From Isoetes taiwanensis (taxonomy: Eukaryota; Streptophyta; Lycopodiopsida; Isoetales; Isoetaceae): a stretch of DNA of 64,000 nucleotides. The stretch covers positions 6,106,488-6,170,487 of the forward strand of contig JAJEKV010000053.1 of NCBI GenBank assembly GCA_021234155.1. Direction: 5' to 3'. The notes below the pieces were generated by a model. The model was not told the DNA's origin and searched no databases. It saw only the letters and a list, made by a program, of their open reading frames with translations. The position numbers were made by a program, and so were the translations under genes. Every line of letters starts with the position of its first letter. Position 1 is the stretch's first letter. Below are positions 1 through 64,000 of the stretch, one piece after another.

Positions 1-234
1 ATCAGAGAACTGTGGCCATAGCTCAAAATAAATGAGTCAAACACATCGAATAAGTTTCATTATGTTCAAAATTTAGTTTCTAGTGGCATGCCTCAATTTC
101 TTTGTTATCCAACCACAGTAATGCCTGTTGATATCTTCACCATACCATCCTAGGGGGATCATGCCATCATCCTCTTCTTCAAGTGAGGGTTCTTCATGTA
201 ATGATCAAGATTCCATCATGACACTGAATGAGGG
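1..234 (+). other. Sequence upstream of a copia LTR, possible 3' internal remnant
   Basis: No ORF of note. The last bases before position 235 (a purine-rich AATGAGGG) look like a polypurine tract directly before an LTR starting TGTTGA, so this stretch could be the 3' internal end of a Ty1/copia element. No pol domain can be read in it. Confidence 0.3.
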
Positions 235-469
235 TGTTGAAGAAAGAAATGACAAGTAATAGTCTGATAGAATCCTAATATTGGATAGTTTGTTAAATAG
301 TTATATCAGATAATTATATCTGTCTATTCATGTCTAGATGTGGCATACTACTATAAATAGGAGTGATATTTTCAAAAATAACATGCACCTTCCAGTTCTT
401 ATATGCGCTCCTGTGCCATCATTCTCTTGAGTTGCTCTCTACCTTCTTCCTTGTTTTTCTCTCTTTCAA
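235..469 (+). mobile_element. Ty1/copia-type LTR (solo or 3' LTR)
   Basis: About 235 bp starting TGTTGAAGAAAGAAA and ending near CTCTCTTTCAA, preceded by a purine tract. It is clearly related along its length to 36255-36481, which starts TGCTGAAGAAAGAAA and ends TTTCAACA. Shared blocks include the TGTGCCATCATTCT region and the TTCCTTGTTTTTCTCTCTTTC end. TG...CA ends, size and purine tract fit a short copia LTR. No internal copia sequence is seen downstream, so it is a solo LTR or the 3' LTR of an element that lies outside or is lost. Confidence 0.6.
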
Positions 470-1930
470 GTTTCTTGACATAAGAATATCATAAGCCAAA
501 ATAGATGATGCAAATGCTCCCAATTCTACTTGAAAAATCAAGGATGAATGAAACAATCCCAAGCATCCACTGTGCAGACCAATGTAAAAGAAACTATTTA
601 ATCATTATGCAAGAAGTAGATGGACAATTCACCAATTAATAGTGCTATGACCAAGGAGCTTGACATACATAGTAGAAAACTAGTTCTAGATGGTGCTTCT
701 TTCATCTCCAACAGAAAACTCTTGCACCATTGCTGTTATATTTCCAGACTGCTCATATTTGGAGCTACAGTTAATGCTTGTGGCATTTTTCTACTATAAA
801 GATGCATGTGCCAAGGATAGATTATGTACAGTTTTCTTAAAATCTATATATATTTTTTCAAAAAATATATTTTGGAAGTGTAAAAAGTGTTTTTGCCAAT
901 TTAATACCCCAACCCCACTTTAAAAAAAAAAAAAAAAATGATGGATGCGACTCCGACGGCGCATAGACACATGTAAAAGTAAATGGAAAGCAGCCGGAAA
1001 CAGACGTGGCTGTGACATTATGAGGCCATATAATCCACACAAGCGGCTGCCAGATTCTCGATGCGGATGCGCCTATTCTAACCCTGGTGATTGCACAATC
1101 CTGAAAATGTAATTGCCAAAGATGCCTTGGGCTACAACCAGGAGCAAACGTGGTCAAAAGAAAATTCCATTACTCATTACCCTTATCAAAAATCTCATTT
1201 TCGTAGTCGCATCTAGTTGCAGAACACAGATGGGGCAACTTCGTGGTGTCCGCGATGATATGAAAGTGCGGCCGTAAACAAGTTTTGTGGCCGAAGGAGT
1301 TGCAACTTGCGGATGCACGCTTTATATGACGTCCGCATAGATGATATCTAGCGGCCGCATTAACTTGCGGCTGTGGTAATGTGGCTGTGTAGACGCCATG
1401 AGTTTAGCGCTGCCGCAAGTCCACCTTGAAGTGATCGTATAATATTCTGATTGTGCATCTACAGAGTTGCCAAACGCAGATGCCAAGTTTTTTACTCAGC
1501 CGCATTCCTGAATATTCGTGTTCATGACATTTTTCGACAATTTTCTATTGGCCATTTTTTCACGTATAAAATGTGTAAATTTGCAAAAAAAAGAGGAGCT
1601 TTCATACATTTCATACCTTTTTCGTGTTTTACGTATGCAACTTCGATCAATCATTGGCACGTGCAGTTATGCATGAACTATTGTTGCCAAAAGGTTGTTT
1701 TAGCCATTAGAGGTTTTTTGGGATCACTTATTGTGCCTAACTCGATGCCAACATGGAAATCGAGCGGCAAATAAAAATGCGAGCGCGTACAACCTTTTCT
1801 TCATCCATGCATACTTTCCCGTGCGAGGCATCATCAAGGTACAAGTTCGGCATTTTCCTTACCTACTGGCCCTAGAGGTTCGGTGGGGGGGAAGCAATAA
1901 TTACAAATTATTCCCGCACTTAATTACTGC
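470..1930. other. No recognised gene
   Basis: Contains a 17-base A run at 922-938 and a C+G richer stretch (about 940-1450) with several degenerate GCGGCCGC/TTGCGG blocks, which look like old diverged repeats. The short open frames here have no recognisable domain and lack coding character. Confidence 0.4.
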
Positions 1931-1946
1931 CCAAATGTCTGGGGTG

Positions 1947-1954
1947 TATATAAG
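1947..1954 (+). promoter_or_regulatory. TATA-box-like site of a candidate Pol II promoter
   Basis: TATATAAG followed about 30 bp downstream by a pyrimidine-rich, C-rich stretch ending CTCTCAGTCCAG|GTTTG, which also looks like a short first exon and donor site. Further possible splice sites follow (TTGCTTTCAG at about 2210; CCTTACAG at about 2299). No protein can be read, so this could drive a non-coding RNA or be the relic of a captured promoter. Confidence 0.3.
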
Positions 1955-2029
1955 TACCTCCAACCTTCCCGAGCCGCCCGTCTTTTCGCGCCTCTCAGTC
2001 CAGGTTTGCTATTCTAGTTCTTTGATATA

Positions 2030-3035
2030 GAGGTAGTTTTTGGTTGACCTACATGGGATTTTAGTAACTTTTTCTTAGGGCCATTCACATCTTCTCCAAG
2101 CTCTGCCCGCACATGCTCTGTGAGGTGTTCTTTACAAGCTCAATGAGGTTTAAGCATTGTAATTATTATCATTTAATGTACTCCTAACCTCTTCTTTTCT
2201 TGCTTTCAGATTGCAATTAGTTCAATCACAATTGAATTCGATTGGGGCTTCTTCAATGTCTTTATTGGAAGCTTCAGTACTCTTCAACCTGCCTTACAGG
2301 ATGAATTCCGGGTCAAATGATGCAACATTAGAGGGCCATAGTTGTCGAATTTGAGTGTAAAAGAATTTTTTTCTTCGGGTTAAACACGTCTATACAATAT
2401 CAGAGAGGATCAGACATCGCCGACCGTGTATCTGTTGTGGATAAAGAGAGGATCAGACATCGCTGACCGTTTCCTGAGTTGCGGGCTAATTGTGGGTCAA
2501 TTTACTATCTTTCCTTTCTTCACTATCAATTTCTGTTGTTTAATTAGTATTGTTTTTGCTCTAAGGATTTTGTATTTCCAATGTGCAGGATCTGGAGCCA
2601 TCGAGCTATAACAAGCATGTTTCATTCTTTCTACTATGATATTAGTTCTTTGCTCTTTGAAGGTCAGACAATAGTGCAATTCGGTAATATTGGGGTTTGG
2701 TTTCTCTGCTTATTATTTGCATTATGTATTTTCATTATGAATATTTAAGCATCTTCCACGTTTCTAATTATGTGCACTTTAACAGATAATAGTTGCATAT
2801 GTTCCTCATCCGAAGCTATCTATGCTTTACAAGCCCTTGCTTTAGTTAGCACATACCTAACAATGTTAACCTTTAAGATTGCATTGCTTTTCTTCATTTC
2901 ACATAGTCAGTCCTTCATTGAATAAATAGATTTGTTGAGAATAAATTGTTAAAATGAGTTGTAGTTTCTTGGTAAGACTCTAGGTTTCTAATGAACGGGT
3001 TGCAGATTCAAATCTGTATTTTGTTAACAACCTCA
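2030..3035. other. AT-rich spacer, no recognised gene
   Basis: Holds a short direct repeat (AGAGGATCAGACATCGC at about 2403 and 2448) and otherwise no domain or repeat that I recognise. Confidence 0.4.
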
Positions 3036-3039
3036 AAAA

Positions 3040-3535
3040 CGTGGTTATAGTGTGAATTTGCCATGTCCATAACCCAATGGATACATGCATTTCGCACTGT
3101 GGCCATTATGCAACGGTGCGAATTTGCCATGTCACATCACAATGGATACATGCACTTCGCACTGTGGCCACTGTGCCCACTTTTTTTTTTTTTTTGTAAA
3201 AAAGAATCCTTTTTTTTTCTTTTTAGGGCATGGCTACGACGCGAATTTACCATGTCCACAACATAACGAATACATGCATTTCGCACCGTGGCCACTATGC
3301 CCACATCTTTTTTTTTTCGTAATTTTTTTTAGGGCGTGGCTACAGTGCGAATTTGCCATGTCCACAACATAATGGATACATGCATTTTGCACCATGGCCA
3401 CTATGCCCACATCTTTTTTTTTCATAATTTTGTTTTTTAGGGCATGGCTACAATGCGAATTTGCCATGTCCACGGCCCAATGGATACATGCATTTCCCAC
3501 TGTAGCCACTGTGCCCACTTTTCTTTTTCTTTTTT
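3040..3535 (+). repeat. Tandem repeat, about 110-bp unit with poly-T end, about 5 copies
   Basis: Each unit reads from a GGCTACAGTGCGAATTTGCC block through a GGATACATGCATTTCGCAC block to TGGCCACTATGCCCAC, followed by a run of T of variable length. The five copies differ by point changes and by T-run length. The repetition creates open frames in several phases on both strands, which I do not treat as genes. Confidence 0.8.
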
Positions 3536-3599
3536 TCCTTTTCTTTTCTTTTTTTTTTAATACTTTTTTTTTTGCACATGTTCCACTACACTTTTCCCT

Positions 3600-4440
3600 A
3601 GTGATTTGCTCCAGGAAGCTTCAATATATCTATAGCCAGATTTGGATCCATGAGTTTCTTAGTGGCGTTGACCAGATGGTTCTGCAGTCTGGCGACAAAG
3701 TTGATACACTTCTTCATCAAAATCCGAAGGAAAATGTAGATTTCCCACATATTTCGGCGAGGATTAACATCAATCCAAATTCAAAATCCTCACCAAAGCT
3801 TCGGCGCCCATTTGAGGCGTTCTCGGTATCCTGCTCGATGTACTTCCTGGAGCTTCAGTTCGGTGGGAAGGTGGGTGGAGGGGGAGGTATGCTTAATGAG
3901 TACAAAAACAACCAGTAATAATGCAGTTTACCAGGTTCGATTGTGCGTCAGGCTCGGATAAGGGTCGTGGGAGGCTTTTGGCCCATTGCTACAGGTTCAG
4001 GTACCAACTAAATCTGCAACTACTTATGGCAATAATAAACCATGAGTTAGCACTCTAGATCTTAGATCCAAAAATATCCTTAGAAATACGGAATTATTTT
4101 CTCTTTTGCCATTGCACATGATCTGTGCCCAATATGGTTTAATGCCTGAAGCTTAGTAAGGCAAAGGTTTCTAAATAAAAATTGATCGTTTTGATAGCCA
4201 TGCGGCTTCTGTTAAAGCACCAGCAGCTTTCTCTCCATAGTGAGTTACAAAACTGCGAACAAAAATAAAAATATGCAAAAGATGAATGCTGTAATTTCTT
4301 TTACCAAAAGCATGCCCTTTCTGGTGAACCAGCATTATAAAATAGCAACGCATGTTTCTAATGACATTGTTGGTAGATTAGAAAAAGCAAAGAAATAGTG
4401 AATGATGGATGAGCATACGTAAGTAAATATTGTTATCAGC
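3600..4440. other. Unrecognised segment upstream of the HPPD pseudogene
   Basis: The plus strand is open from about 3600 to 3918 with fairly high-complexity sequence (serine/proline-rich middle, glycine-rich end), but I cannot match it to a family. It may be a decayed exon. From 3920 to 4440 I see only AT-rich spacer. Confidence 0.25.
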
Positions 4441-4476
4441 CATAAGAGAATATGAGAAGGTCGGAGGGGGGCTAGA

Positions 4477-4848
4477 GTGTTCAGAGCTATAGTGGATGTC
4501 GGACTACAGATCGAACAACTTGTGGGTTATGATAAATTTGTCAAAAAAATTCCCCAAACTGATAGGTTTGGAGTTCGACTGGTTCATCAGGTTGAGTCCT
4601 CGTTTGGAAATGCAATTATCAAGTCAAATGATCTTTTTTTGCCCTTTACTACCTCTTACGCCTTTGCATCTAAGATAGAAAATGCATCTATTTCTCCTGA
4701 TCTTGCATACCCCCAAGAAGAAGGTCGACATTTGGTCAACATCCATGGCCTTGGAATGAGATCTTTAGCCATAGAAATTGATGATGCAAAGGAGGCATTT
4801 GATTCGAGTGTAAAAAATAGTGCCCCTGGTTTTGGGGTATTTCTATAG
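4477..4848 (+). pseudogene. HPD: 4-hydroxyphenylpyruvate dioxygenase (HPPD) pseudogene, N-terminal part
   Basis: HPPD (EC 1.13.11.27) converts 4-hydroxyphenylpyruvate to homogentisate, the precursor of plastoquinone and tocopherols. From about 4510 the frame reads LVGYDKFVKKIPQTDRFGV, the start of the first VOC domain of plant HPPD. It then jumps directly to NAIIKSNDLF (the A-S-Y-V-L-K-S-N-D-L region) and ends at HGLGMRSLAIEIDDAKEAF, the segment that is HGLAVRAVAVEVADA-like in the family. A block of about 30 residues between DRFGV..HQVE and FGNA is missing. The C-terminal domain with the iron ligands is absent. It lacks a proper start, is intronless over this part and stops where the hairpin element at 4826 begins. 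The family assignment is by motif memory; decay is seen directly. Confidence 0.7.
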
Positions 4849-5161
4849 AAATGACTGTAATGATTTAAAATAACCCAAATGGGAATGAATCCTTCAGATG
4901 AATTGTACAGGGAAATGAGGTATTTCCATCAAAGTTAAGATTACATAAACTGGAGTTCAAAAGGTGAAGTTGTCTCATAAATCCTTACATTTTTTTGTGC
5001 ATTAAAAATAATATAACTTGTGATTTTGGACTCCGATTCATGTGATCTTATCTTTGATGGAAAGGTTCATCCTTCTATACAATTCATCTAAAGATATCAT
5101 TCCCATTCGGATCAAGAAAAAAAAGTTACGGCCATTTCCATAAAAATACCCCCAAAACCAG
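4826..5161. mobile_element. Hairpin (MITE-like) element with about 150-bp inverted arms
   Basis: The left arm, starting CTGGTTTTGGGGTATTTCTA at 4826, reappears as the reverse complement ending at 5161 (AATACCCCCAAAACCAG). Similarity continues inward over about 150 bp per arm, including a GAATGGGAATGA block, the AGATGAATTGTA block and the CATCAAAG block, leaving a loop of about 30-40 bp. It directly abuts the broken end of the HPPD fragment. I see no convincing target duplication, so the class is not assigned. Confidence 0.7.
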
Positions 5162-5164
5162 TGG

Positions 5165-5980
5165 CATCTTGGCAATTTTAGCAAAACATAAGGGTATAGT
5201 ATTTTGGAGTTTTTCTCCAAAAAGATACTCCACAATCTTCAAGTCATTTGAGGATTGTCATACAACCTCAATAAAAAAACCCCGCCTCAGAATAAATCAG
5301 AACAGTTTGTGCATCTACCCTTCACAAATCTATAGTCTTTGCCCAAATGTCTCTTCGTCAAATGAGCTAAATTTATCTTTGAATTGTTAGTAAAATTTAA
5401 GGTATTTTATAGCAGATTCATCCTTCAAAAATGAATCTGCATTGTAAGAACCTAGTATATTTTCAAGCATATGAATAGAATAGAATAGTTTTTTAGCATA
5501 TGGAAAGAGCTATAACAACCTAGTGCATCTTAGCATCAACAAGAAATTGCACATAAACGAAACTGTAGCTTTCCCTTTTAAAGTGGGGCCATACATATGA
5601 CAAACATCAAATAGGGCCGCATTCATATGACAATTTAACGTTTATACCATTATGCAGGGAATTTCCATTTCTCTATCGCCTTGAGTACTAGTCACAACTA
5701 GAAAATTACACATTTGCTCGACCCCATGCACATTTTAAATTTTGCGAACATGAACATTAGTGATACAAGTACTAACATTAGTTGGCATACTATGGATGGC
5801 GATAAAGGAGTTGTCGAAAATTGTAGCATCTTTAGTCATATTGTTAATATTAATGCTCATAATGGTACTAAATGAGCTGACATAAAGCTCGATACAATTG
5901 ATAGGAGAATATTTGATAATATTGGTGCTGCTAATAGCATCGATCCGAGCCATCGGATCGCCATTCTGGGAAGGGACGAG
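5165..5980. other. AT-rich spacer, no recognised gene
   Basis: Between about 5735 and 5960 the sequence has short GCTAAT/ATTAGTG-rich repeats resembling the degenerate repeat seen right of 17929, so it may be part of the same old repeat into which the 11.4-kb element inserted. No coding sequence is recognised. Confidence 0.3.
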
Positions 5981-5984
5981 CTAC

Positions 5985-5993
5985 TATATAAGG
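5985..5993 (+). promoter_or_regulatory. TATA-box-like site with pyrimidine-rich start region
   Basis: TATATAAGG followed by a pyrimidine-rich stretch (CTTTTTCCTCTTTCG) and a 5'-UTR-like, TC-rich 400-bp region up to about 6440. Open frames in that region are short and without domains. It could be an LTR U3/R region or a promoter of a lost gene. Confidence 0.3.
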
Positions 5994-6553
5994 CTTTTTC
6001 CTCTTTCGGACTGGTTATCGGCGTCTTCTCACAGCAGCTCTTCTTCTATTCTCGTTGCTTCCCTCCCTTCCCGCCCTGCTGCGTGGGGGCATGAGTTTGC
6101 TTTTCTCTAACCATTCACGGGTGTTTTTTAGGGGTTCTTTGTGTTGCTTGCAGGCTTTCGCCATCTTCTGGGGTCCTGCTATATTTTGTGTTCGCCATAA
6201 ACCCATCTCCTTCGGTTTTCCAGGCAACACATTCAAGGTTGTTGGCGACCATTTCTCATTACGGTTTTCCTCGAAAACCCGAAAGGGCGGGGTTCTTTAT
6301 CCCGATGAGAAGTTGTCGCCATTACCCTTCTATATTGCCTGTGCACATTTCTTTTTACGGGGTAGTCCGATATTGTTCCTATGGTCGGCTACCCCTCTCT
6401 ATTCTTCAAAACATTGTATACTGCTGCTGTGATGAATGACAAGCCTATCCATCTTGCGAGTCCCTTCCCAGAATACTAACATCTATTGTGGTATATACCA
6501 TGGCCATGACACAAACATTCACGAAATATGTGACACTGAAGGTGCTAGTATAG

Positions 6554-6579
6554 GGGTGAAAGCATGTTGTAGTGGAACA
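6554..6579 (+). repeat. Left terminal inverted repeat of the 11.4-kb transposon
   Basis: 26 bp starting GGGTGAAAGC and ending AGTGGAACA, perfect inverse of 17903-17928. The adjacent subterminal DNA contains CACCACA and GTGTGGTGGGA motifs, also found near the right end (TGTGGTGGGAGA on the minus strand). Confidence 0.85.
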
Positions 6580-7780
6580 AAAACGTGCATTTTAGCACCA
6601 CATTTTTGGGTGCTAAGTGTGGTGGGAACTACCGAATTTGTAGTGGGAGAGGGAGTTATTTTTTCAAAAATACACATAATTACTTATTCAAAATTTTGTC
6701 CTTTCAGTCTTATTCGGGCTTATTCAAAGAACGCATTACACGATCATTTTCCCTCAAAAAAACTCGATCACGCCTCCCTTAATCCCGCAAGACCATTTTC
6801 GATTCTCGAATTTTCATTTTCCCTCAAAAACTCGATCACGCCCCTTAATCTGCCAAGACCATTTCTCGATTTTCGGCAAGAAGATCGATCACTTAAATGG
6901 CTCGATCATACCGGACTTGAATGCCACGGGATACACCTACAAGGAAATGTACAGCAAGAAAAGCATTACGCCACACAAGAAGAAATCGAGTCCGTTTGGG
7001 GACCGAAAGTATTAGGAAAATCCACTTACACGTGTGGGTTGCATTCTAGATTCGGGGGATGCCCATGATTCTTTGTTGTTTAGAATATTGTTTTGTTTCA
7101 TCATGCAAGGTTGAAGAATCGAAAGCAAGGAGAGGTATAATGAATATATGTGCCTTTACAAAAAAATCACAGGCGAGGAAGTGTGCCCGGGGAGGCATGG
7201 CCTCACAGACTATGGTCATGCGTATTACCTTCACACAAAAGGAAAAGAAATAAACGGTTGAGTTTCCGCAACAGTTAAGAGAAAAAAGGGTCTCAAGACT
7301 CTCCGTCCCAACGTAAGAGGAAGCATGCAAGCATTTCAAATAGTGTGGAAGCAGAAAGCAACCGCCACGAGATGATGCTTCCTCTCTTGAAATGACTAGG
7401 CCACAATTCAAGCCTCCCTCAAGTCAGAAGAATCTCGGGGAAAAATCCGAAAAAATAGGTACTTTTCAACCCTCTTCTTCCGGAACCACCATATGATGCA
7501 ATTTAATATTGAACCTGTTATTTTCCAAGAAGGTCTAGCAAGCTTGAACAATCGTGTACACCACTTACTTCTTCATTTGGGTGTGTTGTGAGTTATGTGT
7601 AGGAAATTTGTGCCGCTAGTTTCGAGTTGTGGTGGATAATTTCAGTTCTGATGAGTATGTAGCTCCAAATGTGTTCTGGGACGGTCATATGGTGCCAATT
7701 ATATGTTAATAATGTAGTTTATAGCATATGTAGTGTCACATATAGTACCAAACATGGTACCTTATCTGAATAGTGAATTG
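6580..7780. other. Left inner part of the transposon, no recognised gene
   Basis: Two direct copies of a TTTTCCCTCAAAAA..CTCGATCACGCC block occur at about 6748-6775 and 6818-6843. Open frames on both strands (longest about 120 codons on minus at 7046-7411) show no domain I know. Confidence 0.35.
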
Positions 7781-7789
7781 GCTTCCATA

Positions 7790-8275
7790 TGTTTCTATAC
7801 TTAGTGTCATATGTGATGTTAGATATGGTGATACTTGTGAATGGTGGATTGTCTGCCATATGTGGTGCCAACTGCTGCGCTAAATATTGCACCACGCTAT
7901 CTGCCACATATGGGGTGGTGGATGCCTGCCGGATGTGGTGCCTTCTTTGCATTGTGGTGCCACATGTGGTGTCTAATGTGGCACCACTATGGATCCACAT
8001 TTTGCACCACATGTGGTGTCTTTGACGCCATTTGTGGTGCGAAGTAATGGATTGCCATATGTGGTGCCTTGAGTGCATTGTGGTGCCATAGGTGGTGTGT
8101 CATGTGGCACGGTTTGGTGCCACATGCCACACCACATGTGGTGAATATGACGCCACCCTGGTGCCACATGCCACACCACATGTGGTGAATATGATGCCAT
8201 TTGTGGTGCAAAGTTTGTCATGATGGAATTTGTGGTGTGTAAAGTGGTGCCTGTTGTGTCATGTGGTACTAACCT
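7790..8275. repeat. Degenerate repeat rich in CACATGTGGTG / TGTGGTGCC motifs
   Basis: A run of near-repeats around GGTGCCACATGTGGTG, many of them self-complementary (CACCACATGTGGTG). The same motif recurs at 10395-10495, 10640-10730, 14085-14160 and, as CACCACACTAGGCACCACA, at 16255-16800. All these places lie inside the 11.4-kb transposon. Confidence 0.75.
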
Positions 8276-8329
8276 TGATTACTTTCCGGTTGAATTCAAC
8301 AGACACCGGGAGAATGGATCAACTCTACA

Positions 8330-9660
8330 AGATCGGTGATTAGGTGTAAGGCAAGATCGGAAGTGATTCAAGTGTAAGTCCGCTTTCACCTCTTGAGGTA
8401 CTTCATAACAAAATTCTCAAGTGCTTAGTATAATTGTATTCTCATTGACAAATTTTATTCTCTTTGCGGATTTGCAATCACCGTTTGCATTGAGAATTCT
8501 TTGTCATGAATTTTCTACAAAGATGTGAGTAGGGAGGATCAAAAGCAACTTCAAGCTACTGAGGCACTTACAGGTGAGCACTTATAGGTAGCTTAATTTA
8601 CATGCTAAGGGCCTGATGTAAGGGACAGATGCCAATTAGGATTAGTGGACTTCCTAATCTTTCACCCTGGCTTAGTCTCTTTCGTTTGTCCTGTTTGATG
8701 TGTCTAATTTGCCCCCTAGGATGAGGTCGCTCACTCATTTTAGGTGGCGAATTAGATACATCAAGCAGGAAACTCGAAAAGAGAGTAAGCCTGGCTTAGT
8801 CTCCTTCATTTTCTGTTTGAGGTATCTAATTTGCCCCCTAGGATGACATCGCTCACTTTCGGTGGCTTAATTAGATACATCAAGGTGAAACTCGAAAAGG
8901 GAGTAAGCCCGACATAAAACAAGATCCTGGCTGGCTTAGTCTCTTTTGCTTCTCCTGTTTTGTGTATCTAAAGTGCCCCCTGGGATTGCTGAATGCGGAT
9001 TGCTGAATGCAGTCACCAATACCATCTTCCATGTCTGCTCAGCCTCTTGAGGTACTTCATAACAAAATTCCTGAAGTGCTTAGTATAATTGTTTCCTCAT
9101 TGACAAATTTGCGTTCACTTTGCGGGATTTGTAATCATCTGTTGCATTGAGAATTCTTTGTCATGAATTTTCTACAAAGATGGGTACAAGCCTTAGGTGT
9201 GAGTAGGGAGGATCAAAAGCAACTTCAATCTACTGAGGCACTTACAGATGAGCACTTATAGGTAGCTTAGTTTACATGCTAAGGGCCTGATGTAAGGGAC
9301 AGATGCCAATTAGGATTAGTGGACTTCCTAATCTTTCACCCCACGGCTTAGTCTCTTTTCGTTTGTCCTGTTTGATGTGTCTAATTTGCCCCTAGGATGA
9401 GGTCGCTCACTCATTTTAGGTGGCTTAATTAGATACATCAAGTGAAACTCGGAAAAGAGAGTAAGCTCGGCTTAGTCTCCTTCGTTTTTCTTTTGCGGTA
9501 TCTAATTTGCCCCCTAGGATGACATCGCCACTCGGTGGCTTAATTAGATACATCATCAGGAAACTTCGAAAAAGGAGTAAGCCCGACATAAAACAAGATC
9601 CCTGGCTGGCTTAGTCTCTTTTGCTTCTCCCTGTTTTGTGTATCTAAAGTGCCAAGTCAA
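8330..9660. repeat. Tandem duplication of an about 660-bp module containing short hairpin units
   Basis: The block from about 8390 to 9010 (CTCTTGAGGTACTTCATAAC ... GGCTTAGTCTC ... AAAGTGCC) is repeated from about 9047 to 9655 with scattered small indels. Each module holds three sub-units, GGCTTAGTCTC...GTATCTAATTTGCCCCCTAGGATGA...GGTGGCTTAATTAGATACATCA...GAAACTCGAAAAG. TCTAATT and AATTAGA can pair in each. No ORF is maintained. Confidence 0.75.
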
Positions 9661-10390
9661 GTCAAGCTCGATGAGGTGCTCCAACCGGACAAACAATCGC
9701 CGTGATCGCCAGATGCATTAAGTCATGCTCCACACCAACTCGCCAAATCGCCAGATGCATCAGTTATGATCCGAACAAATCGTTTGGTGAATGTAAGTCA
9801 CAAGGTAACTTCCAACCTTTTGTGCCTCGTCTTCTTTTTAATTTGACCCATATAGTTACCGAATCAAGTTAGGAAGTGTCTCGAGAAAAAGCAAGAGCGT
9901 AATTCCAAGCAAAAGATACCTCCAAGACATTCGAAGCATATATGTGTCTTGCTATATGTGTCTTTGTAAAGCATGTTGTGGCTGCGATAATCTGAGACTT
10001 GGACATACTATCCCAATGCAAGGTGAGTTCAGTGAATTTGAAGGTATTACTCATCCAATGTGAGGCCTGATATGTTTGTTGCGAGGGTGTACCAATTTCT
10101 AGTTGCGGTTTGTTGGACACGAGAATGATGATTGATGTTGTGAAGCACGATTCTTTGTAGTAATGAAGTCGAGGTTGATGTGATCAATAGATCTTTACTT
10201 GTAATCACATGTTTGTATTATTGTAACCAAAGAGGTTATTCTTGTAACCTATTCTTTCATTGACACTCTAATGTACATTGTTGTATACTATTGTATACAA
10301 TAGACTTTTCTGGCTGACCAGAGCAACACTCTGGTGGAGTTCAAATCTCCAAAAGAAATTGATGTATTCAAAGATTCATGACAATGTGGT
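9660..10390. other. No recognised gene
   Basis: Spacer within the transposon, between the duplicated module and the TGTGGTG/19-bp repeat region. Short open frames only. Confidence 0.35.
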
Positions 10391-10394
10391 GTTA

Positions 10395-10870
10395 CATGTC
10401 GCGGATAGATGTGGTGATGCAAATGGTGCATGTGGTGAATCATGTGGTGCGTTTGGTGAACCATGTGGTGAATCATGTGGTGAATCATAGGTGGCATGCT
10501 GGAGCTTACGTTTCATGTTGGAGCCTAGGTGGCATGTTTGAGCCACCTTGGCATGTTTGAGCCTAGGTGGCATATTTGAGCCACCTTGGCATGCTTGAGC
10601 CTTTACATGACCTTTGTTACATGTTTGACTTCCATTGACCAACATGTTTGGTGATGCAAATGGTGCATGTGGTGGATCATGTGGTGCATTTGGTGAATCA
10701 TGTGGTGAATCATGTGGTGAATCATAGGTGGCATGTTGGGGCTTACGTGGCATGTTGGAGCCTAGGTAGCATGTTTGAGCCACCTTGGCATGTTGGAGCC
10801 TAGGTGGCATGCTTTTCGGTCTATGTGGCATGCTTGACCCTTCTTTGTGGCATGTTGGAGCCTAGGTGGC
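10395..10870 (+). repeat. Mixed array of TGTGGTGAATCA repeats and the 19-bp minisatellite
   Basis: TGTGGTGAATCA-type repeats at 10395-10495 and 10640-10730 alternate with 19-bp units (GGCATGTTGGAGCCTAGGT and GGCATGTTTGAGCCACCTT types) at 10500-10610 and 10730-10870. The two parts form a higher-order duplication: repeat pair, 19-mers, repeat pair, 19-mers. The 19-mer is the same as in the large array at 30251-31652. Confidence 0.8.
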
Positions 10871-11047
10871 ATGCATGCAAACGCCCCTTTCCTCTTCCTC
10901 GCCTCATTCCCAAAATCGTATGGATGCCTACGATTTGCATCCCTTTTATTCCCAAAATTCCGCCTGCAGCCTTCATTCCGCCCCCATCGTCTATTCCGCC
11001 ATCTCCTTCACTCCTTCCCCATTCAGTCCATCTCCTTCACTTCCGCC

Positions 11048-11347
11048 ATGGCCAAGTTCAAGACTACACTCGCTAGAACACTATCCCGGCCATTGTGCTG
11101 CTCGCGCAGCCAAAGACGGTTAGAACTGTGGCTTCCTGCGGGAGGATCCGCGGTCTTCTCTCCACTGCAGGAGGCCGCCTTTCTACAATGGTGGCCAAGT
11201 TCACTCCACCGCAGGTGGAGAAGCTCATCATGGATCATCAAGTTCGCCGCTTCATTGCGGGTGCTCGAGTGGGTGCATGCGGGTTATGATGACGAGGAGG
11301 AGACTCCCGAAATGAAGATGTATGCTGCGGGGGCGACCTCCATATAG
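11048..11347 (+). CDS. Possible small ORF, 99 aa, maybe a captured host gene fragment
   Basis: ATG at 11048 opens a 99-residue frame starting MAKFKTTLARTLSRPLCC, with an arginine/tryptophan-rich middle and an acidic end (DDEEETPEMK), stopping before an AT-rich 3'-UTR-like stretch with ATTAATGATG near 11455. The region is richer in C+G than the surrounding transposon and preceded by a C/T-rich leader, so it could be a piece of host gene carried inside the element. A parallel frame starting at about 11095 also looks protein-like, so the reading frame is uncertain. Family not recognised. Confidence 0.2.
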   Translation: MAKFKTTLARTLSRPLCCSRSQRRLELWLPAGGSAVFSPLQEAAFLQWWPSSLHRRWRSSSWIIKFAASLRVLEWVHAGYDDEEETPEMKMYAAGATSI

Positions 11348-11569
11348 AGCTCAAGATGGCCCCCTACCGATTAGTTTAGATTTGTATTGTAATCCCCGGT
11401 TTCAATTTTTTTTGGCAATAGTCCTTGTGACTATTCTTTGTAAAGGCTTTTCATTAATGATGTAACTTGTTTTGCAATAGTCCTTGTTTTGCAATAGAAC
11501 TTGTTTTGCTTTTAACTGTTCTCTCGAGTTTCCATCGTTTCTTTCAAGTTAGTGAACTTTTGTCATTAA

Positions 11570-12180
11570 TTATAAAATGCAAACAAGGAATTTGAAGGTG
11601 CGTAATCTATGATCCGCGCGACACTAACAAAATATGGTAAACCAACCAAAGAAATAGGAAAATATGAGATGGGTGGCTCGGGTTCAAAAGAAATAGAGTT
11701 CAAAAGAAACCGAAAAAGAAAAACATTGTAATTCCTCGGAAGCAAAAGTTAGTGGCCTTGCAAGAATCTTTGCACAAAGCGTAGATCAATGAATTTTGGC
11801 CTCATATCAATTGGGGACCTAATTTGGGATCCATATATTTGTCACCAAAATCGGTCAAGATACTATCGGGAATCTCGAGAGCCATTCCATTTTCCTCGAC
11901 CGGTCAAAAATGGTCAATGCCCCGGCTGATTATGGTGAAATCTGTGGTGAAAAGCGTGGTGAAAAATGTGGTGAAGCCGTGGTGATGCAAACGTTTTTAT
12001 ATTTCAAAGGGGAAAAATACATATGGAAATCTACCACACGGTAGAGAATAGTTCATACTTCTTATGAAATGAAGTATGCGAGAAAAATCGAGGGAAAACT
12101 ATAACCCCGAGCTTCTAGTATTATCAAAATGCATTAGAGATATAATAATAGCTGTTTTGAAGAGGTTAATGATGACATCT
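11570..12180. other. No recognised gene
   Basis: Spacer between the possible captured fragment and the minus-strand ORF group. Contains a few TGTGGTGAAA repeats at about 11940-11985. Confidence 0.35.
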
Positions 12181-12182
12181 GA

Positions 12183-13943
12183 TTATCGGGCCTCAATCAG
12201 ATCCTCGCATTGTGAGATCCGTAACTCTTCTTCTTCCAAGTATGTCCAAGATTTCATCAAGTTTTTCTCTTTGAATAGTTGGTGAAATCCAAAGAACACT
12301 AAAACATGAGCTTCTCGTTTACGCTCCCACTTATGATCTGATTCACAAAGTATTGTCTCGGGGTTGTTGTGTCTCCATGTACGGTGGCTTTGTTGAGCAC
12401 TTTTTAATGGTGAAGCATGGATCATTTCCTGCTTTAGTTCGATGAACATATCCTCTTCCTCAAGCATGGGGAGAGCTGCGAACTCATCCTCAGAATCATA
12501 CGCCACCCCGAACCCCGCATTTTGCACCAGCTTAAGTTAAGTCTCGATTTGCATCGTGTAAAACATCATTAGTAATAAGAAAGGCAACCGCCTATCACTG
12601 CCTTGGCTTCTAATTCTTTAAGCCCATCAGGAATTAACCTATGTTTTAAGCCTAGAATACCTCGGAATTCATGGGTCCTCCGCTCCTCTAATATCCGCCT
12701 CTGTTCCTGGTTTATTTGCTCCAGTATAGGTCTTACCAGATGCGACTGCATTTGAACTGGCGAAATTGTTTGTGCCCGTGTTCTCCTTCTGTTTTCTTCC
12801 GCCATTTGGATCGGGATAAGCCAATGTCTGCATGCAAAACTAGATTTAGGGTTTCCCTCCAATCTTTCCTGCACAGCCAGCTTTTGAATGATTGAACTTG
12901 CATTTGATGTGACAGATTTCCAGTGGTGGGTTTCATCATGTGTTTCTCTGTCCCATTCCGTTCATCCTTAATGTAATTTTTCTGTGTGTCACTTTCACCC
13001 CGCTAATTAATTAAGAAAGATTGAAGAGTGAAGATTTATATTAAACATATAAAATGATTACATAAGGTTACATTTCAGATTATATACACTTGTTTTCATT
13101 CCCTGTGGGTCTATCAAAAGAGAGGGTCCAGCTCCTCCTCGTCATCTTCTATGATCACCGGTCGGTGGCCACGGGGTCAGCTTCCCACCCTATTTGCTCC
13201 CATTCGGAGGGAAAGCAAAAACCATAATGGTGGAGTGTTACCAAACGTAATAGTAGCTTCTCCATGTCCATCCCGCAAGGCCTTGTGATGATAGTACATA
13301 TCCCCCAAGTGAAGGAATTGGTCCTCTGTAAACAACCTATCATAACAAAAGAGGAACCTTTTTTAGCGTAAAGGCTTGGTAGCCATTAAGCGTAAAAGGT
13401 CTCAACCTTTTGCGGATCCTGGTCAATAGTATGAGGAACGGGCCAAAGATCTTTGTGGTGTGTAAAATTTCGGTGGAGGCAGAGTAAGTTGAGAGGTCCG
13501 GGAGTGTGGTGTACAATTCAACCTCCCCGGTGAGAGTTTTCAGCATTTCTCGTGGTCATATTCTCATCCCGGTGAATAGAGTAATTTCTCAGATCCCGAA
13601 AGCATGTCCATCCATTTCGCATGGCTGAAAATCGGACAAAGACGCCTAGGTATTATGGGCTCTTCTTCTCTCGGGTCACATTGTCCCATTCCCAAGACTC
13701 CATCGCTTTGCAAAGATCCAAGAGGTGAAGTTGGCCATGTCCGTAGTAGTCAGCCGAAGTCGTAAACCGTAAACCGCTTCCCACCCACCAGAAAACAGTA
13801 AACCGCTTCCCAAGGACCTCGCCGCCAGAAACTGCCTCATCCCCGAACCGCTGTAATAAATCAGTAAACTTCGGTCGGGAGCAAGAAGAATGGCATCTCG
13901 GGCCTTTTGGGTTGCCCGAGGTCATTAATTTTCGCCATCCCAT
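12183..13943 (-). pseudogene. Unrecognised multi-segment gene of the transposon
   Basis: Several minus-strand open segments with protein-like composition lie in order: 13943-13653 (contains RPKFTDLLQRFG and a W-rich end WESWEWDNV-like), 13546-13340, 13343-13155, 12939-12569 (a charged, coiled-coil-like stretch AEENRRRTRAQTISPV ... EQINQEQRRILEERRTH) and 12527-12183 (acidic start DSEDEFAALPMLEEEDMF, then SWTYLEEEELRISQCED). They change frame repeatedly, so the gene is either intron-rich or broken. I do not recognise it. Its place downstream of the transposase-like gene on the same strand suggests a second element-encoded protein, perhaps a DNA-binding accessory protein; that is inference. Confidence 0.3.
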
Positions 13944-14084
13944 AATGATTTCGGCACGGCGGTCACCAAAGGATGATGAGAGGAATTGATGGGACCCAGA
14001 GAATTTAAGGAAAAGGAAAGTATTTCAAGAGAAAAGTCGTTCGAAGGATCTATCGTGTTCGGAGAGAAGAGATGAAAGTGAAAC

Positions 14085-14160
14085 ACGTGGTGAAACATGT
14101 AGTGAAACACATGTGTCACCACATGTGGTGAAACACATGTGGTGAAACATGTGGTGAACC
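14085..14160. repeat. Cluster of CACCACATGTGGTG palindromes
   Basis: Within about 75 bp the sequence has four overlapping GTGAAACA(C)ATGTGGTG units, including the perfect palindrome CACCACATGTGGTG. It lies between the two minus-strand gene groups of the transposon. Confidence 0.75.
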
Positions 14161-14321
14161 AGGGCATGTTACATCGGGGACATCAAAATACAATTACATA
14201 TTACATGGGGCAAACATATTGCATTGAAACAAGGGACATCAAAATACAATTGAACATGGAATTGAGTTTCTTATATTATTCCCAAACAAGGCAAGACACA
14301 ACAACATATTCAAAATTTCAA

Positions 14322-16012
14322 TCATTTCCTAACTGTAAGAATGTGTTCGCTATTATTCTTCATCGGACATGCTATCTTCATCGGATAAAACCCGGGCAAG
14401 TTTTCTAGAATCTTTTCCTCATCCGCCTGGTCTAGCATGTAAACATTTCGAAGCACCTTTCTTGATCTCGGCCGCATGGGAACTCGAATAGCACAAATTT
14501 GAGTAGAGAATACAAGTGACTTTGGCTCGTTTGTCAACAACTCATACATCACCTTTGACCGAGGCTTCTTTCTATAGTAAATGCCCTCCACAACGGTTTC
14601 ACCTCTCATAAACAAGTTTCCGTTCTGCTTGAAGTCATTTTCAACTTCAAATTTTGGCTTGGTGCATAGCAACATCCAAAATACGTAATCCTCCTCGTTC
14701 CCTTTAGGTGCAAAGAACCGCAAAAGTCGTCTCCTTCTCTAAGTGCTTACGCAAGTACATTTGCCAAGGTTGAGTATAGTGGCTGGTAGACTTGCGGGTC
14801 TCTTCCACATCCGCATGAACATTGGAGGATGGTTCAACGACTACAAAGGTCCCATTCATCTACATACAGATTCGTTCTCACACATGTCCCATTTTCCATC
14901 CAAACAATTCTTTGCAAAACATGATAGCTTTCTGGTATGTAGTCGTGTTGGATTTCGCGTCTTGAATCCATGGTGAATGAATTTGCCTGATTCTCGAATT
15001 GTCTCGCACCCCAAGCCTTTTTTCTGTTGATATCCTCGGGTTTTATTTCCCAGAAGTATCTCGAACTTTTCTTCCATTTTCGGTCCACTTTCGGATGTAC
15101 CACATTGAAATTGTTTCTCGCAATTTTCACCACATCATGGGCATTATCTAGTTTAATGTCGGGATGTTTAAGTCATGAGACCTCGTATCCATCTTTTCAA
15201 TTCTGCCGCCTTCCCATCATGTTCACCTTTTCCATGGTTTGATCCAAAGAAGTTCCACATCATGTTGACCTCGTCAGATCACAACTGTACCTTCCAACAA
15301 AATAAAATGATTCGGTCGCTTTGAATTGTGATGCAAAGACCATCCGAAAAAATACATAGTTTGTTTGGGGACATTGCCTTTCGCTTTAAGTACTCAAAAT
15401 GTTTCATAAAACAATGTTGAACAAAAGTGTGTCATGTTCCCTATCATCCAGGACACATAGTAGTGTGTTTCCTTCTCAATGGTGTTCGTGGATCAACCTC
15501 GATAGGTTATTTGAACAAATATAGTTATCTCGGTTGTTGACCCAAATAAGCATGGACTGAACTTCATTACGCTCCTTAAAAGTATAATTCTCTGAAGTCA
15601 ACCACGGATAGGTAAGCATCTCCGTGCAAGTTATCAAGGAGTTCTTTGTCTTGTTCACCGCCACTTATATCTGAAGTTGTGTAAAAGGAAAATTTGGAAG
15701 CTTCTCCAACATTTTGTTCACCGGTGGAAGACTTGCGGTTTCATTGTGTTGGTGAACGAGCTTAGACTTCTTCTTCGCCATCTCACGAATACATTTTTTT
15801 TCATAATCTAGGTATTCCCACTTCACCATGCCACTATCACTAGATTGTTCATGTGGGCGGATAGGGAACTTCTTAATCCCACACTCTTTACACTCACCCG
15901 TAATGCATTCCCTCTTATGGTAAGGTTGGAAGCTAGTTTTCTCATAAAATTCCACGCCACACAGACTTCTTGTGCTACTTATTTTGTATTCAGGGGCAGC
16001 CGCATTCACCAT
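14322..16012 (-). pseudogene. Transposase-like gene, middle and C-terminal exons
   Basis: Read on the minus strand: 16012-15665 has a Cys-rich segment (CITGECKECGIKKFPI, then VKWEYLDYEKK and LEKLPNFPF); 15664-15476 has SENYTFKERNEVQSM; 15133-14834 has YFWEIKPEDINRKKAW...RQFE...HDYIPESY; 14723-14322 has NEEDYVFWMLLCTKP...NGNLFMRGETVVEGIYY. From memory, a widespread uncharacterised eukaryotic protein family (common in cnidarian, arthropod and some plant genomes, probably transposon-derived) has the same order: zinc-binding Cys cluster, a (D/S)(F)SENYT..QNEVQS motif, then a C-terminal ..IPGT..H.FIP-like domain. The segments are split by stops and frame changes; catalytic acidic residues cannot be confirmed. 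Confidence 0.45.
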
Positions 16013-16089
16013 ATATGTCCGACCGCCAAAGTCGACAAGTCTTTTTGCAGACTTTTGGGTGCTTAGTTCTCATACTATTGAATCCATCT

Positions 16090-16254
16090 ATTAGCATCTG
16101 CATTCTAACATGGTTTTAATTTTACAACAAACCATGGTTTCAGCTTTTCAAACATCCTCTGTTTGATCATAACACTAGGATGTTCCGCCTTGAATTTCCG
16201 AACAATTGCAACTTGCAAAGGAAGATAACAAGGTGATCAAAGATATTTATTGCA
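16090..16254. other. Likely intron of the transposase-like gene, no feature
   Basis: Short AT-rich gap between the Cys-rich segment and the CACCACA array. Confidence 0.3.
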
Positions 16255-16805
16255 CACTACATTTTCCACCACACTAGGCACCACATAGCATATATTACAG
16301 ACATTCATCTTACACCTCCTTATTCACCACACTAGACACCACAACGCATATATTACATAATTTATTGTACACCATATTTTTCACCACACTAGGCACCACA
16401 TAGCATATATTACGTGCATTCATCTTACACCTCGTTATTCACCACACTAGGCACCACATAGAATATATACAAAGATTCATTTTATACCATATTTTTCACC
16501 ACACTAGGCACCACACTAGGCACCACACTAATCGGGCACCACACTAGACACCACACTAGGCACCACACCATGTTATTCACCACACTAGGGACCACATAGC
16601 ATATATTACAAAGATTTATTTTACACCATGTTATTCACCACACTAGGCACCACATAGCATATATTACAAAGATGTATTTTACACCATGTTATTCACCACA
16701 CTAGGCACCACAAAGCATATATTGACAAAGATTTATTTCACACCACGTGCCTCACCACAGCAACCACATATCACAAGCAATCACTAACCACATACCACAT
16801 ACCAC
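16255..16805 (-). repeat. Tandem array of about 60-bp units with CACCACACTAGGCACCACA
   Basis: About eight units of the form CACCACACTAGGCACCACA-TAGCATATATTACA-AAGATTTATTTTACACC-ATGTTATT, with an internal burst of short CACCACACTAGG repeats at about 16495-16570. It sits in an apparent intron: on the minus strand, an ATCACAG|GTTATT donor-like site at about 16853 precedes it. Confidence 0.85.
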
Positions 16806-16893
16806 ATACCACATTAACAATAAAAAATGTGGTGAAGATGAAGAAATGAAATAACCTGTGATTCTTCCAGATAGTGAGTGGCACGATCCTCTC

Positions 16894-17653
16894 TTACATT
16901 TCGTTCCAATCTTCTAAACTTAACATCCTTTGCATTTGAGAGACCCTACTTGTTTTTGGGTCCAAAATTGTCGCACAAGTTCTATAATGAGAATTGGGAA
17001 TTGCATCTGCTCTTCTAACTCTTTTGTACAAAACCCATTTCCCCCCTTTGCAATCTATCTCTTCCCTCTTCAATTTTGCTTTGGTAAGATTCCTAGGATG
17101 AACACCCAGCAGTTTACCAAAACCCCGAGCACTGACAGGATTAGCACTTTCGGTATTAATGCTTCCTCTTACGGCCATAGCAAGGCAACTACTCTTGGCT
17201 GCTAAAACTGTCATTATTTTGTTAGACTTCTTCACAAGTTGAATGGAACCCCCGAGGTTCTTGACCACAATGCTCTTGGCTTGCAAATCTTTCAGACTCT
17301 TCGAAATCACGGCTGTCCATTGTGTCATCCTGCAGATAATCTAGTAAAACCTCTTTCTTATCGCTGTTAGACAAGCCTTTAGTGGTGCTATGAAATGAAG
17401 ATAACAATTTTAATACCATCCGACGCCTAGTAGAGGCCGTTCTGGTGGATCCTCCCTCTGCTGATGCAATTTTTGCTAATTCTTCTTTAGCTTCCCTTTG
17501 TCTTTTCCTTTGGCGTCTTTTATGATCCCGTTCTTGTTCTGGAGTTCTCTTTCTCTTACCTGTGCTCCGGTTTGAGATTTTAGGCAGATTTGCTTCCAAA
17601 TTAAATGATTGAAGGTATGAACCGGATTGATCCACAACCGGATTAAGCGCCAT
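16894..17653 (-). pseudogene. Transposase-like gene, N-terminal exons
   Basis: The first in-frame ATG is at 17653 (MALNPVVDQSG). Residues about 40-75 form a strongly basic helix (GKRKRTPEQERDHKRRQRKR) typical of nuclear localisation or DNA binding. The frame runs to 17222, but protein-like sequence continues in another frame from about 17328 to 16894 (TQWTAVISKSLKDLQAKSIV ... HPRNLTKAKLKREEIDCKGGKWVLYKRVRRAD), so a frameshift or short intron lies near 17320. It is followed after the CACCACA array by the exons at 14322-16012. Being first on the same strand, it is probably the 5' half of the same transposase-like gene. Confidence 0.4.
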
Positions 17654-17902
17654 AGCCGTGTGCTTCAAGAAAGGCGCGGGTGGGTCGTGGGTTTAGAAAT
17701 CGGTTCGGTGGAGATTGGAATGGGACGGGTGGCGTAGGAAATTGGAATGGGACGGGTGGCGTAGGAATTGGGTTGTTGCAGTTCAAGAAATGATTGAATC
17801 CGGGCAGTACATGCACTAGGCGCCAAACAAACATTTAAAATCGCACCACAAATTTGATATCTCCCACCACATTTTTAGGGGGGACAGGGGGGACACCCAG
17901 GG

Positions 17903-17928
17903 TGTTCCACTACAACATGCTTTCACCC
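17903..17928 (-). repeat. Right terminal inverted repeat of the 11.4-kb transposon
   Basis: 26 bp, perfect reverse complement of 6554-6579, followed by the ATAG target duplication at 17929-17932. Inside it is a G-run-rich stretch (17876-17895) and a CCCACCACA motif. Confidence 0.85.
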
Positions 17929-17932
17929 ATAG

Positions 17933-18150
17933 TTGAAGCTAATAACAATACCTATAATGTCACTAGTGGGTAGTGACACTAATGGTGATGTTATATGTGT
18001 AACAACTACTGACGCTATATTTGATGCTAATAACAATACCTATAATGTCACTAATGGGCGCTGACACTAATACTGATGCTATACGTGTAACAACTGGTGG
18101 CGCTGTAACTGGTGCTAACAACAACATCTATAGCGTCATAGCAAAGTTAC
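17933..18150 (+). repeat. 87-bp tandem repeat, about 2.5 copies
   Basis: The unit GAAGCTAATAACAATACC..TATAATGTCACTAGTGGG..GACACTAATGGTGATG..GTGTAACAACT..GACGCTATA repeats with a period of 87 bp (17933, 18020, 18107). Similar but weaker sequence lies left of the transposon (6480-6553), as expected if the element inserted into such a repeat. Confidence 0.75.
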
Positions 18151-18360
18151 TGACGGTGTTAGTGACACAAAGAGTGAAGCTATAGATGACACAAATTGTG
18201 GCACCTATAGCATCACTTCTGTATATGTGGTCACCAATAATGTCGTGGTGTATACTTTTCAATGTTCCAGTGACATTTTGATGACACTAATTGATCAATG
18301 GAATTTAATCATGATATTATTAGTGCTTACAAATCCAGTTTGGAAATGACTAGTGCCTTG

Positions 18361-19745
18361 AGTGCGCTATGCTGAGTTGGTCAGGCCTGGCCAGCCACTA
18401 CATGTGACATTGAGCACGGCTAGGCCAGAAGCAGCAATGTGGAAGGATGAGCTAGACTCTTTCAAATACATAAGGAATTATGAATTGGTAACTCGGCCGA
18501 AGGACAAAAAGGTAGTAGGGAGTAAACAGTTTGTTGAAGGCTAAAAGAAATGAGAAAGGAGCAATCGAAATATACAAAGCCCGAGTGGTTGCAAAAGGAT
18601 ATATGCAAGAAGCTAGAATAGATTACAAGGATATATTCTCGCCCATTGTAAACTCAGCTACACTTTTCTCATTTGCAGTACAATACAACAAAATATGGAT
18701 ATAGAACGCATGGATGTCAAAACTTCTATGTACCCATGAGCTCACCTTTTTCACTTCGAGAGATGTGAATGCCATGATCAATTGTCCCTTTAAATATCTT
18801 AACACCTCTTTCGTAGTTATCCAATGTTGTATGTCTGGATTGCTGTTATATCTGCTGAGCAAGTTAACATCATAAATAGTATCTGGCCTGGTGCAACTTG
18901 TAGCGTAAAGCAAACTGCCAACTAGCTCACGATAAGGCTTTGATTTCATTCTGAATCTAATCAGCATTTGTTTGATATACTACTCTTGTGTTAAATAAAA
19001 CTCCCTCTTTGATCATTTTCTTCTAACTTCCATTCCCAATAGTTTCTTGAGTTCTCCCATGTTTGTCATCTGGAAACATCTTTTTAGTAACATTTTGCAT
19101 CTGCTTGTCCAGGCTTTATCATTACTAGTAATGACACAGTCATCCACATACAATGCCATAATCAAAGCATTTATCTCGCTCTTTCCACATATATTTTCCT
19201 TCTGTTCTAAGTGTCTTGAATCTAATGGATATCAAAAATTTGTTTACACACAGATATCACTGTCTCGACGCTTGTCTCAAGCCATGGATTGCCTTTTTCA
19301 GTTTGTATACCATGTTTGCACCTCGCTCATATCCATGTGGCTGTTCCACGAATATTTCCTCCTCCAACTCCCCATTTAGGAAGCCTGTTGATTGGGAAAT
19401 ACATAGATGATAGAAAATCTATGTCTGGATATATTTTTAAGATTGAAGATACAAGTATATCATGGGTAAGGGAAAAACAAGACTATGTGGCAAAATCAAG
19501 AACGAAAGTAAAATATGTGGCAGTTTCCTTGGCAACATCGGAAATAATATACAGCTTCGGGGGGAATGCTTTGGTGAACTAGTGCATACAAATAAGAGAG
19601 GCCACTTTTCTCTATTGTGATAACAGAAGGGGAGTGGCTGAGTGAAAATCCTACTTGCCACTCTAGAAAGAAACACATAGAGATACGTCATCATGTCATA
19701 AGAGATGAAGATGCATCTGGCTGCTTCCAAATGCACAATTAGGAT
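18361..19745 (+). mobile_element. Ty1/copia pol fragment (RT to RNase H) with internal inversion
   Basis: Plus strand 18361-18727 encodes the start of copia reverse transcriptase (..AAMWKDELDSFK..NYELV..; then, with frameshifts, YKARVVAKGYMQ-like and MDVKT). Plus strand 19379-19740 encodes RNase H (DDRKSMSGYIF, YVAKSRTKVKYVAVS, then CDN and KHIEIRHH-like motifs). The part between them, 18728-19378, is present but reversed: read on minus it continues exactly with FLNGELEEEIFVEQPHGYERG, KLKKAIHGLRQASR, a YVDD-type motif and PYRELVGSLLYATSCTRPD...VLRYLKG. Stops and frameshifts occur in all parts. No LTRs are seen nearby, so it is a dead internal fragment. Confidence 0.85.
18728..19378 (-). other. 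Inverted segment inside the copia pol fragment
   Basis: About 650 bp in reverse orientation relative to both flanks. On minus, its start (FLNGELEEE) follows directly on MDVKT of the left flank, and its end (LKG...) precedes the RNase H start at 19379. Nothing of the family consensus appears to be lost at either breakpoint. GGAAG/CTTCC-type microhomology is present at the two ends. Confidence 0.8.
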
Positions 19746-20060
19746 GGAAAGAAGATGAAAGCCAAATCGATATGCGAGATTATAAAATTGGGCATCTGTA
19801 ACTTGTTGCTATAGTGAGCGAAAAGTAGAGAACCAATGACTTGGTTCTGAATCAGATTGAGGCTAGTGGTGTTGCAAATCGTTGTGGAGATTGGCTATTC
19901 GATGTAGCAGATTGGAGAGTCATTGTGGCAAGCAGGGATGCGCTTGGGCTATTGGAGAAGCTGCATGGTAAAATAAGATACAACCAATGGATCTGTCGCA
20001 TCCGGGGAGCTTTTAGATAGATAAAAAACATGAAACATCTAGAGTTTTTTAATGAACAAT
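19745..20060. other. Copia-derived or unique spacer, no recognised gene
   Basis: May include the 3' internal end of the copia element, but no polypurine tract or LTR is recognisable. Confidence 0.3.
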
Positions 20061-20071
20061 AGGTATTTAAT

Positions 20072-20158
20072 GGGAAAACTACCAAAATACCCCTATGAGT
20101 TTGTGTAATTACCAAAATACCCTTATGAGTTTCAAAATTACCAAAATGCCCTTGTGTA
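20072..20158. repeat. Left arm of an about 87-bp inverted repeat split by a LINE
   Basis: Three sub-units of a TTACCAAAATACCC(C/T)TATGAGTTT type. The arm is the reverse complement of 20531-20617 with only a few differences. Together, without the insertion, the arms would form an almost perfect palindrome. Confidence 0.9.
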
Positions 20159-20536
20159 TAGAATAGAATAGAATAGAATATGATTTTATCGTCCACGGAG
20201 ACCAACTGGCCTATGGGACCCAAGTACAAAGAGAGAGCAGCAGGCGTATTACTACCAGGATTAAAAAACCCCCGCCCCGAAGGGTTTTCGGGGGAAAAAC
20301 CTTAGTAGCAATAAGGATGCTGACATACTGCACAGTTATATACATAATCACAAGTACAGCTGAGGTTAATGTCGGACAGGGGGGCATAACTGAGTCCGCG
20401 TATCCATTACCTCCTGGAGGTACGATCCCAACAAGCCTACAGAGGCCGTGCTCAGTAGCTCATGCAAGGCCTGATGGGGCACAACTAACCGAGCATACCG
20501 AGCCCGGATATGCTCGTACGCCGGACAAGGTGTGTA
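20153..20536 (-). mobile_element. 5'-truncated LINE (family A) 3' end with (TATTC)n tail
   Basis: On minus this is 370 bp homologous to the 3' end of the LINE at 40960-41327: end of the coding region, the CCCCCGAAAACCC..GGGG hairpin, the GGTCTCCGTGGACGATAAAATC end and a TATTC-repeat tail (20159-20181 on plus as TAGAA repeats). The last 170 bp are almost identical between the two. TGTGTA occurs at both ends (20153-20158 and 20531-20536), a plausible target duplication. No coding capacity remains. Confidence 0.85.
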
Positions 20537-20620
20537 GGGGCATTTTGATAATTTTGAAACTCATAAGGGCATTTTGGTAATTACACAAACTCATAGGGGT
20601 ATTTTGGTAGTTTTTCCTTA
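20531..20620. repeat. Right arm of the inverted repeat
   Basis: Reverse complement of 20072-20158: GGGGCATTTTGATAATTTTG, then two further ATTTTGGTAATT/GGTAGTTTT sub-units. Confidence 0.9.
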
Positions 20621-20624
20621 ATAA

Positions 20625-21846
20625 TTTATATATCCTGCCTGATTGCATGTATAGAAGCTATTTTTTCAATTCACATATTTAATTTTGTTTCTTTTTGGCA
20701 TTTTGACATCTCATATCAAGCATGGAACGTATTACTGCATTTCTGTCATAGTTAGTTACTGGAAGATATCGACAGTGTAATATGCTTTTACTATGTTACA
20801 CTATACCGTCGGCTTCCAAGTTCTAATCTCTCACTTATAGCACCACGCAAGCTAATTTTCTTCAAGTCAGTGTCATGCAGAAGGCAACATGCATTAAAGT
20901 AAACAAAGAAATATCTATTAAGCTCTCTGAAAGACTGCTTGGATCTATGAGACAAAATACTGTAGCCAATGAAGCAATGTTGGAAAAACATCTAAATACG
21001 AAATGCAAACAAAATAAGATGACTTTGGATGGAGGAACATGTGAATCTGCCTTCAAAAGTTTTAGTCAAAATAAGTTTTTCCTTCTCCAAACCACTTGTT
21101 TTGCACTAATTGATACTTTAATGCTTTGAGTTCCATCTCTAGGTACTGGCACCATGCTTATCTCTTCATCATGTCAAGCTACTAAGTCCAAGAAAGGTGA
21201 TCTTTGAATATTGTCGAGCTATATACAGTTTGCAACAATAAGGACTTTCAACTAGAGATCTGAATATATATAATGATATTCCTTTCAAATTAGATAACAG
21301 TCTTCACACAGTCTTCCAATAGCTTGATTATAGCCAGATTCAACAAACGCAATAAAAATGATATTTGATGCTTGGCACCTGGAATTGTTATAAAGGTATG
21401 TTCCAGTTGCTTGCAGAGAATGAAATGCTAGAGCTAGACTTGGAATAAACTTCCAACTCATTCAAGGTAAATTTAGTTAGTTTATAGCTCCCAACCTTTA
21501 CCCGTTATTTTTGTACGCTTGTTTATTATAATGGAGTTGAGACCAAGATTGATAGATGAACTGGTATGCATTGTCGCCCAAAATGATATGACAAAGGGTA
21601 TATTAGATGCAGCAATTGGGAAAACTTTTACCTCTAGATATGTTGGTTGCTTAACTCCACTCAAGTAGCCATAAAACACACCAGAGAAATGATATTCCAT
21701 GATTTATGCTTGAAGGTCTAATTTAAATGTCAAATATTTGTTCTTAAAGATTCCAATAACCTGAATCCAAAAGAACAGATGGACCTATCTACAACCAATT
21801 ATAATGCAATCAATTATAATACACCACTATGATCACGAAGTAAGGT
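20625..21846. other. No recognised gene
   Basis: AT-rich. An open stretch at 20875-21129 (plus) encodes a lysine-rich sequence with no known domain. It may be an exon relic, but nothing supports expression. Confidence 0.3.
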
Positions 21847-21854
21847 GTAGATAG

Positions 21855-21856
<2 letters not shown>

Positions 21857-21886
<30 letters not shown>
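21857..21886 (-). other. Poly-A tail of the LINE (T30 on plus)
   Basis: Thirty uninterrupted T on plus, followed by the 3' UTR (21887-22197). It marks the 3' end of the minus-strand LINE. Confidence 0.9.
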
Positions 21887-21889
<3 letters not shown>

Positions 21890-22197
21890 GGTAAGATATA
21901 TGTATATTAATATTAAAACTAGAAAATATGTACAATAGAACCCCTCTATACGGGAGATACAGATGATGTGGGAGTCCAGGTACATGTACTACAGAGGGCG
22001 TCTACTCGTCTTCCCTACTAAGAGGGTACTATAAGGAAAATCTTCTTTCTTCACCAAAGAGTGGGTACTATAGAGAGAGCCAACTCCATTCCAGTACAGG
22101 ATCCACTACAAGAGAATGACTACTTTTAGTCAGATAATTCGTCAGAGGCTCAAAAACTATCTGTGAAATGTCCACCAATTTACTTAAATACAATCTG

Positions 22198-23410
22198 TTA
22201 CTCGTTATCAACCCAATGGCACCTGAAGTATGAGTAGAATCCAACCAAGGTCCCTATTTTATCAAGTCCTTTGTTGTATTTCGTGCCTTTCTCCTTATGG
22301 TGAGATAGAGCCATCAAAGCGACCTCCATATTGAACGAGTTTTTTAGCTTTTCCATAGAGATCCCCTGACCACCTAGGGCCACATCACAACGATGCTTCC
22401 AGATAACCCAGAGTACCAGGTTCACCAGAGAGGCCTCAATGCAGCAGCAATCCGTGTTGATGAGCAGCTCTGGCCAGACCAATTGGCTTAACATGATACC
22501 AATAATAAGGCAGACCCACTGCCAGAATTCAGCAATCTGGGGGTAGAAAAAGAGGTGAGATATGGATTCAGTAACCTGACAGCCCAATGGACATCTGTCG
22601 TCAACTGTAATGCCCTTAATGAATAATCTTTCCATAGTACTTAATCCCCCTTGAAGAGCTAACCATCTGAAGAACTGAATCTTCCTAGAGCAGATACAGT
22701 AAGGTTTTGGTGTCTGCCATACTGACTCCAAGCCTCACCTCTGCTAGCAGGGGGGGTATCCTGGCACAGATCCCTGTATATCCTCTTCACACTATACTGA
22801 TTTAGCCCACCATATAGCCAGTTCTCCCGTGACCCCACAATACCCGTCAAATTAATGGTATTCCGTAGGATTTCCCTTAAGACTTTACGGTCACCTTCCC
22901 CTGAATTCGGGATTACCCTCTTGAATGCAGTCCAATTGACCCATCTGCCATTATCCCAAAGGTGTTGCAACTGAGTTATACCACAGCCCTTCCATTTGAC
23001 GAAGATGCGAGGTGTGAGAGTGCCAAGGGAAGCTCGTCTCTCTCCCAGATCCCAGTGTTCCAAAATAGACTAAATCCACCCGCATCACTGGGGGGATCCA
23101 TTGGAGAGAAGAGATGCTGCACTTTTAGCCATGCTTGAAGAATTTTACGCATAACAGTAGATGTACCAGGGGCCACCTTGAAGTTGTAGAATAGAGCACC
23201 CAGCTCATCCCTAGGGAGAGATGGTTTACCAAGGAGCTTGCCCTGTTTCAACCAATAAGAAACAAACCTCAGAGCAGGGGATGACTCACCTTGTAGTGCA
23301 CGCCACACAAATTTGGCTGCCAGGGCCTGAGCTTGTAAGAAGGGATCCTTACAGCCCAATCCACCATCTTTTTTGTCACGACAGAGTTCCCCCCAGGCTA
23401 CCTTCGCCAT
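22198..23410 (-). pseudogene. LINE ORF2 C-terminal part (thumb/connection and zinc-binding region)
   Basis: Continues ORF2 after the TGA at 23417-23419. Segment 23410-22976 starts GGMAKVAWGELCRDKKDGGLG, the conserved region following the RT of plant LINEs. A frameshift near 23000-23060 moves it to 23063-22659 (..NGRWVNWTAFKRV..) and another near 22700 to 22731-22198, the zf-RVT region (KIQFFRWLALQGGLSTMERL, CPLGC, ESISHLFFYP). In the zinc site the last Cys of the usual H-x4-C is replaced by Tyr, so the site looks degenerate. The end is a stop at 22198, just before the 3' UTR. Confidence 0.85.
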
Positions 23411-23416
23411 GCCCCC

Positions 23417-25972
23417 TCAAATAAATTTCCGGATGATAATTTGGATTTGGTTATATACCCCTTTCTGGGCAACCATAACTGATGAGTAATAAATATGAGA
23501 GGCAGCAAGAACAGCATTTTCCACAGTCACACATCCAGCTGTAGAAAGGGACTTTGTGGACCACAGACCAACCTTCTTTCTTAACTTATCAAGTATAGGG
23601 GCCCAGAGTCCTTTAAGACTATCTGACAGCATCAAGGGAAGTCCAAGAAGTTTAACTGATTCCCTGGCAGTGACTACTGGGAAACCCAAGCCCCTGGCTC
23701 GAGGATCAATGTCGCTTTCTGTAGGCCATAGAACAGAACATTTATTGGCATTGAGACCAATACCAGAAATAACCTCAAAGGACAGCAGGATCTCTCGGAA
23801 TGAGAGAAAGCTATTGTCATCATATCTGAGAAACATAAAAGTGTCGTCAGCATACTGCATTATCATCAGCTTATCCCCACCTTCTGGGAAGGTTAGACCT
23901 TCTAAGTTTCCCTCTGACGCTTTAAGGTGGACCATTATTGTTAAAAGATTTGCCATGATGAGAAACAGATAGGGAGCAAGGGGGCAGCCTTGCCTAATAC
24001 CTTTCTTGAGATTAAATAGACCAGAGGGTTGCCCATTAACCAGCACCGAGGCTGAGGCCAAGCTGTTCATTCCTAGAGTTAGTCGGATGAATTGAGCGTC
24101 AAATCCCATGCTACACATAACTGCACGTAATCCTGCCCATCTTAGGGAATCATACGCCTTTCTAAAATCCATCTTAATCAATACACACTTTTGTTTTGAG
24201 GTCTGACACCAGTGCAGCCCTTCCCTGGCTGCAAGATAGTTATCCAGGATATATCTGCCAGGCAAGAAGGCTGATTGCTCCATCCCGATGACCCTATTGA
24301 GTATAGGTTTCAAGCGATTGGCAATAATCTTCATAATCACTTTGTAGATGGCATTGGTAAGAGCAATAGGCCTCCACTCACTTAAGCTTAGAGACCTGGG
24401 AACCTTGGGGATGAGCGTGATAAAACCTGCTGCAAGAGTAGGGTGTAGAGAGCATGAGGCCCATGCACCACAAACAGCTCTAGTAAAATCGTCCCCAAGA
24501 ACATCCCAAAATTCGACGAATAATTCAGGGGGGAAACCATCTGGACCAGGAGATTTTCCGGCAGCAAGAGAGCATAGAGTCTTATAGATCTCATCCTTTT
24601 CTACACTATGAAGTAAGTGCCTATTTTCAGCAGCACTAACCCTCTCCCCCCAATCAACATTGGCCAGCCAGGTGTTTAGTCGAAGATGGAAGGAGGAGGG
24701 TAAGGGATCTTCCGCAAATTGTTTTTCAAAACTTCCTCGTATGAAGGACCTGATATCCTGTGGGTCTTCCAGTGTATTGAGGTTATCATCCTTCACCGTT
24801 AGAATACTATTTTCTGCTAACCTAGCCCCAGCCAGCCTAAAGAAGCATTTAGAATTTTCATGGTCTAGCTCAGCATACCATTTGGTTTTGGAGCGAACAG
24901 CCGCTCCTCTGGCCTCCTCCTCTTCTATTGCCTTGGCTTTCCCTTCTAGCACCTTCTCTGTATTTTGTTTTACCATGTTGTGCGGGTCCAATAGCAGTTC
25001 CTGTTTGACCTCTCTCAGAAGGTTATAGACTTCTTCTTTTTCCTTTTTAAACTCCATAGCTCTGTTCCTGCCCCACCCTTTTACCCACCACTTTATGAGA
25101 CCAATCTTTTTAACCCAACCCCTCATACTGTATGGGTTATCAACAGCAACTAGTGAGGAAACAAAGACCCTAAAGGGCTTGCAGAAAGCCTCCTTCCCCA
25201 GCCAAGATGCATTAAACTTGAAGGGAGTGTTTCCATTCATCCTAGTAGTAGGAATGTTTTCCAAGATTAAACTTTGGGGGACATGATCAGAGTGAGAAAA
25301 CGCCCACTCACCCTCAACATAGCACCTATCCATGAAACCAGCCGACTTGTTAGCCATATAGAACCTGTCCAGCAAGCAATAAACTCTATCCTGGCCCTTT
25401 TGCTTATTTGACCAGGAAAAGGTGGCATTGGAAGGCGGGACCAAGGCAAATCCAACATTATCAAGTAATGAATTCCAGGTGGAGTCCTCCTCAGTTGATA
25501 GGTTTCTATGTAGACCTATTTTCTGGTCCCATGTGTCAGTCATATTGAAGTCTCCCCCTAAGATCCAATATTCTGTAATGTTGACCTGGAGAGTGATCCA
25601 GGACTCAATCTCCTTCCACATGGCTACCCTTTCCCCCGGCTTATTAGATGCATAGACATTGATGATTCCCCAATGACAATTATTTGTTTCAAAGGTAACC
25701 ACCTGCCATCGCCCATCCCCTGCAGAATGGTAAGATTTTTGCACTAGACCTTTCCAGAGTATACATGTACCCCCTTTAGTCCCACTGGTTGCACAACTGA
25801 GGGAGGAATAATTGTTGCCAACCAAATTGCCTAGGGAGCTTGCCTGGAGGTCAGGGAGCCTATGTTCCTGAATCATAATAACATCTGCCTTCATGGAACG
25901 AATTGCGGCAAGTACTCTGCCACGTTTGAGAACACCTTTTATACCCCTAAGGTTCCAAGAAACAATCTTCAT
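23417..25972 (-). pseudogene. LINE ORF2: APE endonuclease and reverse transcriptase
   Basis: The start is placed at ATG 25972 (MKIVSWNLRGIKG), the usual start of plant LINE endonucleases; the frame is open 187 codons further upstream, but that part is linker. The APE domain spans about residues 1-225 with SWNLRG, IQEHRL, GDFNM and SDHVP, all catalytic positions intact. RT follows at about residues 430-750: LIPKV..WRPIALTN, GPDGF, the motif A MDFRKAYDS, GIRQGCPLAPYLF and YADD (23843-23854). The frame ends at TGA 23417-23419, where the family has Trp (FIWGG), so a single TGG to TGA change interrupts an otherwise open 851-codon frame. It nicks target DNA and copies element RNA by target-primed reverse transcription. 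Confidence 0.92.
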
Positions 25973-27436
25973 ATTGTTTATACAGTGGTCTGACAGTATG
26001 ATGCTCCTTTTACAGGATCCAGGTGAGATAGGGAGCTTTATCGATAGAAGCCAACTTAGATCACAAGTTCCAAGGTAAATATAGCGTGTCATGCTGTTAT
26101 CCCCTGACCGCCATTTCTTCCCCAATTTATTATAGAGATATGTCAAAGGAGGACCCACCCCAAAAGTACCTCCTAATTTTCCAAATGGTAAGCCAATTGC
26201 AAGGGTTACCTCAAATAGCAAAGGGACAATTATAACCTTTTTGAGACCCCCCTTCCCACCCGGGATCACCCCAAGGGCCTTAGTCAACCAAGACCCCCTT
26301 AGACATAATGTCCCTATTGAGACATCTCGTGAAAGGAAAAACCAAATAAGCAAGGGGGTGCACCAACCTTGGCATAATAACTTGGCAAGCAAGGGGAAGC
26401 TTAAATTCTTTTTGAACCCCTTTACCCCAACTAGGGTAACCTCATGCCTCCAATAATTGCCCCCCCTCCGTTTCATTTCCAGACTGTTTGGGGAGAATGT
26501 GAAAGGAAGAGGAGGCCTCTCACCCCCATACAATAGGAAAAATCACCAATTTGCCCTAAAATATCCATTGGTTGTTGAAATAAGTATCTCTACTCTCCTT
26601 TTGAAACCCACCGTCCCGCCAAAAGTCACCCAATGCCAAGGGACCCTATTCCACCCAAGCCCCCATTTTCTCACCACCACCCAAAAAAGCAATGGGTCAC
26701 AAAAGTCACCAAACTCTAAGTTTGGACATAGTAACCATAACATAGATAACCTTATCATATCATTTTGACATAAACCAATTGGAATGTCCATCGGATAAGC
26801 ATTCTTGTCCTCACGCCTGCTGGCCCGTTCCCAAAACCGGCCCTGAACAACCCACTGCAATCCTTGAACAACCACCCTATTCGAGCCTCTGATGGCCTCT
26901 AAATAGACAGAGCAATAGTAATGGGATAATAAGATAGACCAAATGATCCTTTCAGAACTGTATCGGTTGGTTATAGACCATTGTTGAAAGATGAGGAAGA
27001 TGTTTTTACTCTTAAATTCCCTTCTTAAAGTAGTGCAAGTTCTTTTGTATATCGACAAAAAAGTAGTAGATAAGAACATGAAGAAAGTATCCATTAATAT
27101 ATGCCTATTATCACCTTAACAGATTTAAAACATATCCAAACCAGCCCCAACAGAAGAGTGACCAGCTTTGGTAGCAAAAAGGACTTCACCCCATTCATGT
27201 AAGAAGGAATAACTTCACCACAAAACCAGATCTGCTTGTGAACTTGAAGGTTCCAGCCATTGAGAGGGAGATTTTCGAGATCCAAAAACAGAGCACCTTA
27301 TACTAAATAACTGCTGATAAAGGGAGATACTAACCTGAGCACTAAATATCTCCACTAAACTGATAACCAGCATCAGATGAACATGCCAGCAACTACCCGC
27401 CATCTCACTTCTTCTTAGCTGTATCATTAGAGTGAT
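25973..27436 (-). other. LINE linker between ORF1 and ORF2
   Basis: Open in several frames but without known domains. Phrases such as VTFGGTVGFKRR, VTLVGVKGFKKN and GGKGGLKKVI recur at intervals (about 26590, 26430 and 26240), suggesting diverged internal repeats with CCTTTTTGA/GGGTTTCAAAA blocks. The long frame that runs into ORF2 from here looks fortuitous. Confidence 0.4.
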
Positions 27437-28527
27437 CTAGGAGAAGTTTGGCAACAACCGATTCAAACTCATGCTTGTTAGCTTTCTTCCCCGAAGCTTT
27501 TTTCTTTTTTTTTTAATAGCTTCATCTCCGATTCTTATTTCCTCAGTCAGAATCTCGGTACTTTGGAGAGGCAACTCCACTGGAGCAACATCACTAGACA
27601 AGGCTGGTATAGCAGCTTCCAAAGGCACATCTACCTTTACCATAGGGTCGTCAACAGCTTGACTGACCACTGGTGTCGTCTCAATCGATCTTGGGTCTGA
27701 TCTAAAGGAACAGCCTCCGGCAGGGACCCAGCAAGAAAACAGTCCCATTGAGCAGAACAAGTAGCTTCTCCATTGGATGGGGCTGCTGGCTTGGTTTGTC
27801 CTGCAACCACACTGTTAGTTTGAGAGAGGACAGCTGACTTACTTTGTCCTGCTTCTTGTTCATCGCCCCGAGCAGAGTGAGGGATGTCACTGCAAACCCG
27901 ACCACAGAGCAGAGCCTGAGGAGAAGACAGAGGCTCACTTTCAGGAAAGGCCTGGGAAGAAGACAGAGGCTCTCCTTCAGGCAAGGCCCTTTGCTGTTTG
28001 TCTGTTTGCTCTTTATTCAGCAGGGCCGTTTTCTGTTTGTCTGTAGCAGAGGAAGGTATCTTGGGATCCTCACTACAGTTACTAGCAGAATAATCAATAT
28101 TTTCAGCATACAGACATCGGAACCTATCTCGTTGTTTATGGGGCTTTGTGGCCGGAATAAAATCATCAGCATCTGAGTGCATAAGCATGCCAACCTCATC
28201 CTTGGCTATTGGGTCACAAATTTCCCCAGCATGCACCAAGGCAGCACACTTATCACAGGGCAGTGGGAGACCCGAAACTTGGAGTACAAACTCAATGGTC
28301 TCATTGTTAAAGCCTTTGAACAGAATGGCATGGGGAAGAGGCTTGAAGAGATTCACATATACACAGATTTTGGGGGGCTCGTTGGGGCAGCCGCCCATGC
28401 AAACAAATTCACCAAGGCCAGAGGCAATGATTTTGAGCGCTGGTTCTGTCCAGAACTCGGAACTAAGGTTAGCTAGTGACAGCCACACTGAAAAGAAAAG
28501 GGCTTCAGGGTCTTTGGCGCAAAACTG
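27437..28527 (-). pseudogene. LINE ORF1, C-terminal half with CCHC zinc knuckle
   Basis: From the right: the second half of a DUF4283-type RNA-binding domain (DPEALFFSVWLSLANLSSEFW), then a CX2CX4HX4C knuckle CDKCAALVHAGEIC at 28216-28257, then a polar, low-complexity Gln/Ser/Glu/Pro-rich tail with repeated PESEPLSSPQA-type units. A frameshift near 27700 leads into a segment ending in a lysine/arginine cluster (IKKKRKKLRGRK), a possible nuclear signal. A stop lies just upstream of 28520. The matching N-terminal half is found at 34352-35165, beyond foreign DNA. Confidence 0.75.
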
Positions 28528-28529
28528 GG

Positions 28530-30240
28530 CTTACAAAAGCAAGAAGTTTCAAAAAATGCAAAATTTAAGTTATGGAAGCATGAACAGATTAAGTTACGGA
28601 CGATTCAAATGCTGAAAGCATTTCAGTGTTATCCATGATCTATGATTTAGCTTTATCTTTCATCGAGCTTAGAGGACAATATGCTCTAGATGTTAATTAA
28701 ATATTTCTTTCTTCTTTCCTCTCCAATAAAGATATTGAATACTGACCCAGCAAAAAACCATCTGTAACAAAGAAGAAAAGGACGGAAGAAACAAGTCAAG
28801 GCCTCTGCTCCAACAATCCTTCCGGTACAACAAAGGAGGAAAAGACTTGTAGCAGAAGGCTTTCTGCCAAGAGCCAACAAGAATGGCCAGCCTTTTGACG
28901 AAACAAGAATGGCAAGACCCAAGAAGAATGATCTGTAGGCAAATCCTTAAAAAAAAAAAGAGAGAGAGCAGAATAGAAACCTCTACCTCAGCCACGGTGG
29001 TTTTGTCAGCAGCATGCATGAAGGGACCCTCCATTGTACTCTTGCTACCAGACCGACAAACTAGCAAGGGAATCGCAGACACCTTGGGCTCACCAGGCTT
29101 CTGCATAAAACAAGAAGAACAAAGTAAAAGAAAAGAAACATCGGGTCTGCATTCTCTTATTTTTGAAGCTTGGAAGCTCGCCTGATCAGGAAACCTCTTA
29201 CTACAGCAATAACGAAAATGAAGTATCTTACTGTGGCAGGATCCTCTTACTGTGGCGCCAAATATGAAATCTTTTGCAGCAGAATCATTCAAATATGAAA
29301 GCTTTTGCAGCAACAACCAAATATGAAGCCTTTGCAGCAACCGATTGATGGCGAGACGCCATTGCTGGTGCTTCAGAGGTAGAATTCAGATTAGGGATAC
29401 TGAGAAACGATGAAAGGGGTGTTTGATGTCGCATTCAAGAAGTTCAGAGGGTCGGATTTGGGGTGGATTAAAGAAAAGAGGGGATGTGCCACTGCCGGAT
29501 TTGCAATCGCCATGGCAAAGGGAGTATCGCCATAGCCAGCCAAGGGAGGGAAAGAAAAAACGGGGGGGAGGGAGATGCCGTTGACAAGGAGCCAATCAAG
29601 TAAAAGGACCCGGATCACAATCTCTCCCATTGATCTCTTTGCAAATCTCCACCGTCCATTCTAAGAGCCAATAAGATTATAGAACTGAGATCAATATCAT
29701 TGCTATTTATCTTGGCCGTTGAATACAATACAATACTATAGTATTAGTTTATTTTTTACCCGAGCATCATTTTAATTTTGAGCATATATAATGTTCACCC
29801 CAAACGTGCTCAGATTATCAGATTATCGAGTGTTACCCTAGCAATAATTAGAGCGTTATTGACTTGTTGGCTACTTGCATTATAGGTGTTGGTGATAGTG
29901 TTTGAAAAATAGAACTTTCGGGTTAGATAGCTTTGCCTAGTTGTTGTGGTGAGCCGTTATTTAGTCCTACCTTGGCTTAAATCTGATTAGCCACAAATGG
30001 GAGTTGTTTATCGCTAAGGAATTCAATTGCCCAAGTACTAGATCACTCCAAAGTTATTACCCTGAGCTTATGGAAAGGGTGAGACTGTGGTTCTCTAGTA
30101 GTTGAGCATATATTGGACATATGTTGGGCAAAAATGTTGGAGCCAGACGTTAAACATACTGCTTTATATGTTAGCGGAACTTGATTATGCATGTTTGTAG
30201 ATAAATATTAACAACTTAAATTTGAATGCTAATTTAGAGT
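28530..30240. other. No recognised gene
   Basis: The minus strand is open over 28693-29340 (215 codons), but the sequence has many Cys/Ser/Leu and short repeats (ATATGAA..CTTTTGCAGCA three times at about 29264-29340) and no domain. A small Pro-rich minus-strand frame at 29630-29391 begins MGEIVIRVLLL; it could be a first exon, but nothing downstream supports it. Confidence 0.3.
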
Positions 30241-30250
30241 TCATATTAAC

Positions 30251-31652
30251 TCAAACATGCCACGCGGGCTCCAACATGCCAACTAGGCTCAAATATGCCA
30301 AGGTGGCTCAAGCACGCCACCTAGGCTCCAACATGCCAATGTGGCTGAAACATGCCACCTAGGCTCCAACGTGCCACCTAGGCTCCAACATGCCAAGGTG
30401 GCTCAAGCACGCCACCTAGTTTCCAACATGCCAAGATGGCTCAAACACTCCACCTAGGCTCCAACATGCCACCTAGGCTCCAACACTCCACCATGGCATG
30501 TTGGAGCCTAGGTGGCAAGTTGGAGCCCATGTGGCATGTTTGAGCCTAGGTGGCATGTTGGAGCCCGCATGGCATGTTTGAGCCACCTTGGCATGTTTGA
30601 GACTAGGTGGCATGTTGGAGCCCACGTGACATGTTAAAGCCATCTTGGGTGGCATGTTTGAGCCGCCTTGGCATGTTTGAGCCTAGGTGGCATGTTGGAG
30701 CCCGCATGGCATGTTTGGGCCACCTTGGCATGTTAGGTGGCATGTTGGAGCCTAGGTGGCATGTTGGAGCCTAGGTGGCAAGTTGGAGCCCAGGCATGTT
30801 TGAGCCTAGGTGGCATGTTGGAGCCTACATGGCGTGTTTGAGCCTAGGTGGCATGTTGGAGCCTAGGTGACATGTTGGAAATTTTGCATGGCATGTTTGA
30901 GCCACCTTGGCATGTTTGAGGCTAGGTGGCATGTTGGAGCCCATGTGGCATGTTTAAGCCACCTTGAGTGGCATGTTTGAGCCACCTTGGCATGTTTGAG
31001 CCTAGGTGACATGTTGGAGCCTAGGTGGCATGTTTGAGCCACCTTCGCATGTTTGAGCCTAGGTGGCATGTTGGAGACCGCATGGCATGTTTGGGCCACC
31101 TTGACATGTTAGGTGGCATGTTGGAGCCTAGGTGGCAAGCTGGAGTCCACGTGGCATGTTTGAGCCTAGGTGGCATGTTGAAGCCTAGGTGGCATCTTGG
31201 AGCCTAGGTGGCTTGTTGGAGCCCGAGTGGCATGTTTGAGCCACCTTGGCATGTTTGAGGCTAGGTGGCATGTTGGAGCCTACATGGCATGTTTGAGCCA
31301 GCTTGGCATGTTGGAGACCATGTGGCATGCTTGAGCAACCTTGGCATGTTTGAGCCTAGGTGGCATGTTGCAGCCTAGGTGGCATGTTTGAGCCAGCTTG
31401 GCATGTTGCAGTCTAGTGGCATGTTTGTGCCCATGTGGCATGTTGGAGCCCGCGTGGCATATTTGAGCCACCGTGCCATGTTGGAGTCTAGGTGGCATGT
31501 TGGAAACCACGTGGCATGTTTGAGTCTAGGTGGCATGTTGGAGCAAGTTGGTATGTTGGAGTCTAGGTGGCATGTTTGAGTCACCTTGGCATGTTGGAGT
31601 CTAGGTGGCATGTTTGAGCCACCTTGGCATGTTGGAGCCTAGGTGGCATGTG
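30251..31652. repeat. Minisatellite of 19-bp units, about 70 copies, with orientation switch
   Basis: Two main variants alternate: GGCATGTTGGAGCCTAGGT and GGCATGTTTGAGCCACCTT, both 19 bp. From 30251 to about 30490 units are in reverse orientation; from about 30495 to 31652 in forward orientation. The two sides meet at CCACCATGG, so the left 240 bp can fold onto the adjacent right part. Since 3 x 19 = 57 bp, all three frames repeat every 19 codons, which creates many open frames on both strands (periodic HAKVAQTCHLGSNMPPRLK) without meaning a gene. Confidence 0.92.
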
Positions 31653-31654
31653 GA

Positions 31655-32100
31655 TGATGTAGACATCATTGGCCCTCCAGATGCGACTTGGTGTTATTTT
31701 TTTGAGAGCACCTTTGCAAAACTGTTACAGATGCCAACAAACAAGAAAGACATGGAAGTAACATATGCTCGTGTAGAGGCCCGTCTTTTGTATTCCAAAA
31801 TTTATCGTATGAAATCTCTAGACAGGGATGGGTTGCTACCTCATACATGCGTGTTCCACAAATTCATATCTCTTTATGCGTTTCACATCTGCCATATTTG
31901 TGAGGACACATATATGCCCATGTATTAGAACTGTGTATAAGTTTGCCATTTGAGGTTAAAATTGAACGAATGATCTCACTGTTTGCAAGATATATTTAGT
32001 ACGATATCTTTTTATATCTTTCCTCCTGTATCTATGGAATGTTTTTCTGTCTTCTGAGTTCGTTGTGTGTATATTAGGTTTGAATTGCAGTATTAAATAT
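31655..32100 (+). other. Unrecognised segment, possibly intron and exon relic
   Basis: The plus strand is open at 31660-31928 (..ATWCYFFESTFAKLLQMPTNKKDMEV..), not recognised. It precedes the lipid-kinase-like exon and might be part of the same captured gene. Confidence 0.25.
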
Positions 32101-32107
32101 TTTTCAG

Positions 32108-32167
32108 GCCATCTGCAATGGTGCTGCTGCTGTAATCGCTGATGGGGGAGATGGCACGTTTAATGAG
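32108..32167 (+). pseudogene. Orphan exon resembling a diacylglycerol/sphingosine kinase catalytic motif
   Basis: After a TTTTTCAG acceptor at 32101-32108, the exon reads AICNGAAAVIADGGDGTFNE and ends at GAG|GTGATG. GGDGTxNE is the nucleotide-binding signature of the DAGK_cat lipid kinase family (diacylglycerol, sphingoid-base and ceramide kinases). It is one short exon with splice-like ends; no other kinase exons are found within several kb, so it is a stranded piece of a gene, perhaps captured by the surrounding insertion. Which lipid kinase cannot be told from 20 residues. Confidence 0.5.
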
Positions 32168-32169
32168 GT

Positions 32170-34260
32170 GATGCCAGCACATTAATCTACCTTCTATTTC
32201 AGAGCCAAACATATTGGTACCATTATAAGAGTCCTGTGAATTAGTCATAATAGATATATTGTCAAACAAAATGCAACATGTAATCGGTGGGTCCATCAGC
32301 TTACATATTAATCAAGGCTATAATGCTAACAACCATGGTGTTGCAAAATGAAAAGGTTGATAGGCACGAAACAACATTAAAATATTACTGTCAAGCCTCC
32401 GTAATTTTGTTAACAACAATGGCAAAGGTGATAGGCACATGGAACAACTTTAAAATGCTACTGTCAAGTCTTCTTAATGCAAATTTTGGCAAAGATGAAA
32501 GCCTATGCACTAGAAGGAGGGAAGAATGTTTTTCGGTTGCCTGATTTAGGTTACTCTTTTATTCACCTGTTCATATGCCACGGAATGTTTTTGAATTGTC
32601 TGGTTCAGGTCATTCGCCTATTTTCACATGCCATGACTGAGTTTTCTATTCGCCTATTTTCACATACCAGACCAGTCAGACTATGTTTGTCTAGACTATT
32701 TCCAATCATGTTGTATGTCATCGAGATAAATGTGATTGTGCATAAACCACATGCTTTTAAGAATGAACTACATCATTGAATTAAAATATTATTTAACCCC
32801 AAATTACTTTCATTTGTTTTTTTCTCAAGATCACAATTGATCTAGAAGAAACAAACTTTAACATTTAAAATAATAATACGAAAAGATAATGAATGCAAAT
32901 CCACAACTACAAAATCAGTTTGATGTCTTCACACTGACTATGTGGTTTTGAGACTTAATTTTTGCCCCTTAGCGTACATATGTTGCAGGCTAAAATAAAT
33001 CAATCTAACACCACACTCAATGGGAAAATAGCTAAATGTTAAGGTAATTAGCACTCAGTCCTCCACATCAGTTTCTAAAAAAAATTTCTCGCCCAGATTG
33101 TGTGAGAGGGAATATGCTGTAAAATATGCCTAGACTCGAAAACCATAAATGTGTTATGGCATAACTAAGTGGATCACTCAGTGAAGTACAAGTATTTCAT
33201 AACTACTTCAACATGATGGTCTTGTTGAAAAAGGCAAATTTGGTTTGAATTATTTTCACACATAGAAACTATTTATGGCTTCCTTCCCCTCCAGAGCAAA
33301 ATGTATATCATTATCTCAAACCTTTTTAATGACAGACTGAACGTCAAACATTATTGAGCACCTATGTATTGTTATCGTTGAATCAATGGTTCATAGTCAG
33401 ACACAACCAGACACTAAATGCATTTTTACTATTGAACCAATGGTTGATATTCACACACACTGCTCACGTAGGTGATGATTATTAGCAATGAATTCAACTA
33501 CAACAAATGACGATGTGAACAACATGATTCATAACTCTCTTCCCTCAACATCCTTGATATTAGTATGTAGGGAATGAATGGTGTACTTAATACCTCCGAA
33601 ATATGCTCATTAAGATTGGATAATACCACGATAAAATACCATTAAAAAAAAAACTCGACCATAGACCATGTTAGCTACTACATTACAAAGATCGACCAAC
33701 AAAACCATGTAAAAAACCATTAAGAAGTTTAGAATCATATTACCCTAGGAAATTAGATGTAAAGCCATGTACTAACCATGTCTTCCTTAACAAAAAAACC
33801 ACTAGCATTCTTTCTCAACAGGAAAGTGAAAAAGTCAACAACTAAACCATGTTAAAAGCCACTAACAATTTGGCAACTCATGTTAGCTTAAAAAATTACG
33901 ATGAAAAACCTCAAATAAAAAGACATTGTTAAACTATGTCTAGAAACATTATAGTATTTCCAGTAAAAAACTACTAACATTTTGGCAAGCCGTGCTTGCT
34001 TAAAGAATCCAAATGAAAAATCACAAATAAAAGGGCTTTGTTAAACCATATATATGAACATTGAAGTATTGCCAGTTAAAACCACTCCCAAAACCATCTA
34101 CATGTATAAAAAAACTATTAAACATTACTTTCTTACTCTCAATGTTGCAAATTGCATAATTAACACTATGACATGCCAAACTCGTAGCAAAGACCGGGAT
34201 AAAAACCTTCATCAGTCTCAATTAACCACATAAGAGTATAAACTAGCATGCAAAACCATA
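32170..34260. other. AT-rich DNA with AAAACCATG/AAACCACTA motif repeats, no gene
   Basis: From about 33640 to 34260 an irregular repeat of AAAACCATGT(TAA)AAAAACCACTAACATT type recurs every 60-110 bp. No coding sequence is recognised. Confidence 0.4.
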
Positions 34261-34320
34261 GTTCCATTCTAAAAACCACTATAATAGGTGGATTTTATTA
34301 AGGAAAATTATTTTTGCATA

Positions 34321-34345
34321 GAAAACCACTATCATAGTGGTTTTG
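34321..34345. repeat. Short perfect palindrome, AAAACCACTAT-C-ATAGTGGTTTT
   Basis: 11-bp arms around one C. It lies about 30 bp inside the right edge of the insertion, so it may belong to that element's end. Confidence 0.6.
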
Positions 34346-34351
34346 TAGTGG

Positions 34352-35165
34352 TTATCTATGATAGTTAAATCTTTGGGTGCCTTGTGAACGCTGAAACAAG
34401 ATCTGACCATGGAGGCAAGAGATTATGCCCCTCCTGAAGACTAAATCAGCATCTTTTTTGTTTGGGAAGGTGACCAGGTAATAAAGATTGCCTAAAGGCT
34501 GCAGCCTGGGTAAACTTCGCCCACTGGACGTCCGATCCAGGGTCTTCTTGATTTCTGCCATAGAGGGGTTTCCCCTAATGACCTTTGCAATAAGGCCAAG
34601 CCTATCAAGGTGGCGGATTCTGTTTGCCACCTCAGGGATGTGGAGGGAAAGCGAGATGTGCTCCTCCATATCCAGTAGAGCCGGCTGAGATATATCCATA
34701 AAGCTCAAGCCAATAGTGGCTGTTCTGCCAAGGGCAGTATACTAGCAGAGATTGAGTGGGCTCAGCACCCAGATTTCCGAAGACAAGCTGTCTAACCTGC
34801 CTCCTGACCAAGAATGGGTCGCCAAAGACAGCTAAACCACGAGTACAGTTAAACTGATCCTGATAGAGATGTCTGTTGTCGATAATAGTCGCCCACAACT
34901 GATCAACTGGACCTTGAATGAACCCCCACCAGATGAAATCAGTATTGACAAGGAGGGCAGATCTGATAATGGTAAGAACGGCTCGGGGAGGTGGTGAACC
35001 AAAGGAAGACGAGGGGGCGGAGGGAAAATCAGCTTGGGGAGGTGGTGATCCAAAAGAAGACGGAGGAACAGAGGGAAAATCTTGAGAAGAAAGAAAGGGG
35101 GATGGAGGGAATGTGGTTTCAGATATTTGAGGGCTAGAATCCGAAGAAAAGAGCAGATACTCCAT
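34352..35165 (-). pseudogene. LINE ORF1, N-terminal half (DUF4283 start)
   Basis: ATG at 35165 (MEYLLFSSDSS), a Pro/Ser-rich leader with two copies of a PSSFGSPPP unit, then a globular part (TDFIWWGFIQGPVDQLWATIIDNR...GDPFLVRRQVRQLVFG). A frameshift near 34700 leads to the DUF4283 beginning (LIAKVIRGNPSMAEIKKTL ... LGNLYYLVTFPNKKDADLVFRRGI..LHGQILFQR). It stops where the C-terminal half at 27437-28527 would begin. Plant LINE ORF1 proteins bind element RNA and have the same order. Confidence 0.6.
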
Positions 35166-35433
35166 TGGAAGCCAACATTAAGCCCCCGGGGGGTTCACTC
35201 ATATATAAGGGGGGTATGCCATCTGCGTGCATGGGGTGGCGAAAAACCCCCCTGTATACGGATTTTTAAAAGTAAAATTTGACCCCTTCCGAATAAAAAT
35301 TACCTAGGCTAGTGCAAAATAAACCAGAAAAAGGACCCCCTGCCGATCGTATATGTACATAAATGGGTCGAAAAAACCCCCCCTCCCGTGCATGCACATG
35401 GTTTATACGTAAAAAACAGTGAATCCCCCTTGA
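35166..35433. other. Short gap with C-run rich repeats
   Basis: Contains several AAACCCCCC and GTATAC/ATATGTA blocks (35220-35250 and 35375-35410) in an imperfect direct repeat. No gene. Confidence 0.4.
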
Positions 35434-35796
35434 TTAAGCCATTCTGTAGAGCTCTAAGGTGACAAAAGCTGCAAGCTGATCGGAGTAGATTGAGAACTTA
35501 GCCTTAGGAGGGCGATCAGAACCGAGATACGTGATTTTGAGCTCAATGGAGGTAGCCAATGGATCGTTGATTGGGCCGGATTGTTCGCCAATAAAGAAGA
35601 TAGCTGGGAAAATGGATTCGTCAACCAAGAAGGCCCAAAGATCAACCGTGGAGCCTTCTAGCCAACCGCAGCAGATTTGGTCAATAGTATAAAAAATGGC
35701 AAAATATTTAGAGTTTTCAGGAACAGATGTGATTGGGGATGGTAATGGGGAGCCGGGATCAGAGCATACGATATGCAGAGGGAGAGGGACGCCCAT
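35434..35796 (-). pseudogene. Second LINE ORF1-like N-terminal domain
   Basis: ATG at 35796 (MGVPLPLHIVC) and 120 codons. The core TIDQICCGWLEGSTVDLWAFLVDE...NDPLATSIELKITYLG parallels the TDFIWWGFIQGPVDQLWATIIDN...GDPFLVRRQVRQLVFG of 34632-35165, about 300 bp away. So the LINE either encodes two related small proteins or carries a diverged duplication. Unknown domain, not DUF4283 itself. Confidence 0.5.
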
Positions 35797-36207
35797 CGAG
35801 ATCCAGCATTATGAAGAAAGAACCTTGATTAGGCAGGAAAAGATATTGAGTAGAAAGCTGTAGTTAGGAATAGCAGAATAAAGCAGGAATGGATTGGAGT
35901 GGAAGAATGCGAAATCATAAGGCTTTAAAGGCAACTGCTGCCATAGCTGCAGGTCGCCAGAGTCCCAATCTTACCATATCCATTCATGCAATCATGCAGA
36001 GTCTTGGTCAAAGGAACACTTTATGCAGAAAACGCAAATCCAGAATCAAATCTAGTGTCCCCCTCCTACAAGGGGACCAGCTGCACTTGAAGGGGACCTC
36101 CTAATCCATAGATAACGGAATGGTTCCGGGGAGAGAAAGGATGTTTCTCCCTAAGCCAAACCCGCAACTATCGAAGCGCCTAAAACCCGCGACCATTGAG
36201 GACCTCG
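35797..36207 (-). other. Putative LINE 5' leader
   Basis: Non-coding stretch between the outermost ORF and the target duplication at 36208-36217. It is the best guess for the 5' UTR/internal promoter, with no motif I can name. Confidence 0.4.
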
Positions 36208-36254
36208 TAGATAGAATTCTTACTCACCTGGTACGATAAATCTCTCTCTTTCTC

Positions 36255-36481
36255 TGCTGAAGAAAGAAACAAGAAGTAGCAATGTCAGACAGAATCCTAT
36301 TGTCAAATAGTGTAATAGATAGTTAGATCAGAGAATCATAGTTGTCTACATGTTTAGATGCGGTATAGCAGTTCTTCCATCACATAACACCCATCCCATC
36401 TTCCAGCTCTTGTATGCAGTTCTGTGCCATCATTCTTTTGAGTTACTCTCTATCTCTTCCTTGTTTTTCTCTCTTTCAACA
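36255..36481 (+). mobile_element. Ty1/copia LTR, 5' LTR of a gag remnant
   Basis: 227 bp from TGCTGAAGAAAG to CTTTCAACA, homologous to the LTR at 235-469. The bases right after (GGTTATAGCCC) resemble a degenerate tRNA-Met primer-binding site. A gag remnant follows at about 36600-37560. Confidence 0.65.
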
Positions 36482-36599
36482 GGTTATAGCCCTAAGAATG
36501 TCTCTCGTTGCCTAATTGCCTCTGTTTGATTGTTCTTCGCCTTTTTGTATTCTCTTTTTACTTGTTTCCTAATTGTTTCTCGTCCAATAATAGATACTG

Positions 36600-37565
36600 C
36601 TTTGCTGAACACATCTTCCTCTAATGAATGGCGCCTCCTTCCATGATTTGAGAGAAAGGATTACTAAATGTGGAGGTGGCCTCTCCAAAGGATTTTGAAG
36701 GATAAAGATTCTCTGGGAAGTCTATGTTACTTGAGTTTCTCTTTCTAAAAGTCATGTTCTTGAGGTGGTTCTTGATGAGCTACTTCTTGACCCATATAAA
36801 AAATTCTCCAGTCTCCATCACCATGCCTAATGCTTTGAAAGAAAAAAATCAAAAGGAAAGGCTAATTATCTATGTTGTTCTGTCCCTAACCATCTTGTTA
36901 AAAGAGCCAGCATTGCCCATTATATGATATCAATGTTTGACAATCACTATGCATCCAAAACTGTTGGCAATCATTTGGCCCTTTGCAAGGATCTCTATAA
37001 TCTTCATTTATTTAAATGGAGGGGGTCTCATGGACCATATCTGCCAGATTAAACTAGTGTCACCATCACTTAAGATGACAAGGTCTGCTTACTTCTGAAT
37101 AGCTCTCTCAAGAGCTATAAAGGCCTAATTATAAATCTGGAGGGTCGTCTTACTGATTACACATTTGAAGATGCAGTTGAGCATTTCAAAGCTGAAGCCA
37201 TCTGTCAAGGCACTATCAAATCCCCATTGACTCAGTCATGGTTGCTACCACCAAGCTATTTTCTCGCAGGCCTGGTCTGGATCATAACACTATTACTTGT
37301 TATCGATGTCATCAAAAGGCCACTTTGTTAAAGAGTGCACTGCCTCGGCTCCCATTTTTGCCACTCCTCTTACTGCTACTCCCAAATTGTCTTCCTCTCC
37401 TATCATCGAACAAGAAGATCTTGTTCAAGAATATCCACCTCTACTTTCTACTCCTACTCCGCTTGAATTTCTTTTCGCTGCTTATAAAAGCCCTTTTCTC
37501 TCATCTCCTGATCCCACTTGGTAGCTTGACCTGGGGCAACCTCTCATATGATCCCATTTAAGTAT
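36600..37565 (+). pseudogene. Ty1/copia gag remnant with CCHC zinc knuckle
   Basis: Shifted frames give copia gag (UBN2-type) phrases: NHLALCKDLYNLHLFKW, then LLNSSLKSYKGLIINLEGRLTDYTFEDAVEHFKAEAI, then a knuckle whose CYRCHQ (37300) and GHFVKEC (37320) halves lie in two frames because one base is missing between them. Downstream is a Pro/Leu-rich stretch. It follows the LTR at 36255 by the expected distance. No protease, integrase or RT of this copy is seen; the LINE at about 37590 interrupts or replaces it. Confidence 0.7.
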
Positions 37566-37848
37566 ATGTTTCCTACTTATACTCTACAGCACAGCCAGAG
37601 ACCCGAAGGCGTGAGCTGGCCAAAGTCAGGGACTGCCGCAGACATGGAGGGGCAGCGGGGCTGGTCCGGGGAAGGATGCGGGAATTCAGGCAGCCAAACA
37701 GGGATGCAGGCACTCCGGCCCCTCGAGTCCCCTCTGAGGGGGCCCCAGCGGCACAGGCATCCACATCTTCCGCTCCCCCTGGGACCACCACTACCACCGG
37801 ACCTGAAGTGGCGATGCATGCCACTAAATAGGGATCGTGCCTCAGCGT

Positions 37849-38660
37849 GGTATCCTGGAATCGCCGTGGCTTTCCATGGCAGAAGGGGGATAGTCTCAAT
37901 TCCGTCGCCATGGACATGGACCTTATCTTCCTCATGGAAACATGGGAACATCTTTGGTCGAGGCTACCGATTTGCAGGGATACGAGCTACTCCGTCTTCA
38001 ATGAGTGCAGGAAAGCGAGGACGGAGGAATTGCGTGTTACTACCAGACAGCCTTGGCCCAATCGGTCTCCCTGTGCAAGGCAGACAGGCACAACAGATAC
38101 CTGTGGGTACGAGTGCAGAACAGCGATGGCAGCCCTCTCTTTGTGGCGGCTTGCTACTTCCCACATGCTGAGAGCAACTTTTACCCGCAGCGCGCGGATG
38201 TGGGCCGGCGGGGAGCCCTATGTCGATCTATATGATGACATACAGCAGTACAGACAATTGGGCAAGGTCATGTTGCTTGGAGATTTCAATGCGCCGCACA
38301 GAGGCAGAGCAGATCCCAAAATTCGCACCTCTAGGCGAGGATGTGTTGCAAATGGACCCGCAAAGATGGAATGCGGCCAAAGGCGTCGGATGGCGGACCG
38401 GTGACACGGTATGGCGGCACTCATTCTTTCGGGCGGTATCTTTGACACGGTCATTTGCAATGGAGGGTACGCGGTGGCGATCCTCCGGCCGCTTCACTTG
38501 TAAGCGAGGAGAACCGGGGCGGCACCGGTGTGGTGGATTACGTGCTAGCGAGGCGAGCAATGCCTACACTTGATCACTCGCCCGATTAATGGGGACGGTG
38601 GTTTGGGGCGAGGAAGTAGACTCCGACCATCAGCCCCTGTTCTTGCGGATAGATTGGCGG
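37849..38660 (+). pseudogene. LINE A endonuclease domain (APE type)
   Basis: Phrases in order, across frames: VSWNRRGFPWQKGDSLNSVAM, LIFLMETWEH, a variable part (RYLWVRVQNSDGSPLFVAACYFPH), YDDIQQYRQLGKVMLLGDFNA, then VDYVLARRA-like and DSDHQPLFLRIDW. The Asn of SWN, Glu of METW, DFN and SDH are still visible. Three or more frame changes break it. Confidence 0.75.
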
Positions 38661-39119
38661 CCAATCGAGCACCCATTGCCCCAACACCCCATGTACCACG
38701 CGGTTGCGTCACGGACTATGATCATGTGGCGGTCTATGCGAGGATGCTTGAGCATGAGCTGCCGGAGTGCCGCAGCTCCCCACACTTCAGCGGCCAGATG
38801 GCCCGGTGAACCGGCTCGCCGAGGGTAGGGGACAGATGCTTTGGGAGAGGCCGCTCTCGGCGATCCTGAGGGACTGCAACCACCTTCCCCGCAATCTTTG
38901 GTTCGATGGCGAATGTCGGGGAGCTGAAAGCGATGGCTCCGCCAAGTCTTTGGACCCCACCATTCGCGGTGAGCCGTCCGTCAATACCGCTCCTTCCTCA
39001 AGACCAAGAAAGCCCGGTACCTTGGCGGACTCAAAGAATGAGATGTTTGGTCTACTAGGCCGCCACCCTAGGACCTATACGGAGAAAGGTCTTGATAAGC
39101 TGCCACGACCCACGGAAAT

Positions 39120-40300
39120 ATTACCCCGAGAATAATGGGTGAGATACTTGCGGCGGTGTATGACCCAATGGGAAGCCGGCACCGGTACCTCCATGAGCGA
39201 GGCCTAGCGGTCATTCTTGAAGGGGATGTCATAATGGGCCTGCAGCGCCTACGCTAGCGGGGAAGGCGGCAGATTTGGATGGTATGCGGTGAGCTTCTCA
39301 AGTGGGCGGGCCCCCAATGGTGCGGTTCTCACATCACTCTTCAGCGGGGCATTGCAAGAAGGCTTCCCCCCCTTTGGGCTACCGGTAGAGTTGTGCCCAT
39401 ATACAAAGCGGGGACCCCACAGCCCGACCAACTATCGTTACCATTATGGTGGGTTCTGTCTTTGCCAAGTTGCTTAGGGATTCTTGGCGGCGGCCCGACA
39501 CTTTAGGCGAGAGGATGGAGAAGTGCGGGCTCTCACAGCGAGCGGGCCTCGCCCTTGGCATTCTACTATTGACCATATCTTCACTCTGCGAACACCAGCG
39601 CCAGAATGCATGCTTGTTGCTTTGTGGATTTAGCAAAGGCTTTTGACCGCGATTGCCTCGGGATAAGTTGTGGGGACAGATTGAGGCAGCTAGGGACTCC
39701 GTCGACTTGCGAGAATGCTATATCTGAGACTATCGAGGCTTGCTCGGTCGTCTCACATTGTCGGGAGCCCGTTGTTAGTAGCATTGGGGTGCGCCCGGGG
39801 CTGCCCTCTATCCCGGCAGCTCTTGGCTTGTACATTGACCCGGCTAGAAGAATGGCTAGGCGAGCACGGGAGGGGGCTCGGTTGATGCACCACATAATCC
39901 CGCAACTCATATATCGATGATGTTGACTGCTTTCGTATATACCCGAGGAAGGACATGCAGCGCCACGGATGCTTTGGACACTTTTACGCCAATTCAGCGA
40001 CATGAGAGTTAACTTGGCCAAGATAAGGGTCTTCTTTGGTCCCATCATCCGGCACCCACGCCTTCCCTCATTCACTTACCAAAAAGGTAGTGGAGGTGGC
40101 TCGATCTTATAAGTATTTGGGCATTGAGTTTTCTACTACCACATAACTTTGGGATGCATCCATCGTTACGGGTCGCTGCAAGTTTGGAAAGCCCCACAGT
40201 ATGCAATGCAAAACAACGATCACAAGGTAGAGTTTGTATGCATGGGGTCACCAGGCACACTTGTTGAGGGCCTTGGTTGAACCGGTCCTCTTCTATGGGG
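39120..40300 (+). pseudogene. LINE A reverse transcriptase domain, degraded
   Basis: Phrases in order: SGRAPNGAVLTSLFSGALQEGFPP, GRVVPIYKAGTP..PTNYR, ACCFVDLAKAFDR (motif A, Asp intact), VRPGLPSIPAALGLYIDPARR (family: RQGCPLSP..FGLYID), SYIDDVD (YADD equivalent), then KVVEVARSYKYLGIEFSTT and HLLRALVEPVLFYG. The FGLYID plus FYG features fit Tad/L1-like LINEs of algae and early land plants (from memory). Confidence 0.75.
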
Positions 40301-41129
40301 CGAAGTGTGGGGGGCGGTGATATCCCTCACCACTTGGAGCGATCTAGAGCAGTGTCTGAAGGCCTTCTTGGCCCGCACCTTTGGGAGTGAAGTCCACGAT
40401 CCCATATCGGATCTTGCTCCGGGGAGACATGCTTCCTTCCATTCTGAGAGGGTTGCTTGTTGGAGCGTCACATTATTTACTTCGGAAGGTGGTGGCTATG
40501 GATGAAGCCCGCTGCCCAACCTTGCTTTGGCGGTGGCGATGGGCCCTTGGCGACTCAAAGCTTCTTTGGAAAGACAAAGCAAGCCCGGTGGTTCGCTATG
40601 GAATGTGCGGGCACACACGGATGTGGACCCGGTGCATACAGAAGGAACTCTGGTTGCCTTGAAGCGGTACTTGGATGCTTGCTTCATGGCCAAGCTTTGG
40701 GATCGAGAGGCCTGTCACATGTCAAGGTGGCAAATTATCGGCGGCAGGTTAATCCCATGCTCACGAGGGGCCCACACCACTACTGCGCACCCATCTACCC
40801 ATGAAAAGCGCGGGGTGATTGCTTCCATTACGCCGCAGGTGCACACCACCTCGCATTGAGGCGGGGAGATGGATTGGGAGCAGCGTGAGGGCAGTCCGGC
40901 CATCGATCTTTGTCAGCGAGCCATTGAAGATGAAAGTCCGCCCTCGGGCTTTGTCCGTGATACCCGGCATATCCGGGGCTCGGTATGCTCGGTTAGTTAA
41001 TGCCCCATCGGGCCTTGCATGAGCTCGCGAGCCGCGGCCTCTGTAGGCTTGTTGGGATCATTACCTCACGGGAGGTAATGGATCTGCGGACTTCGGTTAT
41101 GCCCCCCGTCCAGGCATTAACCCGGTTTG

Positions 41130-41305
41130 TACTTGTGATTATGTATATAAATGTGCAGTATGTCAGCATCCTTATTGCTACTAAGGTTTTTCCCCCGAAA
41201 ACCCTTCGGGGCGGGGGTTTTTTAATCCTGGTAGTAATACGCCTGCTGCTCTCTCTTTGTACTTGGGTCCCATAGGCCAGTTGGTCTCCGTGGACGATAA
41301 AATCA
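41130..41305 (+). other. LINE A 3' UTR with strong hairpin and conserved 3' terminus
   Basis: CCCCCG...CGGGG pairing at 41190-41216 followed by T6. The last bases before the tail are GTGGACGATAAAATC. The same 170 bp occur in reverse at 20159-20330, almost unchanged, while the adjacent coding end differs more, so this part is likely what the element's RT recognises. Confidence 0.75.
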
Positions 41306-41327
41306 TATTCTATTCTATTCTATTCTA
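41306..41327 (+). repeat. (TATTC)n tail of LINE A
   Basis: Four TATTC units end the element in place of poly-A. The same tail, reversed, is at 20159-20181. Confidence 0.85.
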
Positions 41328-41459
41328 ATCAAAGACAGGTTCACATGGGAGATCACAGTTCTCAACTTGGTATTGATATTGGCACTGTCATCATTCAACT
41401 TCAAGTGGAAGAGGAGTCAAAGCACTTCGTGATGTTCTACATGTACTCATTACTACAAA

Positions 41460-41990
41460 AATAGGTAAAAATGGCATATGGCATATACAAATGGCATTTG
41501 TTTTGTGTGCCATTTGTATCCAATATGATCCGCTTTTTTTTATGCCATATATAAGCACGGAAAAAAGTTTGCCATTTAAGTGTCATTGAAGTGGCATGTT
41601 TGTGTTATTCAACTGCTATTTAAGTGCCATCTATATGATGTGGTTTTGCCATTCATGTGCTACTAAGGCATGCATTGTGCCATCCAAGTGACATTAAAAT
41701 GACATGTGTTCGGAGTATCTGCTATGTTCATATTGCTCAAATGTCATTCATCTTATTCATGTGCTATGATTGTGCCATCCAAGTGTCATTGAGATGCAGT
41801 GTTCATATTGCTCAAATGTCATTTATCTGCGATTGTATCGTCCAAGTGTCATTGAAATGACATTTATCTGACATATATGTATGTATTCATCACCTTGATG
41901 TGTATATGTAGTGATTATGTCATTTAAATGCTATTGTTGAAGTTGGTAGAGGTTATACCATTTAAATCCATGTTTATAATAATTATGATA
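41460..41990 (+). repeat. Degenerate minisatellite of TGCCATTTAAGTG / GACATTTATCTG motifs
   Basis: Irregular repetition of TGCCAT(TT/CC)AAGTG(T/A)CATT with a step of roughly 25-50 bp. No gene. Confidence 0.6.
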
Positions 41991-42062
41991 TTCTATGTGT
42001 CATTGCTATAAACCAATGAGGCTTCTAAAGAATCACTAATAAACACTGAAAGCATTCCTAAA

Positions 42063-42372
42063 ATGTTGAAAAGCTTCACATGGCAAAGTCTTGGCAAATA
42101 TGGAGTGTATGGAAGCGAAGGCGAAGAAAGGTCTTTTATGATAATCATATTTCTTCTCAGGTGGTACTTCAAGAAATTCGTAAGAAGTTGTATAATTGCT
42201 TTCAGATCTCCAATTGGCCTGATCGTATTAAATTTCCAATATGGAGTGATCATCTAAAAGTGATTGATGCTTCAGGGATATTTCTTACTTCTTGAAGTAC
42301 TTTGTAATCTTTTGAGTGTATAATATGAAGTAAAACACGTTCTTCAAAAAAAAAAAAAATGTTGAAAAGCTT
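42063..42372 (+). mobile_element. 5'-truncated LINE 3' end with perfect 14-bp target duplication
   Basis: Insert 42077-42358 begins inside the C-terminus of a plant LINE ORF2 (AKSWQIWSVWKRRRRKVFYDNH ... LQEIRKKL ... stop at about 42294), then a 50-bp 3' UTR and an A tail ending at 42358. ATGTTGAAAAGCTT is present on both sides (42063-42076 and 42359-42372). Only about 72 residues remain. Confidence 0.9.
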
Positions 42373-42374
42373 TT

Positions 42375-43370
42375 TGGGAAATTATATACTCAGTGTATCC
42401 ATAAATAAAGTTTTATGATTTAGAGATATTTGAAAAAACTTTTGAAGCAAGTACTTGCCATTACAATACCAATGTGTAGCATCAACAATTAAGGGAGTGC
42501 TAACCAGACACACAACTGAACAACCAGAAAGGAGGACATCGGCAAGAAGATCCATTTTGGCAATTATCTAACCAACTGTTCATGTCACTTGGACTATGAA
42601 AGAAATATTAAATCATGTTCTTGGACTGTTCTAGCAGTTTGCTCATGGATATCCATAAAACTGGATGGATCCCAATTGGCCTCCCTAGTAAAACCCAATT
42701 CGAGGTGCAGACTGGCGCTTCAACAGTAGTGATTTAAAAGTCTGAAGCTTGAATTTCGCGGCATTTACCTGGCTGGATCTTTATTCATACGCTCATCTAA
42801 TGTGATAAAACTAGGCCAAATTAGTATCTTGATCGAAGCTTTGTTATGAGGACATCCATGGATGCTAAAAGCAAGGTTTTGTTACAGGGACATCCATGGA
42901 TTTTAGACGAGAAATACAAAATAAAAGATGTATTGAATTTCTAATTTCTTTTATTCTTTCTAAGTCAGGAAGCCAAATTGCAGAGATGTTATCGATCTAA
43001 ATATGGGGCATCTACACCCTCGATTTTAGATGATCCTAACGCTAAATCTTCTTTGTTGTTTTCTGGATTAGTTCTTTACTGTTTTCGAAATCCCAATTCT
43101 AAATCTTCTTTTGTTGCTCGTTTCTTTGTTGTTTTGCTGGGTTAGTATCTTTGGCATGGCAAGAGCCAAAGAAGCTAGATGATGGTTTGTCATAAACATT
43201 TTTTTTGCTGGCAAAACCAGGCCATGGTTTGTCATTTGAAGCTTTTCGACGCTTTTGTTTTTAGTTTGTGGAGGCAATGAATGCAAGTTTTGAGGCAAAA
43301 GAAGATGGCACTTGGATTGTGACCCAAAAAATAGAAATAATGTCGCTACAAACATCATCAACTTCCATTA
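42375..43370. other. No recognised gene
   Basis: A GACATCCATGGAT block is duplicated (42851 and 42890). Otherwise AT-rich spacer. Confidence 0.4.
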
Positions 43371-43371
43371 T

Positions 43372-43407
43372 TCTATTCTATTCTATTCTATTCTATTCTA
43401 TTCTATT
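43372..43407 (+). repeat. (TATTC)7 microsatellite
   Basis: Seven TATTC/ATTCT units. The preceding bases lack the GTGGACGATAAAATC end of LINE A, so I do not call it a LINE tail, though it could be the last trace of one. Confidence 0.85.
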
Positions 43408-44085
43408 ACAACCCTTGTTATTTAAAGTGTTATAGCCTCCAATTTTGCCTACAATAATATCCAGTTTTCTCCTCCAAAACTTTGTAGTTAAAGGATCCAC
43501 AAACCTTCATACAGTATACACACATATAACACACCAAAAATCAAGTATTGGCAATACCATTCTACTGGCAAAAGGCGGTTAACAATCTAGCCCTACTCGC
43601 ATAGATTCCAAGTAGATCCAACAAGTAAGAATATAAATAAATCTAAGACAAGGAACTCTATTGCCAATGGTTCGAATGACAATATAATTTAAAGCGTGGT
43701 TCTATGAGTCAGGACATCAAGGCACAGTTCTACACTTAAAAACTAATAAGGCTTGCTAGGGAGTTGGCTCTATAACTTAAAAATATAAGGCTAGCAAAGG
43801 TATGCAACAGCTTAAAATATCAAAGACTTCTAAAATATGGTTCTAAGGTTTTGATATGTGTTTTTAATCTAGACTTGCAAAGGTATGGGGATATTAAACC
43901 CTAGTACCCACCGAGAAAACAAAAGAACATAAGAAGGTTGGACCAAACAATGGCCAGCTTTTCTCCCTTATTCGACTGGCTCTGACAATCTACCCAAGGC
44001 AGAGTTTTACCACATGGAAAAGTATTTACGTTACCAAAAGCAAACACAATGAAAAAAATGCTCTAATACCCCGAAACATACCCCC
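43408..44085. other. No recognised gene
   Basis: AT-rich spacer with scattered short stems. Confidence 0.35.
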
Positions 44086-44119
44086 CAAAAATGCCTACAA
44101 AATCCCTGTTTTCTGTAGA

Positions 44120-44480
44120 ACAACAGGGTATAAAATGAATTTTCGGAATCGGGATATTTGGCTATAATCCCCTTTTTCCTCATTTGTAAGATAGTAGCAT
44201 GTTACCTTTGGCCATAATCTCCCCTTTTCTCGTTTGTAAAATAATACCCTATTGGATCTGATCATAATCCTCCCTTTCTTCATTTGTAAGATAATACCAT
44301 GTTATATTTGACCATAATTCCCCCTTTCCAAAAGATAATACCTTGTAACTATAATCCCCCCTTTCCAAAATAATACCATGCTACATTTAACTAAAATGCC
44401 CCCTTCTCTCATTTGTATGTTACATTTAGCCATAATCCCCTTTTCCTCATTTAAAAATAATACCCCATAGTGTATGTTTT
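44120..44480. repeat. Tandem repeat, about 55-60-bp unit
   Basis: Five to six units of CCATAATCCCCCTTTTCCTCATTTGTAAGATAATACCATGTTAC type (written in pieces: CCATAATCCCCC, TTTCCTCATTTGTAAG, ATAATACCATGTTAC). Copies differ in C-run length and internal deletions. Confidence 0.75.
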
Positions 44481-44699
44481 GCTGGTGACTATATTTTTCG
44501 GTAACTTTAGTTACCCATATTTTATGGGCCACTCACTCAAATTTTGTATTCAGATTCTAAACTTACATTTCACATCTATATTTACAGTTAAAAGTTATTT
44601 TTCATTGCAAAAGAATGAGTTCCAGTATAGAGGTATTTCATAGCATCACAAATATCAACTACACATGTATTTCCTGAACTTATCTTCAAAGATCACAGT

Positions 44700-45575
44700 T
44701 AACTTCCTAAACTTACTTCAATATTCTATTTGTCTTGTCAACAATAGGAGTTGAGCCAGTAGACAAACTGTTCCCTCTAGTACCTCTCATCCACAACTTC
44801 ATACAACAAGCCAAATACGATAAAGCGCATAAACATGATGACAGATATTTTTTCTTGTGCCATGCATGGCATTGACGTTTCAACAGCAATAGACCATTCT
44901 GATAACCTGTCGCCATATTTGAGCATCCCCAAGCTATAATTTAAAGTCTGGACTTCAAATGTATAAACCCAATAGGGCAACAGGAGATCTGACTAGGTTG
45001 AATAGAGCACCACACTTGCAGCCTCCACAAACAAAGAAAAATTTTCAGAATAGCTTGAATTGCCCGCCGCAAGCTGCATGCCCTGTTTTAAAACCTGTCC
45101 GGACAACCAAATATCATTTGGGTGTCAAATCTTTGCCATAAGACACCCTTGCTTGAGTTATAAACTACCCCCTTGCCCGATTTTGTCAATTCAAGAGCCA
45201 AAATATTTCTTCCGACAAACCATACTATTTTAGAATCTGCAATAATAAGCTGGAGCTGGGATCTGTCATCTGAAATTCTAAGAACAGAGTCAGCATTTCA
45301 ACGGAATGCTTTGCCAGAATTCCAAACATCAATTGCTGTGGAAGAATTAAAGGGAAGAAGGCATAGGATTATGGTGACAGTGGTGGATAGACTCGCACCA
45401 AAAAGGATATGGAGCTTCCTCCTTTTACCGCCCAGCCTACTATCAAAGAAAAAAGCTTTGCTTTTTTCATGCATGGCATAGGAAAAAATCAACCAAAAAC
45501 CCTCACAAGCCTGCAAAGCTTTGTAAAAAAATACAAAAGAAACCTAGTAACACTCATTGAGACTAAGAAAATAAA
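44700..45575. other. No recognised gene
   Basis: Minus 44980-44713 and plus 45173-45481 are open with protein-like composition but without a domain that I know; they may be old exons. Confidence 0.3.
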
Positions 45576-45582
45576 AGACTAA

Positions 45583-45772
45583 GGTCCTTTTCACATGACT
45601 GTCTTATTTTGTCCTTTTTATGAAATATCCAATAAGAGCATGCCACTCAAGCGAAAGAGGGTGAAGTTTCTTTCACATATCAAAAATAAGACATGTCTCA
45701 TTTAGGTTCGGGTAGGTTTGGATAGGTTCGGTAAGGGAAATGGAGTCTTAGGAGACTTCCCCCGCCATAAAA
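45583..45772. mobile_element. MITE fragment (segment A), TAA-flanked at its left end
   Basis: Begins GGTCCTTTTCACATGAC right after TAA (45580-45582). It is the reverse complement of 47541-47752, including the CTCAAGCGAAAGAGGGTGAAG and GGTTTGGATAGGTTCGGTAA blocks. Fits a Tourist-like (PIF/Harbinger) MITE by the 3-bp TAA duplication seen in sister copies. Confidence 0.7.
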
Positions 45773-45783
45773 TAAGGGCCTTT

Positions 45784-47318
45784 GACTCAGCGACGTTGGA
45801 GGCGTGCTGGTATTCTCACAGTGGGTGCTTGGTATGAGGCAAGATACTTGTTGACTTGGGATGCTTTTCAGATTAAGTTTATGCGTTCTCGATGGAAGGA
45901 AGGAAGGAAGAAATTTTTAACGTCCACGGAACCCAATCGGGTTATGGGACCCAATACAAAAGAGAGGGCAAAAGCCCAGACTGAAACTCGGGGACCAAGC
46001 CCCGTGACCAAACCAGAAAGGCCGAAGCCAAAAATCAAACGTGGGGACCAGCCCCAGTACACAGAACACCGGGGACTATACCACGTAACAAATCATAATG
46101 CTGAAATAAAATAACAGAAACGGGCATAAGGCCAAGCAGAGCTCGGTGGCAAACCAACTACACAGACACTGCCCATGGATCAAGTGGCCAGTGATCCCGA
46201 ATGATAGCCTGCCCGCCTCTATACACAGCCCACTTCCGGTGCAGACGAGCCTCGCGGACACGACATAGTTCATCCTTCCGTCGGCAGAGCTGTGCTGGGG
46301 TAACGTCTTCCTGGACGGAGAAGGGGGTCCCTTGCAAGTGATTACCATGGCGGAGGATGTGCAGCCTGGACACGGCATCCCTGAAACTGACCAGTAAATG
46401 ACGGGGGCGGTCAGGCCGTGCTGCTCCAACTCGACGAGCCGAGAGAATGCCATCTGCCTTTACGTGCATCACCTCAGCAAAGAAATGGGTCATAGAGCTC
46501 TGTGGCAAAAGCTGGCTGACGTTCTACCAAACGCGCCTTCACAATCAGTTGATGTTCCTACTTGGAATGGTCTCCAAATTGTTAATGCACAACGTCTTGT
46601 GCATTTGTTATATCAAAAGTTGGTTGATGTTGACATTTTCCCCCCCGGGTTGGTTGGCAGCATTCCTCCTCCTCAGTGGAAGCGTATGTGGTCCTGGATC
46701 TGGAATAAATTGCTGCATCCCAAAGTTTCTACCTTATGGTGGCAACTCCTTCACAGATGTCTGCGGGTTAATGTGCTGGTACATAAGTTTTATCCCCGCA
46801 TTTCAGAACTCTGCCCACTGTGTAAGCGGCAAGTTGAGAGTATCGTGCACTGCTTCTTTCTATGTGACCAAGTTCAGCCACTTTGGTCATGGTTACTATC
46901 TCTCTTCCATGTGGTCTTGACTAGCCAGTAGGTGCTTCTCACCATTTATCCTTGCACTTGGAACAGCTTGCAGCAACAGGCTTTCCACTTAGCTTCAGGC
47001 TGGTTGTTGTGGTCTATTTGGAAAAGAAGGCGAATGTGTATCTTCAAAGGCTTATCAATTAGTTCGACCAACTTCTTCACGAGGCGCAAGACAGATTGGT
47101 GAAGGCATACCTATGTTCTCAGCTTGCTCTTGAGAAAAAACGTCTGATTTTTGAGGAATATTTGGGTATCTTGTCTTATGCATAGACAGGCGGCTGCACT
47201 CAGTGGGTTATCTTTGTCTGCTGAGATTTTATTCCTGTCTCTGCATCTATATGTGTACTTCTTCTGGAATATTGAATAAGAGTTTGTCGTCCTTCAAAAA
47301 AAAAAAAAAAAAAAAAAA
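45784..47318 (+). mobile_element. 5'-truncated LINE ending in poly-A, itself interrupted
   Basis: Ends in A23 (47296-47318). AAGGGCCTTT flanks it on both sides. The coding part is the zf-RVT region at about 46550-46930 (PQWKRMWSWIWNKLLHPKVSTLWWQLLH, then CPLCKRQVESIVHCFFLC, a complete CX2C..HX4C site), followed by a few hundred bp of 3' region. Its left part (45784-45892) is separated by a second LINE fragment on the minus strand. Confidence 0.75.
45893..46508 (-). mobile_element. ORF1-only LINE derivative, minus strand, with (TTCC)n tail
   Basis: Read on minus: an L1 ORF1p-like C-terminal domain (DRPRHLLVSFRDAVSRLHILRH ... GTPFSVQEDVTPAQLCRRKDELCRVRE, stop at 46158) and then, about 240 bp later, a terminus GGGTTCCGTGGACGTTAAAAA followed by TTCC repeats (plus 45893-45913 GGAA). 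The terminus matches that of LINE A (CCGTGGACGATAAAATC). No endonuclease or RT lies between ORF1 and the 3' end, so this is a non-autonomous, ORF1-only copy by internal deletion or by design. Confidence 0.65.
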
Positions 47319-47984
47319 GGGCCTTTTTCACCCGATGTCTTTAATTATGGCTGTCCCATTTCATATAAGACATTATTTGTGACTCCAAAGCAAAAAATAC
47401 GACACACATATATAAGTAGCTTTCACACTAGAGTGTCTTATTTGTATAAGATACAAATAAGACACTAACAAAAACTAGTGTAGAAACCATCACAAAATAA
47501 GACCACCTATTATTTTGAATATGATTGATCAATAAGTGGTGTCCTATTTTATGGCAAGGGAAGTCTCCCGGTATAAAATAAGACTCCATTTCTTTTACCG
47601 AACCTATCCAAACCTACATGAACATAAATGAGATGTGTCTTATTTTTTATAGTGTGAAAACAACTTCACCCTCTTTCGCTTAAGTGGCATACTCCTATTG
47701 GATACTTCTAAAAATTAGACAAAATAAAACAGTCGAGTGAAGAGTGCCTAATAAGACACCACTTATTGACCAATCATATTCAAAATAGTAGGTGGTCTTA
47801 TTTTGTGATGGTTTTCACACTAGTGCTCGTTAGTATCTTATTTGTATAAGACTACAAATAAGACACTGTAGCGTGAAAACAACTATATATCTGTGTCTTA
47901 TTTTTTGCTTTGGAGTCACAAATGATGTCTTATATGAAATGCGATAGCCATATTTTAAGACATCGTGTAAAAAGGCCCTAAGGC

Positions 47985-49110
47985 AGACTCTTGGCGAAAA
48001 AAAAAAGGGCACAAGATGTTGGAATCATGGAGCATAGGTTGGTGGAGCAGTTGGCCAAGCCTAAGTAAAATCGAATCCAAGCTTTGAGTTGCAGATCTGA
48101 CTCCACAAGCACAATGGCAGCACCTGAAACAACTTTGCAAATAGAAATGCAAAACCAACCAAGGCTAGGGTAAAAACATTCTGACAACAATAAATTGCCA
48201 AAAGGAGCAAACAGAGCTTGGCGCAGGCATAGCCCCAGGGGATTCAGTATTGTTTGCAGTATGGGACATGCGCATGCAATAAAGGGGTTTTTTTTACCAT
48301 TTTGTATTTGTATACTTGCCATTAGGGAATTTTTCACCATTACATGGGGCAAAATATATACTTTAGGAGTTAAATTAGCTTTCAAAGGTAGTATACTAGG
48401 GATGTTTTTGGCCACCCTATGAACCCAGATATCCATACCCCCTTATTACTAAGTGCATCCCCCAGGGACATAGCAAGCGGAAGAAGAAGAATAAACAAGA
48501 CAACGAACAAAAATACATAGATCAAGCTAGGAAAAAATCAACCCTAAACCTTCAAAAGATTGTAGAACGTTAAAAGCAAGCAAAAAAAACCAAAAAATCA
48601 CGAAAAAAAACAAAGCGAAAAGGAGATTTACCTTCCGAGAGCAAGAAATTGATAAAAACATTCCAAATCTTGAAATCTATAAGTAAAACGTCAAAAGAAC
48701 AGCAAAGATTTGAGAAAAAATGTCAACGCCATCGAGATTTACCCAAGCGCTAAAGAAAAACACGCTACTTCAGGCGGTCGGCCGCTGTCGCCGAAGAGAG
48801 AGAAAAAAAATGGAAAACATAAAGAGAAAAGGGTCTTCATCCAGTTGGTTGCCACGCGGAGGCAGAATTGGCTTGAAAATACAAACTGGCTTGAAATATA
48901 TACAACCATAAAATTATTTTAATTGAAAATACCCTTTTATTGGAAACTACTTTTTGTTTGAAATTTATTGTAATAGGCCCCCTTTGTTTTTAGCACACCA
49001 GCCCAACCAAGCCTACAACCTTTCTTGCAATTCTAGGCTGTCCACATGCCACATCACCAAAAATAGATGTGTCATTATTGTGCACCATTAGATCATTGGT
49101 TTTTGCATAT
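47985..49110. other. No recognised gene
   Basis: The minus strand is open at 48436-47978, but the sequence shows no family resemblance. From 48440 to 48700 the plus strand is very A-rich. Confidence 0.35.
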
Positions 49111-49173
49111 CGGTCCAGGAAATTAGAAAATTGGTCAAACATAGTTACGGAGATTGAAAGTGTTACGAAATAA

Positions 49174-49591
49174 GGCCCTTTTTCCACGGTAGTCTTATCT
49201 CTAAACGTCACAATCTTATCCAATGATGTTTGGCCACCTATTGTCTTAAAACTAAATCAGTTTTCCACTATAAAAATAAGACATGTCTTATTTAGGTTCG
49301 GAATAGGTTTGGATACCAAATGGAGTCTTATTTTATTCTAGGGGATTTCCCCTGCTATAAAATAAGACACCTAGTCTTATTTGAATATATTGAATATATA
49401 ACTAAAAATCAGATGTGTCTTATTTTTTCATGTTTTTCCACTAGTATTTTAGTGGTGTCATATTTTATGACTACCATGCAGTGGAAAAGAAAGTTTAAAC
49501 CCGTGTGTCTCATTTTTAGCCCTGGAATCACAAATGGTCTCGTATATTGTATGTGACAGCCATATTTTGCGACTAGTGTGGCAAAAGGTCC
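49174..49591. mobile_element. Tourist-like MITE, 418 bp, TAA target duplication
   Basis: GGCCCTTTTTCCAC.. at the left and ..GGCAAAAGGTCC at the right form imperfect terminal inverted repeats, flanked by TAA (49171-49173 and 49592-49594). The duplicated copy at 51036 has the empty site (CGAAATAACTTCTCC). Related to the MITEs at 45583-47978 (shared CTTATTTAGGTTCGG, GGAGTCTTATTTTA and GATGTGTCTTATTTTTT blocks). Confidence 0.9.
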
Positions 49592-49895
49592 TAACTTCTC
49601 CTTTGGTTGAGCCTGTGATATTGCTTTTATTCTTTTGTGCGCTCCAAAAAGAAGCCACACAGATTGATCCATTCTGGTAAAAGCCTTCCTTTTCTGCTTG
49701 ATTTCATTTCTCTTCTTTTTCATTTTGCATGTTATCGGAAGTACAAACCTGTATATTTCGAGATCAATTGAGTCGGACCTGAAGACCCCTGGTGCTGAAG
49801 TGAATCTGACAAAAACTGAGGTAAATATACGAAGTAGCTTGCATAAGTCTTGCTCTCTTTTGCACGCATAGAGCAGCCAGATTCTATTATATTCA

Positions 49896-50030
49896 AGCTG
49901 TGGACGAGCCTATTTCCTCAGAAACCATTATTTTTTTGGCATCAACGTGGAAATTCGAAGATGGGCAATCGATTTGCCTGCGAAATCATGCTATCATGAA
50001 GCTTACACATCCAAACCTAATTCATATGTA
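49896..50030 (+). pseudogene. Unrecognised exon-like segment, copy 1
   Basis: Between an AG acceptor (ATTATATTCAAG) and a GTACGT donor, open for 45 codons: AVDEPISSETIIFLASTWKFEDG... . The twin at 51328-51462 differs at few positions, and these leave the reading frame open, hinting at past coding function. Family unknown. Confidence 0.35.
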
Positions 50031-50981
50031 CGTATTGTTTAGCTTTCTTGGTTTATGTTTTCCTTTATCAGAGACATTTTTCTTGCTTTAAATTTCATGA
50101 GAGAAGCATTTGGTTTTAGAGATTTGTAAGAATTATTTACTGCTACTCATAAGAACAACTTGCAAGCTTCTGGGAAGTTATAATGGCTCTAATTTTTCTC
50201 AAGATGGCAGATCTGCACAGACTCTGTTATGCTACTTCAAGCTCTCATTAAGCTATTATATGAGATTTTTGGAACTCCTATTGATGTGCATGCATTTGAT
50301 TGTGAAGCCAGGAAAGTTTTCAAGAGCTACAGTTATAGTAAGCTTTTGAATTGTGAGATTGCAAATTTTCTATGGTGATTACAATTGATGTATCTGATTG
50401 TAATTGTAATATGCTCGGGTTCATTGCATTGAGAATTGTAATGCTCTTTCTTCCCTCAAAGCACTTAATATTTTTTTATTTATTTTTCTTGCCATTTGAA
50501 TTTGTTTCACATACTCTATGGCATTTCTAGAAGGCGTCTGCCTTGTAAGGTTAGTCTTTTTGTGACTCTAGCCATATCTCATCAAACATGAAATCTATTT
50601 TGTTAATGGGTCTGGAAAGCTAGTGTGAGATCTGCGTGTCTTTTCCCCCTGCATTTCTTCTTCTCCCTATAGTTGTGAACGATATTTCATGATTTCTTGG
50701 TGATTCAGAAAGAGGCTTGCATTTTAAGCCACAAAAAAAGAAAGGTCGTTTCAGCTTATTCTATAAGTTGCAAAACGACTTTGGATGGACCTTCTTGCAT
50801 TAGCGCAGGCATTGGAGAACACCATTTTTCTATTGTTAAGTGAGAATTAGGGAGCACGTGACAGTCAAAATAATTTATTATTTTTGCAAACACAGTTGAA
50901 TAAGGTCCGGGAATTATTCAAGCCTTTATTTACTCCTTCTTTCATTGATGGTAATTTTATTGTTCACATGCAGAGGCATCG

Positions 50982-52269
50982 AGGAAATTAGAAAATTGGT
51001 CAAAAATAGTTACGGAAATTGAAAGTGTTACGAAATAACTTCTCCTTTGGTTGAGCCTATGCTATTGCTTTTATTCTTTTGTAGAAGCCACACAGATTGA
51101 TCCATTCTGGTAAAAGCCTCCCTTTTCCACTTGATTTCATTTCTCTTCTTTTTCATTGCATGTTATCGGAAGTACAGACCTGTATATTTCGAGATCAACT
51201 GAGCCGGACTTGAAGGCCCCCGGTGTTGAATTGGAATCTGACAAAAACTGAGGTAAACATATGAAGTAGCTTGCATAAGTCTTGCTCTCTTTTACGCGCA
51301 TAGAGAAGCCTGATTCTATTATATTCAAGTTGTGGACGAGCCTATTTCCTCAGAAACCCTTATTTTTTTGGCATCAACGTGGAAATTCGAAGATGGGCAA
51401 TCGATTTGCCTGCGAAATCATGTTGTCATGAAGCCTACACATCCAAACCTAATTCATATGTACGTATTGTTTAGCTTTCTTGGTTTATATTTTCCTTTAT
51501 CAGAGATATTTTTCTTGCTCTAAATTTCATGACAGAAGCATTTGGTTTTGGAGATTTGTAAGAATTATTTACTGCTACTCCTAAGAACAACTTGCAAGCT
51601 TCTGGGAAGTCATAGTGGCTCTAATTTTTCTCAAGATGGCAGATCTGCACAGGCTCTGTTATGCTACTTCAAGCTCTCATTAAGCTATTATATGAGATTT
51701 TTGGAACTCCTATTGATATGCATGCATTTGATTGTGAAGCCAGGAAACTTTGCAAGAGCTACAGTTATAGTAAGCTTTTGAATTGTGAGATTGCAAATTG
51801 CGGTGATTACAATTGATTTATCTGATTGTAATTGTAATATGCTTGGGTTCTTGCATTGAGAATTGTAATGCTTCTTCCCTCAACGCACCTAATGTTTTTT
51901 TATTTATTTTTCTTGCATTTATAGAAGGCATCTGCCTTGTAAGGTTAGTCTTTTTGTGACTCTAGCCATATCTCATCAAACATGGGATCTATTTTGTTAA
52001 TGGGTCTGAAAAGCTAGTGTGAGATCTGCGTGCCTTTTCCCCCTGCATTTCTTCTTCTCCCTATAGTTGTGAACGATATTTCATGATTTCTTGGTGATTC
52101 AGAAAGAAGCTTGCATTTTAAGCCACAATAAAGGAAAGGTTGTTTCAGCTTATTCTATAAGTTGCAAAAAACGACTTTGGATGGACCTTCTTGCATTAGA
52201 CCAGGCATTGGAGAACACCATTTTTCAAAATAATTTATTATTTTTGCAAACACATTTGAATAAGGTCCG
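50982..52269 (+). repeat. Tandem segmental duplication, copy 2 (MITE empty site)
   Basis: Same content as copy 1 without the MITE. It ends with an exon-like piece at about 52108-52280 (EACILSHNKGKVVSAYSISCKKRLWMDLLALDQALENTIF) that is frameshifted in copy 1 at the equivalent place (50717-50830). Family not recognised. Confidence 0.85.
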
Positions 52270-52379
52270 ACAATAAAAATGTGCTCTTTTGATACTTCAA
52301 TAATGTATTTATAACTCATCCAAGTTTGCCATAATTCTATTCTCTTTAACATTAATTTCTAACCAAATGAAAACGTCCC

Positions 52380-53330
52380 ACTTATCATGGGCCAAGTTTG
52401 CATCACATAGGTCAAGTGCAAAGCTCCACCGTTCCCATGAGCACCTTACTTTGCCCGATTCAGATTTAGGGCTTCAGTCCCAAGTATTCTCCAAGCAATT
52501 CTGAGCCCCAGGTTTTTTATGTTGGTATGGTTTTTTCAGGTCTGCAATTTCATGGGAAACCACCCTAAGAATTATGGAACTTAGAAAATACATCTCTCCT
52601 AAATCTCAAGTCTTGATGTAAAACGTGATCTTTGCATTACTTTGGTTTCAATGTCCAAGTAGACATGGATATGGATTTTATATTTTTAATATGAAATGAA
52701 CATGGCCAAATGACATTGATATGGGTTTTTGTCAAGTCGCCTCCACGTGAAAACCTTCCAAAAGAAGCCAACAAAAAAAAAACCTTCAAACAAAACTGTG
52801 GAAAAACCAAACCCCAATTTCTGACGTCAGCAACTATGATTTTTGCATACTTGCATGTGCCAAAACCATAAAGAATCATATGTAACACCTCTTCCTTCAA
52901 TTGTAGAAGATAATGGCAAATAGGCTCAACTTAGCCAAATCATAGGCCAAGTTTGCATCATGAACAAAAACACCACTATGAAGTTCCAACATACAAAAAC
53001 GTCATCAAACATACACCTTACAAATACGTTGTCAAACATACATCTGAACAATTGGGCAATCTTAGACATTCAACATCTTTGCATGCCATTGATCTTATCT
53101 CAAACAACAAGATATTCATTGACTAAGAAATACGGAACTTGGAAAATACATCTCTCCTCATCCCAAATCTTGATATTGTAACATGATCTTTCACATCACT
53201 TTAGTTTGAATGTCTCTTTGCATTAATTTAGTTTGAATGTCCAAGTGGTCATGGATATGGATTATATGCGTTTAATACGAACTGAACATGGCCAAATGAC
53301 ATTGATATGGATTTTGGTCTCTTGAAGCAA
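52380..53330. repeat. Imperfect direct duplication downstream of the lectin gene
   Basis: The block 52380-52740 (GGCCAAGTTTGCATCA..GAAAATACATCTCTCCT..TGAACATGGCCAAATGACATTGATATGG) is repeated at 52935-53325 with diverged middle. No coding sequence. Confidence 0.75.
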
Positions 53331-53669
53331 TATACACCCTCAAATAAACTCCCATCATAATGAATCCTAGGCAAAGGCACTGACCTCATGAGCTATTTTG
53401 CCTAGAATATTGTAGTGGTAAAATGACATGAGCAAGCCATGTTTGCATTTGGAAAGCAATTGGAAACTTCTATTTATAATGGAGTTTGCAAATAGGACTG
53501 GGATGTATAAATCTTAAAAAATCATTGAAAAACAATTGTTTGTTGTACAAAAACTTGATAATTGAGATACCTTTGACAGGCAAAAAAGGAGGGACAAAAA
53601 AAGGGCTTCCAACTAAGAGTTGGGATGCCAAATAATTTGCTGGTTCTGCAAGCCCAAGGACTATCTAGG

Positions 53670-55232
53670 CTATGTTTTGTGGGCAATATAATCCCTGATT
53701 TTCTGTCTGGCAATTCTGTACAAAACAATGGCACCCAAAGCAGCCACTATTGATCCAACTACAATGGTTGCTGTGTATTTTTTGGCCATGGATTTGGATG
53801 ATTTGGAATGAGCAGCAGGGGGGCTTGATTCTGCTGGAGGAGGAGGAGCAGACGGATTTGATTCTGGTGCTGGATTTGATGGAGTGGTCGGAACGGATGG
53901 AGTGCTTGGAATTGACGGACTTGGAGTATATGGAGTTGATCCAGATGAAGAACTCTGTACTCTGACATACGCAATGTGATCCAGATTGCTTGTTTCCTTC
54001 AGAAAAAATGCCATCTCTGCATCAACATGTAGACACGATTCTGCTTCTCTCCAGTAAAATGCCACTGCACAGTTGCAATCTTGTAAGCAAGCATCCTGGC
54101 ATTCATCTTCTGTGTGAATCCTTGACGCAGGCCTGTGCGAGTTTTTCATCGGATACTCGGAAAAATAATCTATGCCTGGAAATGCTTTCATCTCATAAAC
54201 TGATGCTTCATATTCAAGTGTACAGGACAGCGGATTTGCACATTGATCTTGAAATGCATACAGATCTCTGTCTTTTGCTATGCATCCATTACATTTCCCG
54301 TCAGAGCATATTGTACAATGATCAGGCAAAGAGCAAGAATCATTTATGACATCAAATCTCGTCCAATTCCCCTGATTCAAAGAATATGCATGAAGATTAC
54401 CTGTTTCTGCATCAATCTGCAATAATGCTCTGCCGGAAGAAGAACTGACAGATCCCAGAGACAAACTTTTTGAAGGAATCATGCTGCAAACATCAAGAAA
54501 CAGAGTATAAAAAGGGGCGGAATCGCCGGAAAACCTAAGAACTAACTGCTTAGACTTAGGATCAAGCATTGCGTAGACAGTAGTATTACAGGCATGGCCA
54601 AGAATAGAAAGATTATCGACGCCGTCGTAAAAGCTGTGGATCCAATAGGGCTGCGAATCTTGATCTATGGAATAATAAAGAACCAGGCCGCTGGCTTCAA
54701 CATATAACCTGTACATTCCGACCCTGTTTGATGCAGCTTTTACCAGCTGCTTATCGTACTTTAACACCTGCCCTTCCACCAGAGTATCTGTGGGATGATC
54801 AAAGCTTTGCCAAGCTATACCCCCTCCATCGCCGGATTTAAGCACCAGGTTTCCAGTCTCAAGCAGCTCTAAGCCTGTAACCCCGCTGTTTGCTGTGCCG
54901 GAGCTCCAGAGCAAGCTTCCGTCCTTGCCTTGAAGCAGCAAATTTCCGTCGGAGTTAAAAACCAGCGATGGCTTCTGAAATACAGGCCTTTCCAGAACTG
55001 CTTGCCAAATAATTTTATGGGCACTTCTAGCCATAGATTTCCAGTTGAGGGCGATTCCGAAGATGAAGCCATCGCCGGAGGTTGAATTTACAAGGATGAG
55101 TGCAAAATCCGGAGTTGTGAGGGATTGAAAAATGCCATTGTTTTGGGTTTGTAGATACAGAGGAGAAGTGGGGAGAGGGTGGGCGATGGCTGGAATTACG
55201 AAGAAAAGGGCCACAAGAAAGGGCGCTGCCAT
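53670..55232 (-). CDS. S-domain bulb-lectin receptor-like protein lacking a kinase domain
   Basis: Intact 520-aa single-exon gene; ATG at 55232, stop at 53670. Signal peptide about 1-17 (MAAPFLVALFFVIPAIA), bulb-type lectin domain about 35-150 ending WQSFDHPTDT (141-150), S-locus-glycoprotein-like region about 155-300, a Cys-rich stretch 300-337, PAN/apple-like domain about 337-425 (Cys 378, 382, 386, 388, 400), a Ser/Pro-rich extracellular stalk 427-475, transmembrane helix about 487-505 and a 15-residue basic tail. G-type lectin receptor kinases have the same ectodomain order followed by a cytosolic Ser/Thr kinase; here the protein simply ends, so it may act as a co-receptor or decoy at the plasma membrane, binding cell-wall or microbial carbohydrates (inference). 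Low-complexity stalk and TM are in frame with no break, so this is not an obvious truncation. Confidence 0.92.
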   Translation of the reverse strand: MAAPFLVALFFVIPAIAHPLPTSPLYLQTQNNGIFQSLTTPDFALILVNSTSGDGFIFGIALNWKSMARSAHKIIWQAVLERPVFQKPSLVFNSDGNLLLQGKDGSLLWSSGTANSGVTGLELLETGNLVLKSGDGGGIAWQSFDHPTDTLVEGQVLKYDKQLVKAASNRVGMYRLYVEASGLVLYYSIDQDSQPYWIHSFYDGVDNLSILGHACNTTVYAMLDPKSKQLVLRFSGDSAPFYTLFLDVCSMIPSKSLSLGSVSSSSGRALLQIDAETGNLHAYSLNQGNWTRFDVINDSCSLPDHCTICSDGKCNGCIAKDRDLYAFQDQCANPLSCTLEYEASVYEMKAFPGIDYFSEYPMKNSHRPASRIHTEDECQDACLQDCNCAVAFYWREAESCLHVDAEMAFFLKETSNLDHIAYVRVQSSSSGSTPYTPSPSIPSTPSVPTTPSNPAPESNPSAPPPPAESSPPAAHSKSSKSMAKKYTATIVVGSIVAALGAIVLYRIARQKIRDYIAHKT

Positions 55233-55319
55233 AGCCGAGCTCGGCAGAACAGGGGACCGGAATAAAGTGCGAACGAGGTCAGTGCAGGAAGGTGGATATC
55301 GGGTTTGGATATCAGGCAG

Positions 55320-55990
55320 ACCTCAACTTAACGGTCCAGATTCGAGCTCGGGCAGACAATCCTGGCCGTTGAAAGGCTTACATATTTATGCACATATATT
55401 TATGGTGGCGTTTGTTTAAAATATATACACCCCGGCCTTTTTTGTTTTGTTTGGGTTTGGAACTTAATTTGGTGTACAAGCTGCAGATACCATGTTATGT
55501 TTTGCTAGACTGCCAACAAATGTTCCAATTATATCTTCACATCTTCGGGCGCTTTTCCAAGGTCTAGATTCGAGCTCAGATAGACAATCGAGGCCGTTGA
55601 AAAACTTATGGGGGCTTTTGTTTAAAATACCTCCATGTAAAATAAGATCCTCTACAGCATAGAACATCATGTATGGCGGCATGGAATGTGGGAAACATTC
55701 CAGGGGCCCCGCGACCCACTTCCAGGCCGCCACAATATGGCAACTGGGAGTTTTGCTTGATTCTTACCTGCAGGTGACCGCTTGAGTGGAATTGCTGTGC
55801 CGCTTTCCATTCTGGAGGTGGAATCGCCAACCCAGTTGCCATGTTGTTTTATTATACCTTTTTTGTCTCGCATATTGGATTTGAAACTTAATATGGTATA
55901 CAAGCTTGCAGATACCATGTTACCCTGCCCAATTATATCCTCACATCTCCCATGTTGGTCTGCAAACAATGGTCCAATTGCATATTGTGA
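55320..55990. repeat. Local duplications upstream of the lectin gene
   Basis: GATTCGAGCTC..CAGACAATC..GGCCGTTGAAA..TTTGTTTAAAATA occurs at 55335-55425 and again at 55565-55632. GAACTTAAT.TGGT.TACAAGCT.GCAGATACCATGTTA occurs at 55460-55500 and 55880-55925. So the upstream region was copied in pieces. Confidence 0.75.
55385..55430 (-). promoter_or_regulatory. Possible TATA region of the lectin gene
   Basis: On minus, TATATATTTTAAAC (about 55416-55429) and CATAAATATG (about 55383-55392) lie 150-200 bp before the ATG at 55232. Either could act as a TATA box; no other core element is evident. Confidence 0.3.
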
Positions 55991-55999
55991 TCTTCTGGA

Positions 56000-57420
56000 C
56001 TTGGTACTATCCAACATTCTTGCATGTGCACCACATGCTGACAAACTCAAGCCCACGACACTTCTAATGTTTACATCAGTAAACATGGTGCTTGCCCATT
56101 GATGCTCATGTTTCATTAGAAAATGCTCCAGCAAAAACTCTCTTTATAAATTGTCTTGTATAGGAATGTTATTTTGCCCGACATCTTGGCATGGAAAGGG
56201 ATTTCCTATCAGGTTCCAAAGGTCGCATTACTGTAGAATCTATTAGAAGTTTGATCTTATGGGTCTTATTTTTTCAATTTCTTTGCATGTTCACAGTCTC
56301 ACTTGCTACCCCCCTTCTGCTCTTCCTTGTTGCATTTATCTCTGTCTTAGGTGTCTCTTCAGCCTTTGTTGCATAGTGGTTCTAGCTGCTTTATTGGTTC
56401 CTTTTGCTATGTGCATCTCGTGATGTCTCCTTCGTTTGTTGACATTCTTTGATATTGTCCAATTTTTGTGCTATGTTCCTCTTTCATGATCTTATTTTTT
56501 TTTCCGTCCATTTCATTTGCTCCTATTTCCTATTTTTTCTCTATGGTTCTAGATGATTCTTGAGCTTTATTTCCATTTACATATGTAGGTAAGAGCCCGC
56601 TCCTTTCTCACATGTTCTCAGTTGTGTCTTATGGATGCTTTGGAGGGCCTTACATGCTCTTTTTATCATATATTTTTAATATTTTCATGATATTCTGTCA
56701 CATTCATTTGTTCGCCTCGCCTGACCACTGTAGTTCGTTTGCCTTCCATTATGCATGCCCTTTGTTCTGTTGTCCTCAGTTCCTCCATCCGGCTTGCCCA
56801 GCCTTTTTTGTCCCAGTCATCTAATCTATCCTGGTCATCCTGCTTTGCACATTTTCTCCTTCTTTTTCCGTATTTATCCCAGTCCATTTGAGGTAGATTC
56901 CTCTTCTATCCGCCAAGTTGTTTGCCTCGTAGGACCTATTCTAGAAATGCCACGGTTCTAGTACGACAGCAATAGAACCGACATTCCTTGGATGGGGGCA
57001 TCTTTCACATGTCCTATTTATTCTCCCTCTTGTCTCATTTCTAGTGATCGACATTGTCTTGCTCCTATTTCTATTTTGCTCTTCTTTGGCCCCACAAGTT
57101 TCCTGCCCATCTCTCCCTCTTATTCCTTCTATGTTGTTGTTCTATAGCCTTCAATTTTTTCTTCATAGTTTCTTTTCCTCGGTGTGGCGATGTAGGCTTC
57201 GATTTTTTCTTCATTTTTTTTCTTTCTCGGCATGGTGCTGTAGCCTCCAAGATAGTATTTCTTTTTCATTTTTTCCTCGGCATGGCGCTGTACTAATCAG
57301 ATGTTTTTTCCCAGGATGAAATTTTTCTGTGAATACGTCCCAATTGTTCGACTGTTGTTTCTTCTCGGCATGGGCCTGGAGCTTCCAAGTCCTATTATAT
57401 TCTTTATATTTTTGCGCTTT
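56000..57420. other. No recognised gene; T-rich DNA
   Basis: Pyrimidine-rich plus strand with several near-repeats around TCGGCATGG(C/T)GCTGTAGCCT (57180, 57226, 57278, 57365). Open frames here follow from base composition. Confidence 0.35.
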
Positions 57421-57633
57421 AGCATGTGCCCTTGCTTGAAGCGCCTAACTTTCTACGGGCCATTGTAATGCAAGAAAGTTTTTTTACATCTATGTGCATT
57501 ATCAAAATGAAGTTGAGAGGGGCATTGGAGTTGGTAGACATTAGGGCAGCATTGGCTTGCGCGAGGCGAGAACTCCATATTCCGTTGCATCTGAACAAAC
57601 TAAAAGATGTTCAATACATTGATTGTTATCAAG

Positions 57634-57705
57634 ATCAGAGTGGCGCAGCAAAAGCGTGGTGGGCCCATAACCCACAGGTTCCAAGATCGAAACATGGCTC
57701 TGATA
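57634..57705 (+). tRNA. tRNA-Met(i)-like, CAT anticodon, copy 1
   Basis: 72 nt matching the plant cytosolic initiator tRNA-Met from memory: ATCAGAG acceptor pairs fully with CTCTGAT, anticodon arm GTGGG-CCCATAA-CCCAC intact with CAT. Changes: the D-loop GCGGAAG is GCAAAAG and the T-stem has one mismatch (CCAAG/CATGG). A T11 run follows directly (Pol III terminator). Folding is nearly complete, but the altered A and B boxes make activity doubtful. Confidence 0.6.
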
Positions 57706-58160
57706 GTTTTTTTTTTTCTTTTTTCTTTTTTATTTCTAGAAAGTGTCTTCATTTGTGATTATCAATTGTCCTCCAATAAGTGTGGAGTTGCAACTCATTC
57801 AATGTGCATCCTATATTGTCTCATGACCACCTTCTTTCTTTTTGAATTTGAAAAAAACTCTACTCGATTCTTCTAATGTTGTTATTTTGCGATTCGTCGT
57901 GGTTGTTTTCATAGCCCTAGAGAACATTCAAAATGTCTATTAGATTCTATTCTACTCTATCTTCTTAGAGAACATTCAAAATGTCTTTGTAATTCTATTC
58001 TAGCAATGTGGTAGACAATCAAATATTGCCAAAGGCATTTGATTATAAGACTGATTTTAGAGGTAGTTTTCGAGGCTATATTGCTTTTATTCGTTTTACA
58101 TGTGAAGCATAATGCAAGAAAGTTTTTCTACATCTACGTGCATTCTCTAAGTGAAGTTGA

Positions 58161-58291
58161 GAAGAAGAAGAAGAAGAAGAAGAAGAAGAAGAAGAAGAAG
58201 AAGAAGAAGAAGAAGAAGAAGAAGAAGAAGAAGAAGAAGAAGAAGAAGAAGAAGAAGAAGAAGAAGAAGAAGAAGAAGAAGAAGAAGAAGA
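58161..58291 (+). repeat. (GAA)43 microsatellite, uninterrupted
   Basis: About 131 bp of pure GAA (TTC on minus), located at the 3' end of a SINE-like element in minus orientation. It creates frames of pure Lys, Arg or Glu and, on minus, Ser, Leu or Phe, that are not genes. Confidence 0.97.
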
Positions 58292-58470
58292 GATTTTAAC
58301 GTCACACCACAAGGCAGCGTCCTATCGGACATGTGACACTTTACAACACACCCAGATGGGTCCTGCCCCCACCACTTTATATTGCTGAAGTGGGTCCTTC
58401 CCCCACCAACTTTACATTGCATGGCCACTTTCACAACGAGGCGTTGAACCCGTGACCTTGGGTATGGCAA
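58161..58470 (-). mobile_element. SINE-like element with B-box-like motif and (TTC)n tail
   Basis: Inserted in tandem unit 2. Read on minus: GGTCACGGGTTCAACGCC (B-box-like, about 58440-58458), a body with a GGTGGGGG-(A/C)AGGACCCA repeat twice, then TGTGACGTTAAAATC and (TTC)43. The terminus GTGACGTTAAAATC matches the ends of the LINEs at 41291-41305 and 45918-45930. No A box is seen, so it may be 5' truncated. Confidence 0.6.
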
Positions 58471-58579
58471 TGGAGTTGGCAGACATTAGGGCACCAATTT
58501 GCTTGTGTGAGGCAAAAACTCGGTCTTCTGTTGCTATTGAACATACTAAAAGATGTTCAATATATTGATTGTTATCAAG

Positions 58580-58651
58580 ATCAGAATGGCGCAGCAGAAG
58601 CGTGGTGGGCCCATAAGCTACAGGTCCCAAGATCAAAACTTGGCTCTGATA
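58580..58651 (+). pseudogene. tRNA-Met(i)-like, copy 2, decayed
   Basis: Same 72-nt frame. The T-stem is fully paired, but the anticodon stem 3' side is GCTAC instead of CCCAC, and the acceptor has an A-C mismatch. CAT anticodon kept. T7 follows. Confidence 0.65.
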
Positions 58652-59197
58652 GTTTTTTTCCTTTTTCTTTTTTTATTTCTAGAAAGTATCTTGATTTATG
58701 ATTATTAAATGCCCTCCGATAAGTCTGGAGTTGTGATTCATTCAATGTGCATTTTATATTGTCTCGCGACCACCTTATATCTTTTTGAAATTGAGAAAAA
58801 CTCTACTTGATTCTTCTAATGTTGTTATTTTGCAATTCGTCATGGTTGTTTTGTATCATACCCAACATCCGTCTTAGAGAACATTCAAAATGTCTATTAG
58901 ATCCTATTCTACTCTACCTTCTTAGAGAACATTCAAAATGTCTATTGAATTCTATTCCAGCAACGTGGTAGACAATCAAAACTTGCCATTATAGGAGTGA
59001 TTTCAAAGGTAGTTTTCGAGGCTATATTGCTTTTATGCATTTTACATATGAAGCATAATGCAAAAAAGTTTTTCTACATCTATGTGCATTCTCTAAATGA
59101 AGTTGAGAGGGGCAATAGAGCTTGCGCGAGGCAAGAACTGAATATTATGTTGCTATTGAACATACTAAAAGATGTTCAATAATCAATTATTATTAAA

Positions 59198-59269
59198 ATC
59201 AGAGTGGTGCAGCGAAAACATGGTGGGCCTATAACCCATAGGTCCCAAGATCGAAACTTGGCTCTAATA
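59198..59269 (+). pseudogene. tRNA-Met(i)-like, copy 3, decayed
   Basis: 72 nt. The anticodon position reads TAT instead of CAT (GGGCCTATAACCCA), the acceptor 3' side is CTCTAAT, and the A box is altered (TGGTGCAGCGAAAAC). T6 follows. Confidence 0.65.
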
Positions 59270-59847
59270 GGTTTTTTCTTTTTATTATTGTAATTCTAGA
59301 AAGTGTCTTGATTTATGATTAATAAATGCCCTCCGATAAGTGCGGGGTTGTGATTCTTTCAATATGCATCCTATATTGTCTCGTGACCACCTTATATCTT
59401 TTTTAATTTGAAAAAAACTCCACTCGATTCTTCTAATGATGTTATTTTGTGATTTGTCGTGGTTGTTTTCATAGCCAGCCTCCGTCTTAGAGAACATTCA
59501 AAATGTCTATTAGATTTCATTATACTATACCTTCCTAGAGAACATTCAAAATGTCTATTGAATTTTATTCTAGCAAGGTGGTAGACAATCAAAACTTGCC
59601 AAAGGCATTTGATTATAGGAGTGATTTCAAAGGTAGTTTTCGAGGCTATATTGCTTTTATTCATTTTACTTATGAAGCATAATGAAACAAAGTTTTTCTA
59701 CATCTATGTGCATTCTCTAAATGAAGTTGAGAGAGGTAATCGAATTGGTAGTTATTAGGGCACCATTTGCTTGCGCGAGGCAAGAACTCGGTATTCCGTT
59801 GCTATTCAACATACCAAAAGATGTTCAATACATTGATTGTTATCAAG

Positions 59848-59919
59848 ATCAGAATAGCGCTACAGAAGCTTGGTGGGCCCATAACCCACATGTCCTAAGA
59901 TCGAAACTTGGCTCTAATA
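59848..59919 (+). pseudogene. tRNA-Met(i)-like, copy 4, decayed
   Basis: 72 nt. CAT anticodon and its stem are intact, but the acceptor (ATCAGAA/CTCTAAT) and the D-arm (AGCGCTACAGAAGC) are mutated. T7 follows. Confidence 0.65.
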
Positions 59920-60178
59920 GTTTTTTTCTTTTCTTTTTTTTTTATTTTTATAAAGTATCTTGATTTATGATTATCAAATGTCATTCGATAAGTGTGGAGT
60001 TGTGATTCATTCAATGTGCATCCTATATTATCTCGTGACCACCTTATATCTTTTTGAATTTGAAAAAAACTCTACTCGATTCTTCTAATGTTGTTATTTT
60101 GCGATTCGTCGTGGTTGTTTTCATAGCCAGCATCCGTCTTAGAGAACTTTCAAAATGTCTATTAGAATCTATTCTACT

Positions 60179-62752
60179 CTACCTTCTTAGAGAATATTCA
60201 AAATGTCTATTAAATTCTATTCTAGCAATGTGGTGGATAGTCAAATCTTGCCTTGCCAAATTCTCCTCGTGTCTCGCAAGCACTCCTCGATAAAACCATT
60301 GTCCCATTTGCAGCAATGGATTGGATTGACGAGAATCATAGCCTCCGCCACGCTGAGTTTTTCGATTGAAAGCCATCTTAGCCTGCTTGTGCGACTTTTC
60401 CATGCCTTGGGTGTTCCATATGGCTAAGCTTCCATATTTATCCGCAAACCAAGGTCCATGAGCATAAATTATATGTATGTAATGCGTAACTTCGCTTTCT
60501 CCCCATGCATCAATGTATGCCTTTGTGAATGCATTAACTGTCACTCGAAAATTCTGCTTGTCCTCTGCTGTAAAATAGCTCTTTTGTAGCAGCACGTTTA
60601 GGTCGGACAAAGTATTCCATGCAATCTGTTTTCTTGTGGATGCATTGTTGGTCTTGTCTAATTCTGCATCTATCAACTTCTTACCAAAATCATACAAGCC
60701 TTTCTTATCATCACTTTGACATAAGAAACGCCTTGCCTTCTCACCTCCAATGGATACCTTTGCTGGAATAGAACTTCTTCCATCAGCTTACTTTTAGGTG
60801 TCTACTTCTAACGTAACACATCCGCCATATAAACCAGCAGCGGATAAAACTTTCTCAATACGCTCGATTCCTTGTTTTCGTTCTTTCTCATCCCTAATGT
60901 TCCAAACAAATAATTCTGAATGAAAATCATTTTTTCAACTATCCTAACTAAAGCATGAAGTGTACAAAAATGTACCCTGTCCAATGGAATTGGTAGTACT
61001 GGCCTGAATTCTTTATCCTTTGTATGCCGAGTAGGTGGAAGACCTTGGTCACACCTCAAAGTACTTTTTGCACGACCAGTACTTGTGTCTTTCAATGTCT
61101 TGCAGCAATATAAGCACATCTTGGTAGTTTTTGCCCCTGAGGAAGCAATTCCATACATGGCCTTCTCTGTTTTCAGATCGGAAGCCATATGGAAGTTAAC
61201 ACAAAATGACCCAAACCCTTCAACAATCAATTTCTCACCATGATTATAGCTGTCAATTAGCGTGGGAATGTTCGTTTGATCAAACACCCACTTTAACACT
61301 TCAAAATTCTCTTTTCGAACTTGGAAAAGCCCTAACCACCACGTATGGTCTTCCAATTGGACGAAAAACCAACCAGCCTCTCTCTTTTTCTTTTTCAACA
61401 GCTTTTGCTTCTCATAATCGGGGGAGAATGCCATGTTCATTAACATCAATGATACTCTCTCATACTTGACTTTGTGCGTAAGCTCCATTTCATCAAGCTT
61501 CAAGCACACTTGCAGCTGCCCATCAATATCATCCTCATGTAAATTGTAAAATACCACCATAAATTTCAAGACATTTTCAAGGTCAAACCATAAGTTGTTT
61601 TTTTCATTAAGACTGATCATAACAGAATTATTAGTCTTATCAGAACCTTTTCTAGATCTAGTACTCTTACCATTTTTAGATCTAGTTGTCTTCTTACCTG
61701 TTTGAGGTCCTTGCAGCTCGCTTGAGCTCGGTGGACTACAATTTATGGAGTGCATTCCTCCTAAAATTTCTCCGATCATAATGTTCCTTCTTGTTCTTAC
61801 TTTATTCACATAATGTGGCCTTGGAACAATTACTTTATTGGTTCCAAATGTTTTTAATGCATCATAAAATGGCTTGCATAGCAATCTATAAGCTGCATTG
61901 CTTATTCCAGCCGAATCACAAATACTTTGCACCTTGTCAACATCTATTGTAGAGCATACTTCACTAGTAACCATGTTAATAACAGACTTTCTTAAGTCAT
62001 TGTTTTCTGGTGCATTTAGCATCGCTAAAATCTCCTCCTTTGAAGCAATGCTCCTTACAATTTTACCAACATTATCTCGTACACCATCATTGCTTTTCTT
62101 TGTCTCTAATACTTGCTTGATGGCATATATTCTCCTATGATAAGCCCCACATCGAATATTTAACTCATTGATTGGCTTCACCTTCCTCTTCCTTTCTCTA
62201 AGCCCAAAAGATGTTTTTTTTTTTACTCTCTAACCTCTTTTGTAGCATGCATACCTGTGCTTTATTTTGCTTAGCATTATTTGCTGCTGAATTCTTGTCA
62301 TTCTCTGCTTGTTTGACAACAGTCTCCATCATTCCAACATCGTGTTCCAATTGTAAAGCTCTCTTTTTCAATTGATGAATTAACTTTTCCTTTTCTTCAA
62401 TTTTCTTTTTCAAATTACAAGACTCCACTTCTTTCTGCTGCAAAGAATATGAAAGTCTATTAATGTGAATGGTCAATTCCATGTTATAGCATGCCATGCT
62501 CTCGCAATAGCCAAGTAGCCATGCCCGCCCTTCACACACGAATTTGACAAGCCCTGTTAAACAAGTGAAATCAGGATGCTTTCCTGTCAAAGGATTTCGT
62601 GGGTACAGTTCTCCTACAGCCCAAATGTCATAATTTTTAGCTCCACTCATTCGCAAAGCATTCAAATCGATCTTCTTTCCTTGCTGCCCAGCTGTAGAAG
62701 TGCTTGCTTTTCCATATTCTTCTGAAGGAAGGGTAATTCTAAGTTGAACCAT
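60179..62752 (-). pseudogene. Transposase-like gene, broken by at least two frameshifts
   Basis: ATG at 62752 (MVQLRITLPSEEYG). Residues about 90-170 form a coiled coil (..LQQKEVESCNLKKKIEEKEKLIHQLKKRALQLEHDV..). A frameshift in an A11 run at about 62211-62222 moves to 62181-60808, 457 codons with a basic Ser/Lys patch (KKTTRSKNGKSTRSRKGSDK) and a globular part: FGSFCVNFHMASDLKTEKAM, CLYCCK and, about 40 residues later, HFCTLHALVRIVEKMI. A second break near 60750 leads to 60697-60179 (AWGESEVTHYIHIIYAHGPWFADKYGSLAIWNTQGMEKSHKQAKMAF). The order D-L-K, CxxC, H..LH..LRI, then a late E-K-S-H resembles an RNase H-fold transposase-derived family common in ferns and invertebrates (memory). It could be the core of another DNA transposon. 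Confidence 0.5.
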
Positions 62753-62754
62753 GG

Positions 62755-64000
62755 TAAGAACAGGCCAAAAATCTTACAATTGGGATCCATCACTGTTATA
62801 TATCTGATGATGTGTGGGAAATTTGAATTCAAATCTTAGAGCTCAAAACATATTCAAAAATTCAAATTCTTGTGTGTGGGAAATGAAATTCAAATTTAGA
62901 GATCGATCCTCAAACTAGAACCGGAGGGCAAATCTGACTTACCTAAAGAATGATACCTGGAGAGAAATAAGTGCATTCCTTGGATCACGAACATTTGTAT
63001 CTTGGTAGCAATAAATTCGAAGGCAAAGGGGAGCCTGAATCTGCAACACGAATGCACAATCTAAGCACACAAGCTCGAAGGGTTTCGGTCTTCGTGAGAA
63101 TTTTTGGAAGGATTTTGCTAAGGATTTTATGTGGCAACGTGGCAAAAAGATATTGGACATATAGATATCTCCAAATTCGAATTTATTTTGGTTGCCCCTC
63201 GAAACACCAACTAAAAAATAAGTAATATGAGGTAAAAATAAAAGAAAAAAGGGCTTATGGGGACATCACGAGACCCCACTTTTTTTCTAATGTTTAAAAG
63301 TAGAAAACCATTTTTTTCTTATTTGCTTATGTGGCCCAATAGAAATGACTAAAATATAAGACACCACTCTAGTGGAAAATCATCCTCAAGCTCTTCTACG
63401 TATTAAAAGGGCAGTGGAAATGCATATACCATGCCTGAACAAAAGCCACTTATCAACTAAAATCCGTCATTCAAAATAGAGGCCATCATGCGGTTGTCAT
63501 TCCCTACTGCAATAGCCATAATGCAGTGCCCCAATTTAGGCTGGAGTTTAGAAGCCAACCCCTCAGAGCTGAACCATGGCCACTCCCTCAGAGTTGAAAT
63601 GATAAATTGTGGCATTTCCTTTTCATAATAACTTTGAGACCTAATTGCAGAACCGAGAAGAGCTTCTAGACTGAAAATGTTTGTGCATAGCCAGCTATGG
63701 CGACCTTCCCATTTGTGCGATTTTGGAGACAGTAGGGTTAGTCGAGACTTACAACAAAATCGATCCGTCGGATCAGCTCGTCCAATCTCGGCCGTCCGAT
63801 TTAGGTCTCCATTGAAGACACACACGCCATATTTTTATAATAGAGGACTAGAAAAAGTGCCCAGTGTTGTTGGGCTTTTCATCGGGCATAAGTTAACAAG
63901 GTGCTGCGCACGGAGGGTTGCCCTTCGGTGGCCCGAGAGTGTGTTTTCATGTTTCTGGGATGTGGACCTACATTCTTGTGTATAAACCCTAAGGAGCTCT
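62755..64000. other. No recognised gene
   Basis: Upstream DNA of the transposase-like gene. A direct repeat AAATTCAAAT(C)TTAGAG occurs at 62820 and 62889. At 63345-63400 GACTAAAATATAAGACACCACTC..GTGGAAAA resembles the MITE interior at 49455-49475 in reverse. Minus 63825-63457 is open (122 codons) without a known domain. Confidence 0.35.

Follow-up and report, generated by a model that had tools for sequence, protein, structure and literature searches.

An 11.4-kb DNA transposon occupies positions 6554–17928 of the window, as we call the 64,000-nucleotide stretch of Isoetes taiwanensis DNA analysed here, and the locus raises the question of what kind of transposon this is and what it carries besides its transposase. 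Very probably it is a member of a large family of cut-and-paste DNA transposons with a probable DDD transposase and cargo genes.

Termini, target site duplications and related elements

The element is bounded by 26-bp terminal inverted repeats (TIRs), GGGTGAAAGCATGTTGTAGTGGAACA, at 6554–6579 (plus strand) and 17903–17928 (minus strand). They are inverted copies of each other at 26 of 26 positions, and by direct reading and by comparison of the target site duplications (TSDs) the tetranucleotide ATAG lies immediately outside both (6550–6553 and 17929–17932), just as the original prediction had described. The first 22 bases of the TIR, with up to three mismatches, match twice in the window and not at all in 100 shuffles. 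A second statement of that prediction, that the flanks form one repeat, fails: the best match score of the left flank is 21, below the maximum of 29 from 200 shuffles. The right flank opens an 88-bp tandem repeat.

The proposed genome search with the TIR, and scoring of the copies for duplications, was carried out over 1,658,258,908 bases in 1110 contigs. The 26-mer with up to three mismatches has 426 forward and 412 reverse matches there, 838 ends in all, and the reversed 26-mer, taken as a control, has none across the same genome. Nineteen head-to-head pairs, 9–18 kb apart and drawn from about 100 exact ends among the matches listed (of 838), were combined with the window copy into a sample of 20 elements of 9.06–17.64 kb; eight wider pairs (about 22–61 kb) were left out, and exact TIRs in 20 of 20 are by design, as the sample was selected on them. 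In all 20 elements, so chosen, the ends fall at the same base pair, and a perfect 4-bp TSD is present in 19. These 19 TSDs are all different strings, two pairs being mutually reverse-complementary (GTTG/CAAC and AGTG/CACT), and the sole exception is element C674, with TTTG/CTTG. Shuffled pairing of the flanks gave six matches or fewer in every one of 10,000 trials. Read as 5 bp or as 3 bp the TSDs match in 0 of 20 elements, and none reaches 5 bp; lengths other than 3, 4 and 5 bp were judged by eye from 14-bp flanks. Of the 19 TSDs, 17 have A or T at position 2 and 15 at position 3, which is a weak preference, and TTAA was found in 0 of the 20 elements. A staggered cut of the target would produce such 4-bp duplications with their weak A/T preference in the two middle bases. 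An inverted repeat arising by chance, or by misassembly, has nothing to recommend it beyond a noisy assembly, and is refuted by the 838 ends against a control of 0 and by the TSD that is perfect in 19 of 20; we give it practically no likelihood.

Two related subfamilies have GGGT ends in common with this main family. Homology between genomic relatives L053/L056 and L055/L057 ceases at an GGGTAAAAGCAC end, and the L053/L056 relative, below called the sister element, is complete (12,096 bp), with a matching end on its far side and the TSD TAAT; its 21-bp end, with up to two mismatches, has 369 + 372 matches genome-wide and none for the control. An element of the third subfamily (7,648 bp; ends GGGTGTAAAATCGC and GGGTGCAAAATCGG, identical at 19 of 25 positions; TSD ATGT) is nested inside main-family element C67b. 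It can also be read one base earlier, as TGGGTG ends and a TG duplication; the ATGT reading is favoured because the other subfamilies have GGGT ends. The original prediction had suggested looking for empty sites, and one is seen for this nested element, rather than for the window element: C118, C67a and C501 run across the site uninterrupted, and C501 has a single ATGT there. C67a is itself inserted in a copy of the third element, and its joined flanks align across the junction with L044 (79% over 605 columns), an alignment that does not distinguish one TSD copy from two.

The transposase gene and its relatives

The minus strand of the window element carries a gene of two exons. The N-terminal exon (16856–17653, minus strand, ATG at 17653) encodes a basic region and was found by tblastn in 20 of 20 elements. 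The intron (16212–16855, minus strand) is bounded by GT..AG by inspection and contains a CACCACA tandem array of 57–58-bp units. The catalytic exon (14353–16211, minus strand) has several frame shifts as assembled and is present in 10 of the 20 elements by tblastn, C67b being counted through its nested relative. Together the exons would encode about 885 amino acids, an estimate that ignores the frameshifts. Main, sister and third elements encode one transposase family, in which six aspartates are invariant, and in a structural model of low confidence three of the six occupy RNase H-like positions; the candidate catalytic aspartate codons, read by eye, are 15599–15597, 15344–15342 and 15218–15216. 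The RNase H fold, for which the original prediction had suggested a check of these reading frames, has the low confidence of that model. As modelled, the gene is a probable DDD transposase gene with an RNase H-like catalytic exon, and the minus-strand frames are not an ordinary host gene: they belong to a family carried by transposons, whose core is predicted to be RNase H-like. Such a protein, with its putatively DNA-binding basic N-terminal exon and its catalytic exon, would bind the GGGTG ends, excise the element and join it to a target, and about half of the elements examined, which have no catalytic exon of their own, would be moved in trans.

Differences among the copies were scored against the majority letter in one MAFFT alignment of eight elements of about 10 kb. 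The density of departures is 17.3% in the few bases around CG, 16.0% in those around CHG and 4.3% elsewhere, and because these differences are thus about four times denser near CG/CHG the apparent frameshifts are suspect. Transversions stand against C>T/G>A changes at 3.9% versus 3.2% near CG and 3.9% versus 2.2% near CHG; deletions are raised 1.5- to 1.8-fold near these sites, and transversions and deletions make up 60% (CG) and 56% (CHG) of departures. Deamination was rejected as the cause of the copy differences, since around CG as well as around CHG transversions outnumber C>T/G>A; all transitions combined somewhat exceed transversions there. As far as sequence can tell, the pattern fits nanopore base-calling errors at methylated cytosines. 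The assembly (1658.30 Mb, 204 scaffolds and 909 contigs) was built from nanopore R9.4.1 reads with racon and pilon, according to the available text of its description (PMC8566536). We note that an apparent host open reading frame (ORF) in the window, of 550 amino acids and lectin-type by eye (53670–55322), is unbroken. By this error pattern, transposon genes in nanopore plant assemblies may look dead when they are not.

The transposase pieces, exon 1 included, have no Pfam match above the cut-off (best E 0.0079, NID), and the transposase has none in NCBIfam (best E 0.0037, RadB, 17.2 of 172.4 bits). In PDB the best sequence match is an axonemal protein (E 0.0017) and the best profile match has E 1.7, and Foldseek with the first structural model gave low TM-scores, with unrelated proteins among the matches. 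No hAT, MULE, CACTA, PIF/Harbinger, Tc1/mariner or piggyBac Pfam domain was found at E ≤1 in the transposase exons tested, which is weak evidence.

Outside the plant, six matches were found in prokaryote genomes, of which five are chance and one is real; no transposase relative was found in phages, nor in viral contigs, where one chance match has an in-frame stop. The real homologue, a 690-amino-acid protein, lies on a 4-kb contig (L052, JAAEPJ010000558.1), labelled bacterial and probably misbinned. It is 26–30% identical to the sister-type relative L053, and the homology covers the catalytic region with its motifs DF(A/S)EN..NE.QS, SDG.(A/S)SQFK and HGKG..DG..KR. A 12-bp GGGCAATTCCAT inverted pair on this contig was rejected as TIRs, having no matching 4-bp flanks and an estimated frequency near chance. 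The catalytic motifs of this HGKG..DG family and of the window family are alike, but the contig has no proven ends or TSD. The HGKG..DG family is known from many animal proteins and so may well have a Repbase name. These results bear on a reading that we regard as possible though doubtful, namely that the elements make up a superfamily of their own, so far undescribed, which has GGGTG ends and 4-bp TSDs and occurs in plants and beyond. The transposase pieces without Pfam or NCBIfam match above the cut-off, and the wider distribution that the homologue indicates, argue for it; against it, Pfam is incomplete for transposases, the comparison with Sola and Academ is one of descriptions, and the family of the animal proteins just mentioned may well already carry a name. 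The transposase family gains defined ends and TSDs, and is therefore assignable.

Cargo genes and motif arrays

Other genes accompany the transposase. ORF2 (12189–12617, minus strand) is present in 20 of 20 elements and is 54% identical to a sister ORF that is unbroken and lies inverted within transposase intron 1. The plus strand of the sister element has an NLI/FCP1-type phosphatase-like ORF (NIF; PF03031, E 3.6e-15), an Ulp1-type ORF (PF02902, E 1.2e-4), a coiled-coil ORF that by eye ends like a zinc finger and matches no Pfam family above the cut-off, and ORF3, whose match to the Mos1 HTH domain PF17906 is below the cut-off (E 0.016, 15.8 of 24.1 bits). Fuller members of the family likewise carry these genes on the strand opposite the transposase, with ORF2 on either strand, and the extra genes of these relatives may aid spread. 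By tblastn, NIF is found in 17 of the 20 main-family elements, being absent from the window, C357 and C33; the zinc-finger ORF is in 12, and sister ORF3 matches 17. The sister Ulp1 ORF used as a query, and the sister ORF L058:9209–9856 (sequence trimmed), find 0 of 20. An ORF of element C501, with no Pfam match, matches all 20, the window by a 27-amino-acid remnant only, and its link to the sister Ulp1 ORF is a single weak BLASTP pair (23% over 90 columns, E 4e-7 in that one comparison).

The window copy has kept the transposase gene and ORF2, but the phosphatase gene is gone and little is left of the Ulp1-like ORF. About 2 kb is missing at 9653–9951 relative to element C306, where the NIF gene would be; the Ulp1-like remnant (9951–10031, plus strand, 27 amino acids) is 81% identical to the C501 ORF, and an ORF3 fragment (7124–7255, plus strand) is 43% identical to the sister ORF. 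A short ORF at 11048–11344 (plus strand) occurs in only three of the 20 elements. The nested third element has weak NIF traces only (E 2e-4). Genome-wide there are at least 150 NIF matches, which are not individually established as lying in elements, and by our own count 29 of the 150 scored have no stop. The motif that reads LDFNGV in the sister reads FYYNGV in C499, C790 and C306, and the nucleophile aspartate has therefore seemingly been lost in those main-family copies. We found no report of NIF as transposon cargo in the open-licence literature.

The many internal arrays that the original prediction mentions are real. The 11.4 kb of the element hold 60 TGTGGTG/CACCACA motifs, where a first-order Markov model predicts a mean of 2.1 (at most 8 in any of 200 simulations); the other 52.6 kb of the window has 10. 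Motif counts place one cluster of TGTGGTG, with some CACCACA, at 7861–8237 (plus strand) and a second at 10385–10719 (plus strand), which adjoins 19-bp GGCATGTTGGAGCCTAG arrays; the arrays are mostly outside exons. All 20 elements have 45–60 motifs, the sister has 91, some of them in GT-rich simple repeats, and the nested third element has only one. By analogy with CACTA elements, whose subterminal repeats bind transposase, the arrays may be candidate binding sites for the transposase or, as in VANDAL elements (PMC13317346), for a cargo protein.

The cargo (NIF-like, Ulp1-like, ORF2) and the arrays could together be an anti-silencing system like VANC/KIU of the Arabidopsis VANDAL elements, which we consider unlikely. 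The dense and mostly non-exonic arrays speak for it, as do the presence of ORF2 in all 20 elements and of NIF in 17, those without a catalytic exon among them, and the NIF matches that have no stop; however, the same motifs could simply bind transposase, the nested third subfamily with its one motif does not suit it, and most NIF matches are interrupted by one or more stops and are not individually placed in elements. In the available text of a VANDAL/KIU review, VANC acts via short non-coding motifs, Ulp1 is present in some VANC genes, and the words "phosphatase" and "NIF" are absent (PMC13317346). It is rather unlikely that the family is a new plant lineage of superfamily or deep-subfamily rank whose conserved module of NIF/FCP1 (of the polymerase-II-CTD-phosphatase type), degenerate Ulp1, ORF2 and dense TGTGGTG arrays lets an element recognise its own copies and maintain their transcription despite silencing. 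Since the nucleophile aspartate reads tyrosine in the three main-subfamily copies showing the site, NIF would then serve for binding rather than catalysis. With its conserved phosphatase-like and Ulp1-like cargo, the family allows the idea of transposon-borne anti-silencing to be tested outside MULEs.

Comparison with known superfamilies

TSDs are 8 bp in hAT, 2–3 bp in CACTA, 3 bp in PIF/Harbinger, TA in Tc1/mariner and 3–4 bp in Academ elements, and Sola3, Kolobok and piggyBac duplicate TTAA. The misfit of a 4-bp TSD to hAT, MULE, CACTA, PIF/Harbinger and mariner, pointed out in the original prediction, is borne out by the 4 bp seen in 19 of 20 elements; 4 bp is also within the range of Academ, which was compared by description only. 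CACTA (En/Spm) elements resemble the present ones in large size, subterminal repeated motifs and internally deleted derivatives, but the TSD here is 4 bp and not 2–3, the ends are GGGTG and not CACTA, and no Pfam CACTA transposase domain was found. VANDAL and KIU (Kaonashi) elements are likewise DNA elements of plants that combine extra genes and Ulp1-type cargo with short non-coding motifs; in the available text, however, KIU are non-TIR MULEs (PMC13317346), and MULE TSDs are 7–12 bp (PMC10741241) as against 4 bp here.

We lean towards placing the family within the Sola superfamily, probably in Sola2, as a cargo-laden lineage. The 4-bp TSD of Sola is found in 19 of 20 main-family elements, in the sister (TAAT) and in the nested relative (ATGT). 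Two sources describe Sola elements with 4-bp TSDs, a DDD transposase, TIRs of 11–1124 bp and lengths of 2–9 kb, some above 15 kb (PMC10741241), and dictyostelid Sola2 elements with TIRs of 12–21 bp, AT-rich 4-bp TSDs and an 888-amino-acid transposase (PMC3627910), to be set beside the A/T-rich TSD middle and the estimated 885 or so amino acids here. This likeness rests on descriptions and not on transposase sequences, however, and the combination of DDD and a 4-bp TSD is not unique. In the available texts Sola is noted for moss and is seemingly uncommon in flowering plants (PMC10741241), and is listed for Capsicum (PMC9033089). In the open-licence literature we found no such elements reported from Isoetes, and "DNA transposon" is absent from the main text, as available, of the Isoetes genome paper (PMC8566536). 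With hundreds of ends per subfamily in two subfamilies, the present elements add a multi-gene, 4-bp-TSD cut-and-paste lineage to this plant group. They differ from Sola elements, as far as these are described (PMC10741241), in being longer than most and in their conserved phosphatase-like and Ulp1-like cargo; they resemble them, and Sola2 especially, in AT-rich 4-bp TSDs, short TIRs, size range and a probable DDD transposase whose estimated length is close to that of Sola2 (PMC10741241, PMC3627910). By this analogy the element most likely works like a Sola element, which is the best parallel among the known systems.

Surroundings of the element in the window

The right end of the element is directly abutted by an 88-bp tandem repeat (window 17929–18138), and it looks as if the insertion took place at, or within, the edge of this repeat. 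Farther to the right, the 19-bp unit TGGCATGTTGGAGCCTAGG is repeated in an array that extends over 1.4 kb (window 30250–31651); an array within the element itself, at 10488–10873, is about 70% similar to it, and the only matches to the element's terminal inverted repeats up to 2 kb from the 30250–31651 array are at chance level (10 mismatches). Two stretches with long open frames lie on the minus strand: an uninterrupted 1041-aa open frame (23417–26542) that, judged by eye, looks like a LINE endonuclease/reverse transcriptase, and three adjacent long open frames for an unknown protein (60179–62773), perhaps the gene of another mobile element.

Differences among family copies

Eight main-family elements of about 10 kb each (C64, C67a, C118, C499, C501, C554, C674 and C790) were compared. 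Their differences, transversions and deletions included, cluster at CG and CHG, the pattern expected where methylated cytosines cause base-calling errors.

Relatives of the transposase and placement of the cargo gene

Contig JAAEPJ010000558.1, which is assigned to a bacterial genome, carries a transposase gene flanked on either side by repeated GTGTTGGACGTAC-like motifs; this gene is apparently of eukaryotic origin, and the contig is likely misbinned. In the complete sister element (C1066:2378258-2390353) the cargo gene ORF2 lies within intron 1 of the transposase gene, on the opposite strand, whereas in the window family it is downstream of the transposase gene; the cargo has therefore been rearranged between the subfamilies.
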